Below, piece after piece: positions 1-45,300 of a stretch of 45,300 bases of DNA (position 1 is the stretch's first letter; each line of letters begins with the position of its first letter). The notes beneath the pieces are model-generated. The model did no database searches, was not told where the DNA came from, and worked only from the letters and a program-made list of their open reading frames with translations. Made by a program: the position numbers and the translations under genes. The DNA lies in contig CALYAC010000037.1 in assembly GCA_944393405.1 (NCBI GenBank), positions 1 to 45,300 of the forward strand, written 5' to 3'. This DNA comes from an uncultured Clostridia bacterium. Its GTDB lineage: Bacteria > Bacillota_A > Clostridia > TANB77 > CAG-508.

Positions 1-93
1 AACTTATATAAAGTTTAATTTTAGGCAACAAGTTATATTACTTAAATATAAAAATCAATTGTAGGTCATTCTCGTAAGCCTACGGAAGTAATT

Positions 94-140
94 TTGGGGA
101 TATAGTTAAGTGCTATATCCCCAATTTTTTTCTTTTTTAG
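94..140 (+). terminator. Rho-independent terminator, plus direction
   Basis: A 10-bp perfect stem (GGGGATATAG at 96-105 with CTATATCCCC at 113-122, extended by TT/AA) is followed by a T-rich run. It would end a plus-strand transcript entering from the left edge. No ORF is visible in 1-93, so the gene or RNA it serves lies mostly outside the window. Confidence 0.7.
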
Positions 141-150
141 ATTTTCTAAT

Positions 151-182
151 AAAAAAAGAATGCACATGCAGATGCATTCTTT
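151..182 (-). terminator. Rho-independent terminator of the 3059-296 operon
   Basis: Perfect 10-bp stem AAAGAATGCA (155-164) with TGCATTCTTT (173-182). Read on the minus strand it runs into a T tract (157-151). It lies downstream of the last minus-strand gene of the operon. Confidence 0.65.
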
Positions 183-291
183 CAATAGATTTTTGTTATA
201 GGATGTTTCAATGAACTTCTATTACTTGGTTGCTCAACCTAGAATAAAAATTCCCTATGGCATTACTATAACACCACTTTTTTTAAAAGTC
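183..291 (-). other. Structured 3' UTR of the nucleotidase operon
   Basis: No ORF. On the minus strand GTTATAG and CTATAAC can close a domain of about 75 nt that contains a small GGTT-gagc-AACC hairpin. It sits between the stop of the last gene and the terminator. It may be only a 3' stabilising structure; no known RNA family is recognised. Confidence 0.3.
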
Positions 292-295
292 AATA

Positions 296-1108
296 CTATT
301 TTTCAAATTTATCTAATTTTTTCATATAATTCGCAAGGTCTCCTAATGCTGCATTATATCCAGCATCATATGTTTTTTTAAAGTAAGGATTTAAAAGATT
401 TGCATAATCATCTTCTGTTTTACAATCCATAATTTTTTCTAATAAAGTTTTGTCATCTTGTACCTCTTTATATGAATCACTAATTGTTGGTTCCCCCCAA
501 CTCTTTTCAAAATCTTCAAGAGCCTTACTTGTTTGAGGAAGCAAATCATATTTCTCAACAAAAATTTGTCTAATGTCATTCCAGCTATTCACTCTATGAA
601 TATTTGTATTAGTATAAAAATCGTATTTTATGTTGTAATTTTTGTTAAGTAGGATGACTGGAACGCAGTATTTATCTAGGTTCTGTGGATTGTCCTCTAT
701 GTAAACATTTACTGCTACGTTCATTTTACTTTCAGCAGGAACAAAAAGTATATTTTTGTCAGAAATATTTGGAAAATGCTTTTTTATCCATTGATATTTT
801 TTTGGAACTTGATTTGGATATGTCCCTGTTATAAAATAAATTTCAGCACCTGCATCTTGAAGCTCTTGAATGACTACTTGTGATAATTTATCAACTTCTA
901 GTGTCTCATAAAAATCTGGTTCATCTATTACAGAAAGGAAAGCTTCCCAGTCAGAGTCTTCTTTAAAAATCTTTCTCAAATCCCAATCATCAACTCTTAA
1001 ATATTCCAAATTTGTATTATATTTTTTATTGTATTCTTCAACCCAGTGTGGAAAAAAATTATTGACTACATCATCAACATCAATTCCTATTTTTAATTTA
1101 GAATTCAT
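296..1108 (-). CDS. 5'(3')-deoxyribonucleotidase-like HAD phosphatase
   Basis: Probable nucleotide phosphatase of the NT5C branch of the HAD superfamily, which removes the phosphate from (deoxy)nucleoside monophosphates in the cytoplasm. The four HAD motifs are visible: the catalytic DVDD near residues 10-13, the threonine motif FITGT near 92-96, a lysine in PAESK near 128 and the metal-binding IEDN near 137-140. The protein is 270 residues; about 80 C-terminal residues after the HAD core look like an unassigned extension. It is the last gene of an operon with dUTPase, suggesting a job in dNTP-pool control. The substrate is inferred, not shown. Confidence 0.8.
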   Translation of the reverse strand: MNSKLKIGIDVDDVVNNFFPHWVEEYNKKYNTNLEYLRVDDWDLRKIFKEDSDWEAFLSVIDEPDFYETLEVDKLSQVVIQELQDAGAEIYFITGTYPNQVPKKYQWIKKHFPNISDKNILFVPAESKMNVAVNVYIEDNPQNLDKYCVPVILLNKNYNIKYDFYTNTNIHRVNSWNDIRQIFVEKYDLLPQTSKALEDFEKSWGEPTISDSYKEVQDDKTLLEKIMDCKTEDDYANLLNPYFKKTYDAGYNAALGDLANYMKKLDKFEK

Positions 1109-1110
1109 TT

Positions 1111-1881
1111 TTAGTCCTCCTCTAATTTATCAATTAAATATGATATTGTTTGTGCTTTATTTATTCTTTCAATTAGGATAGAAGATAAAACTTCTTTTGT
1201 TAATGTAGAATTTAATTCCTCTTCTGAAACATCTACCTGCATATATGCAGTGTTATTATTCCACAAAGGATTTGTTAAGTGAAGAGCAATATGTTTTTGT
1301 TTTCCATCAGTATTTTTTTCTGTGTCTATCCTATTAATTTTATATTTAATATCCACAAATGGGTCAGGAGCATTTTCACTTTGTTTATCAGAAAATACTC
1401 TTTTTGAAATATTTAGTTTTGATACAATTGCACTATCTTCATTTAGTTCTTTTATATCTTCTTCTAATACTCTTACTTCATAGAAGAAAATGTCTTCATT
1501 AAGTAAACTAACTAATGCTTTATCTTCAATGAAAGAAGAATTAGAACAATCACAGCACTTCTCTTTATCAGAGTCCTTTGCTCTATTCTTTATTGAATAT
1601 AGTTTCATATCTTTTGGTTCATATTTAAAATAAACTGTAATGTTGTTTTCATCTAAAATTAAGCTTCCATCTTTTAATTTTTTATCAGTTTTTATATAGA
1701 AGAAATAATTATCTTCTTCTTTTTTTATCTTTTCTAAATGAACTGCAAGCTCTAAGTCTTTTTTTATGTTTTCTAATTTGCTAACTTTTTCTTCCAATTC
1801 ATTCATACAACTCCCAATTTGTATATTATTACTACATATAGTTTCTCCATAGTCATATGTTAATGAACTAACCATTGCCAT
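1111..1881 (-). CDS. Hypothetical phage protein with N-terminal coiled coil
   Basis: No family recognised. The 256-residue product starts with a short Met-rich leader, then a heptad-like segment (about residues 27-55, MNELEEKVSKLENIKKDLEL) typical of a coiled coil. A charged beta-rich body follows, with a Cys cluster (KCCDC) near residue 110. The chosen ATG at 1881 has an AGAGG site upstream and overlaps the end of the preceding 54-residue gene by 14 nt; a second in-frame ATG lies at 1875. Three nucleotides separate it from the nucleotidase gene, so the two are probably co-translated. Confidence 0.65.
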   Translation of the reverse strand: MAMVSSLTYDYGETICSNNIQIGSCMNELEEKVSKLENIKKDLELAVHLEKIKKEEDNYFFYIKTDKKLKDGSLILDENNITVYFKYEPKDMKLYSIKNRAKDSDKEKCCDCSNSSFIEDKALVSLLNEDIFFYEVRVLEEDIKELNEDSAIVSKLNISKRVFSDKQSENAPDPFVDIKYKINRIDTEKNTDGKQKHIALHLTNPLWNNNTAYMQVDVSEEELNSTLTKEVLSSILIERINKAQTISYLIDKLEED

Positions 1882-2032
1882 CTTTGTCTACCTCTTTTCT
1901 AAAATTCTCTTTTTGTGTTTGAAAAATATCTTGAGCCATCATTAAAATTTTTTCATATTGTTTGTCAGAAAGTTTTTTCCCAGTTTTCTTTTCTAATGCT
2001 TTTTTTTGAGCTTTCTCTTTTTTATTTAACAT
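1868..2032 (-). CDS. Small basic hypothetical protein (54 aa)
   Basis: A short Lys-rich ORF (MLNKKEKAQKKALEKK at its N-terminus) lies between the dUTPase gene and the 256-residue gene. Its ATG shares bases with the dUTPase stop codon (TAATG), and its end overlaps the next start, the coupled arrangement seen across this operon. That arrangement is the main evidence that it is real. The product is mostly charged helix; no function can be assigned. Confidence 0.6.
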   Translation of the reverse strand: MLNKKEKAQKKALEKKTGKKLSDKQYEKILMMAQDIFQTQKENFRKEVDKDGNG

Positions 2033-2769
2033 TATTTACCTGAACTTCCTAAAGCTCCTGTTCCTCTATCAGTAACATTGGCTTCTAATACTGATTTGTC
2101 TATTTCTTCTACTGTTGCTGTAATGTCTTCAATTAAAATAGCTTGTGTGATTGCTTTTTTATATGGATAACATATACACTTTCCTTCTGGAGCTTCAACA
2201 TTATCTTTTATAATATAAACTGGAAAATCATTTTCATTATGAATAGCAACAAACCATTCTCCTCTAAAGCTAGAGTCTATAACCCCACAAGCAGTAGATA
2301 ATCCTTTTGAACCTGTACTTCCTCTATCTTTAAGAATCATTGCATATCCATCTGGAATTATGCTTGCAATTCCTGTTGGTACTAACTTTGTTTCATGAGC
2401 TTCTATTTTTAATTGATTCTCTGGGAAACAAGCATATATATCATATCCCACATTCCCATTTGTTTTTGATGGGATTATTGCCTCTTCCCTTACTTTTGCG
2501 AATTGTATGTTTGGAACTACCAATTCATATACATCTTCTTCTTCATCATCATCTACCCAATAAGTAATCTCAATTGGAATTATTTCAAAGTCTTCAAGAT
2601 ATTCTTCTTCAATATTATCTTCCAAATATTCTTCTGCATCTTCAGCTGTTTCAAAAACATCTGCTCCTGATACATCTGTAGTAGTATCATAATCAAATTC
2701 ATATGATATTACTAAATACTCATCTTCTTTGATATCCTTTATAACATATCCTTTTTTTTCTACAATCAT
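2032..2769 (-). CDS. dut: dUTPase with N-terminal extension
   Basis: Trimeric-type dUTP diphosphatase, converting dUTP to dUMP and pyrophosphate. All five family motifs are present in order: GYDIYA (108-113), DRGSTGSKG (148-156, the slot of the usual PRS motif), GVIDSSFRGEW (162-172, with the nucleophile-activating Asp), KKAITQAIL (204-212) and the Gly-rich C-terminal RGTGALGSSG (235-244). About 85 acidic residues precede the core, absent from ordinary dUTPases of about 145 residues; their role is unknown. With uracil-DNA glycosylase and ThyX in the same window it suggests that the phage keeps uracil out of its DNA and makes its own dTMP. Confidence 0.93.
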   Translation of the reverse strand: MIVEKKGYVIKDIKEDEYLVISYEFDYDTTTDVSGADVFETAEDAEEYLEDNIEEEYLEDFEIIPIEITYWVDDDEEEDVYELVVPNIQFAKVREEAIIPSKTNGNVGYDIYACFPENQLKIEAHETKLVPTGIASIIPDGYAMILKDRGSTGSKGLSTACGVIDSSFRGEWFVAIHNENDFPVYIIKDNVEAPEGKCICYPYKKAITQAILIEDITATVEEIDKSVLEANVTDRGTGALGSSGK

Positions 2770-3059
2770 TATATTCCTTCCTCCATTTCTTCATAGTCTG
2801 TAAAACCTATAACAGTAAATCTTCCTTTTTGATATTTGTGTTTTCTATAAAAGTTTCTGTCAAATTGAATTGTTACACACATTCCAATATCTAGGTCAAA
2901 AATTAGAGAAAATAGATTTTCTGTTAAGTATCTTGGATTATTTTCTAAGAAAAACTTCATTTCTTCTACAAATTCATCCATAGAAAGAAATTGAGAATAT
3001 TTCTTTGAAAAGCTTATTTGTGATTTTCTTGAAACCCTAACTTCTATTTCTGTTTCCAT
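2769..3059 (-). CDS. Hypothetical protein (96 aa), first gene of the dUTPase operon
   Basis: No family recognised. It is a 96-residue soluble protein with a basic N-terminal strand (METEIEVRVSRKSQISF) and an alternating aromatic/charged C-terminus. A strong site (GGAGG) lies 7-8 nt before the ATG. It is directly downstream of a clear promoter with tandem operators and its stop overlaps the dUTPase start, so it is the leading gene of the operon. Confidence 0.65.
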   Translation of the reverse strand: METEIEVRVSRKSQISFSKKYSQFLSMDEFVEEMKFFLENNPRYLTENLFSLIFDLDIGMCVTIQFDRNFYRKHKYQKGRFTVIGFTDYEEMEEGI

Positions 3060-3113
3060 AGAATACCTCCTTCCTCAAAAAAATATTTCTTTACCTGTTT
3101 TTCTTATGGTATT

Positions 3114-3187
3114 ATTCTATCATATTCTTTTTACTTTGTCAACTTCTTGACAGATTTTATGTAAATTTTTTGTCAACATCTTGACAA
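3114..3187 (-). promoter_or_regulatory. Promoter with tandem 18-bp operators
   Basis: Minus-strand -35 TTGACA (3142-3137), 17-bp spacer, -10 TAGAAT (3119-3114). The -35 box is the inner arm of an operator palindrome at 3136-3153. A second copy is at 3170-3187, centres 34 bp apart, with a TTTACATAA box between them. It drives the operon 3059-296. Confidence 0.75.
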
Positions 3188-3196
3188 GAAATTTTT

Positions 3197-3221
3197 AAAA
3201 AAAGGATATTAAGAAATATCC
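3197..3221 (-). terminator. Terminator after the RecD2-like gene
   Basis: GGATATT (3204-3210) pairs with AATATCC (3215-3221) around a 4-nt loop. The minus strand then reads seven T residues. The hairpin contains the stop codon of the helicase gene and separates that operon from the next promoter. Confidence 0.75.
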
Positions 3222-5542
3222 TCTTTTATAATATCTTTTAAGTATGTTCTTCTTTCTGTTTTGTTCTTTAAAAGAGCATTCTTATATGCTGATGGTTGCA
3301 TTAACAAATAACATTTTTTCTGTGCTCTAGTAACTGCTGTATAAAATAATGCACAATCTAATAATATATAATGTGAATTATCAAGAATTGCAATGACATT
3401 TTCACATTCAGAACCTTGCATAGAGTGAACGGTAATTGCATAAGCTAATTCCATATTTCGCATTAATGGCTTCGGCATTTGAACAATTTTTTCGCCATTA
3501 TCAAAATTTAAAGTACAGAACTTTTCAGAAATACTTTCTATAATTCCGATTTCTCCATTCATAACATTTCTTTCATAATCATTGACATTTCTTTGAATAA
3601 CTCTTGCACCTTTTTTGAAGACTTTATATTTTCCATCATCAGATTCTTTTATAACTAATTCAGAAGGTTCTCTTCCCAATAACCTTTCTTGAATTCTATT
3701 ATTAAAGTTTCTAGTTGAATTTACTCCATCTTTTTTTGGAACTACAATTGTTACTTTATCTACATTTCCATCATTTTCTCTTAATAAATCAAAATACAAA
3801 TCATATGCTTGTTGAAAAATTTTATCTTGAGACATTTTTGAGTCCGTATACATATAAATTTCCATATCTTTATCAGCTCCATGTATTACAGGGGAAGTAA
3901 TAAATCTATTTCCAAATTCATCATAATCTATATCCTCATCTGTAAAAATGTCTTGATTCTTTCTAATTTTATTTGCATCTAACTTTATTCCAGAACTTTC
4001 TGCTTGTCTATGAATCTTTGTTAGTCTGTTAATACATAAATTACTTGAAAGCAAATCTTTTGCAGGAGACCCTGCCCCAATAGGAGATAATTGAGCATCA
4101 TCAAAAACTAAAACAAGTTTTGCTTCTGCTGGCATAGCCTTCAATAAGTTTAATAGTAATACATCATCTATCATAGAACATTCGTCTAAAATAATTAAAT
4201 CAACATTTAATGGATTATCTTCATTTCTAGCAAAGCCTCCATCTACTTGCCACTCTAAAAGTCTATGTATTGTGTTCGATGGGACACCAGTAGCTTCTTC
4301 AATTCTCCTTGCTGCTTTCCCAGAAAGGGCTGCGGTAGCAACATTATAGTTCCTAAAAAGATTTAAGATTCCTTTTATACATACCGTTTTACCAGCTCCA
4401 GCATTAGCAGTAATAATTACAACTTTATTTTCAATCGTGCTCTTTATAGCCGAAATTTGTTCATCTGTTAATTCCACTCTTCTATCTGCTGTAGAGAAGT
4501 AATTGTTTGTTTCTTCTATTGCTTCTTCAAGACTTCTGTTTGGTTCATAATTTGTTGTATTATTTAATCTTTTTAGATATTTCCATATAGATTCTTCAAT
4601 ATTATAATATTTTTGTAAACCTATAACATCATCTACAACATGTAATAATGTACTATTGTTGTCTTTTGTTAGTTCTCTTTCAACTTGAATTAAATCTTTT
4701 ACATGTTTAAAACATTCATTAAATTCTGGTGCTCCTGGAGGTATTATTTTACAGAAATCTTTTCCAAAATCTTGAATACTAACCCATAAATATCCATTCA
4801 TAGCTTCTTCTTCTAGTACATGTCTAGTACAAGCAGCAACTCTAAAACTAGAAGTCGCTAAATCAGGATTAATTTTTAATGCTAGCTTGTCAACAGTTAG
4901 GAATCCAAAACCTTGAATTCTTGTGAATTCATAAGGGTTAGATTTTAGTTTTGTTTTTAGTATATCTACGTTAGGTTCATAGGAAACAAGTTTATCTATC
5001 ATATTATTTGAAACACCTAAAGGTACAAGTAATGCTAAAATATCCCCTATTTGTTGATATTTTAATATTTTTTCTCTAATCTTTTCCCAAGATTTTTGTT
5101 TTATTCCTTTTAGTTTTGTATAATCTGGTTCAAAATTTGGGTCATCTAAAAGATTTTGGACAATATTTGGATAAGCATTATTTAGAGTTTCATATTGATT
5201 TGGAGTAATAATTGCTTGTAAATATGAATTATTTAATGTACTTTGTGATTCTTCTGAAACGATAGGTTTTATGGAAACAATTTCATATTGGTATCCATAC
5301 TTCTCGTTAAATATGAACTTGGCAGTTACTTTATATTTAGAAGATGTACTTAAAGGAATACTTCTTCCAACTAATTTTGTTGTATATTTGTTGTTAATTT
5401 TATCTTTTTCTGTTCCAGGCAACTCCTCATCTAATTCAATAACAGAAATAGAATAAAAATTTTGTTCATTGTAATAAAGCTCTCTGATTGGTTTCATTTC
5501 AAATTCAAAAATCTTTCCTACATTTTCTTCACAATTATCCAT
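3209..5542 (-). CDS. RecD2-like SF1B DNA helicase
   Basis: ATP-dependent DNA helicase of the RecD2/TraA class, likely acting in phage replication or repair. Helicase motifs appear in order: Walker A TANAGAGKT near residue 380, Walker B LIILDECSM, motif III LVFDDAQLSPIGAG, a UvrD-like C-terminal motif AITVHSMQGSE and motif VI YTAVTRAQ. About 370 N-terminal residues correspond to the RecD2 N-terminal and helix-hairpin regions (KGIKQKSWEKI and IQGFGFLTVDKLAL look like HhH segments). The ATG at 5542 is preferred over an upstream in-frame GTG because GAGGAGAG lies 5 nt before it. It starts one base after the polymerase stop, so it is coupled to dnaE. Confidence 0.88.
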   Translation of the reverse strand: MDNCEENVGKIFEFEMKPIRELYYNEQNFYSISVIELDEELPGTEKDKINNKYTTKLVGRSIPLSTSSKYKVTAKFIFNEKYGYQYEIVSIKPIVSEESQSTLNNSYLQAIITPNQYETLNNAYPNIVQNLLDDPNFEPDYTKLKGIKQKSWEKIREKILKYQQIGDILALLVPLGVSNNMIDKLVSYEPNVDILKTKLKSNPYEFTRIQGFGFLTVDKLALKINPDLATSSFRVAACTRHVLEEEAMNGYLWVSIQDFGKDFCKIIPPGAPEFNECFKHVKDLIQVERELTKDNNSTLLHVVDDVIGLQKYYNIEESIWKYLKRLNNTTNYEPNRSLEEAIEETNNYFSTADRRVELTDEQISAIKSTIENKVVIITANAGAGKTVCIKGILNLFRNYNVATAALSGKAARRIEEATGVPSNTIHRLLEWQVDGGFARNEDNPLNVDLIILDECSMIDDVLLLNLLKAMPAEAKLVLVFDDAQLSPIGAGSPAKDLLSSNLCINRLTKIHRQAESSGIKLDANKIRKNQDIFTDEDIDYDEFGNRFITSPVIHGADKDMEIYMYTDSKMSQDKIFQQAYDLYFDLLRENDGNVDKVTIVVPKKDGVNSTRNFNNRIQERLLGREPSELVIKESDDGKYKVFKKGARVIQRNVNDYERNVMNGEIGIIESISEKFCTLNFDNGEKIVQMPKPLMRNMELAYAITVHSMQGSECENVIAILDNSHYILLDCALFYTAVTRAQKKCYLLMQPSAYKNALLKNKTERRTYLKDIIKEDIS

Positions 5543-5543
5543 A

Positions 5544-8500
5544 CTAACTCTCCTCACTATCTAAATATCTGTCTTTTTTCCATTGTTCAAAACTTTTTAT
5601 TTCATTTACAAATAGTTTTCCTTCATTTTTTCTTCCTAAAATTGAAATACATTTTCCCTTTTCTATTAAATCAGAATATTTTTTATATTTACTTGACCAA
5701 GCAACAGCTTCGAGTATCCCATTAACTGTATATAAATCTAAATATGCAAATACATTGTTGTTTTTATCCTTTTTTCGTTTTATATCAACTATAACAGCTA
5801 ATATACAAGGTTCTTCTCCATCTTTTACTAAATTCCAATCAGTTACATAATGACTCATTTCCTTTAATGGATTATCTGTTACAAACATTGATAATGTCTC
5901 AAATTCCCACATATATTCATTTTGCATATATTTATCTTTAAAATCTTGAATCTTTTTGTTATAAGTTTCTCTTTCTTTTTGTTTAAAAGCCTGTTCCCTT
6001 TTGTAGTTATATTCTCCTAAAAGAGTCTCATCTTTACTTTTTCTATTTCCTTTTATAATACCCCATTGCTCTCTTAAAACTTGTTCAGTAGGAACTGTTT
6101 TAACAGGTTTGTATTGCTTTTTAGGATATGTGTACTCAAAATAATCTAGTAGTAGACTTCTTTTATATGCTCCAAAGCATCCTGCTTTTATAAAGCTTAT
6201 AATTACTTTGCTTGTAGCTCCCGACCTGTCTAAAAAATCATGTAAATGCTTATATGGTCTATTTTCTAAAGTTGAAGTTATTGAAGATAGTCCAAGTCCT
6301 TTAATGGCAAGGAAACCAAACAATATTCTTTTTTCTTTAGGAAAGGCTGTAAAGTCTTTTCTTGATTTATTTATGTCTGGTGGAAGAATTTCTATACCAA
6401 GATTATAGCACTCATTTATAAGAATCCCAATTTTTGATATATTGTCAGCTTTAATATTTAAACAAGCAGTCATAAACTCTACTGGATAATGATATTTTAA
6501 ATAGGCAGTTAGGTATGACAATAAACCATAAGAAACTGAATGCCCACGGTTGAAAGAATATCCTGTTTGTTTTAATATTAAGTCCCAAAGAGCAGATATT
6601 TGCTCTTCTGTCCAACCTTTGTTGTTTAGTAATTCTCTAAATTCAACTTCAAGTTTTGCCATTACATCAATTTTCTTTTTACCAATAGCTCTACGGGCAT
6701 TGTCTACTTCATCCTCTGGGAATCCTGCATATCTAAATATTTGTAATGCTTGCTCTTGATAAAGTAGAATCATATTTGTTGTTTTAAAAATCTTTCCTAA
6801 ATCTGGGTGAATAAGTTTAGCATTTTCTGGATGTAATTTATTTTCACAATAATCTGGAAATTGGTCTTTAGTTCCAGGTCTATTAGCGGCATTTATGGCT
6901 ATGATATCTTCTATATTGTCAGCTTGTGCTTGAATACACATTGATTTTGCTTCTGCTGATTCCATTTGAAATACTGAAACAGTATTTCCTCTTTTATAAA
7001 TGTTATCATAAACATCTTTGTCATCAAGGTTCAAGTGGTTAATGTCAACATCTTGCCAAGTAAGTCCTGCTATATTTAAAGCTTCATCTACAATATCTAA
7101 TGTTTCAAGCCCAAGGAAGTCCATTTTTATTAAGCTTAAATCATCCATTGCATTATGCATTTCAATTTGAAGCATTGGATTTCCTTCAGTATCATAACAT
7201 AATGGAGCATAATCTGTAATAGGATGTGGAGCTATAATAGTTCCAGCTGCATGCCTTCCCATAGATTTTGGAAGTCCTTCAAGATACATTACATAATAGA
7301 ACCATTTAGGGAACTTATGATACCAGTTTTGAAGTTTTGGGTCAGTTGAAAGTAAGTCTTTTAAAAGCATGTCTTTTTCAACTTCTTGCCCTAAATCATC
7401 GAGTGTTTTTATTGTAGGTATTTGTTTTGCTACTTCATCTCTAATACTATATGGTATTTGGTTGTAATAAGGACTATTTGGGTCTTCATTAAGAACTTTT
7501 CCAATATCTCTAATAGCAACTTTAGTAGATAAAGTATTAAAAGTACATATTGGAGCAACATTTTCTTTTCCAAACAAGTCTTCTGAAATGGTAACCATTT
7601 CTTTTCTTTTATTTTTCGCTATGTCCATATCGTAGTCTGCCATACTTCTTCTCCCTAAATTTGCGAATCTTGAAAAGTCTAATTTCCATCTAACACTATC
7701 TATTTGAGTAACTCCTAAGCAATATAAACATAAGCAATTGGCTCCAGAACCTCTTGAATAGCCTAATGGAATCTTTCTTTTTTGAGCTTCTTTTGTAAGC
7801 ATTTGCAACATTATAAAGTAATCACTATAATGTAGAGCTTCAATAACAGGAATTTCTTCTTCAAGTCTTAGTCTTCTTTTCTGCCTTTTTTCTTCTGACA
7901 TTCCTTTAAACTTTTCTTCAAATCCTTCCCATATAAGATGTTCTACATATTCATTGCTATCTTTAAAACCTTCTGGAATATTAATTTCAGGCATTTGATT
8001 GTCTTGTTTGTATCCAATATCAATATCTTCTACTTCATTTGCTATTTTAAAAGTATTTATAACGCCAGTTTTTATGTCTTGAAATGTAAAGCCCAAATGT
8101 TCATATTGATGGAAATGGTCAACTACTTGTGAAGAATCTTGTAAATAACAACCATCATAGTTTTCACCAACATCCCTATCTTGCCCAATTCTAATAAAAA
8201 CACTATGTATGTCCATCTGGTCTTCTGTTATCATATGAGCATCCGTTGTGATAATCCAAGGAATATTTAACTCTTTAGCAAGTTTTAAATGTTTTATATT
8301 TAATTCCATTTGTATATCATTGGCATGAGACTGCATTTCTATATAGTAGTTTTCAAAAATAGACTTCGTTTTTAATGCAACTTCTTTTGCTAGTTCCCAG
8401 TCATCTTTTTCTAAAGCTCTACTAAGTCTACTTGCCATACAAGCACTTGAACAAATGACTCCTTCTCCAAGATTATGTTCTTTGATATAATCTAGTGTAA

Positions 8501-8888
8501 TTAATGGTTTCTTATAAAAGCCTTCTGTATTTGCTACAGTAACAATTTTAAATAAATTTTGTAGACCTTTTTTGTTTTTGGCAAGTAACAATAAATGGTA
8601 TCTTGGCTGAACATACTCTTTTGTATCAGCTTTTTCATACATATCATCTACTTCATAGGCTTCTACACCCATAATTGGTTTTATTCCTACATTTTTGCAT
8701 TCTTTATATAAGTCAACAAAACCTGACATTTTTCCATGGTCAGTCAAAGCTATAGCAATTTGATTGTGCTCCTTAGCAAACTTTACAATATCAGGAATAC
8801 GAGCGACACTATCAAGTAATGAACCTATTGCACTGTGAACATGAAGATTTACAAATTTATCTATCTTTTGTTCTTCAGAATTTCCCAC
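5544..8888 (-). CDS. dnaE: DNA polymerase III alpha subunit (DnaE type)
   Basis: Replicative C-family DNA polymerase, 1114 residues. The N-terminal PHP domain begins with FVNLHVHSAIGSL (about 12-24) and ALTDHGKMSG. The polymerase core contains the catalytic aspartates in MADYDMDIAK (about 416-424; most DnaE proteins have PDFDID). RDIGKVL, SMGRHAAGTII and LIKMDFLGLETLDIV follow, then a tandem HhH region and a C-terminal OB fold (EPCILAVIVDIKRKKDK onward). There is no inserted exonuclease domain, so it is DnaE-like rather than PolC-like; whether the PHP domain proofreads is not decided here. Translation starts at GTG with GGGAGG upstream. A strong promoter directly precedes it. A phage replicase of this class points to a large genome. 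Confidence 0.95.
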   Translation of the reverse strand: MGNSEEQKIDKFVNLHVHSAIGSLLDSVARIPDIVKFAKEHNQIAIALTDHGKMSGFVDLYKECKNVGIKPIMGVEAYEVDDMYEKADTKEYVQPRYHLLLLAKNKKGLQNLFKIVTVANTEGFYKKPLITLDYIKEHNLGEGVICSSACMASRLSRALEKDDWELAKEVALKTKSIFENYYIEMQSHANDIQMELNIKHLKLAKELNIPWIITTDAHMITEDQMDIHSVFIRIGQDRDVGENYDGCYLQDSSQVVDHFHQYEHLGFTFQDIKTGVINTFKIANEVEDIDIGYKQDNQMPEINIPEGFKDSNEYVEHLIWEGFEEKFKGMSEEKRQKRRLRLEEEIPVIEALHYSDYFIMLQMLTKEAQKRKIPLGYSRGSGANCLCLYCLGVTQIDSVRWKLDFSRFANLGRRSMADYDMDIAKNKRKEMVTISEDLFGKENVAPICTFNTLSTKVAIRDIGKVLNEDPNSPYYNQIPYSIRDEVAKQIPTIKTLDDLGQEVEKDMLLKDLLSTDPKLQNWYHKFPKWFYYVMYLEGLPKSMGRHAAGTIIAPHPITDYAPLCYDTEGNPMLQIEMHNAMDDLSLIKMDFLGLETLDIVDEALNIAGLTWQDVDINHLNLDDKDVYDNIYKRGNTVSVFQMESAEAKSMCIQAQADNIEDIIAINAANRPGTKDQFPDYCENKLHPENAKLIHPDLGKIFKTTNMILLYQEQALQIFRYAGFPEDEVDNARRAIGKKKIDVMAKLEVEFRELLNNKGWTEEQISALWDLILKQTGYSFNRGHSVSYGLLSYLTAYLKYHYPVEFMTACLNIKADNISKIGILINECYNLGIEILPPDINKSRKDFTAFPKEKRILFGFLAIKGLGLSSITSTLENRPYKHLHDFLDRSGATSKVIISFIKAGCFGAYKRSLLLDYFEYTYPKKQYKPVKTVPTEQVLREQWGIIKGNRKSKDETLLGEYNYKREQAFKQKERETYNKKIQDFKDKYMQNEYMWEFETLSMFVTDNPLKEMSHYVTDWNLVKDGEEPCILAVIVDIKRKKDKNNNVFAYLDLYTVNGILEAVAWSSKYKKYSDLIEKGKCISILGRKNEGKLFVNEIKSFEQWKKDRYLDSEES

Positions 8889-8916
8889 AAAAAATCCTCC
8901 CTTCTAACTTGATAAT

Positions 8917-8956
8917 ATTATATTATATAGAAGGAAACTTGTCAAGATATTGACAA
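8917..8956 (-). promoter_or_regulatory. Promoter and operator of dnaE
   Basis: Minus-strand -35 TTGACA (8945-8940), 17-bp spacer, perfect -10 TATAAT (8922-8917). The -35 is part of the palindrome TTGTCAA-GATA-TTGACAA at 8939-8956. It drives dnaE and the RecD2-like gene. Confidence 0.8.
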
Positions 8957-8957
8957 G

Positions 8958-9245
8958 TTATTTTTCCAATACTCCTTCACAGGCTTTTTTAATAATTCCC
9001 TCTATTTTTTTAATTTCTTTTTGAAGGTCTTTTAATGTGTTCGTATCTTCTTTGCTAATAAATTTTCTTGTTTCATACTTGATAAGACCATTAATTGCTC
9101 CTTCTAAACTTGGATAATAACCTAAATTTTCATAAGCTTCTTTACCATAGTTTTTACTCTCTTTGTCTTGAACGATTCCAAATCTTTGTAAAATATAGCA
9201 ATGAGAGTTTGCATTAATATAATATTCATCATTGATTTTAATCAT
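8958..9245 (-). CDS. Hypothetical phage protein (95 aa)
   Basis: Unassigned 95-residue protein beginning MIKINDEYYINANSHCYILQRFG. It has an aromatic/Gly-rich core (NLGYYPSLEGAINGL) and a helical, charged C-terminus likely to form a coiled coil. Small phage proteins of this layout (a YY-hydrophobic core, then an Arg-containing helix) recur in Firmicutes phages without known function. The ATG at 9245 has GAGGAGTG upstream. It overlaps nothing essential and follows ung closely, so the two are co-transcribed. Confidence 0.6.
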   Translation of the reverse strand: MIKINDEYYINANSHCYILQRFGIVQDKESKNYGKEAYENLGYYPSLEGAINGLIKYETRKFISKEDTNTLKDLQKEIKKIEGIIKKACEGVLEK

Positions 9246-9250
9246 AAAAA

Positions 9251-9910
9251 TCACTCCTCTTTGATTTGCCAGTTAATTTCTGGTAAGTTGTTTTCTTTTA
9301 AAAATTTATTTGTTTTAGAGAAATGTTTACAACCAAAGAAACCTTGATATGCAGAAAGTGGACTTGGATGTGGAGCTTTTAAGATTAAACAAGATTTACT
9401 TGTTATTAATTTTTCTTTAGCTTGTGCGTTTTTTCCCCAAAGTAAAAATACTCTTGGTTTATCTTCACTTCCCAAATATTGAATTATTCTATCTGTAAAT
9501 CTCTCCCATCCTTTCTTCGCATGAGAATTAGATTGCCCAGCTCTAACAGATAGAACTGTATTCAGAAGAAGAACTCCCTGTTCTGCCCATGGTGTCAAAT
9601 TTCCATTTGTTGTAGCCATTTCTATTCCCAAATCTGTTTCAATTTCTTTATATATGTTTTTTAGTGATGGTGGTAATTTATTGGATAATACAGAAAAAGC
9701 TAGACCATGAGCTTGATTAGGGTTGATATATGGGTCTTGTGCGAGAATCACCACTCTAGTATTATTAAATGAAGTTAATTTTAAAGCAGTAAATATTTCT
9801 TGTTTCGGTGGGTAACATATATTTTTTTTATATTCATTGTCTACAAATTTTTGAAGAAGATGAAAGTATGGCTTTGTTTTTTCCTCTTGTAATATTTCAT
9901 TCCAATCCAT
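9251..9910 (-). CDS. ung: Uracil-DNA glycosylase, family 1
   Basis: Removes uracil from DNA by cleaving the N-glycosidic bond. The catalytic water-activating motif reads VILAQDPYINPNQAHGLAFS with Asp59; the usual QDPYH has Ile in place of His, a mild deviation. Also seen are LLLNTVLSVRAGQSNSH (about 114-130), the DNA-binding VFLLWGKNAQ and the active-site loop APHPSPLSAYQGFF with His181. The length, 219 residues, is normal. Together with dUTPase it forms a uracil-exclusion pair, so the phage genome itself is unlikely to contain dU. It follows the GIY-YIG gene by two nucleotides. Confidence 0.94.
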   Translation of the reverse strand: MDWNEILQEEKTKPYFHLLQKFVDNEYKKNICYPPKQEIFTALKLTSFNNTRVVILAQDPYINPNQAHGLAFSVLSNKLPPSLKNIYKEIETDLGIEMATTNGNLTPWAEQGVLLLNTVLSVRAGQSNSHAKKGWERFTDRIIQYLGSEDKPRVFLLWGKNAQAKEKLITSKSCLILKAPHPSPLSAYQGFFGCKHFSKTNKFLKENNLPEINWQIKEE

Positions 9911-9912
9911 TT

Positions 9913-10599
9913 CTATTTCTCCCTTCTTGTTTTATTTTGGACTATTCTTTCTACAGTTCTTCTGTCTACATTATATTTCTTTATTAGCTCTTTTTTTGTC
10001 ATACCATTTTTAAAGTCACTTTTTAAATTTTGGACTTTATTATATGAAAGTTTTGGTTTTCTGTGAACTGGTACCTTTTCATAAACATCCATATGTATCT
10101 TTGTAAATCTATCTCCTTCCCATATGTGTTGGAATCCTTTTATAGATATTTTATTCTTAAAATTTTCATATGCTTCCATTCGAGATTTCCCTTGTAATCT
10201 CATTTCTCTAATTTCAAATACATCTTTATTAGTCAATTTCGCATTTTTGTGTTTTTCTCCACAATTCTTCATTTTTCCATAATATCCTCCAGTTGTGCAA
10301 TTATATCCATTCTTGAAAGAATTATATTCTTTTATCCAAAAAGCTTCTTTTTCATTTAATTCCTCTGGATTGCACAATTCAACTATTTCAAATGAGAAAT
10401 TTTCAATTCCATATTTCTTCATTGCTCTGTATAGATATGTATCAATATGATTTCTTTTCACTTCAGCTTTATGAAAATTCCACCTTCTCTTTATATCTCT
10501 TGATTGTCCTATATAACATTTTTGATTTAACAAATTAGTTATTTTATATATTCCAACCATTCGTGAACTCTCTCCCTTAGGAGAGGATTTGTTAGGCAT
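9913..10599 (-). CDS. GIY-YIG homing endonuclease
   Basis: Free-standing homing endonuclease. The GIY-YIG nuclease domain covers about residues 14-100, with VGIYKITN and CYIGQS giving the signature, the conserved Arg in KRRW, and KEAFWIKEYNS plus GYNCTTGG at the domain end. The C-terminus has a HTH-like DNA-binding segment (MTKKELIKKYNVDRRTVERIVQ), as in phage NUMOD-type homing enzymes. It overlaps the upstream 42-residue gene by 8 nt and abuts ung, so it sits inside a replication operon as an intronless selfish gene. No group I intron is visible around it. Confidence 0.9.
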   Translation of the reverse strand: MPNKSSPKGESSRMVGIYKITNLLNQKCYIGQSRDIKRRWNFHKAEVKRNHIDTYLYRAMKKYGIENFSFEIVELCNPEELNEKEAFWIKEYNSFKNGYNCTTGGYYGKMKNCGEKHKNAKLTNKDVFEIREMRLQGKSRMEAYENFKNKISIKGFQHIWEGDRFTKIHMDVYEKVPVHRKPKLSYNKVQNLKSDFKNGMTKKELIKKYNVDRRTVERIVQNKTRREK

Positions 10600-10720
10600 C
10601 TTCTTTCCTTTCTGGTTGTTCTAACACTCCTGCTTGAACAAAAGTTATCTTTTCATTACATTCGTAAACATTATCTCTATTTTTACAAAAAATTTTTGCA
10701 CAATTTCTACAATCAGTCAT
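10592..10720 (-). CDS. Small Cys-rich protein (42 aa)
   Basis: Short ORF beginning MTDCRNCAKIFCKNR, with four cysteines (C-x2-C-x4-C, then C21) that could bind one zinc ion. Its ATG overlaps the recJ stop codon (TAATG) and its end overlaps the GIY-YIG start, which supports translation. No function can be assigned; it resembles the small zinc-ribbon proteins common in phage replication operons. Confidence 0.6.
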   Translation of the reverse strand: MTDCRNCAKIFCKNRDNVYECNEKITFVQAGVLEQPERKEDA

Positions 10721-12492
10721 TAAATATCACTCCAAATACTAAAATCATTATTGTTTTCTGGTGCTTTCCTTGGGTCTACTTCTCCTGTAACATCTATAAT
10801 ATCATAATCTTCCAACATTACTTGTGGAGTTGTTTTTCCTGCAAAATGATTCATACTTACTTTCCCTACAACATTTAAAATATAAGATTTTGTAATGTCA
10901 TAATCTCTTGCCATTTCTAAAAGCTTATCATTTTCTGGTAAATGAAATTTTATAAAGCTCTTGCCTTGATATTCATATTTTACAGTATCTTTATTTGTTC
11001 CCATAACCTTTAAGTTTTCTGGATAAAATGGGATATTAATTATTGCAAATAATGGTTCTGGTACTCCAGTTCCCCACAAATATCTATATGTATCTATTAA
11101 ATAATAATCACTATTTGAAAGTACAGAAAAGTCCAAAATAAAATCTACTGCATAATTTCCTTCTATCTTTATATCTTTATATTTCTCATTCCATATATCA
11201 ATTACTTTTTGTTTATTTTCAATAGGAAGAGAGAAACCTGCTGCTCCTTCATGTCCTTCTAAGAAAGTAAATAGTTCTGTTTCTCCTAGCTCTGTCTTTA
11301 ACTTTTCACAAGGGAAACCAGAATAATTTCTAATTGAGCCACTTAAAGTACCTTTATTTACTGTCCCAATTAATACTGGTCTTTTAAAGTGGGCTGCAAG
11401 TTCCATTGCAGTAACTCCAGTTAATGTTTTGTCTATAATATCTGTAGCATCAACAATAAGAATTTTGTCATTTTCTATTTGTTCTTTTGTAAGAGTTTTT
11501 ATTATCTTTGATGAACTAATAGCTTTATCTTCATTTTGTTTTGTCTTATTGTCAATACACATATCATAAACCTTTTTTCCAAACTTATCTTGTTGTAATT
11601 CTTCTTCAGTAGATGTAAAACACTTAAAAACCGCAAGTTTTTCATCTGCTGTCCCAAATCTCATTGTGGCATTTAGAGCTGGAGCAATTCCAAAAGCAAC
11701 ATCAGATATTATTATATATTTGTCTAAATATTTGTCAGATTGTTTTGTTAACTTTAATAGTTGCTTTAAGAAAGGATTTTTTAGGTGTTTTTTTAGTAAA
11801 CCTTGTTGTATAAAATATCTTGTTTCATAATCTGTTGTATCCATAATATCTGCTATAAGTCCTATTGCAACCAAGTCTAAATAATTATCTGCATTTGTTA
11901 GAAACAAAGCATCATCTAAAGCTTGAAGAAATCTATAAACAACACCAACCCCAGAGAAGTCTTTGTTTGAATAATTTTTTGACTCTTGATTATTGATTAC
12001 TGTTGCAAATGGGCTATATCCATTACTAATTATGTGATGGTCAATGATTAAGATTTCTATTCCTTTTTCATGATATTTGGCTATTTCTCCATAATCATTA
12101 CTTCCTGCATCTGGAATTATGACAAAGTCAGTGTCTTCTGGTATCTCGATATCTTTACTTAAACCATGTCCCTTTCCAGAATGAGATATTGGAGTAATAA
12201 AAGATATATCTTTAAATGCTTCTTTTAAGTAATTATATAAGATAGCAGAACTTGTAATTCCATCAACATCAGGGTCAACGATTAATGTAATCTTACTTTT
12301 ATTTCTTATGTGTTTTAATAGAAGTTCTACTCCTTCATTAATGTTATCTAAATCTTCAAATGTATTTTTTTCTAAAAGTTCTGAATTTGATTTTCTAAAA
12401 GAATCTATATCAGTAATATTTCTATTTTCTAAAACTGTTTCTAAAAAGTTGTTTATATCATTTTTACTATTTTTTATTAATTGATATTTCAT
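10720..12492 (-). CDS. recJ: RecJ-like single-strand DNA exonuclease (DHH family)
   Basis: 5'-to-3' single-strand-specific exonuclease of the DHH/DHHA1 family, 590 residues. Metal-binding motifs are visible: LIVDPDVDG (D73, D75, D77), IIPDAGSND (about 126-133), the DHH motif LIIDHHIIS (151-153) and AIGLIADIMD. The DHHA1 half contains TGVTAMELAAHF and the Gly-rich LEGHEGAAGFS. The C-terminal OB-like region is normal for RecJ. It sits between primase and the homing endonuclease in the replication operon, consistent with recombination or end processing of phage DNA. AGGAGG precedes the ATG by 6 nt. Confidence 0.92.
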   Translation of the reverse strand: MKYQLIKNSKNDINNFLETVLENRNITDIDSFRKSNSELLEKNTFEDLDNINEGVELLLKHIRNKSKITLIVDPDVDGITSSAILYNYLKEAFKDISFITPISHSGKGHGLSKDIEIPEDTDFVIIPDAGSNDYGEIAKYHEKGIEILIIDHHIISNGYSPFATVINNQESKNYSNKDFSGVGVVYRFLQALDDALFLTNADNYLDLVAIGLIADIMDTTDYETRYFIQQGLLKKHLKNPFLKQLLKLTKQSDKYLDKYIIISDVAFGIAPALNATMRFGTADEKLAVFKCFTSTEEELQQDKFGKKVYDMCIDNKTKQNEDKAISSSKIIKTLTKEQIENDKILIVDATDIIDKTLTGVTAMELAAHFKRPVLIGTVNKGTLSGSIRNYSGFPCEKLKTELGETELFTFLEGHEGAAGFSLPIENKQKVIDIWNEKYKDIKIEGNYAVDFILDFSVLSNSDYYLIDTYRYLWGTGVPEPLFAIINIPFYPENLKVMGTNKDTVKYEYQGKSFIKFHLPENDKLLEMARDYDITKSYILNVVGKVSMNHFAGKTTPQVMLEDYDIIDVTGEVDPRKAPENNNDFSIWSDI

Positions 12493-12502
12493 TTAAGTCC
12501 TC

Positions 12503-13579
12503 CTAAACATATTTGTATCTGTTATTTTTATATAACTGCTCCCATTTTTTTGGGTCATCCATTGGACTTTCTTTCTCTCCTAAAATATTATCCCTATCTA
12601 AAATGTAATATATACTTTTACATAAAGTTGATAGTTCTTTACATTCTTTTCTTACTTCTTCTTCATTTACATCTTTATCAAATGCAACAGTTATTGTAGC
12701 TCCAAGTCTTATTATTTTTTCTTTTTGGCTAGGGCTTAAACTATGACCACCAATACTAATACAATTCTTATATCCATAAGTCCATAACTGCATTACACCT
12801 TTTTCGGCTTCACATATTATTACTTCCTTTTTTTCCTTTATATATTTTTGTGTTTTGTAAAGACCATATAATATTTGAGATTTAGCACATGGATACATGT
12901 AAATATACTTTGGCTCATTGTCTTCCTCTCTCATTTTGTCTACACATTTTGAACCCTTCCATACGTTCTTAAGAAGTCTTCCTTTTACTCCCACAAGAGT
13001 TCCATTTTCATCTCTTATTGGTATTGCAATTCTAGGTCTTGGCATCCCCCAATAATCAACTGTTGAATCAAGACCTAATTCAAATTCAAGCTGTGTTTCA
13101 TCAGAAATATTATCATCTACAAACTGTTGAAAAGAATATCTTCCATATTGCATTAGATTTATTTCATCTAAAGGTTTTAGTGGTGGCTCTTGCTTTTCAG
13201 ACTTCTTTTTTATAGAAATCATATTTTGAAAAAATTCTAAAAGCTTATCTTTCTTTGGTGGAGTATAATAATAATCTAAACCAAGAAAAGAACATAACCA
13301 ATGAACTGCATTTGAAAAGTATAAATCTTTTATAAAGCAAACGAGAGAGATGATATCAGAGACTCCATATTCGTCAACAATATCTCTTGTATATGCAACT
13401 ACATTTAATGAAAGGTTGTTATATACTGTAGTAGATTGCGGATTATCTCCATCAGGCATACCACAAGTAATGTAACTATTGTTATCATGCCATTTAATAT
13501 GATGCATTCCAAGTTCAATTAAAATATCTTCTATTTTGTTATGTTCGTATATATATTCTTTTACTTGTTTTACATCCAT
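12503..13579 (-). CDS. DNA primase, TOPRIM type
   Basis: DnaG-class primase-like protein, 358 residues, probably making RNA primers for the replisome. The TOPRIM domain is clear: EVIICEAEKGVMQLW with the catalytic Glu257, then VAFDKDVN with D301 and D303. The N-terminal region resembles a CHC2 domain (ITCGMPDGDNPQSTTVY), but the zinc ligands are mostly lost, with a single Cys. It lies immediately upstream of recJ and downstream of the DnaB-like helicase, the usual pairing of helicase and primase. It is shorter than cellular DnaG (about 600) because no separate C-terminal helicase-binding domain is evident. Confidence 0.85.
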   Translation of the reverse strand: MDVKQVKEYIYEHNKIEDILIELGMHHIKWHDNNSYITCGMPDGDNPQSTTVYNNLSLNVVAYTRDIVDEYGVSDIISLVCFIKDLYFSNAVHWLCSFLGLDYYYTPPKKDKLLEFFQNMISIKKKSEKQEPPLKPLDEINLMQYGRYSFQQFVDDNISDETQLEFELGLDSTVDYWGMPRPRIAIPIRDENGTLVGVKGRLLKNVWKGSKCVDKMREEDNEPKYIYMYPCAKSQILYGLYKTQKYIKEKKEVIICEAEKGVMQLWTYGYKNCISIGGHSLSPSQKEKIIRLGATITVAFDKDVNEEEVRKECKELSTLCKSIYYILDRDNILGEKESPMDDPKKWEQLYKNNRYKYV

Positions 13580-13594
13580 ATTATTCTCCTTTCA

Positions 13595-15283
13595 TTAAAT
13601 TGTTTTTCTTTTTCTTGAAGAAGTTTTTTTAGCAGCTGCTTGTCTAACTTGTTCATTATGTTTTTCAGTATTTTTTGCAGCGATTGCATTTTCTTCTTTC
13701 TCCCAGTCCTTAACTAAATATACAAGACCAACTTCAAACCAAGTATTATAGTTAAGATTTAATTCAAATAAAACATTTGGTTTTTCTCCACTTCTGTTTT
13801 TGTCTATTTTACAAACATAATATCTTTTATTTTTATCTAAAAGCTGTAGTTCATTTGATTTTACATTCATTCCAAGAGGGTCTTTAGTAACTGGAACATA
13901 TCCATATAATTCATAGTCCTTCTTTGGAATTTCTTTAAACAAACAAAGTCCATCCATAACATGTTTTATTTGTTTTGCGTTTGCTATATTCATAGAGCTT
14001 AAACTTAATGGGTCAACAGCGATGGCATCATCTGTTAACTGTATATTAGCTCCAATGAAGATGTCTAATTCTTTAGCAAGTTCTTTTAGCATTGTTGCTG
14101 TGTTTTTTAGTTTAGACCAATCTCCACTTGCATCTTTATCTGCCTTGAAGGTGTCATAAAACACATAATCAATTCCATCAATATTTTTTGCATTTTCTAT
14201 TGTTTCTTGTAAAGCTCCATCACTATAATCTGAACCCATGTCGATAATATAAAGTCTTTTTCTAAAATTCTCTTCTAACCATTTTGTAGTATTAATTACT
14301 AAATTAAAGTCTGGAGATTCTCTTTTTAATTTTTCAATAAATTGTTTTGTTTCCATTGTTGGAATTCCCATATCATCTGTTTCTCTAGGAATTATCTTCC
14401 CATTTTGGTCTCTATAAATTCCATTAACAATTTCTTTTTGTGGTTTTAATTGTTTAAATCCATGTTTTGCTTGGAACTCTGGGTTGTCTAGTATAGTTGT
14501 AATCATACATTCTTTCATTTCTTCATATGACATTTCGTTTGCTAATAACAAAACTTTTTTATCATGAACAAATGCAATGTGTGCTATAATTTTCATAAGG
14601 AACCTTGATTTTCCTGCATTAGACAACATTCCCCAAGCCATAAATTGATTCTTTCTTATACCTGAAAACACTTCTGAAAGTATAGGATATGGAAATTCTA
14701 ATCCCATCTGAGGTCTGTCTAATTTTTCTAAAACATAATCCGTACAGTTTTCAACAAGGTCTTGCATATCTTCTGTGTTTTTTAAGTTCGTATATATTTT
14801 TGAAATTCTATTAATTAAAATTCTAAGAATATGTTTTGCTTTAATGTCTTCAAATTTCGTAACTTCATGCGTTTTGCTATTGACTGCCCCATTAAGTAAA
14901 TCCATAACAGGGAACCCTTTTGCATGATAAGTTCTTAATAATGAATATTTTTTTATATTGTCAAAATACTTGTCTACATCATTTGAGTTGCAAGAATCCA
15001 TAAATCCTTGAATTGTGGTAAAACCACCATATTCATTAAACTTATCTAATATCTTTTGTTTCCCTGTCAAGAACCCTGCAATAGATACCTCATCTGGAGT
15101 TTTTGAGTAAGTATCATATACTTTTTCAAAAAGAGTATGAAAGAATCTACTTGCTGGAGTAGAAAAATCTTCATCTCCTAAGTATCTTCTATATTTCTGA
15201 ACTATCCCAGGATATTTATACATAGTCCCAATAAAAAGAATTTCAGAAGTCAAATCTTGTAGTTTTTCTTCATCTGTTGCCAA
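13595..15283 (-). CDS. dnaB: Replicative DNA helicase, DnaB-like
   Basis: Hexameric 5'-3' replicative helicase. The N-terminal helical domain (about 1-140) resembles the DnaB N-domain (DLTSEILFIGTMYKYPGIVQKY). The RecA-like domain carries the Walker A variant WGMLSNAGKSRF (K225), VLLLANEMSYEEM and the Walker B region IDYVFYDTFKA. A glutamine sensor lies in GANIQLTDD and KIDKNRSG near the C-terminus matches the DnaB arginine-finger segment. It starts at TTG, with AGGAGG about 10 nt upstream, and is followed after 15 nt by primase. It is divergent from bacterial DnaB but complete in length (562). Confidence 0.88.
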   Translation of the reverse strand: MATDEEKLQDLTSEILFIGTMYKYPGIVQKYRRYLGDEDFSTPASRFFHTLFEKVYDTYSKTPDEVSIAGFLTGKQKILDKFNEYGGFTTIQGFMDSCNSNDVDKYFDNIKKYSLLRTYHAKGFPVMDLLNGAVNSKTHEVTKFEDIKAKHILRILINRISKIYTNLKNTEDMQDLVENCTDYVLEKLDRPQMGLEFPYPILSEVFSGIRKNQFMAWGMLSNAGKSRFLMKIIAHIAFVHDKKVLLLANEMSYEEMKECMITTILDNPEFQAKHGFKQLKPQKEIVNGIYRDQNGKIIPRETDDMGIPTMETKQFIEKLKRESPDFNLVINTTKWLEENFRKRLYIIDMGSDYSDGALQETIENAKNIDGIDYVFYDTFKADKDASGDWSKLKNTATMLKELAKELDIFIGANIQLTDDAIAVDPLSLSSMNIANAKQIKHVMDGLCLFKEIPKKDYELYGYVPVTKDPLGMNVKSNELQLLDKNKRYYVCKIDKNRSGEKPNVLFELNLNYNTWFEVGLVYLVKDWEKEENAIAAKNTEKHNEQVRQAAAKKTSSRKRKTI

Positions 15284-15300
15284 GCTTTATGCACCTCCTA

Positions 15301-16011
15301 TTAATACCCTTCAAGAAAGGCATCTAAATCTATGTCATCATCAGAATCTTCTTCATCAATATTTCTTCCAGTAAAGTAATTACTGACTTCGAAGCCCTGT
15401 ATGTTATCTTCATTTTTTAAATTTGCATTAATCAATTTTTGGTAATCATCATATTTGTTTATAATTACTGCTAAATCATAGTAAAATAGAGACCTACCAT
15501 TATCTATAGGCGACTTTAATTTCGCATGAATCCTATCTAATTCTAGGGCATAATATGTGAACATATTATACAATTCATCACTTGAAATTTTTTGTCCATT
15601 TGTTTTCTTGTAAGTTCCATTTTCTATTGATATTATAGATTTTTTTATAAAGCCTAAGTCTCTTTTAGAAAAATGGTATTTTCTATCAAGATAATCTAAC
15701 AAAAAGTTTAGATTTCCAAAATCAGAAGAATTCATTTTTGGAAGTTGTACGGTTGGTTTTGACTTTTTCCCACCTCTACCTTCTCCATTATTTCTAGTAA
15801 TTCTACCTTTTTGCCTAGATTCCTCTATAATATCTTTAATCTCTTCTGGAGTAAATTTATGTTTTCTAGCTCTTTTTAGCTTTGTTATTAAACAATCCAT
15901 ATGATAATATTTTCTATTATATGTAAACAAATCATCTTTATTTAGGTCTATTATTTCTCCACAATAATCACAATAATATTGTATTTTCTTTTTCCCAACA
16001 TTGCTACTCAA
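15301..16011 (-). CDS. Zinc-binding hypothetical protein next to dnaB
   Basis: 236-residue protein with an N-terminal Cys/His zinc module (YYCDYCGEI, then YYHMDCL, about residues 12-40) and a basic Gly-rich linker. A helical segment follows (SKRDLGFIKKSIISIENG) and the C-terminus is acidic (DEEDSDDDIDLDAFLEGY). The start is TTG with AGGAGG 8 nt upstream. Its place immediately upstream of the replicative helicase, and an acidic tail like those of ssDNA-protein partners, make a helicase-loading or replisome accessory role possible. This is inference; no family is recognised. Confidence 0.65.
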   Translation of the reverse strand: MSSNVGKKKIQYYCDYCGEIIDLNKDDLFTYNRKYYHMDCLITKLKRARKHKFTPEEIKDIIEESRQKGRITRNNGEGRGGKKSKPTVQLPKMNSSDFGNLNFLLDYLDRKYHFSKRDLGFIKKSIISIENGTYKKTNGQKISSDELYNMFTYYALELDRIHAKLKSPIDNGRSLFYYDLAVIINKYDDYQKLINANLKNEDNIQGFEVSNYFTGRNIDEEDSDDDIDLDAFLEGY

Positions 16012-16037
16012 AGTCTTTCCCTCCTATTTCGTAAAGA

Positions 16038-16062
16038 AACAGAGGAATAAAAATTCCCCTGT
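16038..16062 (-). terminator. Terminator or attenuator hairpin
   Basis: On the minus strand ACAGGGGAAT and ATTCCTCTGT form a 10-bp stem (one G-T pair) with a 4-nt A/T loop, followed by TTTCTTT. It lies between the Sak4-like gene and the zinc-protein gene. With no promoter seen after it, it may attenuate rather than stop transcription. Confidence 0.5.
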
Positions 16063-16068
16063 AGTCTT

Positions 16069-17262
16069 TTAATGAATGTTATTTCTTGTTAAGAAAGCAG
16101 CTGTAATTTCTTTCATTTGTTGTAATTGGCTTTTATCTGTAATCTTTTGGAAAGTTCCAGCAGGAATATTATATTTTTCACATTCGTCTTTTAATTCTTT
16201 TCTTTTTTGATTTGAAGAAATCTTTTGAATCATATCAAAGATACTATCTTTTAAGCTTTGAAGTTCTTGGTCAAAATCTGATTTTTGAACAATTTCTTCT
16301 CCAGTTTCTCTAATAATTTTATCTTGGATTGCTGAAATGTCTTCCTGGACACTTTCTGCAACTGTATTTCTAATAGGTTGTTCTTTCTTTCCAACATTTC
16401 TTTTTATTATAACTTCCCAGTCTAATAAAGAAGGATTTTCTATTTTTTCATTTTGTTTTTTAACTCCTGTTCTATCTTTATCTTCAACAACAGCATATGT
16501 TGTACCATCTTCATTAAACGTGTGAAGAACAGTTTTTACATTATATTCTACCTCTTTGAAACCTTCTGGTTGGTATTTTCCAGTAGAAATAGTTTCAAAT
16601 TCATTTTTTGAGTTCATTTTTTGTTCTTTAACTTCTTTTTGTCTTGCAATAACTGCGAAGTGTTTTCCACTAGCCATCAAGTCTAAAATTAATTCTTGTC
16701 CTCTATGCCCTATAGTTTGGTAATCTTTTATTTCAAGTCCTGCTGTCTCAACTGCTAATGCTTTTTCAGCTCCTATAAGACCTTGTTTATTTGCTCTTTG
16801 TCCTGCTCTTCTTTGAGACATGTCAAGTAAAGCTTGAACTAATTGATTGTAAAGAACTGTTAATGAATCTATAACAATGGCATCTGGAATCCATGAACTT
16901 CCATCTTCATTTGTTATTTCGACTATTTCAACATTTCCTAAATCATCTTGACTTTTGATTCTCATAGGTTTTGTTGCAGAAACATCTTTTGCTTGTTTAA
17001 CTAAGTCTAATGTTTCATTAAAACTTTTAGTTTTTGCAACTATAATATTATCAATATCAATTCCTTCTATTGCAAGTCCATCTAAGTAGTCATCAATAGA
17101 ACCTTCTTCTGTATCTATATAAAGAACCTTCATTGGTTCTCCTTTTTCATTCTTCATTTTTGCAAATTCCAATGCCAGACTAGATTTCCAAGTTCCTTTA
17201 TCTCCATAAATAAGGAAAGCTAATTTACTTTGAATCTTTCCTCCTCTTCTAATTTGTGCCAT
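16069..17262 (-). CDS. Sak4-like RecA-fold ATPase (AAA_24)
   Basis: Phage recombination ATPase related to Sak4/RadB-like proteins, 397 residues. Walker A is LIYGDKGTWKSSLA (K26) and Walker B is AIVIDSLTVLYN (D132). HRGQELILDLMASGKHFAVIARQKEVKE matches the conserved strand and sensor region of the AAA_24 family. The C-terminal 110 residues are helical and charged, with no known domain. Such ATPases usually pair with a single-strand DNA-binding protein; the gene upstream (17350-18417) fits that role. It is preceded by two operator copies, the nearer within 10 nt of the AAGGAG site. Confidence 0.82.
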   Translation of the reverse strand: MAQIRRGGKIQSKLAFLIYGDKGTWKSSLALEFAKMKNEKGEPMKVLYIDTEEGSIDDYLDGLAIEGIDIDNIIVAKTKSFNETLDLVKQAKDVSATKPMRIKSQDDLGNVEIVEITNEDGSSWIPDAIVIDSLTVLYNQLVQALLDMSQRRAGQRANKQGLIGAEKALAVETAGLEIKDYQTIGHRGQELILDLMASGKHFAVIARQKEVKEQKMNSKNEFETISTGKYQPEGFKEVEYNVKTVLHTFNEDGTTYAVVEDKDRTGVKKQNEKIENPSLLDWEVIIKRNVGKKEQPIRNTVAESVQEDISAIQDKIIRETGEEIVQKSDFDQELQSLKDSIFDMIQKISSNQKRKELKDECEKYNIPAGTFQKITDKSQLQQMKEITAAFLTRNNIH

Positions 17263-17284
17263 TATAAAATCACTCCTTTTTATT

Positions 17285-17337
17285 TTGTCAAGATGTTGAC
17301 AAGAATTATGTAAATTTATCTGTCAACATCTTGACAA
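17285..17337 (-). promoter_or_regulatory. Tandem operators upstream of the Sak4-like gene
   Basis: Two copies of the phage palindrome, TTGTCAA-GATG-TTGACAA at 17285-17302 and CTGTCAA-CATC-TTGACAA at 17320-17337, centres 35 bp apart, with a TTTACATAATT box between them on the minus strand. No good -10 hexamer lies 17 bp from either TTGACA. This may be a different promoter class or a purely repressive site. Confidence 0.65.
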
Positions 17338-17349
17338 GTTATTTTAAAA

Positions 17350-18417
17350 TTAAATACTTCCCCAAATGTCTTCGCTTCCATGAGTAGTAGTTGTATTAGC
17401 TGTTGTTTCTGTTGTATTTGAGCCAAATTCTTGTTTACCTCTACAGAAAGTATTTCTAAATTCTGCAACATTTTCTTCTGTATAAGTTACATTGTCATAA
17501 GATTCTGCAACCATTGCGATATAAACATATCTAGTTCTAAATCCACCTTGTCTTGTTTTTGGAACTACCCAAGTGTTGAATACATCATCCCAAACTTTTT
17601 GTGGACCAACGCTACCTTCGTTAGAAATTCTAGCTTGTAATGTTATTGCTCCATAAGGATTTTCTACACTTAGATTTTTTAATGTTTTAGCAAACATTAG
17701 ATTATCTTTTCCTTCTATTTCTATTTCAATAGTACCTTCTCTTTTTCTACCAATAACAAGCCCATTTACAGCTGCCTTTTCATTATCTTCATCTATTTCT
17801 ACATCTTGGATAATTAATGGTTGAGTAATGCTATTGTCTTCAGCAAAGTTAGGGTCATCAAAATCTAATTTATCATTTTTATTTCTCATTGAAATTTGAT
17901 TTGGATTTAATCTTACTGTACTTACAGTTTCTCCTCTTCTGTTTTCATAACTTTCAACAGTAACATCTCCTCTAATGAATAGTTCATCTCCAACTTTTAC
18001 AAAGTTGTAAACATCTTCTATTACATCATATAAGATTTTAAATTGACTCTTATTTTTTTCTTGACCATTTTCATCAATTTCTTGTTCTACTCCAACCATA
18101 ATTCTTGACATTGGATAGAATCCTTCTGGTAATGGTGTAGTATTTCTTTCATCCCAAGGAATAATTTTTCTTTCTTCTTCTTTCCCATTTTCATCTCTTT
18201 TTACAAAGTAAACACTATCTTGTGCTATAGCACTTAAAGGAACAGAAACTGTATTGTCTTTTGAAGTTCTCATTATAAGAGTTATAGCTCTTCTTTTTCT
18301 TCCTGTAGAAGTTTCTGAGTCATAATTTGTTGTGTCAATTTTGTCTACTCTTCCTTTTAATCTAAATGTACCATACATTGCTGGTATTTGTTGTTCTACT
18401 TTTTGTTTTTCTGCCAT
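17350..18417 (-). CDS. Candidate phage single-strand DNA-binding protein
   Basis: 355-residue beta-rich protein with no definite family. Two OB-fold-like stretches can be seen: MYGTFRLKGRVDKIDT onward, and a segment with DELFIRGDVTVESYENRRGE, the RNA/DNA-binding OB pattern. The C-terminus is a low-complexity Thr-rich tail ending in the acidic/aromatic HGSEDIWGSI, reminiscent of the acidic tips by which SSB proteins recruit partners. Position next to a Sak4-like ATPase and a Gp157-like protein supports an SSB or recombination role. The function is inferred. Confidence 0.6.
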   Translation of the reverse strand: MAEKQKVEQQIPAMYGTFRLKGRVDKIDTTNYDSETSTGRKRRAITLIMRTSKDNTVSVPLSAIAQDSVYFVKRDENGKEEERKIIPWDERNTTPLPEGFYPMSRIMVGVEQEIDENGQEKNKSQFKILYDVIEDVYNFVKVGDELFIRGDVTVESYENRRGETVSTVRLNPNQISMRNKNDKLDFDDPNFAEDNSITQPLIIQDVEIDEDNEKAAVNGLVIGRKREGTIEIEIEGKDNLMFAKTLKNLSVENPYGAITLQARISNEGSVGPQKVWDDVFNTWVVPKTRQGGFRTRYVYIAMVAESYDNVTYTEENVAEFRNTFCRGKQEFGSNTTETTANTTTTHGSEDIWGSI

Positions 18418-18433
18418 ATCTTTTCTCTCCTTT

Positions 18434-18913
18434 TTATTTATTTTTTAAATTTTTATATAACTTGTCTTTATCTTTAGACAATATATAACTAACTTTTGAT
18501 TTAGAATACCCTAGTTGTTCTGCTATTTCTCTGTAAGTTTTGTCTTCATCAATTATTAAATGTACTATTTTTTTTGTGTCTTCAGAGCAACCTTCTAAAA
18601 AATTATCTACATCATCAAAGCATACACTATCTAAGTTTATACTATCATACATTTCTTCTTCTAATTTTACATTTTGTTCTTTATTCTTTTTATAATACCT
18701 TGATATATGGTCTTTGATATATGGATAAGCATACGTTAAAAATTCAACTCCTAATGTAGAATCATAATTTTTTTCTGCTTTCAGCAATCCTACATACCCC
18801 TCTTGAATTAAATCTTTTTGTAGCTCTTTGTTTTTTGTTAATTTTTTAGCAAAACTCGTGATAACTTCATTACATTTTTTATAATTCATAAACTTTTTTC
18901 CTGATTCTGACAC
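18434..18913 (-). CDS. Sigma70-family RNA polymerase sigma factor
   Basis: Small phage-encoded sigma factor. Region 2 is recognisable in KDLIQEGYVGLLKAEKNYDSTLGVEFLTYAYPYIKDHI, with the core-binding and -10 recognition helices. Region 4 is a C-terminal helix-turn-helix, DKTYREIAEQLGYSKSKVSYIL. There is no region 1 or 3, so it is like ECF or phage middle/late sigma factors. The start is uncertain: GTG at 18913 has AGGTGA 5 nt upstream, GTG at 18922 directly follows the previous stop, and ATG at 18889 is also possible. It may read a promoter class distinct from the host type, such as the TTTACATAAT boxes in this window (inference). Confidence 0.85.
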   Translation of the reverse strand: MSESGKKFMNYKKCNEVITSFAKKLTKNKELQKDLIQEGYVGLLKAEKNYDSTLGVEFLTYAYPYIKDHISRYYKKNKEQNVKLEEEMYDSINLDSVCFDDVDNFLEGCSEDTKKIVHLIIDEDKTYREIAEQLGYSKSKVSYILSKDKDKLYKNLKNK

Positions 18914-18922
18914 GGTTATCAC

Positions 18923-19429
18923 CTACTTAAATTGAACTTTCCCTTGAGTCTGAATAATGTTAGTTCCCTCGATTATTTCACCAGTTTCTTTGAAATGTTT
19001 TTTTATTGCTGATTTGTCTACAGATATTTCAGTTTTTGTCTTTTTATATTCTTCTGGAACTTTATCTATATCTGTTACCTCAATACTGATGTCAACCCTA
19101 TTAGGAACTACCATATTTCCTATTGTAGTTTCAATTTTCTTTAAGTTTAGTTTTTTCATATTTTGAGTAATAGCTTCTCTTAGGTATTCCTTTCTTTCTT
19201 CTGCTTTTTTCTTTCTAGCTTGAAGTTCTGCAATTTCTGCTTTTAGCCCATCAATATGAGAATCATTTGTCTTAAAGAATTGAATTACCTCTTCTGCTGA
19301 ATTTTGGATTTTATTGGCTAAGATATTTGTTAGTTCTGCTTGTTCTTCCTCTGTTAAAACATCTCTGTCAACTAAATCACATAAATAATCAAATTCCGCA
19401 GATACATTATATAGAGTTAAATCTGCCAT
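18923..19429 (-). CDS. Siphovirus Gp157-like protein
   Basis: 168-residue protein of the Gp157 family, found beside phage recombination genes. The features match: an N-terminal helix, a long coiled coil (about residues 45-90, EIAELQARKKKAEERKEYL), then the conserved beta segment KKIETTIGNMVV and the C-terminal signature VPEEYKK...DKSAIKKHFKETGEIIEG. The biochemical role of the family is poorly known. The ATG at 19429 is preferred because AAAGGAGGG precedes it by 6 nt. An operator copy lies immediately upstream of that site. It heads the operon containing sigma factor, SSB-like and Sak4-like genes. Confidence 0.82.
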   Translation of the reverse strand: MADLTLYNVSAEFDYLCDLVDRDVLTEEEQAELTNILANKIQNSAEEVIQFFKTNDSHIDGLKAEIAELQARKKKAEERKEYLREAITQNMKKLNLKKIETTIGNMVVPNRVDISIEVTDIDKVPEEYKKTKTEISVDKSAIKKHFKETGEIIEGTNIIQTQGKVQFK

Positions 19430-19443
19430 TCTTTCCCTCCTTT

Positions 19444-19530
19444 CTGTCAAGATGTTGACAACATTATGTAAAAAAAATTAGCTTGTTGTTACTATATAAT
19501 ATATTTTTTTATTTGTCAAGTTATTGACAA
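19444..19530 (-). promoter_or_regulatory. Promoter with two operators for the Gp157 operon
   Basis: Minus-strand -35 TTGACA (19519-19514) inside palindrome 19513-19530, 17-bp spacer, -10 TATAGT (19496-19491). A second palindrome (19444-19461), preceded by TTTACATAAT, sits in the 5' UTR directly before the AAAGGAGGG site, so binding there could also affect translation. Confidence 0.78.
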
Positions 19531-19546
19531 AATTTTAATATCTATT

Positions 19547-21256
19547 TTATTCTTCCTCTTCATCTTCTTCCCAAAATGAGCATCTATCAATAATTGGGAG
19601 ATGTTCTTTAATGAACTCTTTTGTATTCTTCTCTAAATCATAACAAAGATAGAGGTTTTCTTTTGTTCTTGTTTCTGCAATATATTTTAGATTTTTTTCT
19701 TGAATAAAATATTCTCCACCCATTCCAAATTCATATGGCATTCCAAAATAATTTACAATAAAAACATTTTTTGCTTCAAGACCTTTCATTGCATGAATAG
19801 ACCCTAAAACTATACATTCTTCTGATGGCTCTGTCTTTGCAATACTTCTAATAAAATCGGTAAATCCTTTAGCATTACTTTTAAAGCCATATCTTTCATA
19901 GTTCATTTGGAAAAAAGTTAATAATTGTGACATAATACTAAAAATATCTTCTTCTTCCATGTCTATTACATTTTTCACTTCTTTTTCTTCTGCTTCTTTT
20001 CTATTATTTTCTTTTCGACTTTCTTTTTCAATAAACTTCTCTACATCTTCTATTGTTTTTATCCTTTTTCTGTCATCAATTTCTTTAATAATTCTAAAAA
20101 GGAATTCGCTCTTTTTGAAATATACTTTTCTCTTCCCTTTTATTAGCATTAAATATATTTCTACAAGGTCTTTATTCTTTCTTGCCATAATCAAGTCTCC
20201 ATAATCAGCATATTTTACTACATCGAGATTTGATATAATATTTATTGTTCCTTCTTTTGCAGTAGGAGCATCTTCAATTAATGGAGCATGTTCTCTTGCT
20301 AAAACTAATGCTTTTTTTGGACATCTATAGCAGATATTTAGGTGTAAGTCTTTTGCATCAAACTGATTCCTAATATGGTTTATACTATTGCAATCGGCTC
20401 CATTAAATTTATAAATTGCTTGGTGTTCATCTCCAACAAACAAGTACCTTGTTGGCTTATATGGGTTCATATATTGAAGTCTTTTTATAAAGCGTTGCTG
20501 TAATGTAGATATGTCTTGTGCCTCATCTACCCCAACAAATTCTGTATACCATTTCAGCCAAGGTGGTGGAAATAATTGTAGGTGAACAGGAAGATATATT
20601 TGTTCAAGGAAATCATATTCCCCAGTTTTTTCAAAAAAATCTATTGATTCTTCAATGGCATCTGAAACTATAAAACTCCATTCTAATCTTGGAATTGAAG
20701 TTATTTGAAGAATCTCTTTTCTAAAAATAAACAAGCCTTCATCAGAAATTAAGTGGTCAATAGCCTTATGGTCTTTATAATCTATACAATGACACCTTAC
20801 TAAGTCGCAGCAGGTTTTTGCATGTTTTTTTATTGTATCCATTGCTAATTTTGACTCCATAGCACCATGCGGAAGCTCTTTGTTCTCTCTTCGTAATCTA
20901 TCTAATATGACTCCATCTAAAATGTCTGATGTTAATTTACTACTTTTTAATACAGGGTCTTTGTTTAATTTGGTTTTGCAATAATCAATTAAAGTCATAT
21001 TTCCTAAAGCATTAACAGTATATATCTTTAGCTTCTTCGAATCTATTAAAGGTTTTATGTCTTCTCTTTCGCTTAACTCGTCTGCAATATGTTTATTAAA
21101 AGCCAAGAATAACATTTTAGAAGGAACTGCCTTTGCCACCATCTCTAATGTAGTGGTTTTTCCTGTGCCTGCAAGAGCATTAACTAATCCACTTCCACGT
21201 CCATTTTTCACCCAATCTAAAATTTCTTTTTGATATTTACTTGGCTCTCTTTTCAT
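19547..21256 (-). CDS. UvrD/Rep-like SF1A DNA helicase
   Basis: ATP-dependent helicase, 569 residues. Motifs in order: Walker A NALAGTGKTTT (K33), motif Ia LFLAFNKHIADEL, Walker B EFVGVDEAQDIS (about 240-251), motif III LFVGDEHQAIYKFNGAD, motif V GSIHAMKGLEAKNVFIV and motif VI AETRTKENLYLCY. The Q motif at the start (PSKYQKEILDW) and the overall length fit compact phage UvrD-type helicases. The C-terminus is a short Glu run. It lies between a metallophosphoesterase operon and the Gp157 promoter, and is the second SF1 helicase in the window. Confidence 0.9.
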   Translation of the reverse strand: MKREPSKYQKEILDWVKNGRGSGLVNALAGTGKTTTLEMVAKAVPSKMLFLAFNKHIADELSEREDIKPLIDSKKLKIYTVNALGNMTLIDYCKTKLNKDPVLKSSKLTSDILDGVILDRLRRENKELPHGAMESKLAMDTIKKHAKTCCDLVRCHCIDYKDHKAIDHLISDEGLFIFRKEILQITSIPRLEWSFIVSDAIEESIDFFEKTGEYDFLEQIYLPVHLQLFPPPWLKWYTEFVGVDEAQDISTLQQRFIKRLQYMNPYKPTRYLFVGDEHQAIYKFNGADCNSINHIRNQFDAKDLHLNICYRCPKKALVLAREHAPLIEDAPTAKEGTINIISNLDVVKYADYGDLIMARKNKDLVEIYLMLIKGKRKVYFKKSEFLFRIIKEIDDRKRIKTIEDVEKFIEKESRKENNRKEAEEKEVKNVIDMEEEDIFSIMSQLLTFFQMNYERYGFKSNAKGFTDFIRSIAKTEPSEECIVLGSIHAMKGLEAKNVFIVNYFGMPYEFGMGGEYFIQEKNLKYIAETRTKENLYLCYDLEKNTKEFIKEHLPIIDRCSFWEEDEEEE

Positions 21257-21281
21257 TTTCCTTCTTCTCCTTCTCTACAAT

Positions 21282-21806
21282 TTATATTAATCTATATCTA
21301 TTTATTAGTCCCCTTTTAATAATTTCTACATAAGTTTTACTTATTTTATCTGCCACATCATCACAACAAAAATCTACATTATATTCATCTATTTTATTTT
21401 CAACAAATGTAATTATGTTCTCCATGAATTCTTTTTTTGAGATAACATAATTATATTGCTTTTCATAAGTTTCTTGAGTTTCTTTATTGAAACATTCCTT
21501 TATAACAGAAACTTTCACGTCATCTAAAGCATCATAGTCTACATCTTCTGGTAGTCTTCCCTCTGCAAATGTATATATACTAATATAAGCAAAAGTTCCT
21601 TCACAATCTATTTCTAAATATAAATTCCTACAGCCGATAGTGCAATAATTGTTTAAGACTTGGACAAGGCTTAAAAGGTCATAAAAAAAACGACTGTTCA
21701 AATAACTTACGGGAATTATCATATCATTATTGATATTCAAATCTAACCATCCACCTTTTATTTGTGAATCTTCCATAAATATTTTACTAACTCGTTCTTC
21801 TTTCAT
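21282..21806 (-). CDS. Hypothetical protein (174 aa)
   Basis: Unrecognised soluble protein beginning MKEERVSKIFMEDSQIKGGWLDLNINND. It has hydrophobic strands (ENIITFVENKIDE, TYVEIIKRGLINRYRLI) and a CC pair near residue 150. The ATG at 21806 has GGAGAG upstream and lies inside the end of the metallophosphoesterase gene (20-nt overlap), so the two are translationally coupled. Confidence 0.6.
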   Translation of the reverse strand: MKEERVSKIFMEDSQIKGGWLDLNINNDMIIPVSYLNSRFFYDLLSLVQVLNNYCTIGCRNLYLEIDCEGTFAYISIYTFAEGRLPEDVDYDALDDVKVSVIKECFNKETQETYEKQYNYVISKKEFMENIITFVENKIDEYNVDFCCDDVADKISKTYVEIIKRGLINRYRLI

Positions 21807-22353
21807 ATTTATCTCTCCATTCTTCAACTATTTTTATTAAACTAACTGGCTCATAATTTATCATTTCTATACTTACACATATATGATTATCTTGATTAAA
21901 TTGATTTATATCTAAAGGAGCATTATGTATATGTCCATGAATATTTAGTTTGTCATTAGGAACTACTCTAGGGTAATGTGATAGGATTACATCGCTATCT
22001 GTTTTTATAAAATCTTGTGGAATTCCGAGTATTTCTGTTAACAACATTTCCTTATTTTTGTAGACTTCTTGAAAACCACAGTCTATAAAGAAGCCGTTCC
22101 CTTTTCTTAAATCGTGGTTGCCCTTCAGTAAGATTTTATATCCATTTAGTTGTTGACATATATTAGTTAACTGCTCTTTACTTCCAAAACCAAAGTCTCC
22201 CAGATGCAAGACTATATCTTCATTAGACACCACACTATTCCATTTATTTATTATTAATTCATTCATTTTTTCTACATCTTCAAATGGTCTATTACAATAT
22301 TTTATTATATTATTATGATAAAAGTGTGTATCAGCAATAACATAAATTTCCAT
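21787..22353 (-). CDS. Calcineurin-like metallophosphoesterase
   Basis: Two-metal phosphoesterase, 188 residues. The full motif set is visible: IADTH (D8, H10), LHLGDFGFG (D53), LKGNHD (about 77-81), an isolated His in ILSHYP, and GHIHN near the C-terminal third. Phage relatives act as phosphodiesterases or phosphatases on nucleotides or RNA ends; the substrate cannot be read from sequence. It lies downstream of the Ro60-like gene with its Y RNAs, so an RNA-related role is possible but unproven. Confidence 0.85.
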   Translation of the reverse strand: MEIYVIADTHFYHNNIIKYCNRPFEDVEKMNELIINKWNSVVSNEDIVLHLGDFGFGSKEQLTNICQQLNGYKILLKGNHDLRKGNGFFIDCGFQEVYKNKEMLLTEILGIPQDFIKTDSDVILSHYPRVVPNDKLNIHGHIHNAPLDINQFNQDNHICVSIEMINYEPVSLIKIVEEWRDKYERRTS

Positions 22354-22363
22354 AACAAACTCC

Positions 22364-22894
22364 TTATTTCATTCTTTTATCTGTTTCTTTGTTAATTTGT
22401 TTTTTCGCCATTTCCTCTGACATTTTTTGAATTTGTTTTTGTTGTCTTTCATATTTTAAATCATATGCAGCTTTTGCTTCTTCTCTTTGGACATATACAA
22501 TTCCTGTTACAATTTCTAAGTTTACAGTATCAACGAAACTAACTTTTGATATTATATCAATATCATTTTCATTATACCAATCTGTAACTTTACTTTCTCC
22601 AGAACTTAATGGGTCAACTATTTTCTTAAAATAGAATTCATTTCTTGGAGTTCTATATTCTGGGGCAACATCTTTCTCTGCCTCATCAAGGTCAAAATAT
22701 GTTAATTCCAAAATTTCTATTCCATTACCTTCTGTTCCACCAACATATGTATATTGATGTTGTCCGATAGAAAAAGATGGATTGTTTTCGTGCCATTCTT
22801 TTAATTGTTCTTCAATTTCTTTGTCTTGTGCCCCATTTTTAACTAAAATAAAATGTTTATATGGAGCTTTATCAGGATATTCTTGTCTCCTCAT
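22364..22894 (-). CDS. Hypothetical protein (176 aa) downstream of the Ro60-like gene
   Basis: No family recognised. Reading from ATG 22894 (AAGAGGTG upstream) it starts MRRQEYPDKAPYKHFILVKN; a longer frame upstream would run into the Y RNA and is not used. The middle is beta-rich (HQYTYVGGTEGNGIEILELTYF) and the C-terminus is a charged helix rich in Gln and Lys. It is the first coding gene after the downstream Y RNA and is probably read from the same transcript. Confidence 0.6.
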   Translation of the reverse strand: MRRQEYPDKAPYKHFILVKNGAQDKEIEEQLKEWHENNPSFSIGQHQYTYVGGTEGNGIEILELTYFDLDEAEKDVAPEYRTPRNEFYFKKIVDPLSSGESKVTDWYNENDIDIISKVSFVDTVNLEIVTGIVYVQREEAKAAYDLKYERQQKQIQKMSEEMAKKQINKETDKRMK

Positions 22895-22916
22895 AATTTC
22901 ACCTCTTATTTTTATT

Positions 22917-23042
22917 TTTACAAGATACGTTTTTCGTGCTCTACCCTCTGAGCTAATTACCAAAAACATGGCTGGTAATGTTGGAGTCGAACCAACGACA
23001 ACGGCATTAACAGTGCTATTGATTTGCTGTAAGTATCTTTAT
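22917..23042 (-). ncRNA. Y RNA A with permuted tRNA-like domain
   Basis: On the minus strand the element starts AAAGATAC (23040-23033), has ACAGCAAA shortly after, and ends GTATCTTGT, so the two ends pair. Inside is a tRNA in permuted order: a T-arm (GTTGG TTCGACT CCAAC) and acceptor 3' strand ATTACC, a 12-nt linker (22962-22973), then acceptor 5' strand GGTAAT with a D-arm (AGCTC...GAGC). Bacterial Y RNAs (YrlA type) are known to carry such tRNA-mimicking domains. It directly follows the Ro60-like gene. Confidence 0.8.
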
Positions 23043-23045
23043 TAA

Positions 23046-24578
23046 TTAATCATTTTCTAAAACTTCTTTTACTTTTAAATATCTTGGTGTATTTAATTTA
23101 TTAAGTAGCATTTTTAATGGGTCTGTTTCATTATTTAAGACCATATCAAATATTGTTGTAGAGAAACCTGAGACTAAAGCAACACCTGCTTCATTTTCTT
23201 TTAATGGAATAGTATTTGTTCTTCCACAAATATTCCAGAATACAAGCTTTGGCATTATATATCCAGCTGCTTTAAATTTTTCGTCAATTGTTTTAAATAA
23301 TTTCTTTTGAGTATTTGAGTCTGAATAATATCCAAAATCACAAGTTGCTCCATCAAATTCCATATCAGAAAGAATTAATAATGTTGTTGGCATATCTTCT
23401 TGTGCCATTTTATTTTTAACAGCAGTATCTAAAATTAAGTCAAATGTTTTTTCAATGTTCGTATTAGAGCATTCACTATGTAATAATGCAGTTTGTTTTT
23501 TATTGTAAAGAGTGTCTCCTTCTCTAAAATGAACCAATTGAGGTCTTGAAGAGAAAGTAATGTATGTATTTTTAAACTCTCCCTTTGCTCTTTCTGCAAA
23601 ATATATTGCTAAAGAATTCGCAACATCTAATGCGTTTATACTTGTATTGCCAACATTAGTCCAATCCATACTCCCTGAACCATCTGCAACAACCAATACT
23701 GATTCTGAATCATTTTTTAATTGTGGTAAATTATTCCATAATTGTTGTAATGTTTCATCATAAGAATCTGTTTTATGGTAAATTTCATATGGGAATAATT
23801 TTTTAGCATTGATTTTGACTTCTCCTTTTTTAAGTGATTCTAAATAATTAGTTCTTCTTTCTTCATCATGTCTTAAAAATGCATCTTTGTATATTAAGTT
23901 TGCTTTACTTGGAACAGTCTCATAATTAATTTTGTCCCATTCATTTGCACACATTTTCTTTTCTACAACATCTAAATATGTTCTCATTTTTGATAACGCT
24001 TTCCTATATCTACCAGCATTAAATGTCTTATCTTTTTCTTGTAGTTTTTTTATTAAGATGTTTGCATATCTTCTTTGGTCTTTATTTGAAGTGTTTATGC
24101 TTGGTAGCCATTTTGCTAATAAAGATATTGGTTTATTTTCTTCCATTTTCTTAAAGTCAGAAATCATTGTTTCTGTTAAATATTTAGAAACATCTTCTCT
24201 TTCTCTTGTGTCCAATAATGGTAATAAGTCATCAAATCTACCATATTCTCCAACAAGTGGAATTAGTTCTGCAACATATCCTGGGTAAGCATCTGCTAAA
24301 GCTTTGAAAATAACTTTAAATGTCCTTCTTTCCCCAAGCCCTTCTTCTCTATCTCTAATAAAGAACAAGAATTGTAATGCTAAAACTTCATCTTGTAGAA
24401 AACATTTTTTAAAATCATCTACAATCTCCATTTCTGACATACTTCTATAGCTAGATATTTTAAAATTCATATCTAACATTGGTCTTCCTGTTGTTTTGTA
24501 CCCAACAGCCCCATTTTCTGTAACTGACACATTCCAATCTTCTAAAAGATTGTCTTCTAAATTCTTTAAAAAGCTCAT
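23046..24578 (-). CDS. Ro60-like (TROVE/DUF2828) vWA ring protein
   Basis: Likely bacterial-type Ro60 (Rsr-like) RNA-binding protein, 510 residues. The N-terminal helical-repeat part contains FFIRDREEGLGERRTF, EYGRFDDLL, LLAKWLPS, a Y-x-K-x-LS-x-R segment and NEWDKINYETVPSKAN, patterns of TROVE/DUF2828 proteins. The C-terminal von Willebrand A domain has the metal (MIDAS) motif VVADGSGSM (D299, S301, S303) and LLILSDMEFD. In bacteria Ro60 holds Y RNAs and tethers them to exonucleases for structured-RNA decay. Five Y-RNA-like elements upstream and one downstream on the same strand strongly support this role. The exact family (classical TROVE versus DUF2828) needs a profile search. Confidence 0.85.
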   Translation of the reverse strand: MSFLKNLEDNLLEDWNVSVTENGAVGYKTTGRPMLDMNFKISSYRSMSEMEIVDDFKKCFLQDEVLALQFLFFIRDREEGLGERRTFKVIFKALADAYPGYVAELIPLVGEYGRFDDLLPLLDTREREDVSKYLTETMISDFKKMEENKPISLLAKWLPSINTSNKDQRRYANILIKKLQEKDKTFNAGRYRKALSKMRTYLDVVEKKMCANEWDKINYETVPSKANLIYKDAFLRHDEERRTNYLESLKKGEVKINAKKLFPYEIYHKTDSYDETLQQLWNNLPQLKNDSESVLVVADGSGSMDWTNVGNTSINALDVANSLAIYFAERAKGEFKNTYITFSSRPQLVHFREGDTLYNKKQTALLHSECSNTNIEKTFDLILDTAVKNKMAQEDMPTTLLILSDMEFDGATCDFGYYSDSNTQKKLFKTIDEKFKAAGYIMPKLVFWNICGRTNTIPLKENEAGVALVSGFSTTIFDMVLNNETDPLKMLLNKLNTPRYLKVKEVLEND

Positions 24579-24616
24579 TTTACTTCACTCCTTTTCTAAA
24601 AAACTTTCAGGAGAAA

Positions 24617-24693
24617 TAACGAGATACATTTGGGTGTTTGTTCCCTGCATTTGTTTCAAACAAATTTAAAATATCGCTGTTTGTATCTCTCCC
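24617..24693 (-). ncRNA. Y RNA B (short, tRNA domain absent)
   Basis: Minus strand begins GAGAGATAC, then ACAGCGA, and ends GTATCTCGTT. Compared with its sisters, A-T pairs of the terminal helix become G-C (AGAGAT with ATCTCG), a compensatory change. The interior has an ATTTGTTTGAAACAAAT hairpin instead of a tRNA fold. It is the element nearest the start of the Ro60-like gene. Confidence 0.65.
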
Positions 24694-24716
24694 AAAAAAT
24701 ATAAAATGAGAAAAAA

Positions 24717-24848
24717 TAACAAGATACTAAAAACAAAATTACTGTCGCTCTCCCAGTTGAGCTACCTATTAAAACTAATAAGATTGGACTTGAACCAATA
24801 ACAAACAGTCCCCACAATTGTTTCTGTTATTTGCTGTAAGTATCTTTA
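24717..24848 (-). ncRNA. Y RNA C with permuted tRNA-like domain
   Basis: Minus strand: AAAGATAC, ACAGCAAA, ending GTATCTTGTT. Internally a T-arm (ATTGG TTCAAGT CCAAT), acceptor 3' strand CTTATTA plus G, a TTT linker, then acceptor 5' strand TAATAGG, T8-A9 and a D-arm (GCTC AACTGGGA GAGC). The acceptor pairs over 7 bp. The anticodon arm is replaced by the stem leading to the Ro-binding end. A promoter-type operator lies just upstream (24883-24900). Confidence 0.82.
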
Positions 24849-24882
24849 AGTAAACATAATTAAATTATTTGTAAATTTTTAT

Positions 24883-24900
24883 TTGTCAACATCTTGACAA
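24883..24900 (-). promoter_or_regulatory. Operator and possible promoter for Y RNA C
   Basis: Perfect palindrome TTGTCAA-CATC-TTGACAA. Its minus-strand TTGACA could serve as -35 with a weak TAATTT 16 bp downstream, placing a start shortly before Y RNA C. Confidence 0.55.
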
Positions 24901-24912
24901 ATAGGAGAAAAA

Positions 24913-25027
24913 GAACAAGATGTATTAATCTAGTAGGAAACCTACTTAATGGAATTGAACCATCTCGAATTTCTTGACAATGAAAATCTTTAACCAAATA
25001 AAATAGATTGCTGTATACATCTTTAAA
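24913..25027 (-). ncRNA. Y RNA D with reduced tRNA-like domain
   Basis: The terminal helix is AAAGATGTAT with ATACATCTT, covarying with the GATAC/GTATC of its relatives. ACAGCAA follows the 5' strand. The interior keeps a T-arm-like hairpin (GATGG TTCAATT CCATT) and an acceptor-like hairpin (AGTAGG-TTT-CCTACT), but the D-arm is missing. Confidence 0.65.
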
Positions 25028-25058
25028 ACTTATCTAAAATAGGAATACTTTCTTTAAC

Positions 25059-25147
25059 TAACAAGATAGTTTTAAATGTTTTTACTATTTTAAATCCCAA
25101 ATATAAAACTAAAAACTTGCATTTTATTTTGCTGTAACTATCTTTAT
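25059..25147 (-). ncRNA. Y RNA E
   Basis: The minus strand starts AAAGATAGTTACAGCAAAA and ends ACTATCTTGTT. The terminal helix again covaries (GATAGT with ACTATC). The interior is AT-rich with no tRNA-like fold. It is recognised by the shared ends and position within the cluster. Confidence 0.6.
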
Positions 25148-25167
25148 TTATATTAATTTTTCAAAGT

Positions 25168-25240
25168 TCACAAGATACGAAATAGCTTGGAAAATTAAAA
25201 GTTTTCTGCTAAAAAATTTGCTGTATGTATCTTTGTTGTG
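25168..25240 (-). ncRNA. Y RNA F, first of the cluster
   Basis: The minus strand starts CAAAGATACATACAGCAAA and ends CGTATCTTGTG. Short interior of about 45 nt. A strong promoter ends about 6 nt before its 5' end, so this is the promoter-proximal Y RNA. Confidence 0.65.
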
Positions 25241-25245
25241 TTTAT

Positions 25246-25285
25246 ATATTATCATATAATTTTTTGTTTGTCAAGTTTTTGACAA
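25246..25285 (-). promoter_or_regulatory. Promoter and operator of the Y RNA cluster
   Basis: Minus strand -35 TTGACA (25274-25269), 17-bp spacer, -10 TAATAT (25251-25246). The -35 lies in palindrome 25268-25285. The predicted start falls a few bases before Y RNA F. Confidence 0.78.
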
Positions 25286-25328
25286 ATATTTTTAAAAAAG
25301 TTCTTTTGTTATTTTTTATTGTATCTGA

Positions 25329-25368
25329 ATTATAACATAGATTTTTTATCTTGTCAACTTCTTGACAA
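25329..25368 (-). promoter_or_regulatory. Second promoter upstream of the Y RNA cluster
   Basis: Minus strand -35 TTGACA (25357-25352) in palindrome 25351-25368, 17-bp spacer, perfect -10 TATAAT (25334-25329). No ORF follows before the next promoter, so both feed the Y RNA/Ro60 transcript. Confidence 0.75.
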
Positions 25369-25384
25369 ACATTTTAAAAAAAAT

Positions 25385-25948
25385 TTATTCAAAGATTCTA
25401 GCTCCAACAAAATTTTCAATTTGTTGTTGAACTTCATCTTTTTTTACTTTAAGTCTTGCATCAGCTTCTTTGTCTTGTTGCTCACTTAATTTTATATTTT
25501 CTTCCAGCCATTTTATTTGTGTTTTGTAGGAAGATATTCCAGCCTCACACTCTTTTCTTTCGTTAGCTCTATTTTCTTTTTCTAACTCGATATCATATTC
25601 CAAACTCTCATATTCTTCCATTTTCTTTTTTATATCTTCTGTCATTTTTTCTATATAATATTTATTGAATTCTGTTCCTAAAAATAAATCTACTTTATAT
25701 AAAGTAATTAATTTATTATTTTCTTTATTTGAAATTAAAACCCACCCATCTTTATTAACATAAAAATTTGTTACATTATGGTCTTTTATTTTAGTTTGAC
25801 ATAAGAAGTCCGCACTATCAAATAATTTTTGAATATTTGTTTTTATTCTGTCTCTATTCTGAGCAACAAATTGTTTAATTTCATTTTTTTTCGTTTTGTC
25901 TTGAATTCTTTCTGCATATCTTTCTAAAATATGTTCTGTAAATTCCAA
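25385..25948 (-). CDS. Hypothetical protein with DUF4258-like N-terminus and coiled coil
   Basis: 187 residues. The first about 90 residues (FTEHILERYAERI..., FYVNKDGWVLISNKENNKLITLYKVD) resemble small DUF4258/RelE-like phage proteins, in which a His/Arg-containing helix precedes a beta sheet. The remainder (about 105-175) is a strong coiled coil. No catalytic residues can be assigned. The start codon is TTG, supported by GAGGTG 7 nt upstream. It is the last gene before the Y RNA promoters. Confidence 0.6.
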   Translation of the reverse strand: MEFTEHILERYAERIQDKTKKNEIKQFVAQNRDRIKTNIQKLFDSADFLCQTKIKDHNVTNFYVNKDGWVLISNKENNKLITLYKVDLFLGTEFNKYYIEKMTEDIKKKMEEYESLEYDIELEKENRANERKECEAGISSYKTQIKWLEENIKLSEQQDKEADARLKVKKDEVQQQIENFVGARIFE

Positions 25949-26009
25949 AATATATCACCTCTTTCTCTAAAAAATCTCTAAAATCGTCAGATTCAACTGA
26001 GGTTTACCA

Positions 26010-26079
26010 AGAATCGATTTTGTAGCGTTAGACAACAAGTTATATTCCTTCAAAATAAAAACCTGTTAAAACCGATTCT
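26010..26079 (-). ncRNA. Intergenic long hairpin
   Basis: AGAATCGATTTT (26010-26021) pairs over 12 bp (one G-T) with AAAACCGATTCT (26068-26079), and AACAAG/CCTGTT add an inner stem across an asymmetric loop. It starts at the stop codon of the zinc-finger FVTNSSSSS gene. It lacks the ACAGC motif of the Y RNAs, so it is a separate structure of unknown role. Confidence 0.4.
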
Positions 26080-26476
26080 AAGAGCCAATTTTCTCTTTAA
26101 AGTCGGAATAATTTTTAAAATTTTTCTTGATTTCATTTTTTATGTCATCCATATTTATACTATGGAATTTTTCTAAAAATTTTAATATATCATTATCTAA
26201 AAATACATCGAAGCTACAAATTGGACAATATTTTTCTGGTAATTCATATCTCCAATCTTCATTAAAATCTTCGCTTTCTTCGTCTTCAAATTTTTCTATC
26301 ATTTTTCCAAACTCATCTTCATCAATATGTCTTTCACAAATAGTATGTCCATTAACACATTCCACCATTTCTGCTTCAGACAACATCATATCCCAACCAG
26401 AAGCTTCTTCTCCACAGTAGTCACAAATATAACTACTTGAACTTGAATTTGTAACAAAGCTTTTTCTAAATTTCAT
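26078..26476 (-). CDS. FVTNSSSSS-family protein with zinc finger
   Basis: 132 residues beginning MKFRKSFVTNSSSSSYI, the block shared by five proteins in this region. Immediately after it a Cys-rich module follows: CDYC (18-21), a C..GHTIC..H stretch, and CPIC near residue 87, enough ligands for one or two zinc ions. The rest is acidic. The ATG is preceded by GGAAGATAGTT. Function unknown. Confidence 0.7.
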   Translation of the reverse strand: MKFRKSFVTNSSSSSYICDYCGEEASGWDMMLSEAEMVECVNGHTICERHIDEDEFGKMIEKFEDEESEDFNEDWRYELPEKYCPICSFDVFLDNDILKFLEKFHSINMDDIKNEIKKNFKNYSDFKEKIGS

Positions 26477-26478
26477 AA

Positions 26479-26739
26479 CTATCTTCCTCCATAACCCATA
26501 TCTTCTTTTTCAATCATGTCCATCTCTTCTCTTGTTTTTTTCTTTTTCATTTGTTTTAAGAAAGTCATATCTTCATCATAATTATCTAAAAAATGAACTA
26601 AATCTTCAATTGTTTGCATTTGTTCTTTTCTTTCTTCTGCGGACATATAATCTGCTTCTGTAATTATCATTGCATGACCTCTTAAAACATTTTTAAGTTT
26701 CCAAATAACATGTTCTTTTCCAAATCTTTCTTTTCTCAT
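26479..26739 (-). CDS. Hypothetical charged helical protein (86 aa)
   Basis: Highly charged protein starting MRKERFGKEHVIWKLKN, with a Met-rich C-terminal half (FLKQMKKKKTREEMDMIEKEDMGYGGR). No family recognised. AAGGAG lies 7 nt before the ATG and an operator copy about 35 nt upstream, so it begins a transcription unit with the zinc-finger gene two nucleotides downstream. Confidence 0.62.
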   Translation of the reverse strand: MRKERFGKEHVIWKLKNVLRGHAMIITEADYMSAEERKEQMQTIEDLVHFLDNYDEDMTFLKQMKKKKTREEMDMIEKEDMGYGGR

Positions 26740-26773
26740 TTTATACTCCTTTTTAAAAATTATGTAACCTATT

Positions 26774-26791
26774 TTGTCAACATGTTGACAA
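26774..26791 (-). promoter_or_regulatory. Operator upstream of the 86-aa gene
   Basis: Perfect palindrome TTGTCAA-CATG-TTGACAA. On the minus strand a TTACATAATT box follows 6 bp later, the same spacing as at 17285-17337. No sigma70-type -10 lies at 17 bp. Confidence 0.6.
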
Positions 26792-26837
26792 AAATATTAA
26801 ATAAAAAACAACATAAAATTACTATTTTATTTTGCAT

Positions 26838-26976
26838 TTTTGATATAATCTCAGACCATTGAGGAAAGGGGCTTAATTCTTACGAGGTTGGTCATAGACG
26901 GGTTTTAAAAATTTAGATATGTTCCCTCTCGTGTCAAAAAATAAAATCGCTCAAAATAGCCCCTATGGAGTCATTT
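26838..26976 (+). ncRNA. Candidate plus-strand structured RNA
   Basis: An extended -10 (TGATATAAT, 26841-26849) precedes an ORF-free region that can fold: AGGGGCT (26867-26873) with AGCCCCT (26958-26964), and ACGAG with CTCGT nested inside. It would be transcribed against its neighbours. No -35 or clear terminator, so only a candidate. Confidence 0.35.
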
Positions 26977-26977
26977 T

Positions 26978-27355
26978 TTAATATTCAGTAACTCTTTTAT
27001 AGTCTTTCAAAACATAATATAAAATTTTGTCATATAAATCTTCAACATCATAATCTACTTCTTGCATTAAAACAATATTTCCAGATTTTAATTCATCTAA
27101 GATTTTTCCATATCTTTCTTTATAATATTCGTCATCGCCATTTAATAATTCAGGTAATGACATATCATATCTCTCTTTTACATAGCTGTTTAGTTTGCTT
27201 TCTGAAGTAATTAATATTGGAGCATCAGATTCATATCCTGTTATATTCTCTACAATATTGTAAAAATCATTCATTCTCTCTTTATTCTCTTTTGAGGTAG
27301 AAATAATATAACTAGAACTTGAACTATTAGTTACAAAAGATTTCCTAAATTTCAT
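26978..27355 (-). CDS. FVTNSSSSS-family protein
   Basis: 125 residues from ATG 27355, beginning MKFRKSFVTNSSSSSYIIS. After the shared block the sequence is unlike its sisters: acidic, with KERYDMSLPELLNGDDEYYKERYGKILDELKS. The start lies 11 nt inside the end of the upstream family member, so the two are translationally coupled. No known domain. Confidence 0.7.
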   Translation of the reverse strand: MKFRKSFVTNSSSSSYIISTSKENKERMNDFYNIVENITGYESDAPILITSESKLNSYVKERYDMSLPELLNGDDEYYKERYGKILDELKSGNIVLMQEVDYDVEDLYDKILYYVLKDYKRVTEY

Positions 27356-27719
27356 TGCTATCATCTCCTATCTCTTCTAAAAATTTATCTGCATTTTCTA
27401 CCATTTCTTTTAATAAACTTGGTGCAATTTCATCTGATTTGTGAGAATCCCAGTCTAAACCACAAATATAGAATAGTTGTGAATAATCAAAATTATCCAT
27501 TGTCGTATAACCATATAACTTACCATCTTCTTCTCTTATGTCCCATCTATCTGCTTCTTCCATATACTCTTCTCGTGTCATATCACAAGTTGGAATTAAC
27601 TGGTCTTCAACTAATTTTGGGTTTTTGAAAACTTCAATAGTGTATGGTGTTAGTTCTGACAAGTCAATTACGAAACTAGAACTTGAACTATTAGTAACAA
27701 AAGATTTTCTTATTTTCAT
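27345..27719 (-). CDS. FVTNSSSSS-family protein
   Basis: 124 residues starting MKIRKSFVTNSSSSSFVIDL. The body is acidic with a helical segment YMEEADRWDIREEDGKLYGY. The serine codons of the shared block are permuted between AGT and TCA relative to paralogues, showing that selection acts on the peptide. No function assigned. Confidence 0.7.
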   Translation of the reverse strand: MKIRKSFVTNSSSSSFVIDLSELTPYTIEVFKNPKLVEDQLIPTCDMTREEYMEEADRWDIREEDGKLYGYTTMDNFDYSQLFYICGLDWDSHKSDEIAPSLLKEMVENADKFLEEIGDDSNEI

Positions 27720-27721
27720 TT

Positions 27722-27946
27722 TTAATCATCCTCTTTTCTTAAAAAAGTATAAAGAGTTACAAAAACATTAAATACTCCTAAAATTGAAGCAATTAATAAT
27801 AATACAGAGATGTGTGTTAAACCAAGAACTGCGAAAGATTTAGAAACACAAAATGTTCCAACAACCAATAGTGCAGAAACTATAGCACAAATTACTTCAA
27901 GAATCAAGAATAAGATTTTGCCAAAAACAGTAAAGAATTTTTTCAT
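27722..27946 (-). CDS. Small membrane protein with two TM segments
   Basis: 74 residues from ATG 27946 (GGAGGTG upstream), MKKFFTVFGKILFLILEVICAIVSALLVVGTF at the N-terminus. Two hydrophobic helices (about 8-30 and 38-62) are separated by a short polar turn. The C-terminus FLRKEDD is charged. It is inserted within the tandem FVTNSSSSS genes; role unknown. Confidence 0.65.
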   Translation of the reverse strand: MKKFFTVFGKILFLILEVICAIVSALLVVGTFCVSKSFAVLGLTHISVLLLIASILGVFNVFVTLYTFLRKEDD

Positions 27947-27962
27947 TTGCATCACCTCCAAT

Positions 27963-28403
27963 TTATATGACTTTTATTAGTTCATTTTTTATTATTGAAA
28001 CATCATCATATAATAACCATTCAAACATATCATCATTTTCATTTGAAGCTTCAAAAATTGTTACTTCCCAAGAATCTAGTTCCCCACTTCCATTCCAGTT
28101 GTCATCAAAAATTTCCAAAGTTCTTTTTGTCAAATATTTAATAAATTCTTCATCAACATTTTCTTCTTTTATATATGCTTTCACTAAAGGAGCCTCTCCA
28201 TAATAATCTGTTCCTTCATAGTCAGACAAGTCTACATTATATTCCTCAATGATATTTCCTAGAAGATTTAGATACTCTTCTTTGTTTTTATAATATTTGT
28301 TTTCTATAGCTGTTTTTATTTCTTCTTCAGAAGCTGTCTTCTTCTTTGCAATAATATAACTTGAACTACTTGAATTCGTTACAAAAGATTCTCTGATTTT
28401 CAT
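27963..28403 (-). CDS. FVTNSSSSS-family protein
   Basis: 146 residues starting MKIRESFVTNSSSSSYIIAKKK. The remainder is helical and acidic, with DWNGSGELDSWEVTIFEASNENDD in the C-terminal third. Good spacing to its AGGAGG-type site. It shares only the N-terminal block with the neighbouring paralogues. Confidence 0.7.
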   Translation of the reverse strand: MKIRESFVTNSSSSSYIIAKKKTASEEEIKTAIENKYYKNKEEYLNLLGNIIEEYNVDLSDYEGTDYYGEAPLVKAYIKEENVDEEFIKYLTKRTLEIFDDNWNGSGELDSWEVTIFEASNENDDMFEWLLYDDVSIIKNELIKVI

Positions 28404-28416
28404 AATATATCCCTCC

Positions 28417-29046
28417 TTATCCTAGATGGAATACTTTCCCACCAAAAGTATCTTCAATAAATTGTATAACTCCATATGAAAAAGCATTTTCTCCAGTAAT
28501 TATACAAAAATTTCCTCTCAAAGCTTCTTGATATTCAAAATCATAATAATATCTCCACCAACCATCAACTTCATCATAGTCTTGAGATATTCCCTCGTTG
28601 CCAAAAATTTCATTTATGTCTAAATTATTTTTTGCACAAAATTCTGTTAGTTTTGCATATGCAGTTTCAACTTCTTCTTTTTTTAGTCTTTTATAATAGG
28701 TGTCATAATTGGCTCGTTTTAAAACATTATGAATTTCATCTGGAATATAAACCCCACTTGCAGACCAGAATTCGTTTCGAAAAGCTTCTGCGATTTCTTT
28801 TATTTCCCCTTCTTCAAATATTTGATAGTCTTTTATTCTTTCAGGGATATGACTTAAAAATTCCTTTTCTCCTTCTGCACATAGCTTATTCTCAACATCT
28901 TTATATACAGCAAGAATACTATCAACACAATCTTTAATTAGTTCTTTACTTAAAGGCTTACAGTATTCTGGATACTCTTTTGATTTGTCAAAAATTACAA
29001 AACTTGAACTACTTGAGTTTGTTACAAAATCACTTCTTACTTTCAT
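28417..29046 (-). CDS. FVTNSSSSS-family protein, longest member
   Basis: 209 residues from ATG 29046 (MKVRSDFVTNSSSSSFVIFDKSKEY). A longer frame from 29058 is possible. The body has two helical regions and a Trp/Tyr-rich motif (EVDGWWRYYYDFEYQEAL). It directly follows the 85-residue gene and the radical SAM gene in one operon. Confidence 0.7.
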   Translation of the reverse strand: MKVRSDFVTNSSSSSFVIFDKSKEYPEYCKPLSKELIKDCVDSILAVYKDVENKLCAEGEKEFLSHIPERIKDYQIFEEGEIKEIAEAFRNEFWSASGVYIPDEIHNVLKRANYDTYYKRLKKEEVETAYAKLTEFCAKNNLDINEIFGNEGISQDYDEVDGWWRYYYDFEYQEALRGNFCIITGENAFSYGVIQFIEDTFGGKVFHLG

Positions 29047-29047
29047 T

Positions 29048-29305
29048 TTATTTCTCACTTTCTATATCTTTGTTTTCTTTATTCTCCAACTTTTCTAATT
29101 CATTTACAAGTTCTCTGAGGTCTGAAACTATTTGCTGAACAACTTGTTTGTCATCAGTATCAAAATAATTCTTAAATATTTGCAATTGATATAGTGGATA
29201 TTGATGTTTTGTATCTACAGTTTGTGTAATACCATCTTCTCCAACTATTGTTTTATTGTAATAACTTCTTTTTATTGATAAGTCAAATCCATTACCTAAA
29301 TTCAT
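29048..29305 (-). CDS. Hypothetical protein (85 aa) between rSAM and FVTNSSSSS genes
   Basis: Short protein MNLGNGFDLSIKRSYYNKTIVGEDG... with a C-terminal charged coiled coil (LRELVNELEKLENKENKD). It overlaps the radical SAM stop by 4 nt and the next start closely follows. Its size and position could suit a radical SAM partner, but nothing in its sequence proves this. Confidence 0.6.
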   Translation of the reverse strand: MNLGNGFDLSIKRSYYNKTIVGEDGITQTVDTKHQYPLYQLQIFKNYFDTDDKQVVQQIVSDLRELVNELEKLENKENKDIESEK

Positions 29306-30579
29306 TCGTATTTCCTTTCTTCTCTATTACACAAAACAATATCTGAAATAATTGGACAACCACCATAACAGTTTTCTCTATTCTTACAGTTAGGACAAGC
29401 ATTAAATAAATGATTTCTAAATTTACTAAACACTTCTCCTTCCCAAGCTTCTTTTATTGTATGGTCATATAGGCTTACATAATAAGACTTGTTTTGATTT
29501 CCAAAACTGCAAGGCATCATATTCATTTGTGCATCTATGTATGCACTTGTCCTTGAGCCTTCACAAGTTTCTGTTGACCTAGAATCTATATTATGTGTAA
29601 AGTTTAAAATTCCTGGAACTGAACATGCATCAAATCCAATTTTAAATGGAAATTGCTGACTGTCTATCAATTCAAAAAATTCTTTTACTTCTGAGTCATT
29701 GTAGTGCAACATATTCTCTTCTTTTCCTAGACCTACTGGTTTATGTAATAGAAATACTATTGCATTTATTCCTTCTGGGAATAAGTTATTCTTTAAACGA
29801 ATAATTGCTTCTTTTATTGTATTTTTTCCAAGAACATAGTGTATATTTGTTGTAATTCCAGCATTTAAAAATTTTTGTATTGCATTATTAGTTTGTGGAT
29901 TAGTTTCTGAAAAAACTTGTGTCATTTCTGTTGGAATTCTGCTTCCATCTTCTAAGATTTGATATGATGGCATTTGTTGAATCTCTAATCTACTATATTG
30001 ACTAACTGCAACTGCTCCACATTTTTTACTGATTTCTACCTGTTCATCAGTTAAATTAAAACCACTTGTTGTATAATTTGGAATAATGTTATTACTTCTA
30101 CAATATTCAACAATTTCTTTAAAGTTCTCATGAAGATTTGGGTCTCCTGCTCCACCTAATGCAACTTGAAAAGTCTTCCCTTTACATTGGTCTATAATTG
30201 ATTTAAAGTCTTCTAACTTCATGTTCTCTCTTATAGAATTAGGGGCATTTTGATAACATTGAATTCCTGCCTTTGCACATATCCCTGCTTTACCATTTGG
30301 GCAATGCCCCATAATTCCTATATCTAAAAGACTTGGAAAACTTCTTCTAAAAGGAGAGCTTCCATCTTTACAATCTCCAGTAATCCATAAACCATCTTCT
30401 TTGTCAAAATATTCTCTAAAATGGAATTCTGGGTCTTCATATAAAACAATATTCAAATTTTCAAAGCCTTTTGTTTTCGTAATGTCTTGTGCTTCTTTGG
30501 TTGTTAGCTTAAATTGTATCCAATTTTTTGCTAATAAATTTTTAAAAAATCCTTTTTTAGTAGTTTTTTTCATTTCCAT
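29302..30579 (-). CDS. Radical SAM enzyme with SPASM-like C-terminus
   Basis: 425 residues. The cluster-binding region GHCPNGKAGICAKAGIQCYQ (C93, C101, C108) has wider spacing than the usual C-x3-C-x2-C. It is followed by a Gly-rich strand VALGGAGDPNLH and a radical SAM-like core (YTTSGFNLT, KCGAVAVSQYSR). The C-terminus holds further cysteines (CSF...CPNCKNRENCYGGCP), typical of SPASM domains that carry auxiliary iron-sulfur clusters in peptide-modifying enzymes. It heads the operon with the 85-residue gene and the five FVTNSSSSS proteins, and has its own promoter. The substrate is unknown. Confidence 0.85.
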   Translation of the reverse strand: MEMKKTTKKGFFKNLLAKNWIQFKLTTKEAQDITKTKGFENLNIVLYEDPEFHFREYFDKEDGLWITGDCKDGSSPFRRSFPSLLDIGIMGHCPNGKAGICAKAGIQCYQNAPNSIRENMKLEDFKSIIDQCKGKTFQVALGGAGDPNLHENFKEIVEYCRSNNIIPNYTTSGFNLTDEQVEISKKCGAVAVSQYSRLEIQQMPSYQILEDGSRIPTEMTQVFSETNPQTNNAIQKFLNAGITTNIHYVLGKNTIKEAIIRLKNNLFPEGINAIVFLLHKPVGLGKEENMLHYNDSEVKEFFELIDSQQFPFKIGFDACSVPGILNFTHNIDSRSTETCEGSRTSAYIDAQMNMMPCSFGNQNKSYYVSLYDHTIKEAWEGEVFSKFRNHLFNACPNCKNRENCYGGCPIISDIVLCNREERKYE

Positions 30580-30602
30580 TTCCTTCCCTCCATTTTACAC
30601 AT

Positions 30603-30656
30603 AATATATCATAAAGTTCAGAAAATGTCAATAGATTTTTGTCAAAATCTTGACAA
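30603..30656 (-). promoter_or_regulatory. Promoter and operator of the radical SAM operon
   Basis: Minus strand -35 TTGACA (30631-30626), 17-bp spacer, -10 TATATT (30608-30603). A full palindrome (30639-30656) lies 7 bp upstream of the -35. Confidence 0.75.
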
Positions 30657-30659
30657 AAA

Positions 30660-31374
30660 TTATACTTCTATATTTTTACTGATTTCATAAAGAATTGTAA
30701 ATTTGTCATCTATTTCTTTATTTCCATGGTAATGTCCAAAATACCAATGGTCAAATGTTGTTTTTTGCCTAATTTTTTCAAGCGTAGAATTAACTATATC
30801 TATATTAGCTTTAGCTCCACTAATAAAAAATTCTGAGACTAATGGCAAGATATTTGTTGGGGCAGAATGTGTAATTATGTAATCTACTTCCCAATTGTAT
30901 TCTTCAAGATTTTTAAAGGCAAAATCAATTTCTTCTTGTGTAGGGAATTCTTCTTCCCACCAAATTTTATTTCCCCATATTTTTTCATGACTTAATCTAA
31001 ATTCCTTATCTATTGAATAGCCACCACCAAAAGAGAAAAATGTTTTACTTCCAAATGTATAAATTTCTCCACGCATTAAGTGTCTGATATTATTCCTAAT
31101 TGTATGTACTAGCCCATTATTCCATTTTTCTAGTGGATAAGAATATATCTTTGGAAAATTTTCATGGTTCCCATCTACAAAAACTATATCAAAGTTTGCT
31201 TCACGTTCAATATAGTCAAGAAATCTATCTTCATCTTTATTTCCTCTAAAAATATATCCAAAATCTCCACAAATTAGTAACATATCAAAATCTGGGTTCT
31301 TTTTATGTGCTTCTATATAATCCATCATTCTTTGTCTGTCTCCGTGAGTGTCTCCGTGTTATTTTTATTCTCAT
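30660..31374 (-). CDS. Metallophosphoesterase, broken by a 1-nt frameshift
   Basis: Second calcineurin-like phosphoesterase. The open part (from ATG 31328) contains ICGDFG, VDGNHENF, THSAP and GHYHG motifs but lacks the first metal motif. In the same frame upstream, codons read HGDTHGDRQR after a stop. Removing one base near 31356 opens the frame to an ATG at 31374 with AGGTG upstream, giving MRIKITGDTHGD, a perfect family N-terminus. So the gene is intact except for one inserted base: a real mutation or a sequencing error. The upstream 75-residue membrane-protein gene overlaps it. Confidence 0.8.
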
Positions 31375-31552
31375 CTACTACATCACCTACTTTTATATCA
31401 ATTTTTGGTTTATTATCCTTGTTCCTTTCTAGGGGTTTTCCATATTTTAAAGACATACAATACATAAAGACTTCGCAAACCTTATAGAAACAATAACAAA
31501 CTCCTATTACTACTGTTAACATTATAAAAAAAGAATAACTATTAGATTCCAT
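31325..31552 (-). CDS. Small single-pass membrane protein
   Basis: 75 residues from ATG 31552 (GAGGTG upstream). One N-terminal TM helix (about 6-28, SFFIMLTVVIGVCYCFYKVC) and a polar tail ending NNTETLTETDKE. Its tail overlaps the start of the frameshifted metallophosphoesterase; without the extra base the tail would have a different end. No function known. Confidence 0.55.
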   Translation of the reverse strand: MESNSYSFFIMLTVVIGVCYCFYKVCEVFMYCMSLKYGKPLERNKDNKPKIDIKVGDVVDENKNNTETLTETDKE

Positions 31553-31565
31553 ATATTTCACCTCT

Positions 31566-31877
31566 TTAAAAGAATATTTGTTTTATGATTTTTACATTTT
31601 GTAACAATGGCTCTCCACCATGCCCTTCGCATCTTATACGGTTTCCAACAACAAGATATATTGGTTTATCTGAATTCAACAAGAAATCAAAATAATCAGA
31701 AATTCCATTTTCATTTGTGTTTTTTGGGAGTATGGGAAAATACTTATTATTTGCATACACTGTTTCATACACAGAAACTCCTGGTTCTAAACCGACAACT
31801 TGGTCTCCAAAAAAGATTTTGCTTTGTTCATTACTTGGGATTTCTCCAAATCGAATATATACTGGAATATTACTCAT
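31566..31877 (-). CDS. Hypothetical protein (103 aa)
   Basis: Beta-rich protein starting MSNIPVYIRFGEIPSNEQSKIFFGDQ, with a Gly-rich EGHGGEPLL segment near the C-terminus. No family recognised. GGAGAATAATAT precedes the ATG and it follows thyX by three nucleotides. Confidence 0.6.
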   Translation of the reverse strand: MSNIPVYIRFGEIPSNEQSKIFFGDQVVGLEPGVSVYETVYANNKYFPILPKNTNENGISDYFDFLLNSDKPIYLVVGNRIRCEGHGGEPLLQNVKIIKQIFF

Positions 31878-31880
31878 ATA

Positions 31881-32570
31881 TTATTCTCCTTCTACTGTTA
31901 ATTTAGCATATTTGTCTTTCGGAAAGTTTTCATTATATTGAATATCTCCAAAGATTTCTGGCATTTCTTGTTTAAAATGTAGTAGTAATGGAATCATTAC
32001 TTGTTGAACTGAAGGGTGAGCATGATTATTAGCTCTTAATTCAAAAATATGTTTCCATTCACGAATATTACAAGTCATATAAACTTCGGCTGCTGTACTA
32101 TGAGGTAATATCATTCTACATTCATCTGGAGTAGCTCCAATTTTTCTCATTGCCATATAGGTTTCTTCAATTTTTCTCATACAGTCTTCCCATAAATCTT
32201 TCTTTTGAAGAATAGATAATGAACTATTTTCACTTCTAGTAAATATTGGTCTAATGAATTTAATTTCATTCCCAAATTTGTCCTTGTCGTACGAACAGTA
32301 ACGTGTGGATTCGATTGAGAATGAAGCATGTCTATGACGGGTAATGTCTTTATAACATCCTACATCACACAACATTTTAACTGTTATTTTTTCATGCTCT
32401 AAAACACTCTCGTGCCCACGATTAATACAATTCATTAACAATTTTTTATAACTATCTTCTGTAATGTTCCCTTCTGACCTATAACAATTTCTACAAGCCT
32501 TTTCAATATTTTTCATAATTTCAACACCATTAAATTTTTCTACTTTAATCCAAGGGTCTAAAATTTTCAT
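31881..32570 (-). CDS. thyX: Flavin-dependent thymidylate synthase
   Basis: Makes dTMP from dUMP using FAD, NADPH and methylene-tetrahydrofolate. The ThyX signature RHR-x7-S is RHRHASFSIES (R78-S88), followed by TRY; HESVLEHEKI and the C-terminal ELRANNHAHPSVQ (dUMP/FAD contacts) are also present. Normal length, 229 residues. It joins dUTPase and the nucleotidase in a nucleotide-supply set. Its promoter carries one half-operator at -35 and a full palindrome just before the AAGGAGAG site. Confidence 0.94.
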   Translation of the reverse strand: MKILDPWIKVEKFNGVEIMKNIEKACRNCYRSEGNITEDSYKKLLMNCINRGHESVLEHEKITVKMLCDVGCYKDITRHRHASFSIESTRYCSYDKDKFGNEIKFIRPIFTRSENSSLSILQKKDLWEDCMRKIEETYMAMRKIGATPDECRMILPHSTAAEVYMTCNIREWKHIFELRANNHAHPSVQQVMIPLLLHFKQEMPEIFGDIQYNENFPKDKYAKLTVEGE

Positions 32571-32591
32571 TAAAATAATCTCTCCTTTCCT

Positions 32592-32649
32592 TTGTCAATA
32601 TCTTGACAAACCATATTTATAATATATCATAAAAAAATTTGTTTGTCAA
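32592..32649 (-). promoter_or_regulatory. thyX promoter with leader operator
   Basis: Minus strand -35 TTGACA (32649-32644), 17-bp spacer, -10 TATATT (32626-32621). Palindrome TTGTCAA-TATC-TTGACAA at 32592-32609 lies in the leader, directly before the ribosome site. Confidence 0.78.
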
Positions 32650-32693
32650 ATAGATGTTCGGTTTTGAAGATTATTGTAAATTTGTAAACCCTA

Positions 32694-32722
32694 TTGACTT
32701 GTTCAAAAAAGTATGATATAAT
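32694..32722 (+). promoter_or_regulatory. Plus-strand promoter without operator
   Basis: -35 TTGACT (32694-32699), 17-bp spacer, extended -10 TGATATAAT (TATAAT 32717-32722). It is the only plus-strand gene promoter here and lacks the phage palindrome, so the gene may be regulated independently. Confidence 0.8.
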
Positions 32723-32746
32723 ATAATAAAAAAGGAGAAAAAGAAT

Positions 32747-33490
32747 ATGTTAGAAAATTATTATTTTAATGAAAAAGATTATGAAATTTTTAATGAGGAG
32801 AATGTATCTTCAATTAGACCAGAAATTATAGAACAAAGAAAAATAGTACAACAAAAGCTATATGATATTAATGATAATATTAAAGATGAACTATTAAAAA
32901 AGAATTTACACAATCATTGGAGAAATGAGAATATTACATCTTTAATCTATCCATGTGTCTTTAATTTAGGTAAAGTAAACTGGTTGGGCATTAGATATGG
33001 AAGAAGTAAAAGAGAAGTAAACCAATTAAATTGTAATCTTGGAGCAAACAGTAAAGAAAGAAAAGGATTCCAAAAACATGCATGCTTCCAAATAAATATT
33101 GAAAGTAAAGGCATTGCAATTGGATTATATCACGCTGTTGCAGAAGGAGCTATAGATAGAATGTTTCTTCATGAGTATATTGATGATAAGAAGGATATAT
33201 TAATTAGAGAAATAGAAAAGATACAAGGCTATGGTTTTGTATGGGATATTTGGGATAAACAGGGAAATAATTACAGATTTGAATTTGACAATCACAAACC
33301 AGAAGAATTTATAGACTTTTATAAAAAGAATGATACAGATGGAAGAACATCTTTCTTATTGTACTTAATTCCAAAGAAGGATAAAAGAATAAAAACACAA
33401 GAAGGAATTGAAGAAATATCTTTAGAAATAATAGATATATTATATGATTTTTATAATGAAATTATATGGAAAGAAAAAAAGAGCATTTAG
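32747..33490 (+). CDS. Hypothetical protein, only plus-strand gene
   Basis: 247-residue protein of unrecognised family. A basic centre (IRYGRSKREVNQLNCNLGANSKERKGFQKHACFQINIESKGIAIGLYH) and an aromatic strand (GYGFVWDIWDKQGNNYRFEFD) suggest a folded alpha/beta domain, possibly nucleic-acid binding. It has its own promoter, AAGGAG 9 nt before ATG and its own terminator. Genes arranged like this against the main operons are often accessory, for example anti-defence, but the sequence does not prove that. Confidence 0.7.
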   Translation: MLENYYFNEKDYEIFNEENVSSIRPEIIEQRKIVQQKLYDINDNIKDELLKKNLHNHWRNENITSLIYPCVFNLGKVNWLGIRYGRSKREVNQLNCNLGANSKERKGFQKHACFQINIESKGIAIGLYHAVAEGAIDRMFLHEYIDDKKDILIREIEKIQGYGFVWDIWDKQGNNYRFEFDNHKPEEFIDFYKKNDTDGRTSFLLYLIPKKDKRIKTQEGIEEISLEIIDILYDFYNEIIWKEKKSI

Positions 33491-33499
33491 CTCTTTTTT
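33475..33499. terminator. Bidirectional terminator
   Basis: AAAAAAGAGC pairs with GCTCTTTTTT around a 5-nt loop. It ends the plus-strand gene and, on the minus strand, the tRNA cluster transcript. Confidence 0.75.
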
Positions 33500-33501
33500 A
33501 T

Positions 33502-33586
33502 TGGTGGGTATAGCAGGACTTGAACCTGCACGCCTTTCGGCATTAGCTTCTAAGGCTAACGTGTCTGCCAATTCCACCATATACCC
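33502..33586 (-). tRNA. tRNA-Leu(TAG)
   Basis: Class II tRNA with a long variable arm, acceptor GGGTATA/TATACCC, loop CTTAGAA in stem TTAGC/GCTAA. CCA is encoded. Confidence 0.92.
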
Positions 33587-33587
33587 A

Positions 33588-33917
33588 TTAATATATAACA
33601 AGTCCCATATGTTCAAATTTTACAGAATCATTTCCAATATCATAGGGACATAAAAGAACTTCATTTTTTAACATTTTTATATCATAGGTATTAATTCCAT
33701 AAAAATTTATAGGAATATTTTTAAATGTTAAAGGTAAATTAAAATCCTTGAAGTTTAAAAATGCAATATACTGCTCTTTGAATTCGTTTTTTAATTCTTG
33801 AAGAAAAGCTACATATTCTCCCATAAAGGTTTCTTTATTCACTTTTCTTTTTATAATAGATTTATTATTTTCAATTTCTTTTACTAGGTTTAATTCAAAT
33901 AATTTGTTAATTTCCAT
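33588..33917 (-). CDS. Hypothetical protein (109 aa) between tRNAs
   Basis: Unassigned protein starting MEINKLFELNLVKEIENNKS, with an aromatic centre (YIAFLNFKDFNLPLTFKNIPINFYG). The ATG at 33917 uses an AAGGAG site that touches the encoded CCA of the upstream tRNA-Gly, so tRNA processing could separate the message from its neighbours. Confidence 0.6.
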   Translation of the reverse strand: MEINKLFELNLVKEIENNKSIIKRKVNKETFMGEYVAFLQELKNEFKEQYIAFLNFKDFNLPLTFKNIPINFYGINTYDIKMLKNEVLLCPYDIGNDSVKFEHMGLVIY

Positions 33918-33929
33918 TTGCTTCTCCTT

Positions 33930-34003
33930 TGGAGCAAGTAGAGAGAATCGAACTCTCGCAATCAGGTCGGAAACATGACATTCTACCATTAAATTATACT
34001 TGC
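33930..34003 (-). tRNA. tRNA-Gly(TCC), unusual anticodon stem
   Basis: Acceptor GCAAGTA/TACTTGC, U73 and encoded CCA as for Gly. Anticodon loop TTTCCGA. The anticodon stem TCATG/CCTGA has one T-C mismatch, so function is slightly uncertain. Confidence 0.82.
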
Positions 34004-34011
34004 TTGTTTTT

Positions 34012-34100
34012 TGGTGGGGAAGGTGGGAATCGAACCCACACGAGCATTACTGCTCACTGGATTTTAAGTCCAGTGCGTCTACCAGTTCCGCCACAACCCC
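34012..34100 (-). tRNA. tRNA-Leu(TAA)
   Basis: Class II tRNA, anticodon stem CTGGA/TCCAG with loop CTTAAAA, long variable arm. The acceptor GGGGTTG/CTTCCCC has two T-T mismatches. CCA is encoded. Confidence 0.88.
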
Positions 34101-34106
34101 ATTTTT

Positions 34107-34180
34107 TGGCAGGCAAGGAAGGAATCGAACCCTCACCAAGGGTTTTGGAGACCCGTGTACTACCATTATACTACTCGCCT
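34107..34180 (-). tRNA. tRNA-Trp(CCA)
   Basis: Acceptor AGGCGAG/CTTGCCT, discriminator G, anticodon loop CTCCAAA in stem CGGGT/ACCCT, encoded CCA. Confidence 0.92.
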
Positions 34181-34184
34181 ATTT

Positions 34185-34577
34185 TTAATACCACAAATTG
34201 TGATAGTATCTTGCGAAATATTCTCTTGCTTTGTCTATCTTTTTTTGTTGTTTTATTTTAGGACAATCAACAGTAAGACTTAATTTAAAACCTTCTATCA
34301 TTGTATTTAGAATCTTATCCCATTGCTCTTGTGTCATTCCCATTGGATGTCCAACATTACAAAACTCTCTAAAATAACATAATCTTGGATAAATTAATAA
34401 ATCAAAAGTATGGTCTAAATTGAAAAATTCATATGGAGAAAATCCATATTCTGGAATATCTTTATTTCTTGGGTCATTACAAGGCTTTATTTCATTAATT
34501 ATATTTTCATTGTAATAGCCTGGTAAATCTTCTTGTGTAAATCCAAGTTCTTCTAAATATTTATTTATTTTTATCAT
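34185..34577 (-). CDS. Hypothetical protein (130 aa) in the tRNA cluster
   Basis: Unassigned protein, MIKINKYLEELGFTQEDLPGYYNENI..., rich in aromatic residues and ending with a basic helix (KIKQQKKIDKAREYFARYYHNLWY). GGAGAG is upstream of the ATG. Inserted between tRNA-Trp and tRNA-fMet. Confidence 0.65.
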   Translation of the reverse strand: MIKINKYLEELGFTQEDLPGYYNENIINEIKPCNDPRNKDIPEYGFSPYEFFNLDHTFDLLIYPRLCYFREFCNVGHPMGMTQEQWDKILNTMIEGFKLSLTVDCPKIKQQKKIDKAREYFARYYHNLWY

Positions 34578-34597
34578 AACAATCTCTCCAAAAAAAA

Positions 34598-34674
34598 TGG
34601 TTGCGAAGGGCTGGACTCGAACCAGCGACCTCTAGGTTATGAGCCTAGCGAGCTGCCAACTGCTCCACCTCGCA
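34598..34674 (-). tRNA. tRNA-Met(CAT), initiator-like
   Basis: Anticodon loop CTCATAA. The D-stem has the A11-U24 pair and the GGTGGAGCAG run typical of initiators. The first base pair is T1-A72, and only two of the three initiator G-C anticodon-stem pairs are kept. Encoded CCA. Confidence 0.85.
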
Positions 34675-34910
34675 TATAAGAGTAGGAGAGAGAAATCGTT
34701 TCCTATCACATCTAGCTCTTGCGTATACTCTGGGAAAGCTTTACCCTCACACAATTTCACAATGGTTTTAGTTCTCAGACAATCTCCATACCTAGATATT
34801 TTCCAGTCTCTTATTTTATCTGTGCACAAACTGTAACATATCCATTCTCTCTCAATTTCAGTTCCCATATATAAAATTTGACGGAAAATTAAAAATGATA
34901 TATATGGGGT

Positions 34911-34987
34911 CTTTTACTTGTATGTTGCTTTGGACGTCATTAGCTTAATAACATACTTTGCGGACTCTTCCGCCAAGACAGTAAAAG
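34911..34987 (-). ncRNA. Three-way-junction RNA element between tRNAs
   Basis: CTTTTAC (34911-34917) pairs with GTAAAAG (34981-34987), enclosing GTATGTT/AACATAC (34920-34926 with 34950-34956) and the hairpin GCGGA/TCCGC. No ORF. It lies between tRNA-fMet and tRNA-Asp on the tRNA transcript. No known family recognised. Confidence 0.45.
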
Positions 34988-34997
34988 GTGCCTTGAT

Positions 34998-35074
34998 TGG
35001 CGACTTGGATGGGACTCGAACCCACGACCTCCAATGTGACAGACTGGTGTTCTAACCAACTGAACTACCAAGCC
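34998..35074 (-). tRNA. tRNA-Asp(GTC)
   Basis: Acceptor GGCTTGG/CCAAGTC, discriminator G, anticodon loop CTGTCAC, encoded CCA. Confidence 0.92.
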
Positions 35075-35086
35075 ATAAAACTGTTA

Positions 35087-35230
35087 CCCTTTGCTCATTT
35101 AAGGAATAATCAAAGGGACTGCCGAAAAATGCTAACCTAGGAGAGAGACTTCTCCCTTTACTCCCATTATCAATACTGGAACTTTCTTGTGTCTGAAAGA
35201 GCTAAATATGCAGAGAGTTGAACGACCTCT
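35087..35230 (-). other. Structured spacer in the tRNA cluster
   Basis: No gene supported. A CCCTTTG/CAAAGGG hairpin (35087-35117) and a GGAGAG-rich stem region are visible. It follows the tRNA promoter and so is transcribed with tRNA-Asp. Confidence 0.3.
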
Positions 35231-35306
35231 CCAAACTACTAGGTATTGACTCTAGTCGAAAAGATGATAAAAATTTGAAAAGCCATTTTAATGGTTTTCT
35301 ATACAT

Positions 35307-35346
35307 ATTATAATATAATTTTTTGTTTTTGTCAAGATTTTGACAG
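35307..35346 (-). promoter_or_regulatory. Promoter and operator within the tRNA cluster
   Basis: Minus strand -35 TTGACA (35335-35330) in palindrome 35329-35346, 17-bp spacer, -10 TATAAT (35312-35307). It drives tRNA-Asp and the tRNAs downstream to 33502. Confidence 0.8.
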
Positions 35347-35384
35347 AAATTTTTATAATATATTATGCTAAAATCTTGACAAAT

Positions 35385-35475
35385 TGGCGATAGGGGTGGG
35401 GCTCGAACCCACGCTGCCATTGCTGGCACTAACAGTTTAGCAAACTGTCCTCTTCACCAACTTGAGTACCCTACC
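35385..35475 (-). tRNA. tRNA-Ser(GCT)
   Basis: Class II, acceptor GGTAGGG/CCCTATC, discriminator G, anticodon loop TTGCTAA, long variable arm, encoded CCA. Confidence 0.92.
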
Positions 35476-35591
35476 AAATGTGGAGCCAGGGTTGGTTTCT
35501 ATCGGAGTCAACATGTCTGTAACCCAGTTTTCATTTCATACACTTTAAAAGGAGCTACCTTTCAGTTATATGAAGTATATCCGAACCCAGC
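35476..35591 (-). other. Structured spacer between tRNA-Ser and tRNA-Ile
   Basis: No ORF. An AGC-AGGGTT segment near the tRNA-Ser end can pair with AACCC-AGCT near tRNA-Ile, closing an element of about 100 nt. Part of the series of folded spacers in this cluster. Confidence 0.3.
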
Positions 35592-35668
35592 TGGTAGGTG
35601 TGACTGGAATCGAACCAGTGACATCTTGCGTATCAGACAAGTGCTCTAACCAACTGAGCTACACACCT
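35592..35668 (-). tRNA. tRNA-Ile(GAT)
   Basis: Acceptor AGGTGTG/CACACCT, anticodon loop CTGATAC, encoded CCA. Confidence 0.92.
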
Positions 35669-35676
35669 ATATAAAA

Positions 35677-35973
35677 TTAACCAATTCCCCAACCAACATA
35701 TCCTTTAGCAAAATCTGGTCTATCAACTTTTTCATAACACTCTTTTTTAAAGTTCCATTTGTACCATGTAGGACTTAAATCAATTTGATGAATTCCATCT
35801 TCAATCTTTTCGATAACTACATATTCATGAATAGTTTCCCATATATCACAACGATTGTTTAATACAGTTTTTTCCGCTTCTTCAAAGGTTTCAAAGTATC
35901 CAAAACATCTCTGGTCTCTGTCTTTAAATTCTTTGTCCTCATAAGTAACTCCTGTTACAAAATAAGCAAACAT
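35677..35973 (-). CDS. Conserved hypothetical phage protein (98 aa)
   Basis: Belongs by eye to a small family common in Firmicutes and their phages: RCFGYFETFEEAEKTVLNNRCDIWETIHEYVVIEKIEDGIHQI, then WYKW. The pattern RC-x-GYF-x5-A-x3-V-x2-N-x2-D-x2-E is characteristic. The function of the family is unknown. It has a good GGGAGA site and lies between tRNA-Ile and tRNA-Ala. Confidence 0.78.
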   Translation of the reverse strand: MFAYFVTGVTYEDKEFKDRDQRCFGYFETFEEAEKTVLNNRCDIWETIHEYVVIEKIEDGIHQIDLSPTWYKWNFKKECYEKVDRPDFAKGYVGWGIG

Positions 35974-35998
35974 ATTTATTTCTCCCTTTCTAAAAATG

Positions 35999-36074
35999 TG
36001 GTGGAGTCTAAGGGAATCGAACCCTTACTCTCTGCTTGCAAAGCAGAAGTGCTAACCGTTATCACTAAGACCCC
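35999..36074 (-). tRNA. tRNA-Ala(TGC)
   Basis: Acceptor GGGGTCT/AGACTCC, anticodon loop TTTGCAA in stem TCTGC/GCAGA, encoded CCA. Confidence 0.92.
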
Positions 36075-36079
36075 ATATA

Positions 36080-36205
36080 AATATTGGGCTGTGGCATAGG
36101 CATGTCCTGCTTCCTATTAAATAATAGTTCTGGGGTAACCTACAAAACCCACGCTTATTCTCTTCTTGCCAGACAAGTGTTACCATTTCTTGCCAACCCA
36201 ATATA
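36080..36205 (-). ncRNA. Structured element closed by an AATATTGGG stem
   Basis: ATATTGGG (36081-36088) pairs with CCCAATAT (36197-36204), enclosing about 108 nt with further short stems (such as CTTG/CAAG). No ORF. Same size class as the elements at 39683 and 41152. Unknown RNA. Confidence 0.45.
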
Positions 36206-36303
36206 GATTAAAAAAACCAAAATATTTAATTGTTCCCCTTTCTCATTATATCCGAAGACACGAGCTTTCATTTGTCTGTTCCGAAGAACTCCAAAAGGGG
36301 TGG

Positions 36304-36378
36304 TGGTGACGATACCCAGAGTCGAACTGGGCACTCCAGCGTGAAAGGCTGGTGACTTAACCGATTGTCCATATCGCC
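36304..36378 (-). tRNA. tRNA-Glu(TTC)
   Basis: Acceptor GGCGATA/TATCGTC, anticodon loop CTTTCAC, encoded CCA followed by a second CCA in the DNA (36301-36303). Confidence 0.92.
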
Positions 36379-36387
36379 ATATTTTTA

Positions 36388-36463
36388 TGGTGTCCCGAAC
36401 TAGAATCGAACTAGTGACACAAGGATTTTCAGTCCTTTGCTCTACCAACTGAGCTATCGAGAC
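36388..36463 (-). tRNA. tRNA-Phe(GAA)
   Basis: Acceptor GTCTCGA/TCGGGAC, anticodon loop CTGAAAA, encoded CCA. Its 5' end overlaps the end of the upstream gene. Confidence 0.92.
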
Positions 36464-36657
36464 AAATCTTCTTTTTCTTTCTTTTCTTGATTCGAAATCA
36501 ATTCTTTCTGTTTTCCTCTAATAAATCTCATAACATCAAGGGTAGCTTCAATATAATCTAATTTCTCTTGGTCTGATAATGTTTGATTTTCATAAATATC
36601 TACACCTTTTTGTTGTATTATATTATACAAATCTTGGTAAACTTCTTCTTTTGTCAT
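36454..36657 (-). CDS. Small helical protein (67 aa)
   Basis: MTKEEVYQDLYNIIQQKGVDIYEN..., fully helical and charged, ending LISNQEKKEKEDLSR. Strong GAGGAG site. The stop codon lies inside the first bases of tRNA-Phe, so cleavage of the tRNA 5' end would trim its message. Function unknown. Confidence 0.65.
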   Translation of the reverse strand: MTKEEVYQDLYNIIQQKGVDIYENQTLSDQEKLDYIEATLDVMRFIRGKQKELISNQEKKEKEDLSR

Positions 36658-36672
36658 TAAAACTCCTCATTT

Positions 36673-36768
36673 CTAAAATAAATTTAATATCGACAATATG
36701 TTTAATAATATCATAAGAAATATAATTTTACAACAGTATTTCAATATTTTTTTAAATACTTTTCTCAT
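36673..36768 (-). CDS. Tiny membrane peptide (31 aa)
   Basis: MRKVFKKILKYCCKIIFL followed by a hydrophobic tail MILLNILSILNLF: a basic N-terminus and one TM-like helix. AAGGAG lies 6 nt before ATG. The size and layout resemble small phage membrane peptides; function unknown. Confidence 0.5.
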   Translation of the reverse strand: MRKVFKKILKYCCKIIFLMILLNILSILNLF

Positions 36769-36810
36769 AAATGTCTCCTTTTTAAGTCTTTATCTAAAAA
36801 GTATCTAAAA

Positions 36811-36886
36811 TGGTGAGTGCGAGAGGAATCGAACCTCCGACCCTTTGATTAAAAGTCAAATGCTCTACCGACTGAGCTACGCACTC
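36811..36886 (-). tRNA. tRNA-Lys(TTT)
   Basis: Acceptor GAGTGCG/CGCACTC, anticodon loop CTTTTAA in stem TTTGA/TCAAA, encoded CCA. Confidence 0.93.
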
Positions 36887-36898
36887 ATATTATGGGAA

Positions 36899-37558
36899 CT
36901 AATCCCATAAATTATAGAAATATTTCTTTAATAAATCTAATGCTTCATTTTTATATGCTACTTTATTCTCCCATATTTCTCTTTCTCTATTATAATAGTT
37001 CTCTTGAAGGTCTTTGTCTGGTTCATATTCAATTAATTGATAACCGCCTTCAACTTTTATTGTTCTTCTTTTCCACCATTTTCTAAAGCTTTCATGTTTT
37101 TTCATTTTGTGGTCTCTACCAAAAACTTGGTTAAAGTATTCTTCAGAATATTCGTTTTCTTCGAAATCTTCAAATTTATCTGCTCTTTCAAAGCAATAAG
37201 CCATTCTTAAAAGTACTAACTCCCATCTATCAGCAGGTTTGTCAATATCAAAAGGACTTGTAACCTCAATTTTATTTTGTCTTCTTCTATTTATTTCTTC
37301 AATAGTATTTTTTGTCCACTCTAATGGAAATTTTTCCACTTCCTCAAAATTTTCTTGTGGATAGCCATGAGTTGTATCTGCAAGAGAACGAATCATCTTT
37401 GAAAAAGTCCCAGTTAAGAAACAATCTAAATTCCAAACATTTTCAGCAATAAAACCTTTTCTTCTATATTCTCTAAAATTGTTTAATTCTTCTAAAGCCA
37501 TATTTGCTTTTTCTTTTTTTACTTTTCTTTTATTTCTCCATTTTCTAAAAAATCCCAT
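36899..37558 (-). CDS. Hypothetical protein (219 aa)
   Basis: Unassigned. Very basic N-terminus (MGFFRKWRNKRKVKKEKAN), a central helical part with conserved-looking aromatic/acidic segments (ADTTHGYPQENFEEVEKFPLEW, PADRWELVLLRMAYCFERADKFED) and a helical C-terminus. Similar layouts are frequent in large phages as proteins of unknown function. It follows the 48-residue gene closely. Confidence 0.7.
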   Translation of the reverse strand: MGFFRKWRNKRKVKKEKANMALEELNNFREYRRKGFIAENVWNLDCFLTGTFSKMIRSLADTTHGYPQENFEEVEKFPLEWTKNTIEEINRRRQNKIEVTSPFDIDKPADRWELVLLRMAYCFERADKFEDFEENEYSEEYFNQVFGRDHKMKKHESFRKWWKRRTIKVEGGYQLIEYEPDKDLQENYYNREREIWENKVAYKNEALDLLKKYFYNLWD

Positions 37559-37561
37559 TTT

Positions 37562-37708
37562 TCATTCCTCACTCTTATCATTTTTATTTTGAATTTTCTC
37601 CATTGCATTAAACATATTTTCAAGCATAATTTTTCCTTCAGGGCTGTTAAAATACTCTTCTGCTTCTTCGTCTGTCATTTCAAATAAAGTTTTACTTTTG
37701 TATGACAT
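37562..37708 (-). CDS. Small acidic protein (48 aa)
   Basis: MSYKSKTLFEMTDEEAEEYFNSPEGK..., acidic and helical. GAGGTG lies 7 nt before the ATG; the end runs up to the start of the 219-residue gene. Unknown function. Confidence 0.6.
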   Translation of the reverse strand: MSYKSKTLFEMTDEEAEEYFNSPEGKIMLENMFNAMEKIQNKNDKSEE

Positions 37709-37719
37709 TTGTCTTCACC

Positions 37720-38214
37720 TCATTTATTTCCAAAATATTTGTCTAAATTTATATTTTTTGTAAATATTTCATCACTATTTGCTTCTCTAATTACTATTGA
37801 AGTTCCTTGCCCTATTGTAAAGAAGTATACATATAACTTCTTGTTAAATTTAAAACAATATTTTACTCCTTCAAAAGGGAAAGAATAATCTTCATCTTTT
37901 TGTGCCCTTTGTTTTTTTCTAACTGTCTCTAAGAAGTCTCCGACATATGCAATTTTTTCTTCATTTTTGATGTCTATTTCTGTAAAATCTTTTTTGTCTG
38001 TATAAAGAAAATCTTCATTATCATATGTTTTGTTATTAAGTTTTTGTAGAAATACTTCTGTTACCCAACTAAAGTAGTTTTTATTTCCAACAAATGCAAG
38101 TCCTTCTTTTTCTTCTTTTATAATGTCATCTAAATACTTTTTAAAATCTTCTGAATTAAATAATTCTTCGACTCTTTTTCGAAAGTCTTCCATTTTTTCT
38201 TTATTATTTTCCAT
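37720..38214 (-). CDS. Hypothetical protein (164 aa)
   Basis: Unassigned, with an acidic helical N-terminal half and a beta-rich C-terminal half (KYCFKFNKKLYVYFFTIGQGTSIVIREANS). AGGAGAAATAAA precedes the ATG. It begins downstream of tRNA-Val. Confidence 0.65.
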   Translation of the reverse strand: MENNKEKMEDFRKRVEELFNSEDFKKYLDDIIKEEKEGLAFVGNKNYFSWVTEVFLQKLNNKTYDNEDFLYTDKKDFTEIDIKNEEKIAYVGDFLETVRKKQRAQKDEDYSFPFEGVKYCFKFNKKLYVYFFTIGQGTSIVIREANSDEIFTKNINLDKYFGNK

Positions 38215-38241
38215 TTTATTTCTCCTATTTGTCTAAAAGTA

Positions 38242-38317
38242 TGGTGGTCGTTGTAGGGCTCGAACCTACGACTTTTACCTTGTAAGGGTAACACTCTCCC
38301 AGCTGAGTTAAACGACC
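38242..38317 (-). tRNA. tRNA-Val(TAC)
   Basis: Acceptor GGTCGTT/AACGACC, anticodon loop CTTACAA in stem TTACC/GGTAA, encoded CCA. Confidence 0.92.
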
Positions 38318-38320
38318 TTA

Positions 38321-38398
38321 TGGTGTGCCCTGAGAGGCTCGAACTCCCGACACCAAGCTTAGAAGGCTTGTGCTCTAATCCAACTGAGCTAAGGACAC
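38321..38398 (-). tRNA. tRNA-Arg(TCT)
   Basis: Acceptor GTGTCCT/AGGGCAC, anticodon loop CTTCTAA in stem CAAGC/GCTTG, encoded CCA. Confidence 0.92.
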
Positions 38399-38654
38399 AT
38401 ATAGATAAGAGCAAAAAAACAACGAAAACTACTCTTAAATAGATTTGGAATGTTCATGCAAGGGATATGTTGACTGACCTTACATATATCTATTATAGTT
38501 TTTTCCAAAGAATAACGCCAACAAACTTTATCATTACTCTTCATTACTTTAGTTGATTTGCTAATTCACCTAACGATTAAAATCAGCCAAACCGTAGTTG
38601 TTTATATGGCTTCATTGGTACAACTAAAACCCTAACAGGTATGCCATAAACCCC
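38399..38654 (-). other. 255-nt structured spacer before tRNA-Arg
   Basis: No convincing ORF. Several alternative stems are present, including TAGTTGT (38595-38601) with ACAACTA (38620-38626), and a GTTTAT-GGC with GCCATAAAC pairing. It lies on the tRNA transcript between tRNA-Asn and tRNA-Arg. Unknown role. Confidence 0.3.
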
Positions 38655-38730
38655 TGGCTCCTCGTGCAGGGCTCGAACCTGCGACCTACAGATTAACAGT
38701 CTGCCGCTCTACCAACTGAGCTAACGAGGA
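38655..38730 (-). tRNA. tRNA-Asn(GTT)
   Basis: Acceptor TCCTCGT/ACGAGGA, anticodon loop CTGTTAA, discriminator G, encoded CCA. Confidence 0.92.
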
Positions 38731-38737
38731 ATGTATA

Positions 38738-39253
38738 TTATATATTTCTCCATGTTTGTTTATGGATAATTTGTGTGATAGTTTTATGACAAACTTTAAA
38801 TTTTCTTGCTAAAGCTCTACATCCAAATTCTGGGTCTTTAGGAATATAATTGTTTCTAATATATAAAACATCATTTTTTGTTAATTTCGCTGAGCCATTT
38901 TTTTCATTACAAACGGCTTTTGCTAAACCATTAATATAGGCATGTTGAACATTATATTTTCTACTACACCATTCTAAATTATCTACCCAATTATCTAATT
39001 TATTTCCATCCTTATGATTTATTACTGGTAGATTATCTGGATTTGGTATAAATGTTTCAGCTACAGCTCTATGGATTTTTATATTTTTCTTTTTCTTGTT
39101 TCCTAAACTAACACATACTGTAAAATATCCAGATTTAATTCTTGTTTTTTTATAAATTGTTCCAGTTTTTTCGTTTTTTAGATTTCCATGATTTGAAATA
39201 CTGAATTGAGGATATTTTTCATTTTGATAAATTAAAGTTTTCCATACTTCCAT
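38738..39253 (-). CDS. HNH homing endonuclease with NUMOD4
   Basis: Free-standing homing endonuclease, 171 residues. The N-terminal NUMOD4-like part is EVWKTLIYQNEKYPQFSISNHGNLKN. The HNH domain spans about residues 60-105 with IHRAVAETFIPNP and VINHKDGNKLDNWVDNLEWCS (the His and Asn ligands). A C-terminal HTH-like part (CRALARKFKVCHKTITQII) probably binds DNA. It sits within the tRNA cluster, a common target of homing genes. GAGGT precedes the ATG. Confidence 0.92.
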   Translation of the reverse strand: MEVWKTLIYQNEKYPQFSISNHGNLKNEKTGTIYKKTRIKSGYFTVCVSLGNKKKKNIKIHRAVAETFIPNPDNLPVINHKDGNKLDNWVDNLEWCSRKYNVQHAYINGLAKAVCNEKNGSAKLTKNDVLYIRNNYIPKDPEFGCRALARKFKVCHKTITQIIHKQTWRNI

Positions 39254-39280
39254 TTTTTACCTCTATTATTTATAAATATG

Positions 39281-39369
39281 TGGCGGAGAGTAGAGGTGTC
39301 GAACCCCCACCGCTTTCACGATGTACCTGCTTTCAAGGCAGGGTGTCAGTAGCCGCTGACATACTCTCC
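39281..39369 (-). tRNA. tRNA-Ser(TGA)
   Basis: Class II, acceptor GGAGAGT/ACTCTCC, anticodon loop CTTGAAA in stem CCTGC/GCAGG, long variable arm, encoded CCA. The D-arm is slightly unusual. Confidence 0.9.
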
Positions 39370-39378
39370 ATATTTTTA

Positions 39379-39580
39379 TTAATTTAATGTAAGGTGTCCA
39401 CATTTTTTCCATTCTTCTAATACTTCTTCATAGCCTATTCTTCCGATAATAATTTCAGAACAAATATCTTTTAAATCATAAACACAGCCACCTTCAATAC
39501 AGATTATATGAAGAAAATTATATAAATCTACAAGTCTTTTATTATGTTCTTTTTTGCTCTTGTTTATCTATTTCTTCCAT
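39379..39580 (-). pseudogene. Small gene broken at an A6 run
   Basis: ATG 39580 with AAGGAG 8 nt upstream reads MEEIDKQEQKRT and stops. Removing one A from the A6 run (39555-39550 on the minus strand) joins it to a frame that continues to 39379 (QKEHNKRLVDLYNFLHIICIEG... to EEWKKCGHLTLN), about 66 residues. A single-base frameshift, slippage site or sequencing error. The intact product would be a small helical protein of unknown function. Confidence 0.55.
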
Positions 39581-39600
39581 AAATACTACTCCTTTTTTTC

Positions 39601-39674
39601 TGGCTCCTGGGGCTAGACTCGAACTAACACTACGGGAGTCAAAGTCCCGTGTCCTACCTTTAGACGACCCAGGA
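39601..39674 (-). tRNA. tRNA-Gln(TTG)
   Basis: Acceptor TCCTGGG/CCCAGGA, anticodon loop CTTTGAC, discriminator G, encoded CCA. Confidence 0.92.
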
Positions 39675-39682
39675 ATATATCT

Positions 39683-39797
39683 AAAGCTATCTAGGCTGTT
39701 ACCTGATATACATAGCACATTCCGTCTTCTGAAAACGAGTGCTTGGTAGTTGTCTACCCACATTACAGACTATTTTCAAATCCACCTAGATAGCTTT
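39683..39797 (-). ncRNA. Structured element closed by a 13-bp helix
   Basis: AAAGCTATCTAGG (39683-39695) is a perfect inverted repeat of CCTAGATAGCTTT (39785-39797). Inside are smaller hairpins such as GGTAG/CTACC. No ORF. It lies between tRNA-Cys and tRNA-Gln on the same transcript. The long perfect closing helix argues for a real RNA; no known family recognised. Confidence 0.5.
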
Positions 39798-39802
39798 AAA
39801 AT

Positions 39803-39877
39803 TGGAGCTATCGGAGGGACTCGAACCCACGGTCACTGATTTGCAGTCAGTTGCCTTGCCAACTTGGCTACGATAGC
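39803..39877 (-). tRNA. tRNA-Cys(GCA)
   Basis: Acceptor GCTATCG/CGATAGC, U73 as expected for Cys, anticodon loop CTGCAAA, encoded CCA. Confidence 0.93.
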
Positions 39878-40185
39878 AAATCTGTAACAATATCTATATT
39901 TTCTTCAAGAAAGCTACATATTTTGCTTGTTTCTTCCATTTCATTTACCGTCATGTCGCTGTTTACAAGTTCTGGTTTAAATTTCACCATATATTTTTCT
40001 TCAAAACCAACCAAGTCTTCATCATAAAGCTTGTCTTTTGAAACTTCTATAACTACATTAAACAGTTCATAAATTGAAAATGTAACGCAATCGTCATATA
40101 TACAAATTTGTAAATCATTATATCCCTCTTGTAATATATTATTTCTAATATATTTTACTAATTCTTTAAATGAACCTACTTTCAT
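39868..40185 (-). CDS. Hypothetical protein (105 aa)
   Basis: MKVGSFKELVKYIRNNILQEGYNDLQICIYDDCVTF..., an alpha/beta protein with an acidic C-terminus. No family recognised. The end overlaps tRNA-Cys by 10 nt. The ATG at 40185 is preferred to an upstream GTG because AGGTAGG lies at a good distance. Confidence 0.62.
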   Translation of the reverse strand: MKVGSFKELVKYIRNNILQEGYNDLQICIYDDCVTFSIYELFNVVIEVSKDKLYDEDLVGFEEKYMVKFKPELVNSDMTVNEMEETSKICSFLEENIDIVTDLLS

Positions 40186-40194
40186 AAATAACAC

Positions 40195-40491
40195 CTACCT
40201 TTTTAAGTCTTTTAGCCCTTTTATTAAGCAGTCAATGTCATCTTGTCTTAAACAAATTTCATAATCAACTTGGTACTGTTTCCCTCTCATAATTTTCCAT
40301 ATTGTCTTAAATCTTTTCAAAATTCTTCTAAAAAATCCTTCTTGACTACTATAAAAAGTGTCATTATATATAGAAAGATATATTTCAGATGAAGGGTCAT
40401 CTGCAAATCTTTTTAATTCTAATCCATGAGTTCCACAATCACACTTTACATACAACAGTCTTTCATCATTTTTTTCATTATAAAGTATCAT
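40195..40491 (-). CDS. Hypothetical protein (98 aa)
   Basis: Starts MILYNEKNDERLLYVKCDCGTHGLELKRF: an N-terminal beta hairpin with CDC and His, possibly metal-binding, then a basic stretch (FFRRILKRFKTIWKIMRGK). AAAGGA upstream. Function unknown; downstream of tRNA-Tyr. Confidence 0.65.
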   Translation of the reverse strand: MILYNEKNDERLLYVKCDCGTHGLELKRFADDPSSEIYLSIYNDTFYSSQEGFFRRILKRFKTIWKIMRGKQYQVDYEICLRQDDIDCLIKGLKDLKR

Positions 40492-40525
40492 ACATTTATA
40501 CTTCCTTTCACTTATCTAAAAAAAA

Positions 40526-40611
40526 TGGTGGGTGCCCCTGGATTCGAACCAGGGAAGCCGAATGGCGTTTGATTTACAGTCAAATGCGTTTGACCACTTC
40601 GCTAGACACCC
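40526..40611 (-). tRNA. tRNA-Tyr(GTA)
   Basis: Class II, acceptor GGGTGTC/GGCACCC, anticodon loop CTGTAAA, medium-long variable arm, encoded CCA. Confidence 0.92.
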
Positions 40612-40620
40612 ATATAAAAG

Positions 40621-40979
40621 TGGTGGAGATGAGGAGAATCGAACTCCTGTCCAAATTACTTTCCAATCAAATATCTACAAGTTTAGTTTATTGTTCAATT
40701 CAACTTATATAATCACAATAAACAAAGATTTATATAAATTGCCTCTTACGGGCAGTTATCAATTCTTTCTTGAGAGGTACAGTCCAGAATTTACAGACTA
40801 TTGTTATTATGCCATTCTAAAAGTTATAGCCACCTTTTAGATGACATGCCTAACTTAGGCAGCTACTAATTCTTTGTTAGCGTTTATTTTTAATTTGTAT
40901 TCATTTTTTAAGTTCCCAGAATACATTAACTACTTGCAATTTTCTTTTCTAATAACCTGTCGAAACCAAGTACATCCCC
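40621..40979 (-). ncRNA. ssrA: Transfer-messenger RNA (tmRNA)
   Basis: Trans-translation RNA of 359 nt. The 5' end GGGGATG plus TTTCGACAGG and the 3' end with T-arm GGAG-TTCGATT-CTCC, acceptor CATCTCC and encoded CCA form the tRNA-like domain. The tag frame (40881-40855) reads ANKELVAA then TAA, inside a helix (GCCTAA/TTAGGC) as usual. It is phage-encoded, within the tRNA cluster, and would rescue stalled ribosomes or retag truncated proteins. The VAA end differs from the common LAA. Confidence 0.95.
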
Positions 40980-40982
40980 ATA

Positions 40983-41126
40983 TTATTTATTTTCATTAAA
41001 AATTCTTTCAGCACAAGTTATTTTTCTTTTTAAACCATCTTCTTGATTTAAAATTTTACAATAACCTGTTTCTTTATCAAGGTTTGAACATTTTTTGTTT
41101 TCACATTTTAAATCCATTTTTTTCAT
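40983..41126 (-). CDS. Small Cys-rich protein (47 aa) before tmRNA
   Basis: MKKMDLKCENKKCSNLDKETGYCKILNQ... with four cysteines (C-x4-C, C, C), likely a small zinc-binding or disulfide-stabilised fold. GAGGTG 6 nt before ATG. Its stop lies three bases before the tmRNA 5' end. Confidence 0.6.
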   Translation of the reverse strand: MKKMDLKCENKKCSNLDKETGYCKILNQEDGLKRKITCAERIFNENK

Positions 41127-41151
41127 ATGAAACACCTCATTTTTTAATCCT

Positions 41152-41248
41152 GTGTAAAATAAATGTGGGCAGCTTTTTCCACCTAGGCTTGGAACTTGAC
41201 AGAGGGTTTACTATATATCATAAAAAATGAAAGCTGCCTAACCTACAC
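41152..41248 (-). ncRNA. Structured element between tRNA-Gly and the Cys-rich gene
   Basis: GTGTA/TACAC and GGCAGCTTT (41168-41176) with AAAGCTGCC (41230-41238) make a two-part closing helix around about 55 nt. No ORF. Belongs to the group of folded spacers in this cluster. Confidence 0.45.
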
Positions 41249-41267
41249 TTTAAAGAGTCAAGATTTT

Positions 41268-41341
41268 TGGAGCAGGTAGTGGGAATCGAACCCACGTCAT
41301 TAGCTTGGAAGGCTAAGGTTCTACCATTGAACTACACCTGC
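41268..41341 (-). tRNA. tRNA-Gly(TCC), second copy
   Basis: Acceptor GCAGGTG/TACCTGC, U73, anticodon loop CTTCCAA in stem TTAGC/GCTAA, encoded CCA. A more regular Gly tRNA than the one at 33930. Confidence 0.92.
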
Positions 41342-41358
41342 ATTTATGTGATTACTGT

Positions 41359-41583
41359 TTATGTAACCACTAATCTTTCATAAGTCTTTGTTCTAACTAA
41401 CTCTTTTTTTAATGCTTTAAATGATTTATTTGTTAATCTTATTAAACCATTCCCAACACTAATCATTTTTAACATATTGCTAAATACACAGATGTCATTT
41501 GTTTCTATTTCAACACTTGTTGGAAATAGAATCATTTTATTTCCATATTCTTTTTCTTCTAAAACTGAAACTTCCATTTTCAT
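41359..41583 (-). CDS. Hypothetical protein (74 aa), first gene of the tRNA transcript
   Basis: Beta-rich small protein, MKMEVSVLEEKEYGNKMILFPTSVEIETNDICVF..., ending in a basic helix. No family recognised. AAAGGTGG upstream. It is the first gene after a strong promoter with a leader operator and probably heads the transcript with tRNA-Gly and tmRNA. Confidence 0.62.
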   Translation of the reverse strand: MKMEVSVLEEKEYGNKMILFPTSVEIETNDICVFSNMLKMISVGNGLIRLTNKSFKALKKELVRTKTYERLVVT

Positions 41584-41604
41584 TAGTTTTCCACCTTTCT
41601 ATAA

Positions 41605-41676
41605 TTGTCAAAATCTTGACTAACTGTTATGTGTGTATTATACCATAAAAAAAGTTATTTGTCAAGTTGTTGATAC
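41605..41676 (-). promoter_or_regulatory. Promoter with two operators ahead of the tRNA/tmRNA cluster
   Basis: Minus strand -35 TTGACA (41665-41660), 17-bp spacer, -10 TATAAT (41642-41637). One imperfect operator covers the -35 (41659-41676); a second (41605-41622) lies in the leader right before the AAAGGTGG site. Confidence 0.8.
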
Positions 41677-41700
41677 ATTTTTAAACAATATTTTTATACT

Positions 41701-41757
41701 CATTTCATTTTAAAATAGATATAAACCATTTATATCCTTATCTGTTAGTTTTTAAAC
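41701..41757 (-). repeat. Degenerate fourth repeat and its spacer
   Basis: 41701-41727 is a decayed copy of the array-1 repeat (CATTTCAT, ATAGATATAAAC core kept), and 41728-41757 is exactly one 30-nt spacer length before the first good repeat. A decayed terminal repeat usually marks the leader-distal end of an array. Confidence 0.6.
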
Positions 41758-41926
41758 CCTTTATACCTATGTAATTTCATATAGGTATAAAACAAAATCC
41801 AAATTTACTTCAAAAATCAAATCCCTTTACACCTATGTAATTTCATATAGGTATAAAACAAAATTAGAAAAATATTGTCTATAAAAAATACCTTTACACC
41901 TATGCAATTTCTTACAGGCATAAAAC
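41758..41926 (-). CRISPR. Mini CRISPR array 1
   Basis: Three 36-nt repeats at 41758-41793, 41824-41859 and 41891-41926 with spacers of 30 and 31 nt, plus a decayed fourth. The repeat is palindromic: arms TTTATACCTAT and ATAGGTATAAA surround a 10-nt loop. Read on the minus strand it begins GTTTTATACCT; T/C changes at position 7 become G-U pairs in minus-strand RNA, favouring that direction. The copy at 41891 has several changes but keeps the stem. It lies 110 bp past the nuclease stop. Confidence 0.82.
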
Positions 41927-41944
41927 CTCAAATTACATAAAACA

Positions 41945-42031
41945 TATTAAATTTTATACCTACTATTACATAGTCCATAGTTACCTATTTCTTAAAATAG
42001 TTTACCTATCAAGATGGTAAAGTCACCTTGT
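41945..42031 (-). ncRNA. Scaffold/tracr-like element 1
   Basis: It lies between the nuclease stop and array 1. It contains an anti-repeat (41952-41973; TTTTATACCTA then ATTACATAG on the plus strand) complementary to most of the array-1 repeat, plus a hairpin CAAG-GGT..ACC-CTTG (42010-42031) and a middle insert absent from element 2. It shares about 20 of 22 anti-repeat bases with element 2; the difference follows the change in the cognate repeat. Confidence 0.65.
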
Positions 42032-42040
42032 TAAAATCTG

Positions 42041-43852
42041 TTAGATTCCAAAAATTGTCCCACTCATTTTTTCACCATTCAATAAATCTTTAAATTTTTC
42101 TTTTAAGTATTTCTCTTGATTTGGATAAAAGATATTATCAAAAAACTCTGTAAATCCTTTGTTGTCAAAGAACCATACTTCAAATTCTCTTATTTTTCCA
42201 TTTTTTTCTTTCTTTCTTTCAATTTTAGAATAACAATACAACATTTTTGCAGCAGAATATAAATCTCGTTGTAGGACATACTGCCTCCCATTAAACTCAA
42301 TTGTTTGAAAAGTTTTACTAAAATCTTCTACTTTAAATTTATCTTTATTCTTTAAAAAATATTTTTCACTGACAATTAATCTATCATTTAAGTGTAAAAA
42401 TAAATCATTAGCTTGTGAAAAATGATTGTATGTAGATAAATTTAAGCCAGATATTTCCTTATAAGAGAGATTTTTTTCCTCACAAATATGCTTTATTCTT
42501 GCGGGAATTTGAGCCACTGCTCTATCTTGAATTTGACAACAATAATTATTGATTCTGACCTTATTGTCATATATTTCTCTTGCTATTTTGTTCATTCTAC
42601 ATAACTTTTGTTTCCAGCTTCTGATATGATTCCTCTCAGTCACTTGTTCATCTCCAAGTAAAGCAATATGTTTTGCAGTATTGAGATTATCAAACTTTCT
42701 TTTCCTTTTTAATTTTCCATATTCTGCTTTTTTATATCTTAGCAATTTTCTATAGTTGTTGGAAAAAGTATATGATAAACCATTTTCTTTTGCCTCTTTT
42801 TTCTTCATAAATACACCATTACTTTTAATTAATTTTTGATTAGAAACCATACTAGACCTAGATAAAGCCATATCAATTTGTCGTATTTTTTTTGTCACCC
42901 TTGGGGAATCTGGAGCAATTTCTACGATTTCTACATATCCATTACTACAAACAATAGCCGCTGTTTCAGTTCCATAATCAACAGCTACTTTAACTCCTTG
43001 TTGAGGGACAATATCTTCCATTTTTGTTGATTGGTTTTTAATAGAAATTTGTATTTGATATTTCCATCCATCATTTTTCCAAGACCCTCTTTTCCAAACT
43101 CTTGTTAATTTAGATTGTCCATATTGTGGAGATTTTAATATTTGACTTTGTAATGGGTCACTTTTGTTTATATAGACCTCTATTTTTAAAAATTTATGTG
43201 TAGGTACTCTTCCTCTTTCTTTTAATACTTCCCTTGCTTTTTCTACATATTCTGGAGATAAATCAAAAATAAGTGCATACATTTTTTCATTTTCGAACTC
43301 AAATTGTATTGCTGTTGACCTAGTTTTCCCATTAGGTTGGAAATAACATTTGCTTGACAAACTTGTTGCATTTCCATGTTTTTTTGTATGAATATTTTTT
43401 CCTTCTCCTTTCAAATACTTTTCAAGAGAAAAAATAATATCTTTGCAACCCTGGCTTCTAATATCATCATGCAAATAAATTTTGTATTCTGGATTAGTTT
43501 CTTTAATGAAGTTATTCATCCATTTTAAAGAATTATAATTTTCGTTTTTTAATATTTTTTGATTTCTTTTAATATAAAGGTCTCTTAGCTCTTTTCTTTT
43601 TTCAGATTCTTTTGTAACTTTACCTTCAGTTTTATGAAAGAAATTAATTCGTTTTTGTATTTCAATTAATTCTTCATCACTATTTATAATATCTTCTATT
43701 TTTTTATTTACATATTCAACAAATTCGTTTTTAAAATTTTCTAACTGATAAAACATTAGGTCTATACTTCTTTTTGCTTCTTTTGAAATGTTATTTAAGC
43801 CACAAGTTACAACATGAAAACCATTATTTTCTTCTTTTTTTGTAAACCTCAT
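42041..43852 (-). CDS. Compact TnpB/Cas12-like RuvC nuclease
   Basis: 603-residue candidate RNA-guided nuclease. The C-terminal RuvC fold shows KVAVDYGTETAAI (D292), the segment IDMALSRSSMVSNQ, LLGDEQVTERNHIRSWKQK (E406) and VLQRDLYSAAKML (D530). This is the pattern of the TnpB lineage whose last motif reads QRDLYSA. No C-x2-C zinc ribbon is seen between motifs II and III. The N-terminal about 280 residues (coiled-coil segment 30-100, then a beta-rich part) would be the guide/target-binding half. AAAGGAG lies 9 nt before ATG. No TnpA is nearby; instead CRISPR arrays lie on both sides, so it may act as a type V-like effector. The TnpB-like fold is well supported; CRISPR function is inferred. 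Confidence 0.8.
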   Translation of the reverse strand: MRFTKKEENNGFHVVTCGLNNISKEAKRSIDLMFYQLENFKNEFVEYVNKKIEDIINSDEELIEIQKRINFFHKTEGKVTKESEKRKELRDLYIKRNQKILKNENYNSLKWMNNFIKETNPEYKIYLHDDIRSQGCKDIIFSLEKYLKGEGKNIHTKKHGNATSLSSKCYFQPNGKTRSTAIQFEFENEKMYALIFDLSPEYVEKAREVLKERGRVPTHKFLKIEVYINKSDPLQSQILKSPQYGQSKLTRVWKRGSWKNDGWKYQIQISIKNQSTKMEDIVPQQGVKVAVDYGTETAAIVCSNGYVEIVEIAPDSPRVTKKIRQIDMALSRSSMVSNQKLIKSNGVFMKKKEAKENGLSYTFSNNYRKLLRYKKAEYGKLKRKRKFDNLNTAKHIALLGDEQVTERNHIRSWKQKLCRMNKIAREIYDNKVRINNYCCQIQDRAVAQIPARIKHICEEKNLSYKEISGLNLSTYNHFSQANDLFLHLNDRLIVSEKYFLKNKDKFKVEDFSKTFQTIEFNGRQYVLQRDLYSAAKMLYCYSKIERKKEKNGKIREFEVWFFDNKGFTEFFDNIFYPNQEKYLKEKFKDLLNGEKMSGTIFGI

Positions 43853-43894
43853 TTTCTTTTTCTCCTTTATAAAATATTATTTTTTTATTGCATT

Positions 43895-44062
43895 CTTTTG
43901 TATCTATGTTAAATTAGATAGATACAAAACTTTTCAGGAAGCAAGATTTAGCAAACCAGTCTTTTGCATCTATGTTAAATTAGATAGATACAAAACCCAG
44001 TTCTTCCATTTTTATCACGCTCCTTTCTTTTGCATCTATGTTAAATTAGATAGATACAAAAC
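43895..44062 (-). CRISPR. Mini CRISPR array 2
   Basis: Three 36-nt repeats at 43895-43930, 43961-43996 and 44027-44062 with two spacers of exactly 30 nt. The arms TTTTGTATCTAT and ATAGATACAAAA pair perfectly in the first repeat. It matches array 1 at about 26 of 36 positions, and differences in the stem are compensatory. It lies just upstream of the nuclease start, between it and the RNase H-like gene. Confidence 0.85.
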
Positions 44063-44070
44063 CTCAAAAA

Positions 44071-44140
44071 ATGTAATATTTTATATCTACAATTACATAG
44101 TCCGTAGTTTTACCTACCAAGACAGCAAAATTGCCTTGTT
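44071..44140 (-). ncRNA. Scaffold/tracr-like element 2
   Basis: Homologue of the element beside array 1. Anti-repeat at 44079-44100 (TTTTATATCTAC... ACATAG on the plus strand), fitting the array-2 repeat with one G-U pair; hairpin CAAG-GCA..TGC-CTTG near 44118-44140 whose inner pairs covary with element 1 (C-G versus T-A). It precedes array 2 in minus-strand direction. Confidence 0.65.
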
Positions 44141-44147
44141 TTTTATA

Positions 44148-44660
44148 TTATTTCATTTTTTCAAATTTCTTTCTTAAAGGGATATAACAATAATGGTGTG
44201 CAAAATTAAATTTCTTAGGAATATATGAAATTTTTATGTTATAACCTTGCTCTTTCATTTCATTTAATTCCTTTCTTATATTAGACATCAATAAAAGATT
44301 GTCTTCATTATAGTCATAAATATCTTGTTCCATTTTTTGTCCTTTCAATATATATTTTAAAACAAAAATACAGTCAGATTTTATACGAATAGCACATTCC
44401 TTTAAAAAGGCATTGTTTTCAATTACTCTTTTAACAGCATCTAACCCTTTTTTTATAGCCATAATTTCCATATCTATAGAGCCAGATGTCTGAAAAAGTT
44501 TAGAATAATCATATTGTAAAGCTTTAATTTTCTTTCCTTTATATTCCTTTGGAAAACAATATCCAATAGCTCCCATTCCAATATGTTGGTTATAACTTCC
44601 ATCAACATATATTCTAAACTTCTTCCCATTTAGTTTTGAATAATCTGGAGCCCAACTCAT
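44148..44660 (-). CDS. RNase H-like protein
   Basis: 170 residues with a ribonuclease HI-type fold: FRIYVDGSYNQHIGMGAIGY (D20), GSIDMEIMAIKKGL (E65) and IRIKSDCIFVLKYIL (D96), the three core acidic residues in order, then YIPKKFNFAHHY with a His. Such proteins cleave RNA in RNA-DNA hybrids or act as RVT_3-like accessory proteins. The ATG overlaps the YqeY stop. It is immediately upstream of array 2; a link to the nuclease system is possible but not shown. Confidence 0.82.
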   Translation of the reverse strand: MSWAPDYSKLNGKKFRIYVDGSYNQHIGMGAIGYCFPKEYKGKKIKALQYDYSKLFQTSGSIDMEIMAIKKGLDAVKRVIENNAFLKECAIRIKSDCIFVLKYILKGQKMEQDIYDYNEDNLLLMSNIRKELNEMKEQGYNIKISYIPKKFNFAHHYCYIPLRKKFEKMK

Positions 44661-45094
44661 TGTAATTTCCCCTTTACTAATTCACTTATCGCCTTTCCTT
44701 CTGCTCTTGTGCCAACTTCTTCTTTAACTGCTTTAATTGCAGCTCCCATTTGTTTTGGTCCAAAGGCACCTTCGGCAAGAACCTTTGTAACAATATGGTC
44801 TAACTCTTCTGTAGTTAATGGCTTTGGTAGATATTCAGACAATATTTCTTGTTCTTTTTGTATATCAGCTACTTCTGTTTCTCTATCATGTTCTAATAAC
44901 ATTCCTATTGTGTCATTTCTTTGTTTTATTTGTTTCTGAATAATTTGTTCTATTTCAGTATCTGTAAGTTCTTTTTGTTCATCTTTCTCTTTATTTAAAA
45001 TTGCAGCTCTAACAAGTTGTATTGTATTTTTTCTTACAGTGTCTTTATTTTTCATTGCTTCTTTCATATCATTTAATAATTTTTCTTTTAACAT
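44657..45094 (-). CDS. yqeY: YqeY (GatB/Yqey family) protein
   Basis: 145 residues of the GatB/Yqey family, the tail domain related to that of tRNA amidotransferase GatB. Typical segments: LNDMKEAMKNKDTVRKNTIQLVRAAILNKEKD, QRNDTIGMLLEHDRETEVADIQKEQEILSEYLPKPL and MGAAIKAVKEEVGTRAEGKAISELVKGKL. Full length. Cellular YqeY is presumed to interact with tRNA; here it sits a few kb from a 20-tRNA cluster. AAGGAGG precedes the ATG. Confidence 0.93.
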   Translation of the reverse strand: MLKEKLLNDMKEAMKNKDTVRKNTIQLVRAAILNKEKDEQKELTDTEIEQIIQKQIKQRNDTIGMLLEHDRETEVADIQKEQEILSEYLPKPLTTEELDHIVTKVLAEGAFGPKQMGAAIKAVKEEVGTRAEGKAISELVKGKLQ

Positions 45095-45299
45095 TGTTAT
45101 TCCTCCTTCTACACCATCCTAATGAAATAATATATTTACCAACTTCTTCATCTTCTACATAAAAAAATTGACCTTTATAATTTTTAACTTCTTTCCCATC
45201 TTGTTTCTCTGCCCACTTCGTAGCCCATATATTATTGTAATAGGCAGGTTCCCATATTTTACAATATTCTTTAAACAAGTCCTTATCAAAGACTAGCAT
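45069..45299 (-). CDS. Hypothetical protein at window edge
   Basis: 76 residues to the stop, with an ATG at the very edge (MLVFDKDLFKEYCKIWEPAYYNNIWATKWAEKQDGKEVKNYKGQ...); the true start may lie outside. It overlaps the YqeY start by 26 nt. Aromatic-rich, no family recognised. Confidence 0.55.
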   Translation of the reverse strand: MLVFDKDLFKEYCKIWEPAYYNNIWATKWAEKQDGKEVKNYKGQFFYVEDEEVGKYIISLGWCRRRNNNVKRKIIK

Positions 45300-45300
45300 A

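Follow-up and report, generated by a model that had tools for sequence, protein, structure and literature searches.

A probable type V-like CRISPR locus in a phage-like contig, with a TnpB-derived nuclease and a predicted tracrRNA-like leader at each array

In TnpB loci, the omegaRNA is placed just 3' of the nuclease gene, and how Cas12 nucleases, in which tracrRNA and crRNA are separate, arose from a TnpB with such a one-piece omegaRNA remains to be explained. The 45,300-nt stretch of DNA analyzed here (the window; contig CALYAC010000037.1) contains a locus that can be compared with several described systems. The first is the zinc-less IS605 TnpB clade typified by gp155 of Geobacillus virus E3, whose members share with the effector described below the RuvC D/E/D residues, the QRDLYSA and YNHF motifs and the lack of a CxxC motif. 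Unlike this effector, however, they have about 485 aa, and a check of six TnpB loci turned up no CRISPR-like array. Moreover, TnpA adjoins the E3 gp155, Pontibacillus and A. caldus copies, whereas the phage effector is without it; the copies from a C. difficile phage and from Cetobacterium have no annotated TnpA as a neighbor.

The V-U2 (C2c8) system of cyanophage CL131 likewise consists of a phage-borne, TnpB-like effector and an array of 36-nt repeats, with no adaptation genes (PMC6293099), but its effector has a zinc ribbon and 466 aa, and groups with the zinc-ribbon TnpBs in our tree. Its authors report no tracrRNA, and spacers of 26-45 nt (PMC6293099). CasPhi (Cas12j) and CasLambda (Cas12l) are also compact type V effectors of phages, adjoining arrays without Cas1 and Cas2; in phages, type V systems are usually devoid of adaptation genes, and their targets may be rival phages (PMC7162821). 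Neither gave a profile match to the present effector, which, as the first-pass annotation had claimed, is smaller than CasPhi (603 vs about 750 aa) and differs from both in that a leader anti-repeat stands before each of its arrays. To our knowledge, CasPhi needs no tracrRNA. TnpB-like genes adjoining arrays have been described in landfill phages (PMC12607003), and CRISPR systems in mobile elements have been reviewed (PMC11656645).

A literature search of incomplete coverage returned no description of this effector family or of one scaffold per array. Judging from its sequence, the locus is probably a compact type V-like CRISPR system of a phage, in which crRNAs from the arrays on either side would guide a TnpB-derived RuvC nuclease, a tracrRNA-like leader preceding each array. 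What is new here is the predicted leader scaffold of each array and the type II-A junction in a phage TnpB-derived type V CRISPR locus; the earlier reading overlooked both, as well as the anti-repeat. Given its predicted self-contained guides, a nuclease of 603 aa might find practical applications as well.

The effector gene and its arrays

On the minus strand, which carries all features of the locus, the order is: an RNase HI-like ORF, leader A2, array A2, the effector gene, leader A1, array A1, tRNA-Gly, tmRNA and 19 tRNAs. The effector gene (42041..43852) starts with ATG and encodes 603 aa, with RuvC residues D292, E406 and D530 that are invariant in all 10 aligned sequences; the protein and its catalytic residues are thus as first annotated. 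The RNase HI-like ORF (44148-44660; Pfam PF00075) lies directly beside the CRISPR locus, and the other adjoining ORF is an unmatched one of 74 aa. Neither is a TnpA according to Pfam, which agrees with the claim that the nuclease has no TnpA partner. The claimed absence of adaptation genes also holds among the ten other window ORFs compared with PADLOC, these being part of the ORFs of a window that is itself a fragment.

Array A2 (43895..44062), 5' of the effector gene, has three 36-nt repeats (44027-44062, 43961-43996 and 43895-43930; period 66 and 66) and two spacers of 30 nt each (43997-44026 and 43931-43960). The segment past its last repeat runs into the ribosome-binding site of the effector. 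Array A1 (41758..41926), 3' of the gene, also has three 36-nt repeats (41891-41926, which is the first and is degenerate, 41824-41859 and 41758-41793; period 67 and 66), with spacers of 31 and 30 nt (41860-41890 and 41794-41823). The effector therefore does lie between two arrays of 36-nt repeats with 30-31-nt spacers, as had been noted, and the two arrays differ in repeat sequence.

An alignment search of IMG/VR yielded one further effector locus among 211 stretches, on the 70-kb record UViG_3300035498_000724 (L001); the same database searched with one protein alone gave nothing, and none of 91 stretches from GTDB genomes had an effector locus. The L001 effector (6351-8169), 33% identical to the window protein, is split over two overlapping frames and appears to be either broken or misassembled. 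Its four arrays, two per side (4757-5250, 5735-6219, 8248-8620 and 8861-9074), each have their own repeat type and mostly a 66-nt period, some spacers being shorter, so that six repeat types occur over the two phages. A CRISPR array beside a RuvC effector, as in type V, is thus found in both the window and L001. Homologues lacking arrays would have weighed against the first reading; L001, the one relative available as readable DNA, has its four arrays distributed over both sides of the gene.

Descent of the effector from TnpB

Searched alone, the window protein had no match among the TnpB and Cas models of Pfam, NCBIfam and PADLOC, and in the PDB it had no relevant and no full-length sequence match, Cas12f, Cas12m, Cas12n and TranC included. 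By tblastn, its sole match, in two records of one genome, was the Geobacillus virus E3 protein gp155, a TnpB (27% across residues 283-534, E 1e-6). The protein database supplied nine full-length relatives (P0001-P0009; 42-98% identical, 594-606 aa) and two further relatives that are fragments. Two of nine family rows match the guided_TnpB model (best 1.3e-6), two match phrog_506 'transposase' (5.3e-9), and one, which is not the window protein, matches the PADLOC Cas12f model (5.5e-6). The CxxC motif of the zinc ribbon, placed between RuvC-II and RuvC-III, is absent in 8/8 family rows tested.

To compare the effector family with the zinc-less TnpB clade, and with that clade only, we used hhalign. 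The family profile aligned with that of the E3-type TnpBs at Prob 99.9 and E 7.7e-32 over 433 columns (residues 10-542 of 603), with the three RuvC acids of both profiles in register. With the database size set to 100,000, the family HMM found 12 of 14 zinc-less TnpBs (7e-21 to 2e-12), none of three outgroup TnpBs and not the CL131 V-U2 effector; the reverse (A3) profile also matched two zinc-ribbon TnpBs (4.6e-11 and 5.3e-6). The CxxC motif is absent in 11 E3-type and three gut-phage TnpBs and present in the three outgroup TnpBs. The E3 gp155 clade is large (5043 proteins at E <= 1e-10 among 7996 scored), and the C2c8 (V-U2) model NF038192 is matched by six of ten E3-type TnpBs and by no family row.

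Two trees, one with 25 and one with 26 rows, recover the effector family as a single clade with support 100/100. They contain no Cas12 subtypes, their branches are long (2.9 for the family, 4.0 for E3 gp153), and the A. caldus row behaves oddly. The family and the zinc-less TnpBs are split from the outgroup at 97/98, or at 98/98 with the CL131 V-U2 effector on the outgroup side. The predicted fold is that of TnpB/Cas12 (mean pLDDT 72.5, pTM 0.49; the prediction is weak in places, for example at 409-443 and 469-527); it does not pick a subtype, because TnpB and Cas12 structure matches lie close together in Z. Taken together, the profiles, the small tree and the predicted fold support a descent of the effector family from TnpB, the profiles and the tree placing it with the zinc-less clade, and on this point the earlier assignment stands. 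Its further proposal, an independent recruitment of TnpB, is supported by the tree relative to CL131 V-U2 and gains no support relative to Cas12f, Cas12m and other Cas12, which are absent from the tree.

Leader elements and predicted guide RNAs

Each of the six arrays (W_A1 and W_A2 in the window, L_a1 to L_a4 in L001) is preceded by two hairpins, hairpin 1 with six pairs and hairpin 2 with four (W_A1 has an extended one), which are followed by an anti-repeat and then a linker. In leader A2 (44063..44138), the arms of hairpin 1 are at 44133-44138 and 44118-44123, those of hairpin 2 at 44114-44117 and 44104-44107, and the anti-repeat at 44078-44100; the linker ends TTTTGAG. Leader A1 (41927..42030) has hairpin 1 from 42030, the extended hairpin 2, an anti-repeat at 41951-41973, and a linker ending ATTTGAG. 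In both phages, hairpin 1 of one leader (A1 in the window) begins 10 nt past the effector stop codon. No Rfam family matches the leaders, and the 3' flank of the E3-type TnpB, where its omegaRNA would lie, has no clear likeness to them when compared by eye.

A MAFFT alignment of the leaders, with the window rows out of register at hairpin 2, has pairing in 91.2% of 57 cells; when the hairpin partner is slid, this falls to 51% or less. Compensatory change on both sides is seen in 6 of 10 hairpin pairs, as many as in 1 of 500 shuffles, and the covariation of 0.50 is reached in 0 of 500; the number of further pair types is as high in 175 of 500. With arms chosen by hand, 36/36 and 24/24 cells pair, which 6 and 2 of 720 re-assignments equal. 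The six leaders behind these counts are not independent, because all are from two phages.

We then assessed the anti-repeats against the repeats. Among all 720 assignments of one to the other, the actual one has the lowest total energy (-87.8 vs a mean of -63.7). The own repeat is preferred in 5/6 rows with the anti-repeat segment and in 3/6 with the whole leader, and 64 of 720 assignments are as good by the longest unbroken leader-repeat complement. Taken singly, the leaders of W_A2, W_A1, L_a2 and L_a4 are equaled in pairing by 2, 3, 1 and 5 of 150 shuffled leaders, respectively, while the anti-repeat is weak in L_a1 (29/150) and L_a3 (19/150). In the predicted fold of L_a2, the repeat pairs with hairpin 1, not with the anti-repeat, and its shuffle value comes partly from hairpin 1.

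An anti-repeat to the array's own repeat and a conserved scaffold, two sequence features of a tracrRNA, are present, and we read the leader as a putative tracrRNA or natural single guide, one per array. Leader, linker and first repeat would fold as one molecule containing scaffold, anti-repeat, repeat and spacer 1; that is, a natural single guide that, like the TnpB omegaRNA, would carry the guide at its 3' end. Spacers beyond the first would be served by the leader RNA in trans, in the role of a tracrRNA. Hairpin 1 of L_a1 has a perfect sigma-70-like promoter 17 nt upstream; a scan for such promoters found no enrichment before the leaders overall (31 vs 32.6 in shuffles), and none that is consensus-like just upstream of either window leader.

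Leader-repeat hairpins have been reported for types II-A and VI-B (PMC13187072), and the anti-repeat might, as there, be only a hairpin that blocks unwanted crRNA or favors the first spacer, with an effector that uses crRNA alone. In the viral contig L024, which lacks this effector, pairing of leader and repeat is predicted as well (19.5 expected pairs), at a level that shuffles match (76/150). A blocking hairpin would, however, need neither hairpin 1 nor hairpin 2, and both are kept upstream of the anti-repeat by compensatory change. In addition, the leader element occupies the position of the TnpB omegaRNA. We thus regard this explanation as unlikely.

If the leaders are instead guide scaffolds, the array 3' of the gene would have taken over the place of the omegaRNA. 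We propose, tentatively, that the locus could represent an extant intermediate on the way from transposon nuclease to CRISPR. In it, the omegaRNA of a zinc-less TnpB would have gained an array as a replaceable guide, its scaffold would have been copied for further arrays with co-drifting anti-repeats, and a II-A junction would have been acquired for loading by the host. The split of the one-piece RNA would then be directly testable, because scaffold, anti-repeat and array appear to be still joined behind the gene, in several diverged copies per phage.

Junctions, spacers and phage setting

In all six arrays, the leader ends WTTTGAG before the GTTT of the first repeat, and in three (W_A1, L_a1 and L_a3) it ends in exact ATTTGAG. 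Type II-A arrays have the same spacing, with 36-nt repeats and 30-nt spacers, and those of leader group 1 also share the ATTTGAG-like leader end and the GTTT repeat start; unlike them, the phage locus is without Cas9. ATTTGAG occurs in 87 of 167 type II-A loci, the GAG/GTTT junction is kept in 117 of 142 loci of groups 1 and 2, and the last 10 nt of the leader with the first repeat are reported to be sufficient for II-A adaptation (PMC5382924). Borrowing of another type's Cas1 has been shown for VI-B with II-C (PMC8092290). Because all six leaders carry this integration junction, a host type II-A system may add spacers to the phage arrays, its Cas1-Cas2-Csn2 recognizing WTTTGAG|GTTT. We infer adaptation by the host since no cas1 was found with the phage system; Cas1 is absent from all three viral records (L001, L021 and L024). 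If a host II-A system does load these arrays, the phage would arm itself with bacterial immune memory. The PAM rule that host Cas9 imposes on II-A adaptation does not obviously fit a type V effector.

The II-A-like features, namely the WTTTGAG|GTTT junction, spacers of 30 nt and 36-nt repeats that begin with GTTT, would also be expected of mini-arrays borrowed from type II-A for use by host Cas9, with the TnpB-like gene as an unrelated neighbor, and the viral contigs L021 and L024 do have such arrays without this effector. Yet one host tracrRNA is unlikely to fit six repeat types in two phages, and the anti-repeat that each array has of its own counts against a reading by host Cas9. The arrays flank the effector in both loci despite the 33% protein identity, and the repeat pattern of the window, searched as an exact match only, is absent from 84,980 genomes and from the viral contigs scanned. 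This alternative therefore seems to us quite improbable.

A scan of viral contigs for the leader-repeat pattern gave 39 stretches, four of them with true repeats: two from the L001 contig (L015 and L030), L021 and L024. The array of L024 (UViG_3300028591_000329; 1526-1760) has a 66-nt period and the exact ATTTGAG|GTTT junction, in a 47.6-kb record with no effector-family member and no guided_TnpB. L021 has a short array at about 12100-12340 (minus strand), whose junction is TTTGAG|GTTT and whose repeats resemble those of type II-A, and, by eye, an integrase-like ORF.

In the preferred reading, the guided nuclease would cut the DNA of competing phages. For 29 of 33 segments of 20 nt or longer, the window, the L001 contig and the fetched loci gave no non-self match under 6 mismatches. 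There was no convincing spacer match in the phage collection among the matches listed (best 25 of 38 records; best 15 of 154), where L_a2_s6 has an AT-rich match of 93.5% over 31 nt in two Acinetobacter phage records (E 0.04), and none in plasmids scanned with the array 4 spacers only. Viral contigs were scanned with exact 5' 20-mers of 4 of the 33 spacers, a scan of 5' halves that is silent on seed direction and has no chance control. In it, W_A2_s2 had no match and L_a1_s1 found only itself; the first 20 nt of W_A2_s1 occur in a gene-start region of two viral contigs from one metagenome, and the first 23 nt of L_a4_s1 inside a 342-aa ORF of one foreign viral contig. Nothing suggesting a PAM was common to the flanks of the partial matches.

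One W_A2 spacer holds a Shine-Dalgarno-like stretch and an ATG. Such a guide would suit an effector that binds and silences its targets without cutting, and Cas12m acts by binding (PMC11013384). The invariance of all three RuvC acids speaks against a non-cutting regulator, to which we assign a low probability.

The window appears to be a fragment of a large phage genome, because it has a DnaE-like polymerase, primase-like and helicase-like ORFs (by eye), 20 tRNAs and a tmRNA. Among the matches listed, the best relatives of the polymerase are in Bacillota phages and human-fecal phage scaffolds, and the host is likely to be one of the Bacillota. The 20 tRNAs and the tmRNA form one cluster (33502-41341, minus strand) with the CRISPR locus at its end; in L001, too, the locus adjoins a tmRNA and tRNAs. 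Elsewhere in the window (26078-29058, minus strand), five ORFs, from 26078, 26978, 27345, 27963 and 28417, have a common N-terminus like MKxRxSFVTNSSSSS. They adjoin an ORF that by eye is SPASM radical-SAM-like (29302-30579, minus strand), with which they perhaps form a peptide-modification set.
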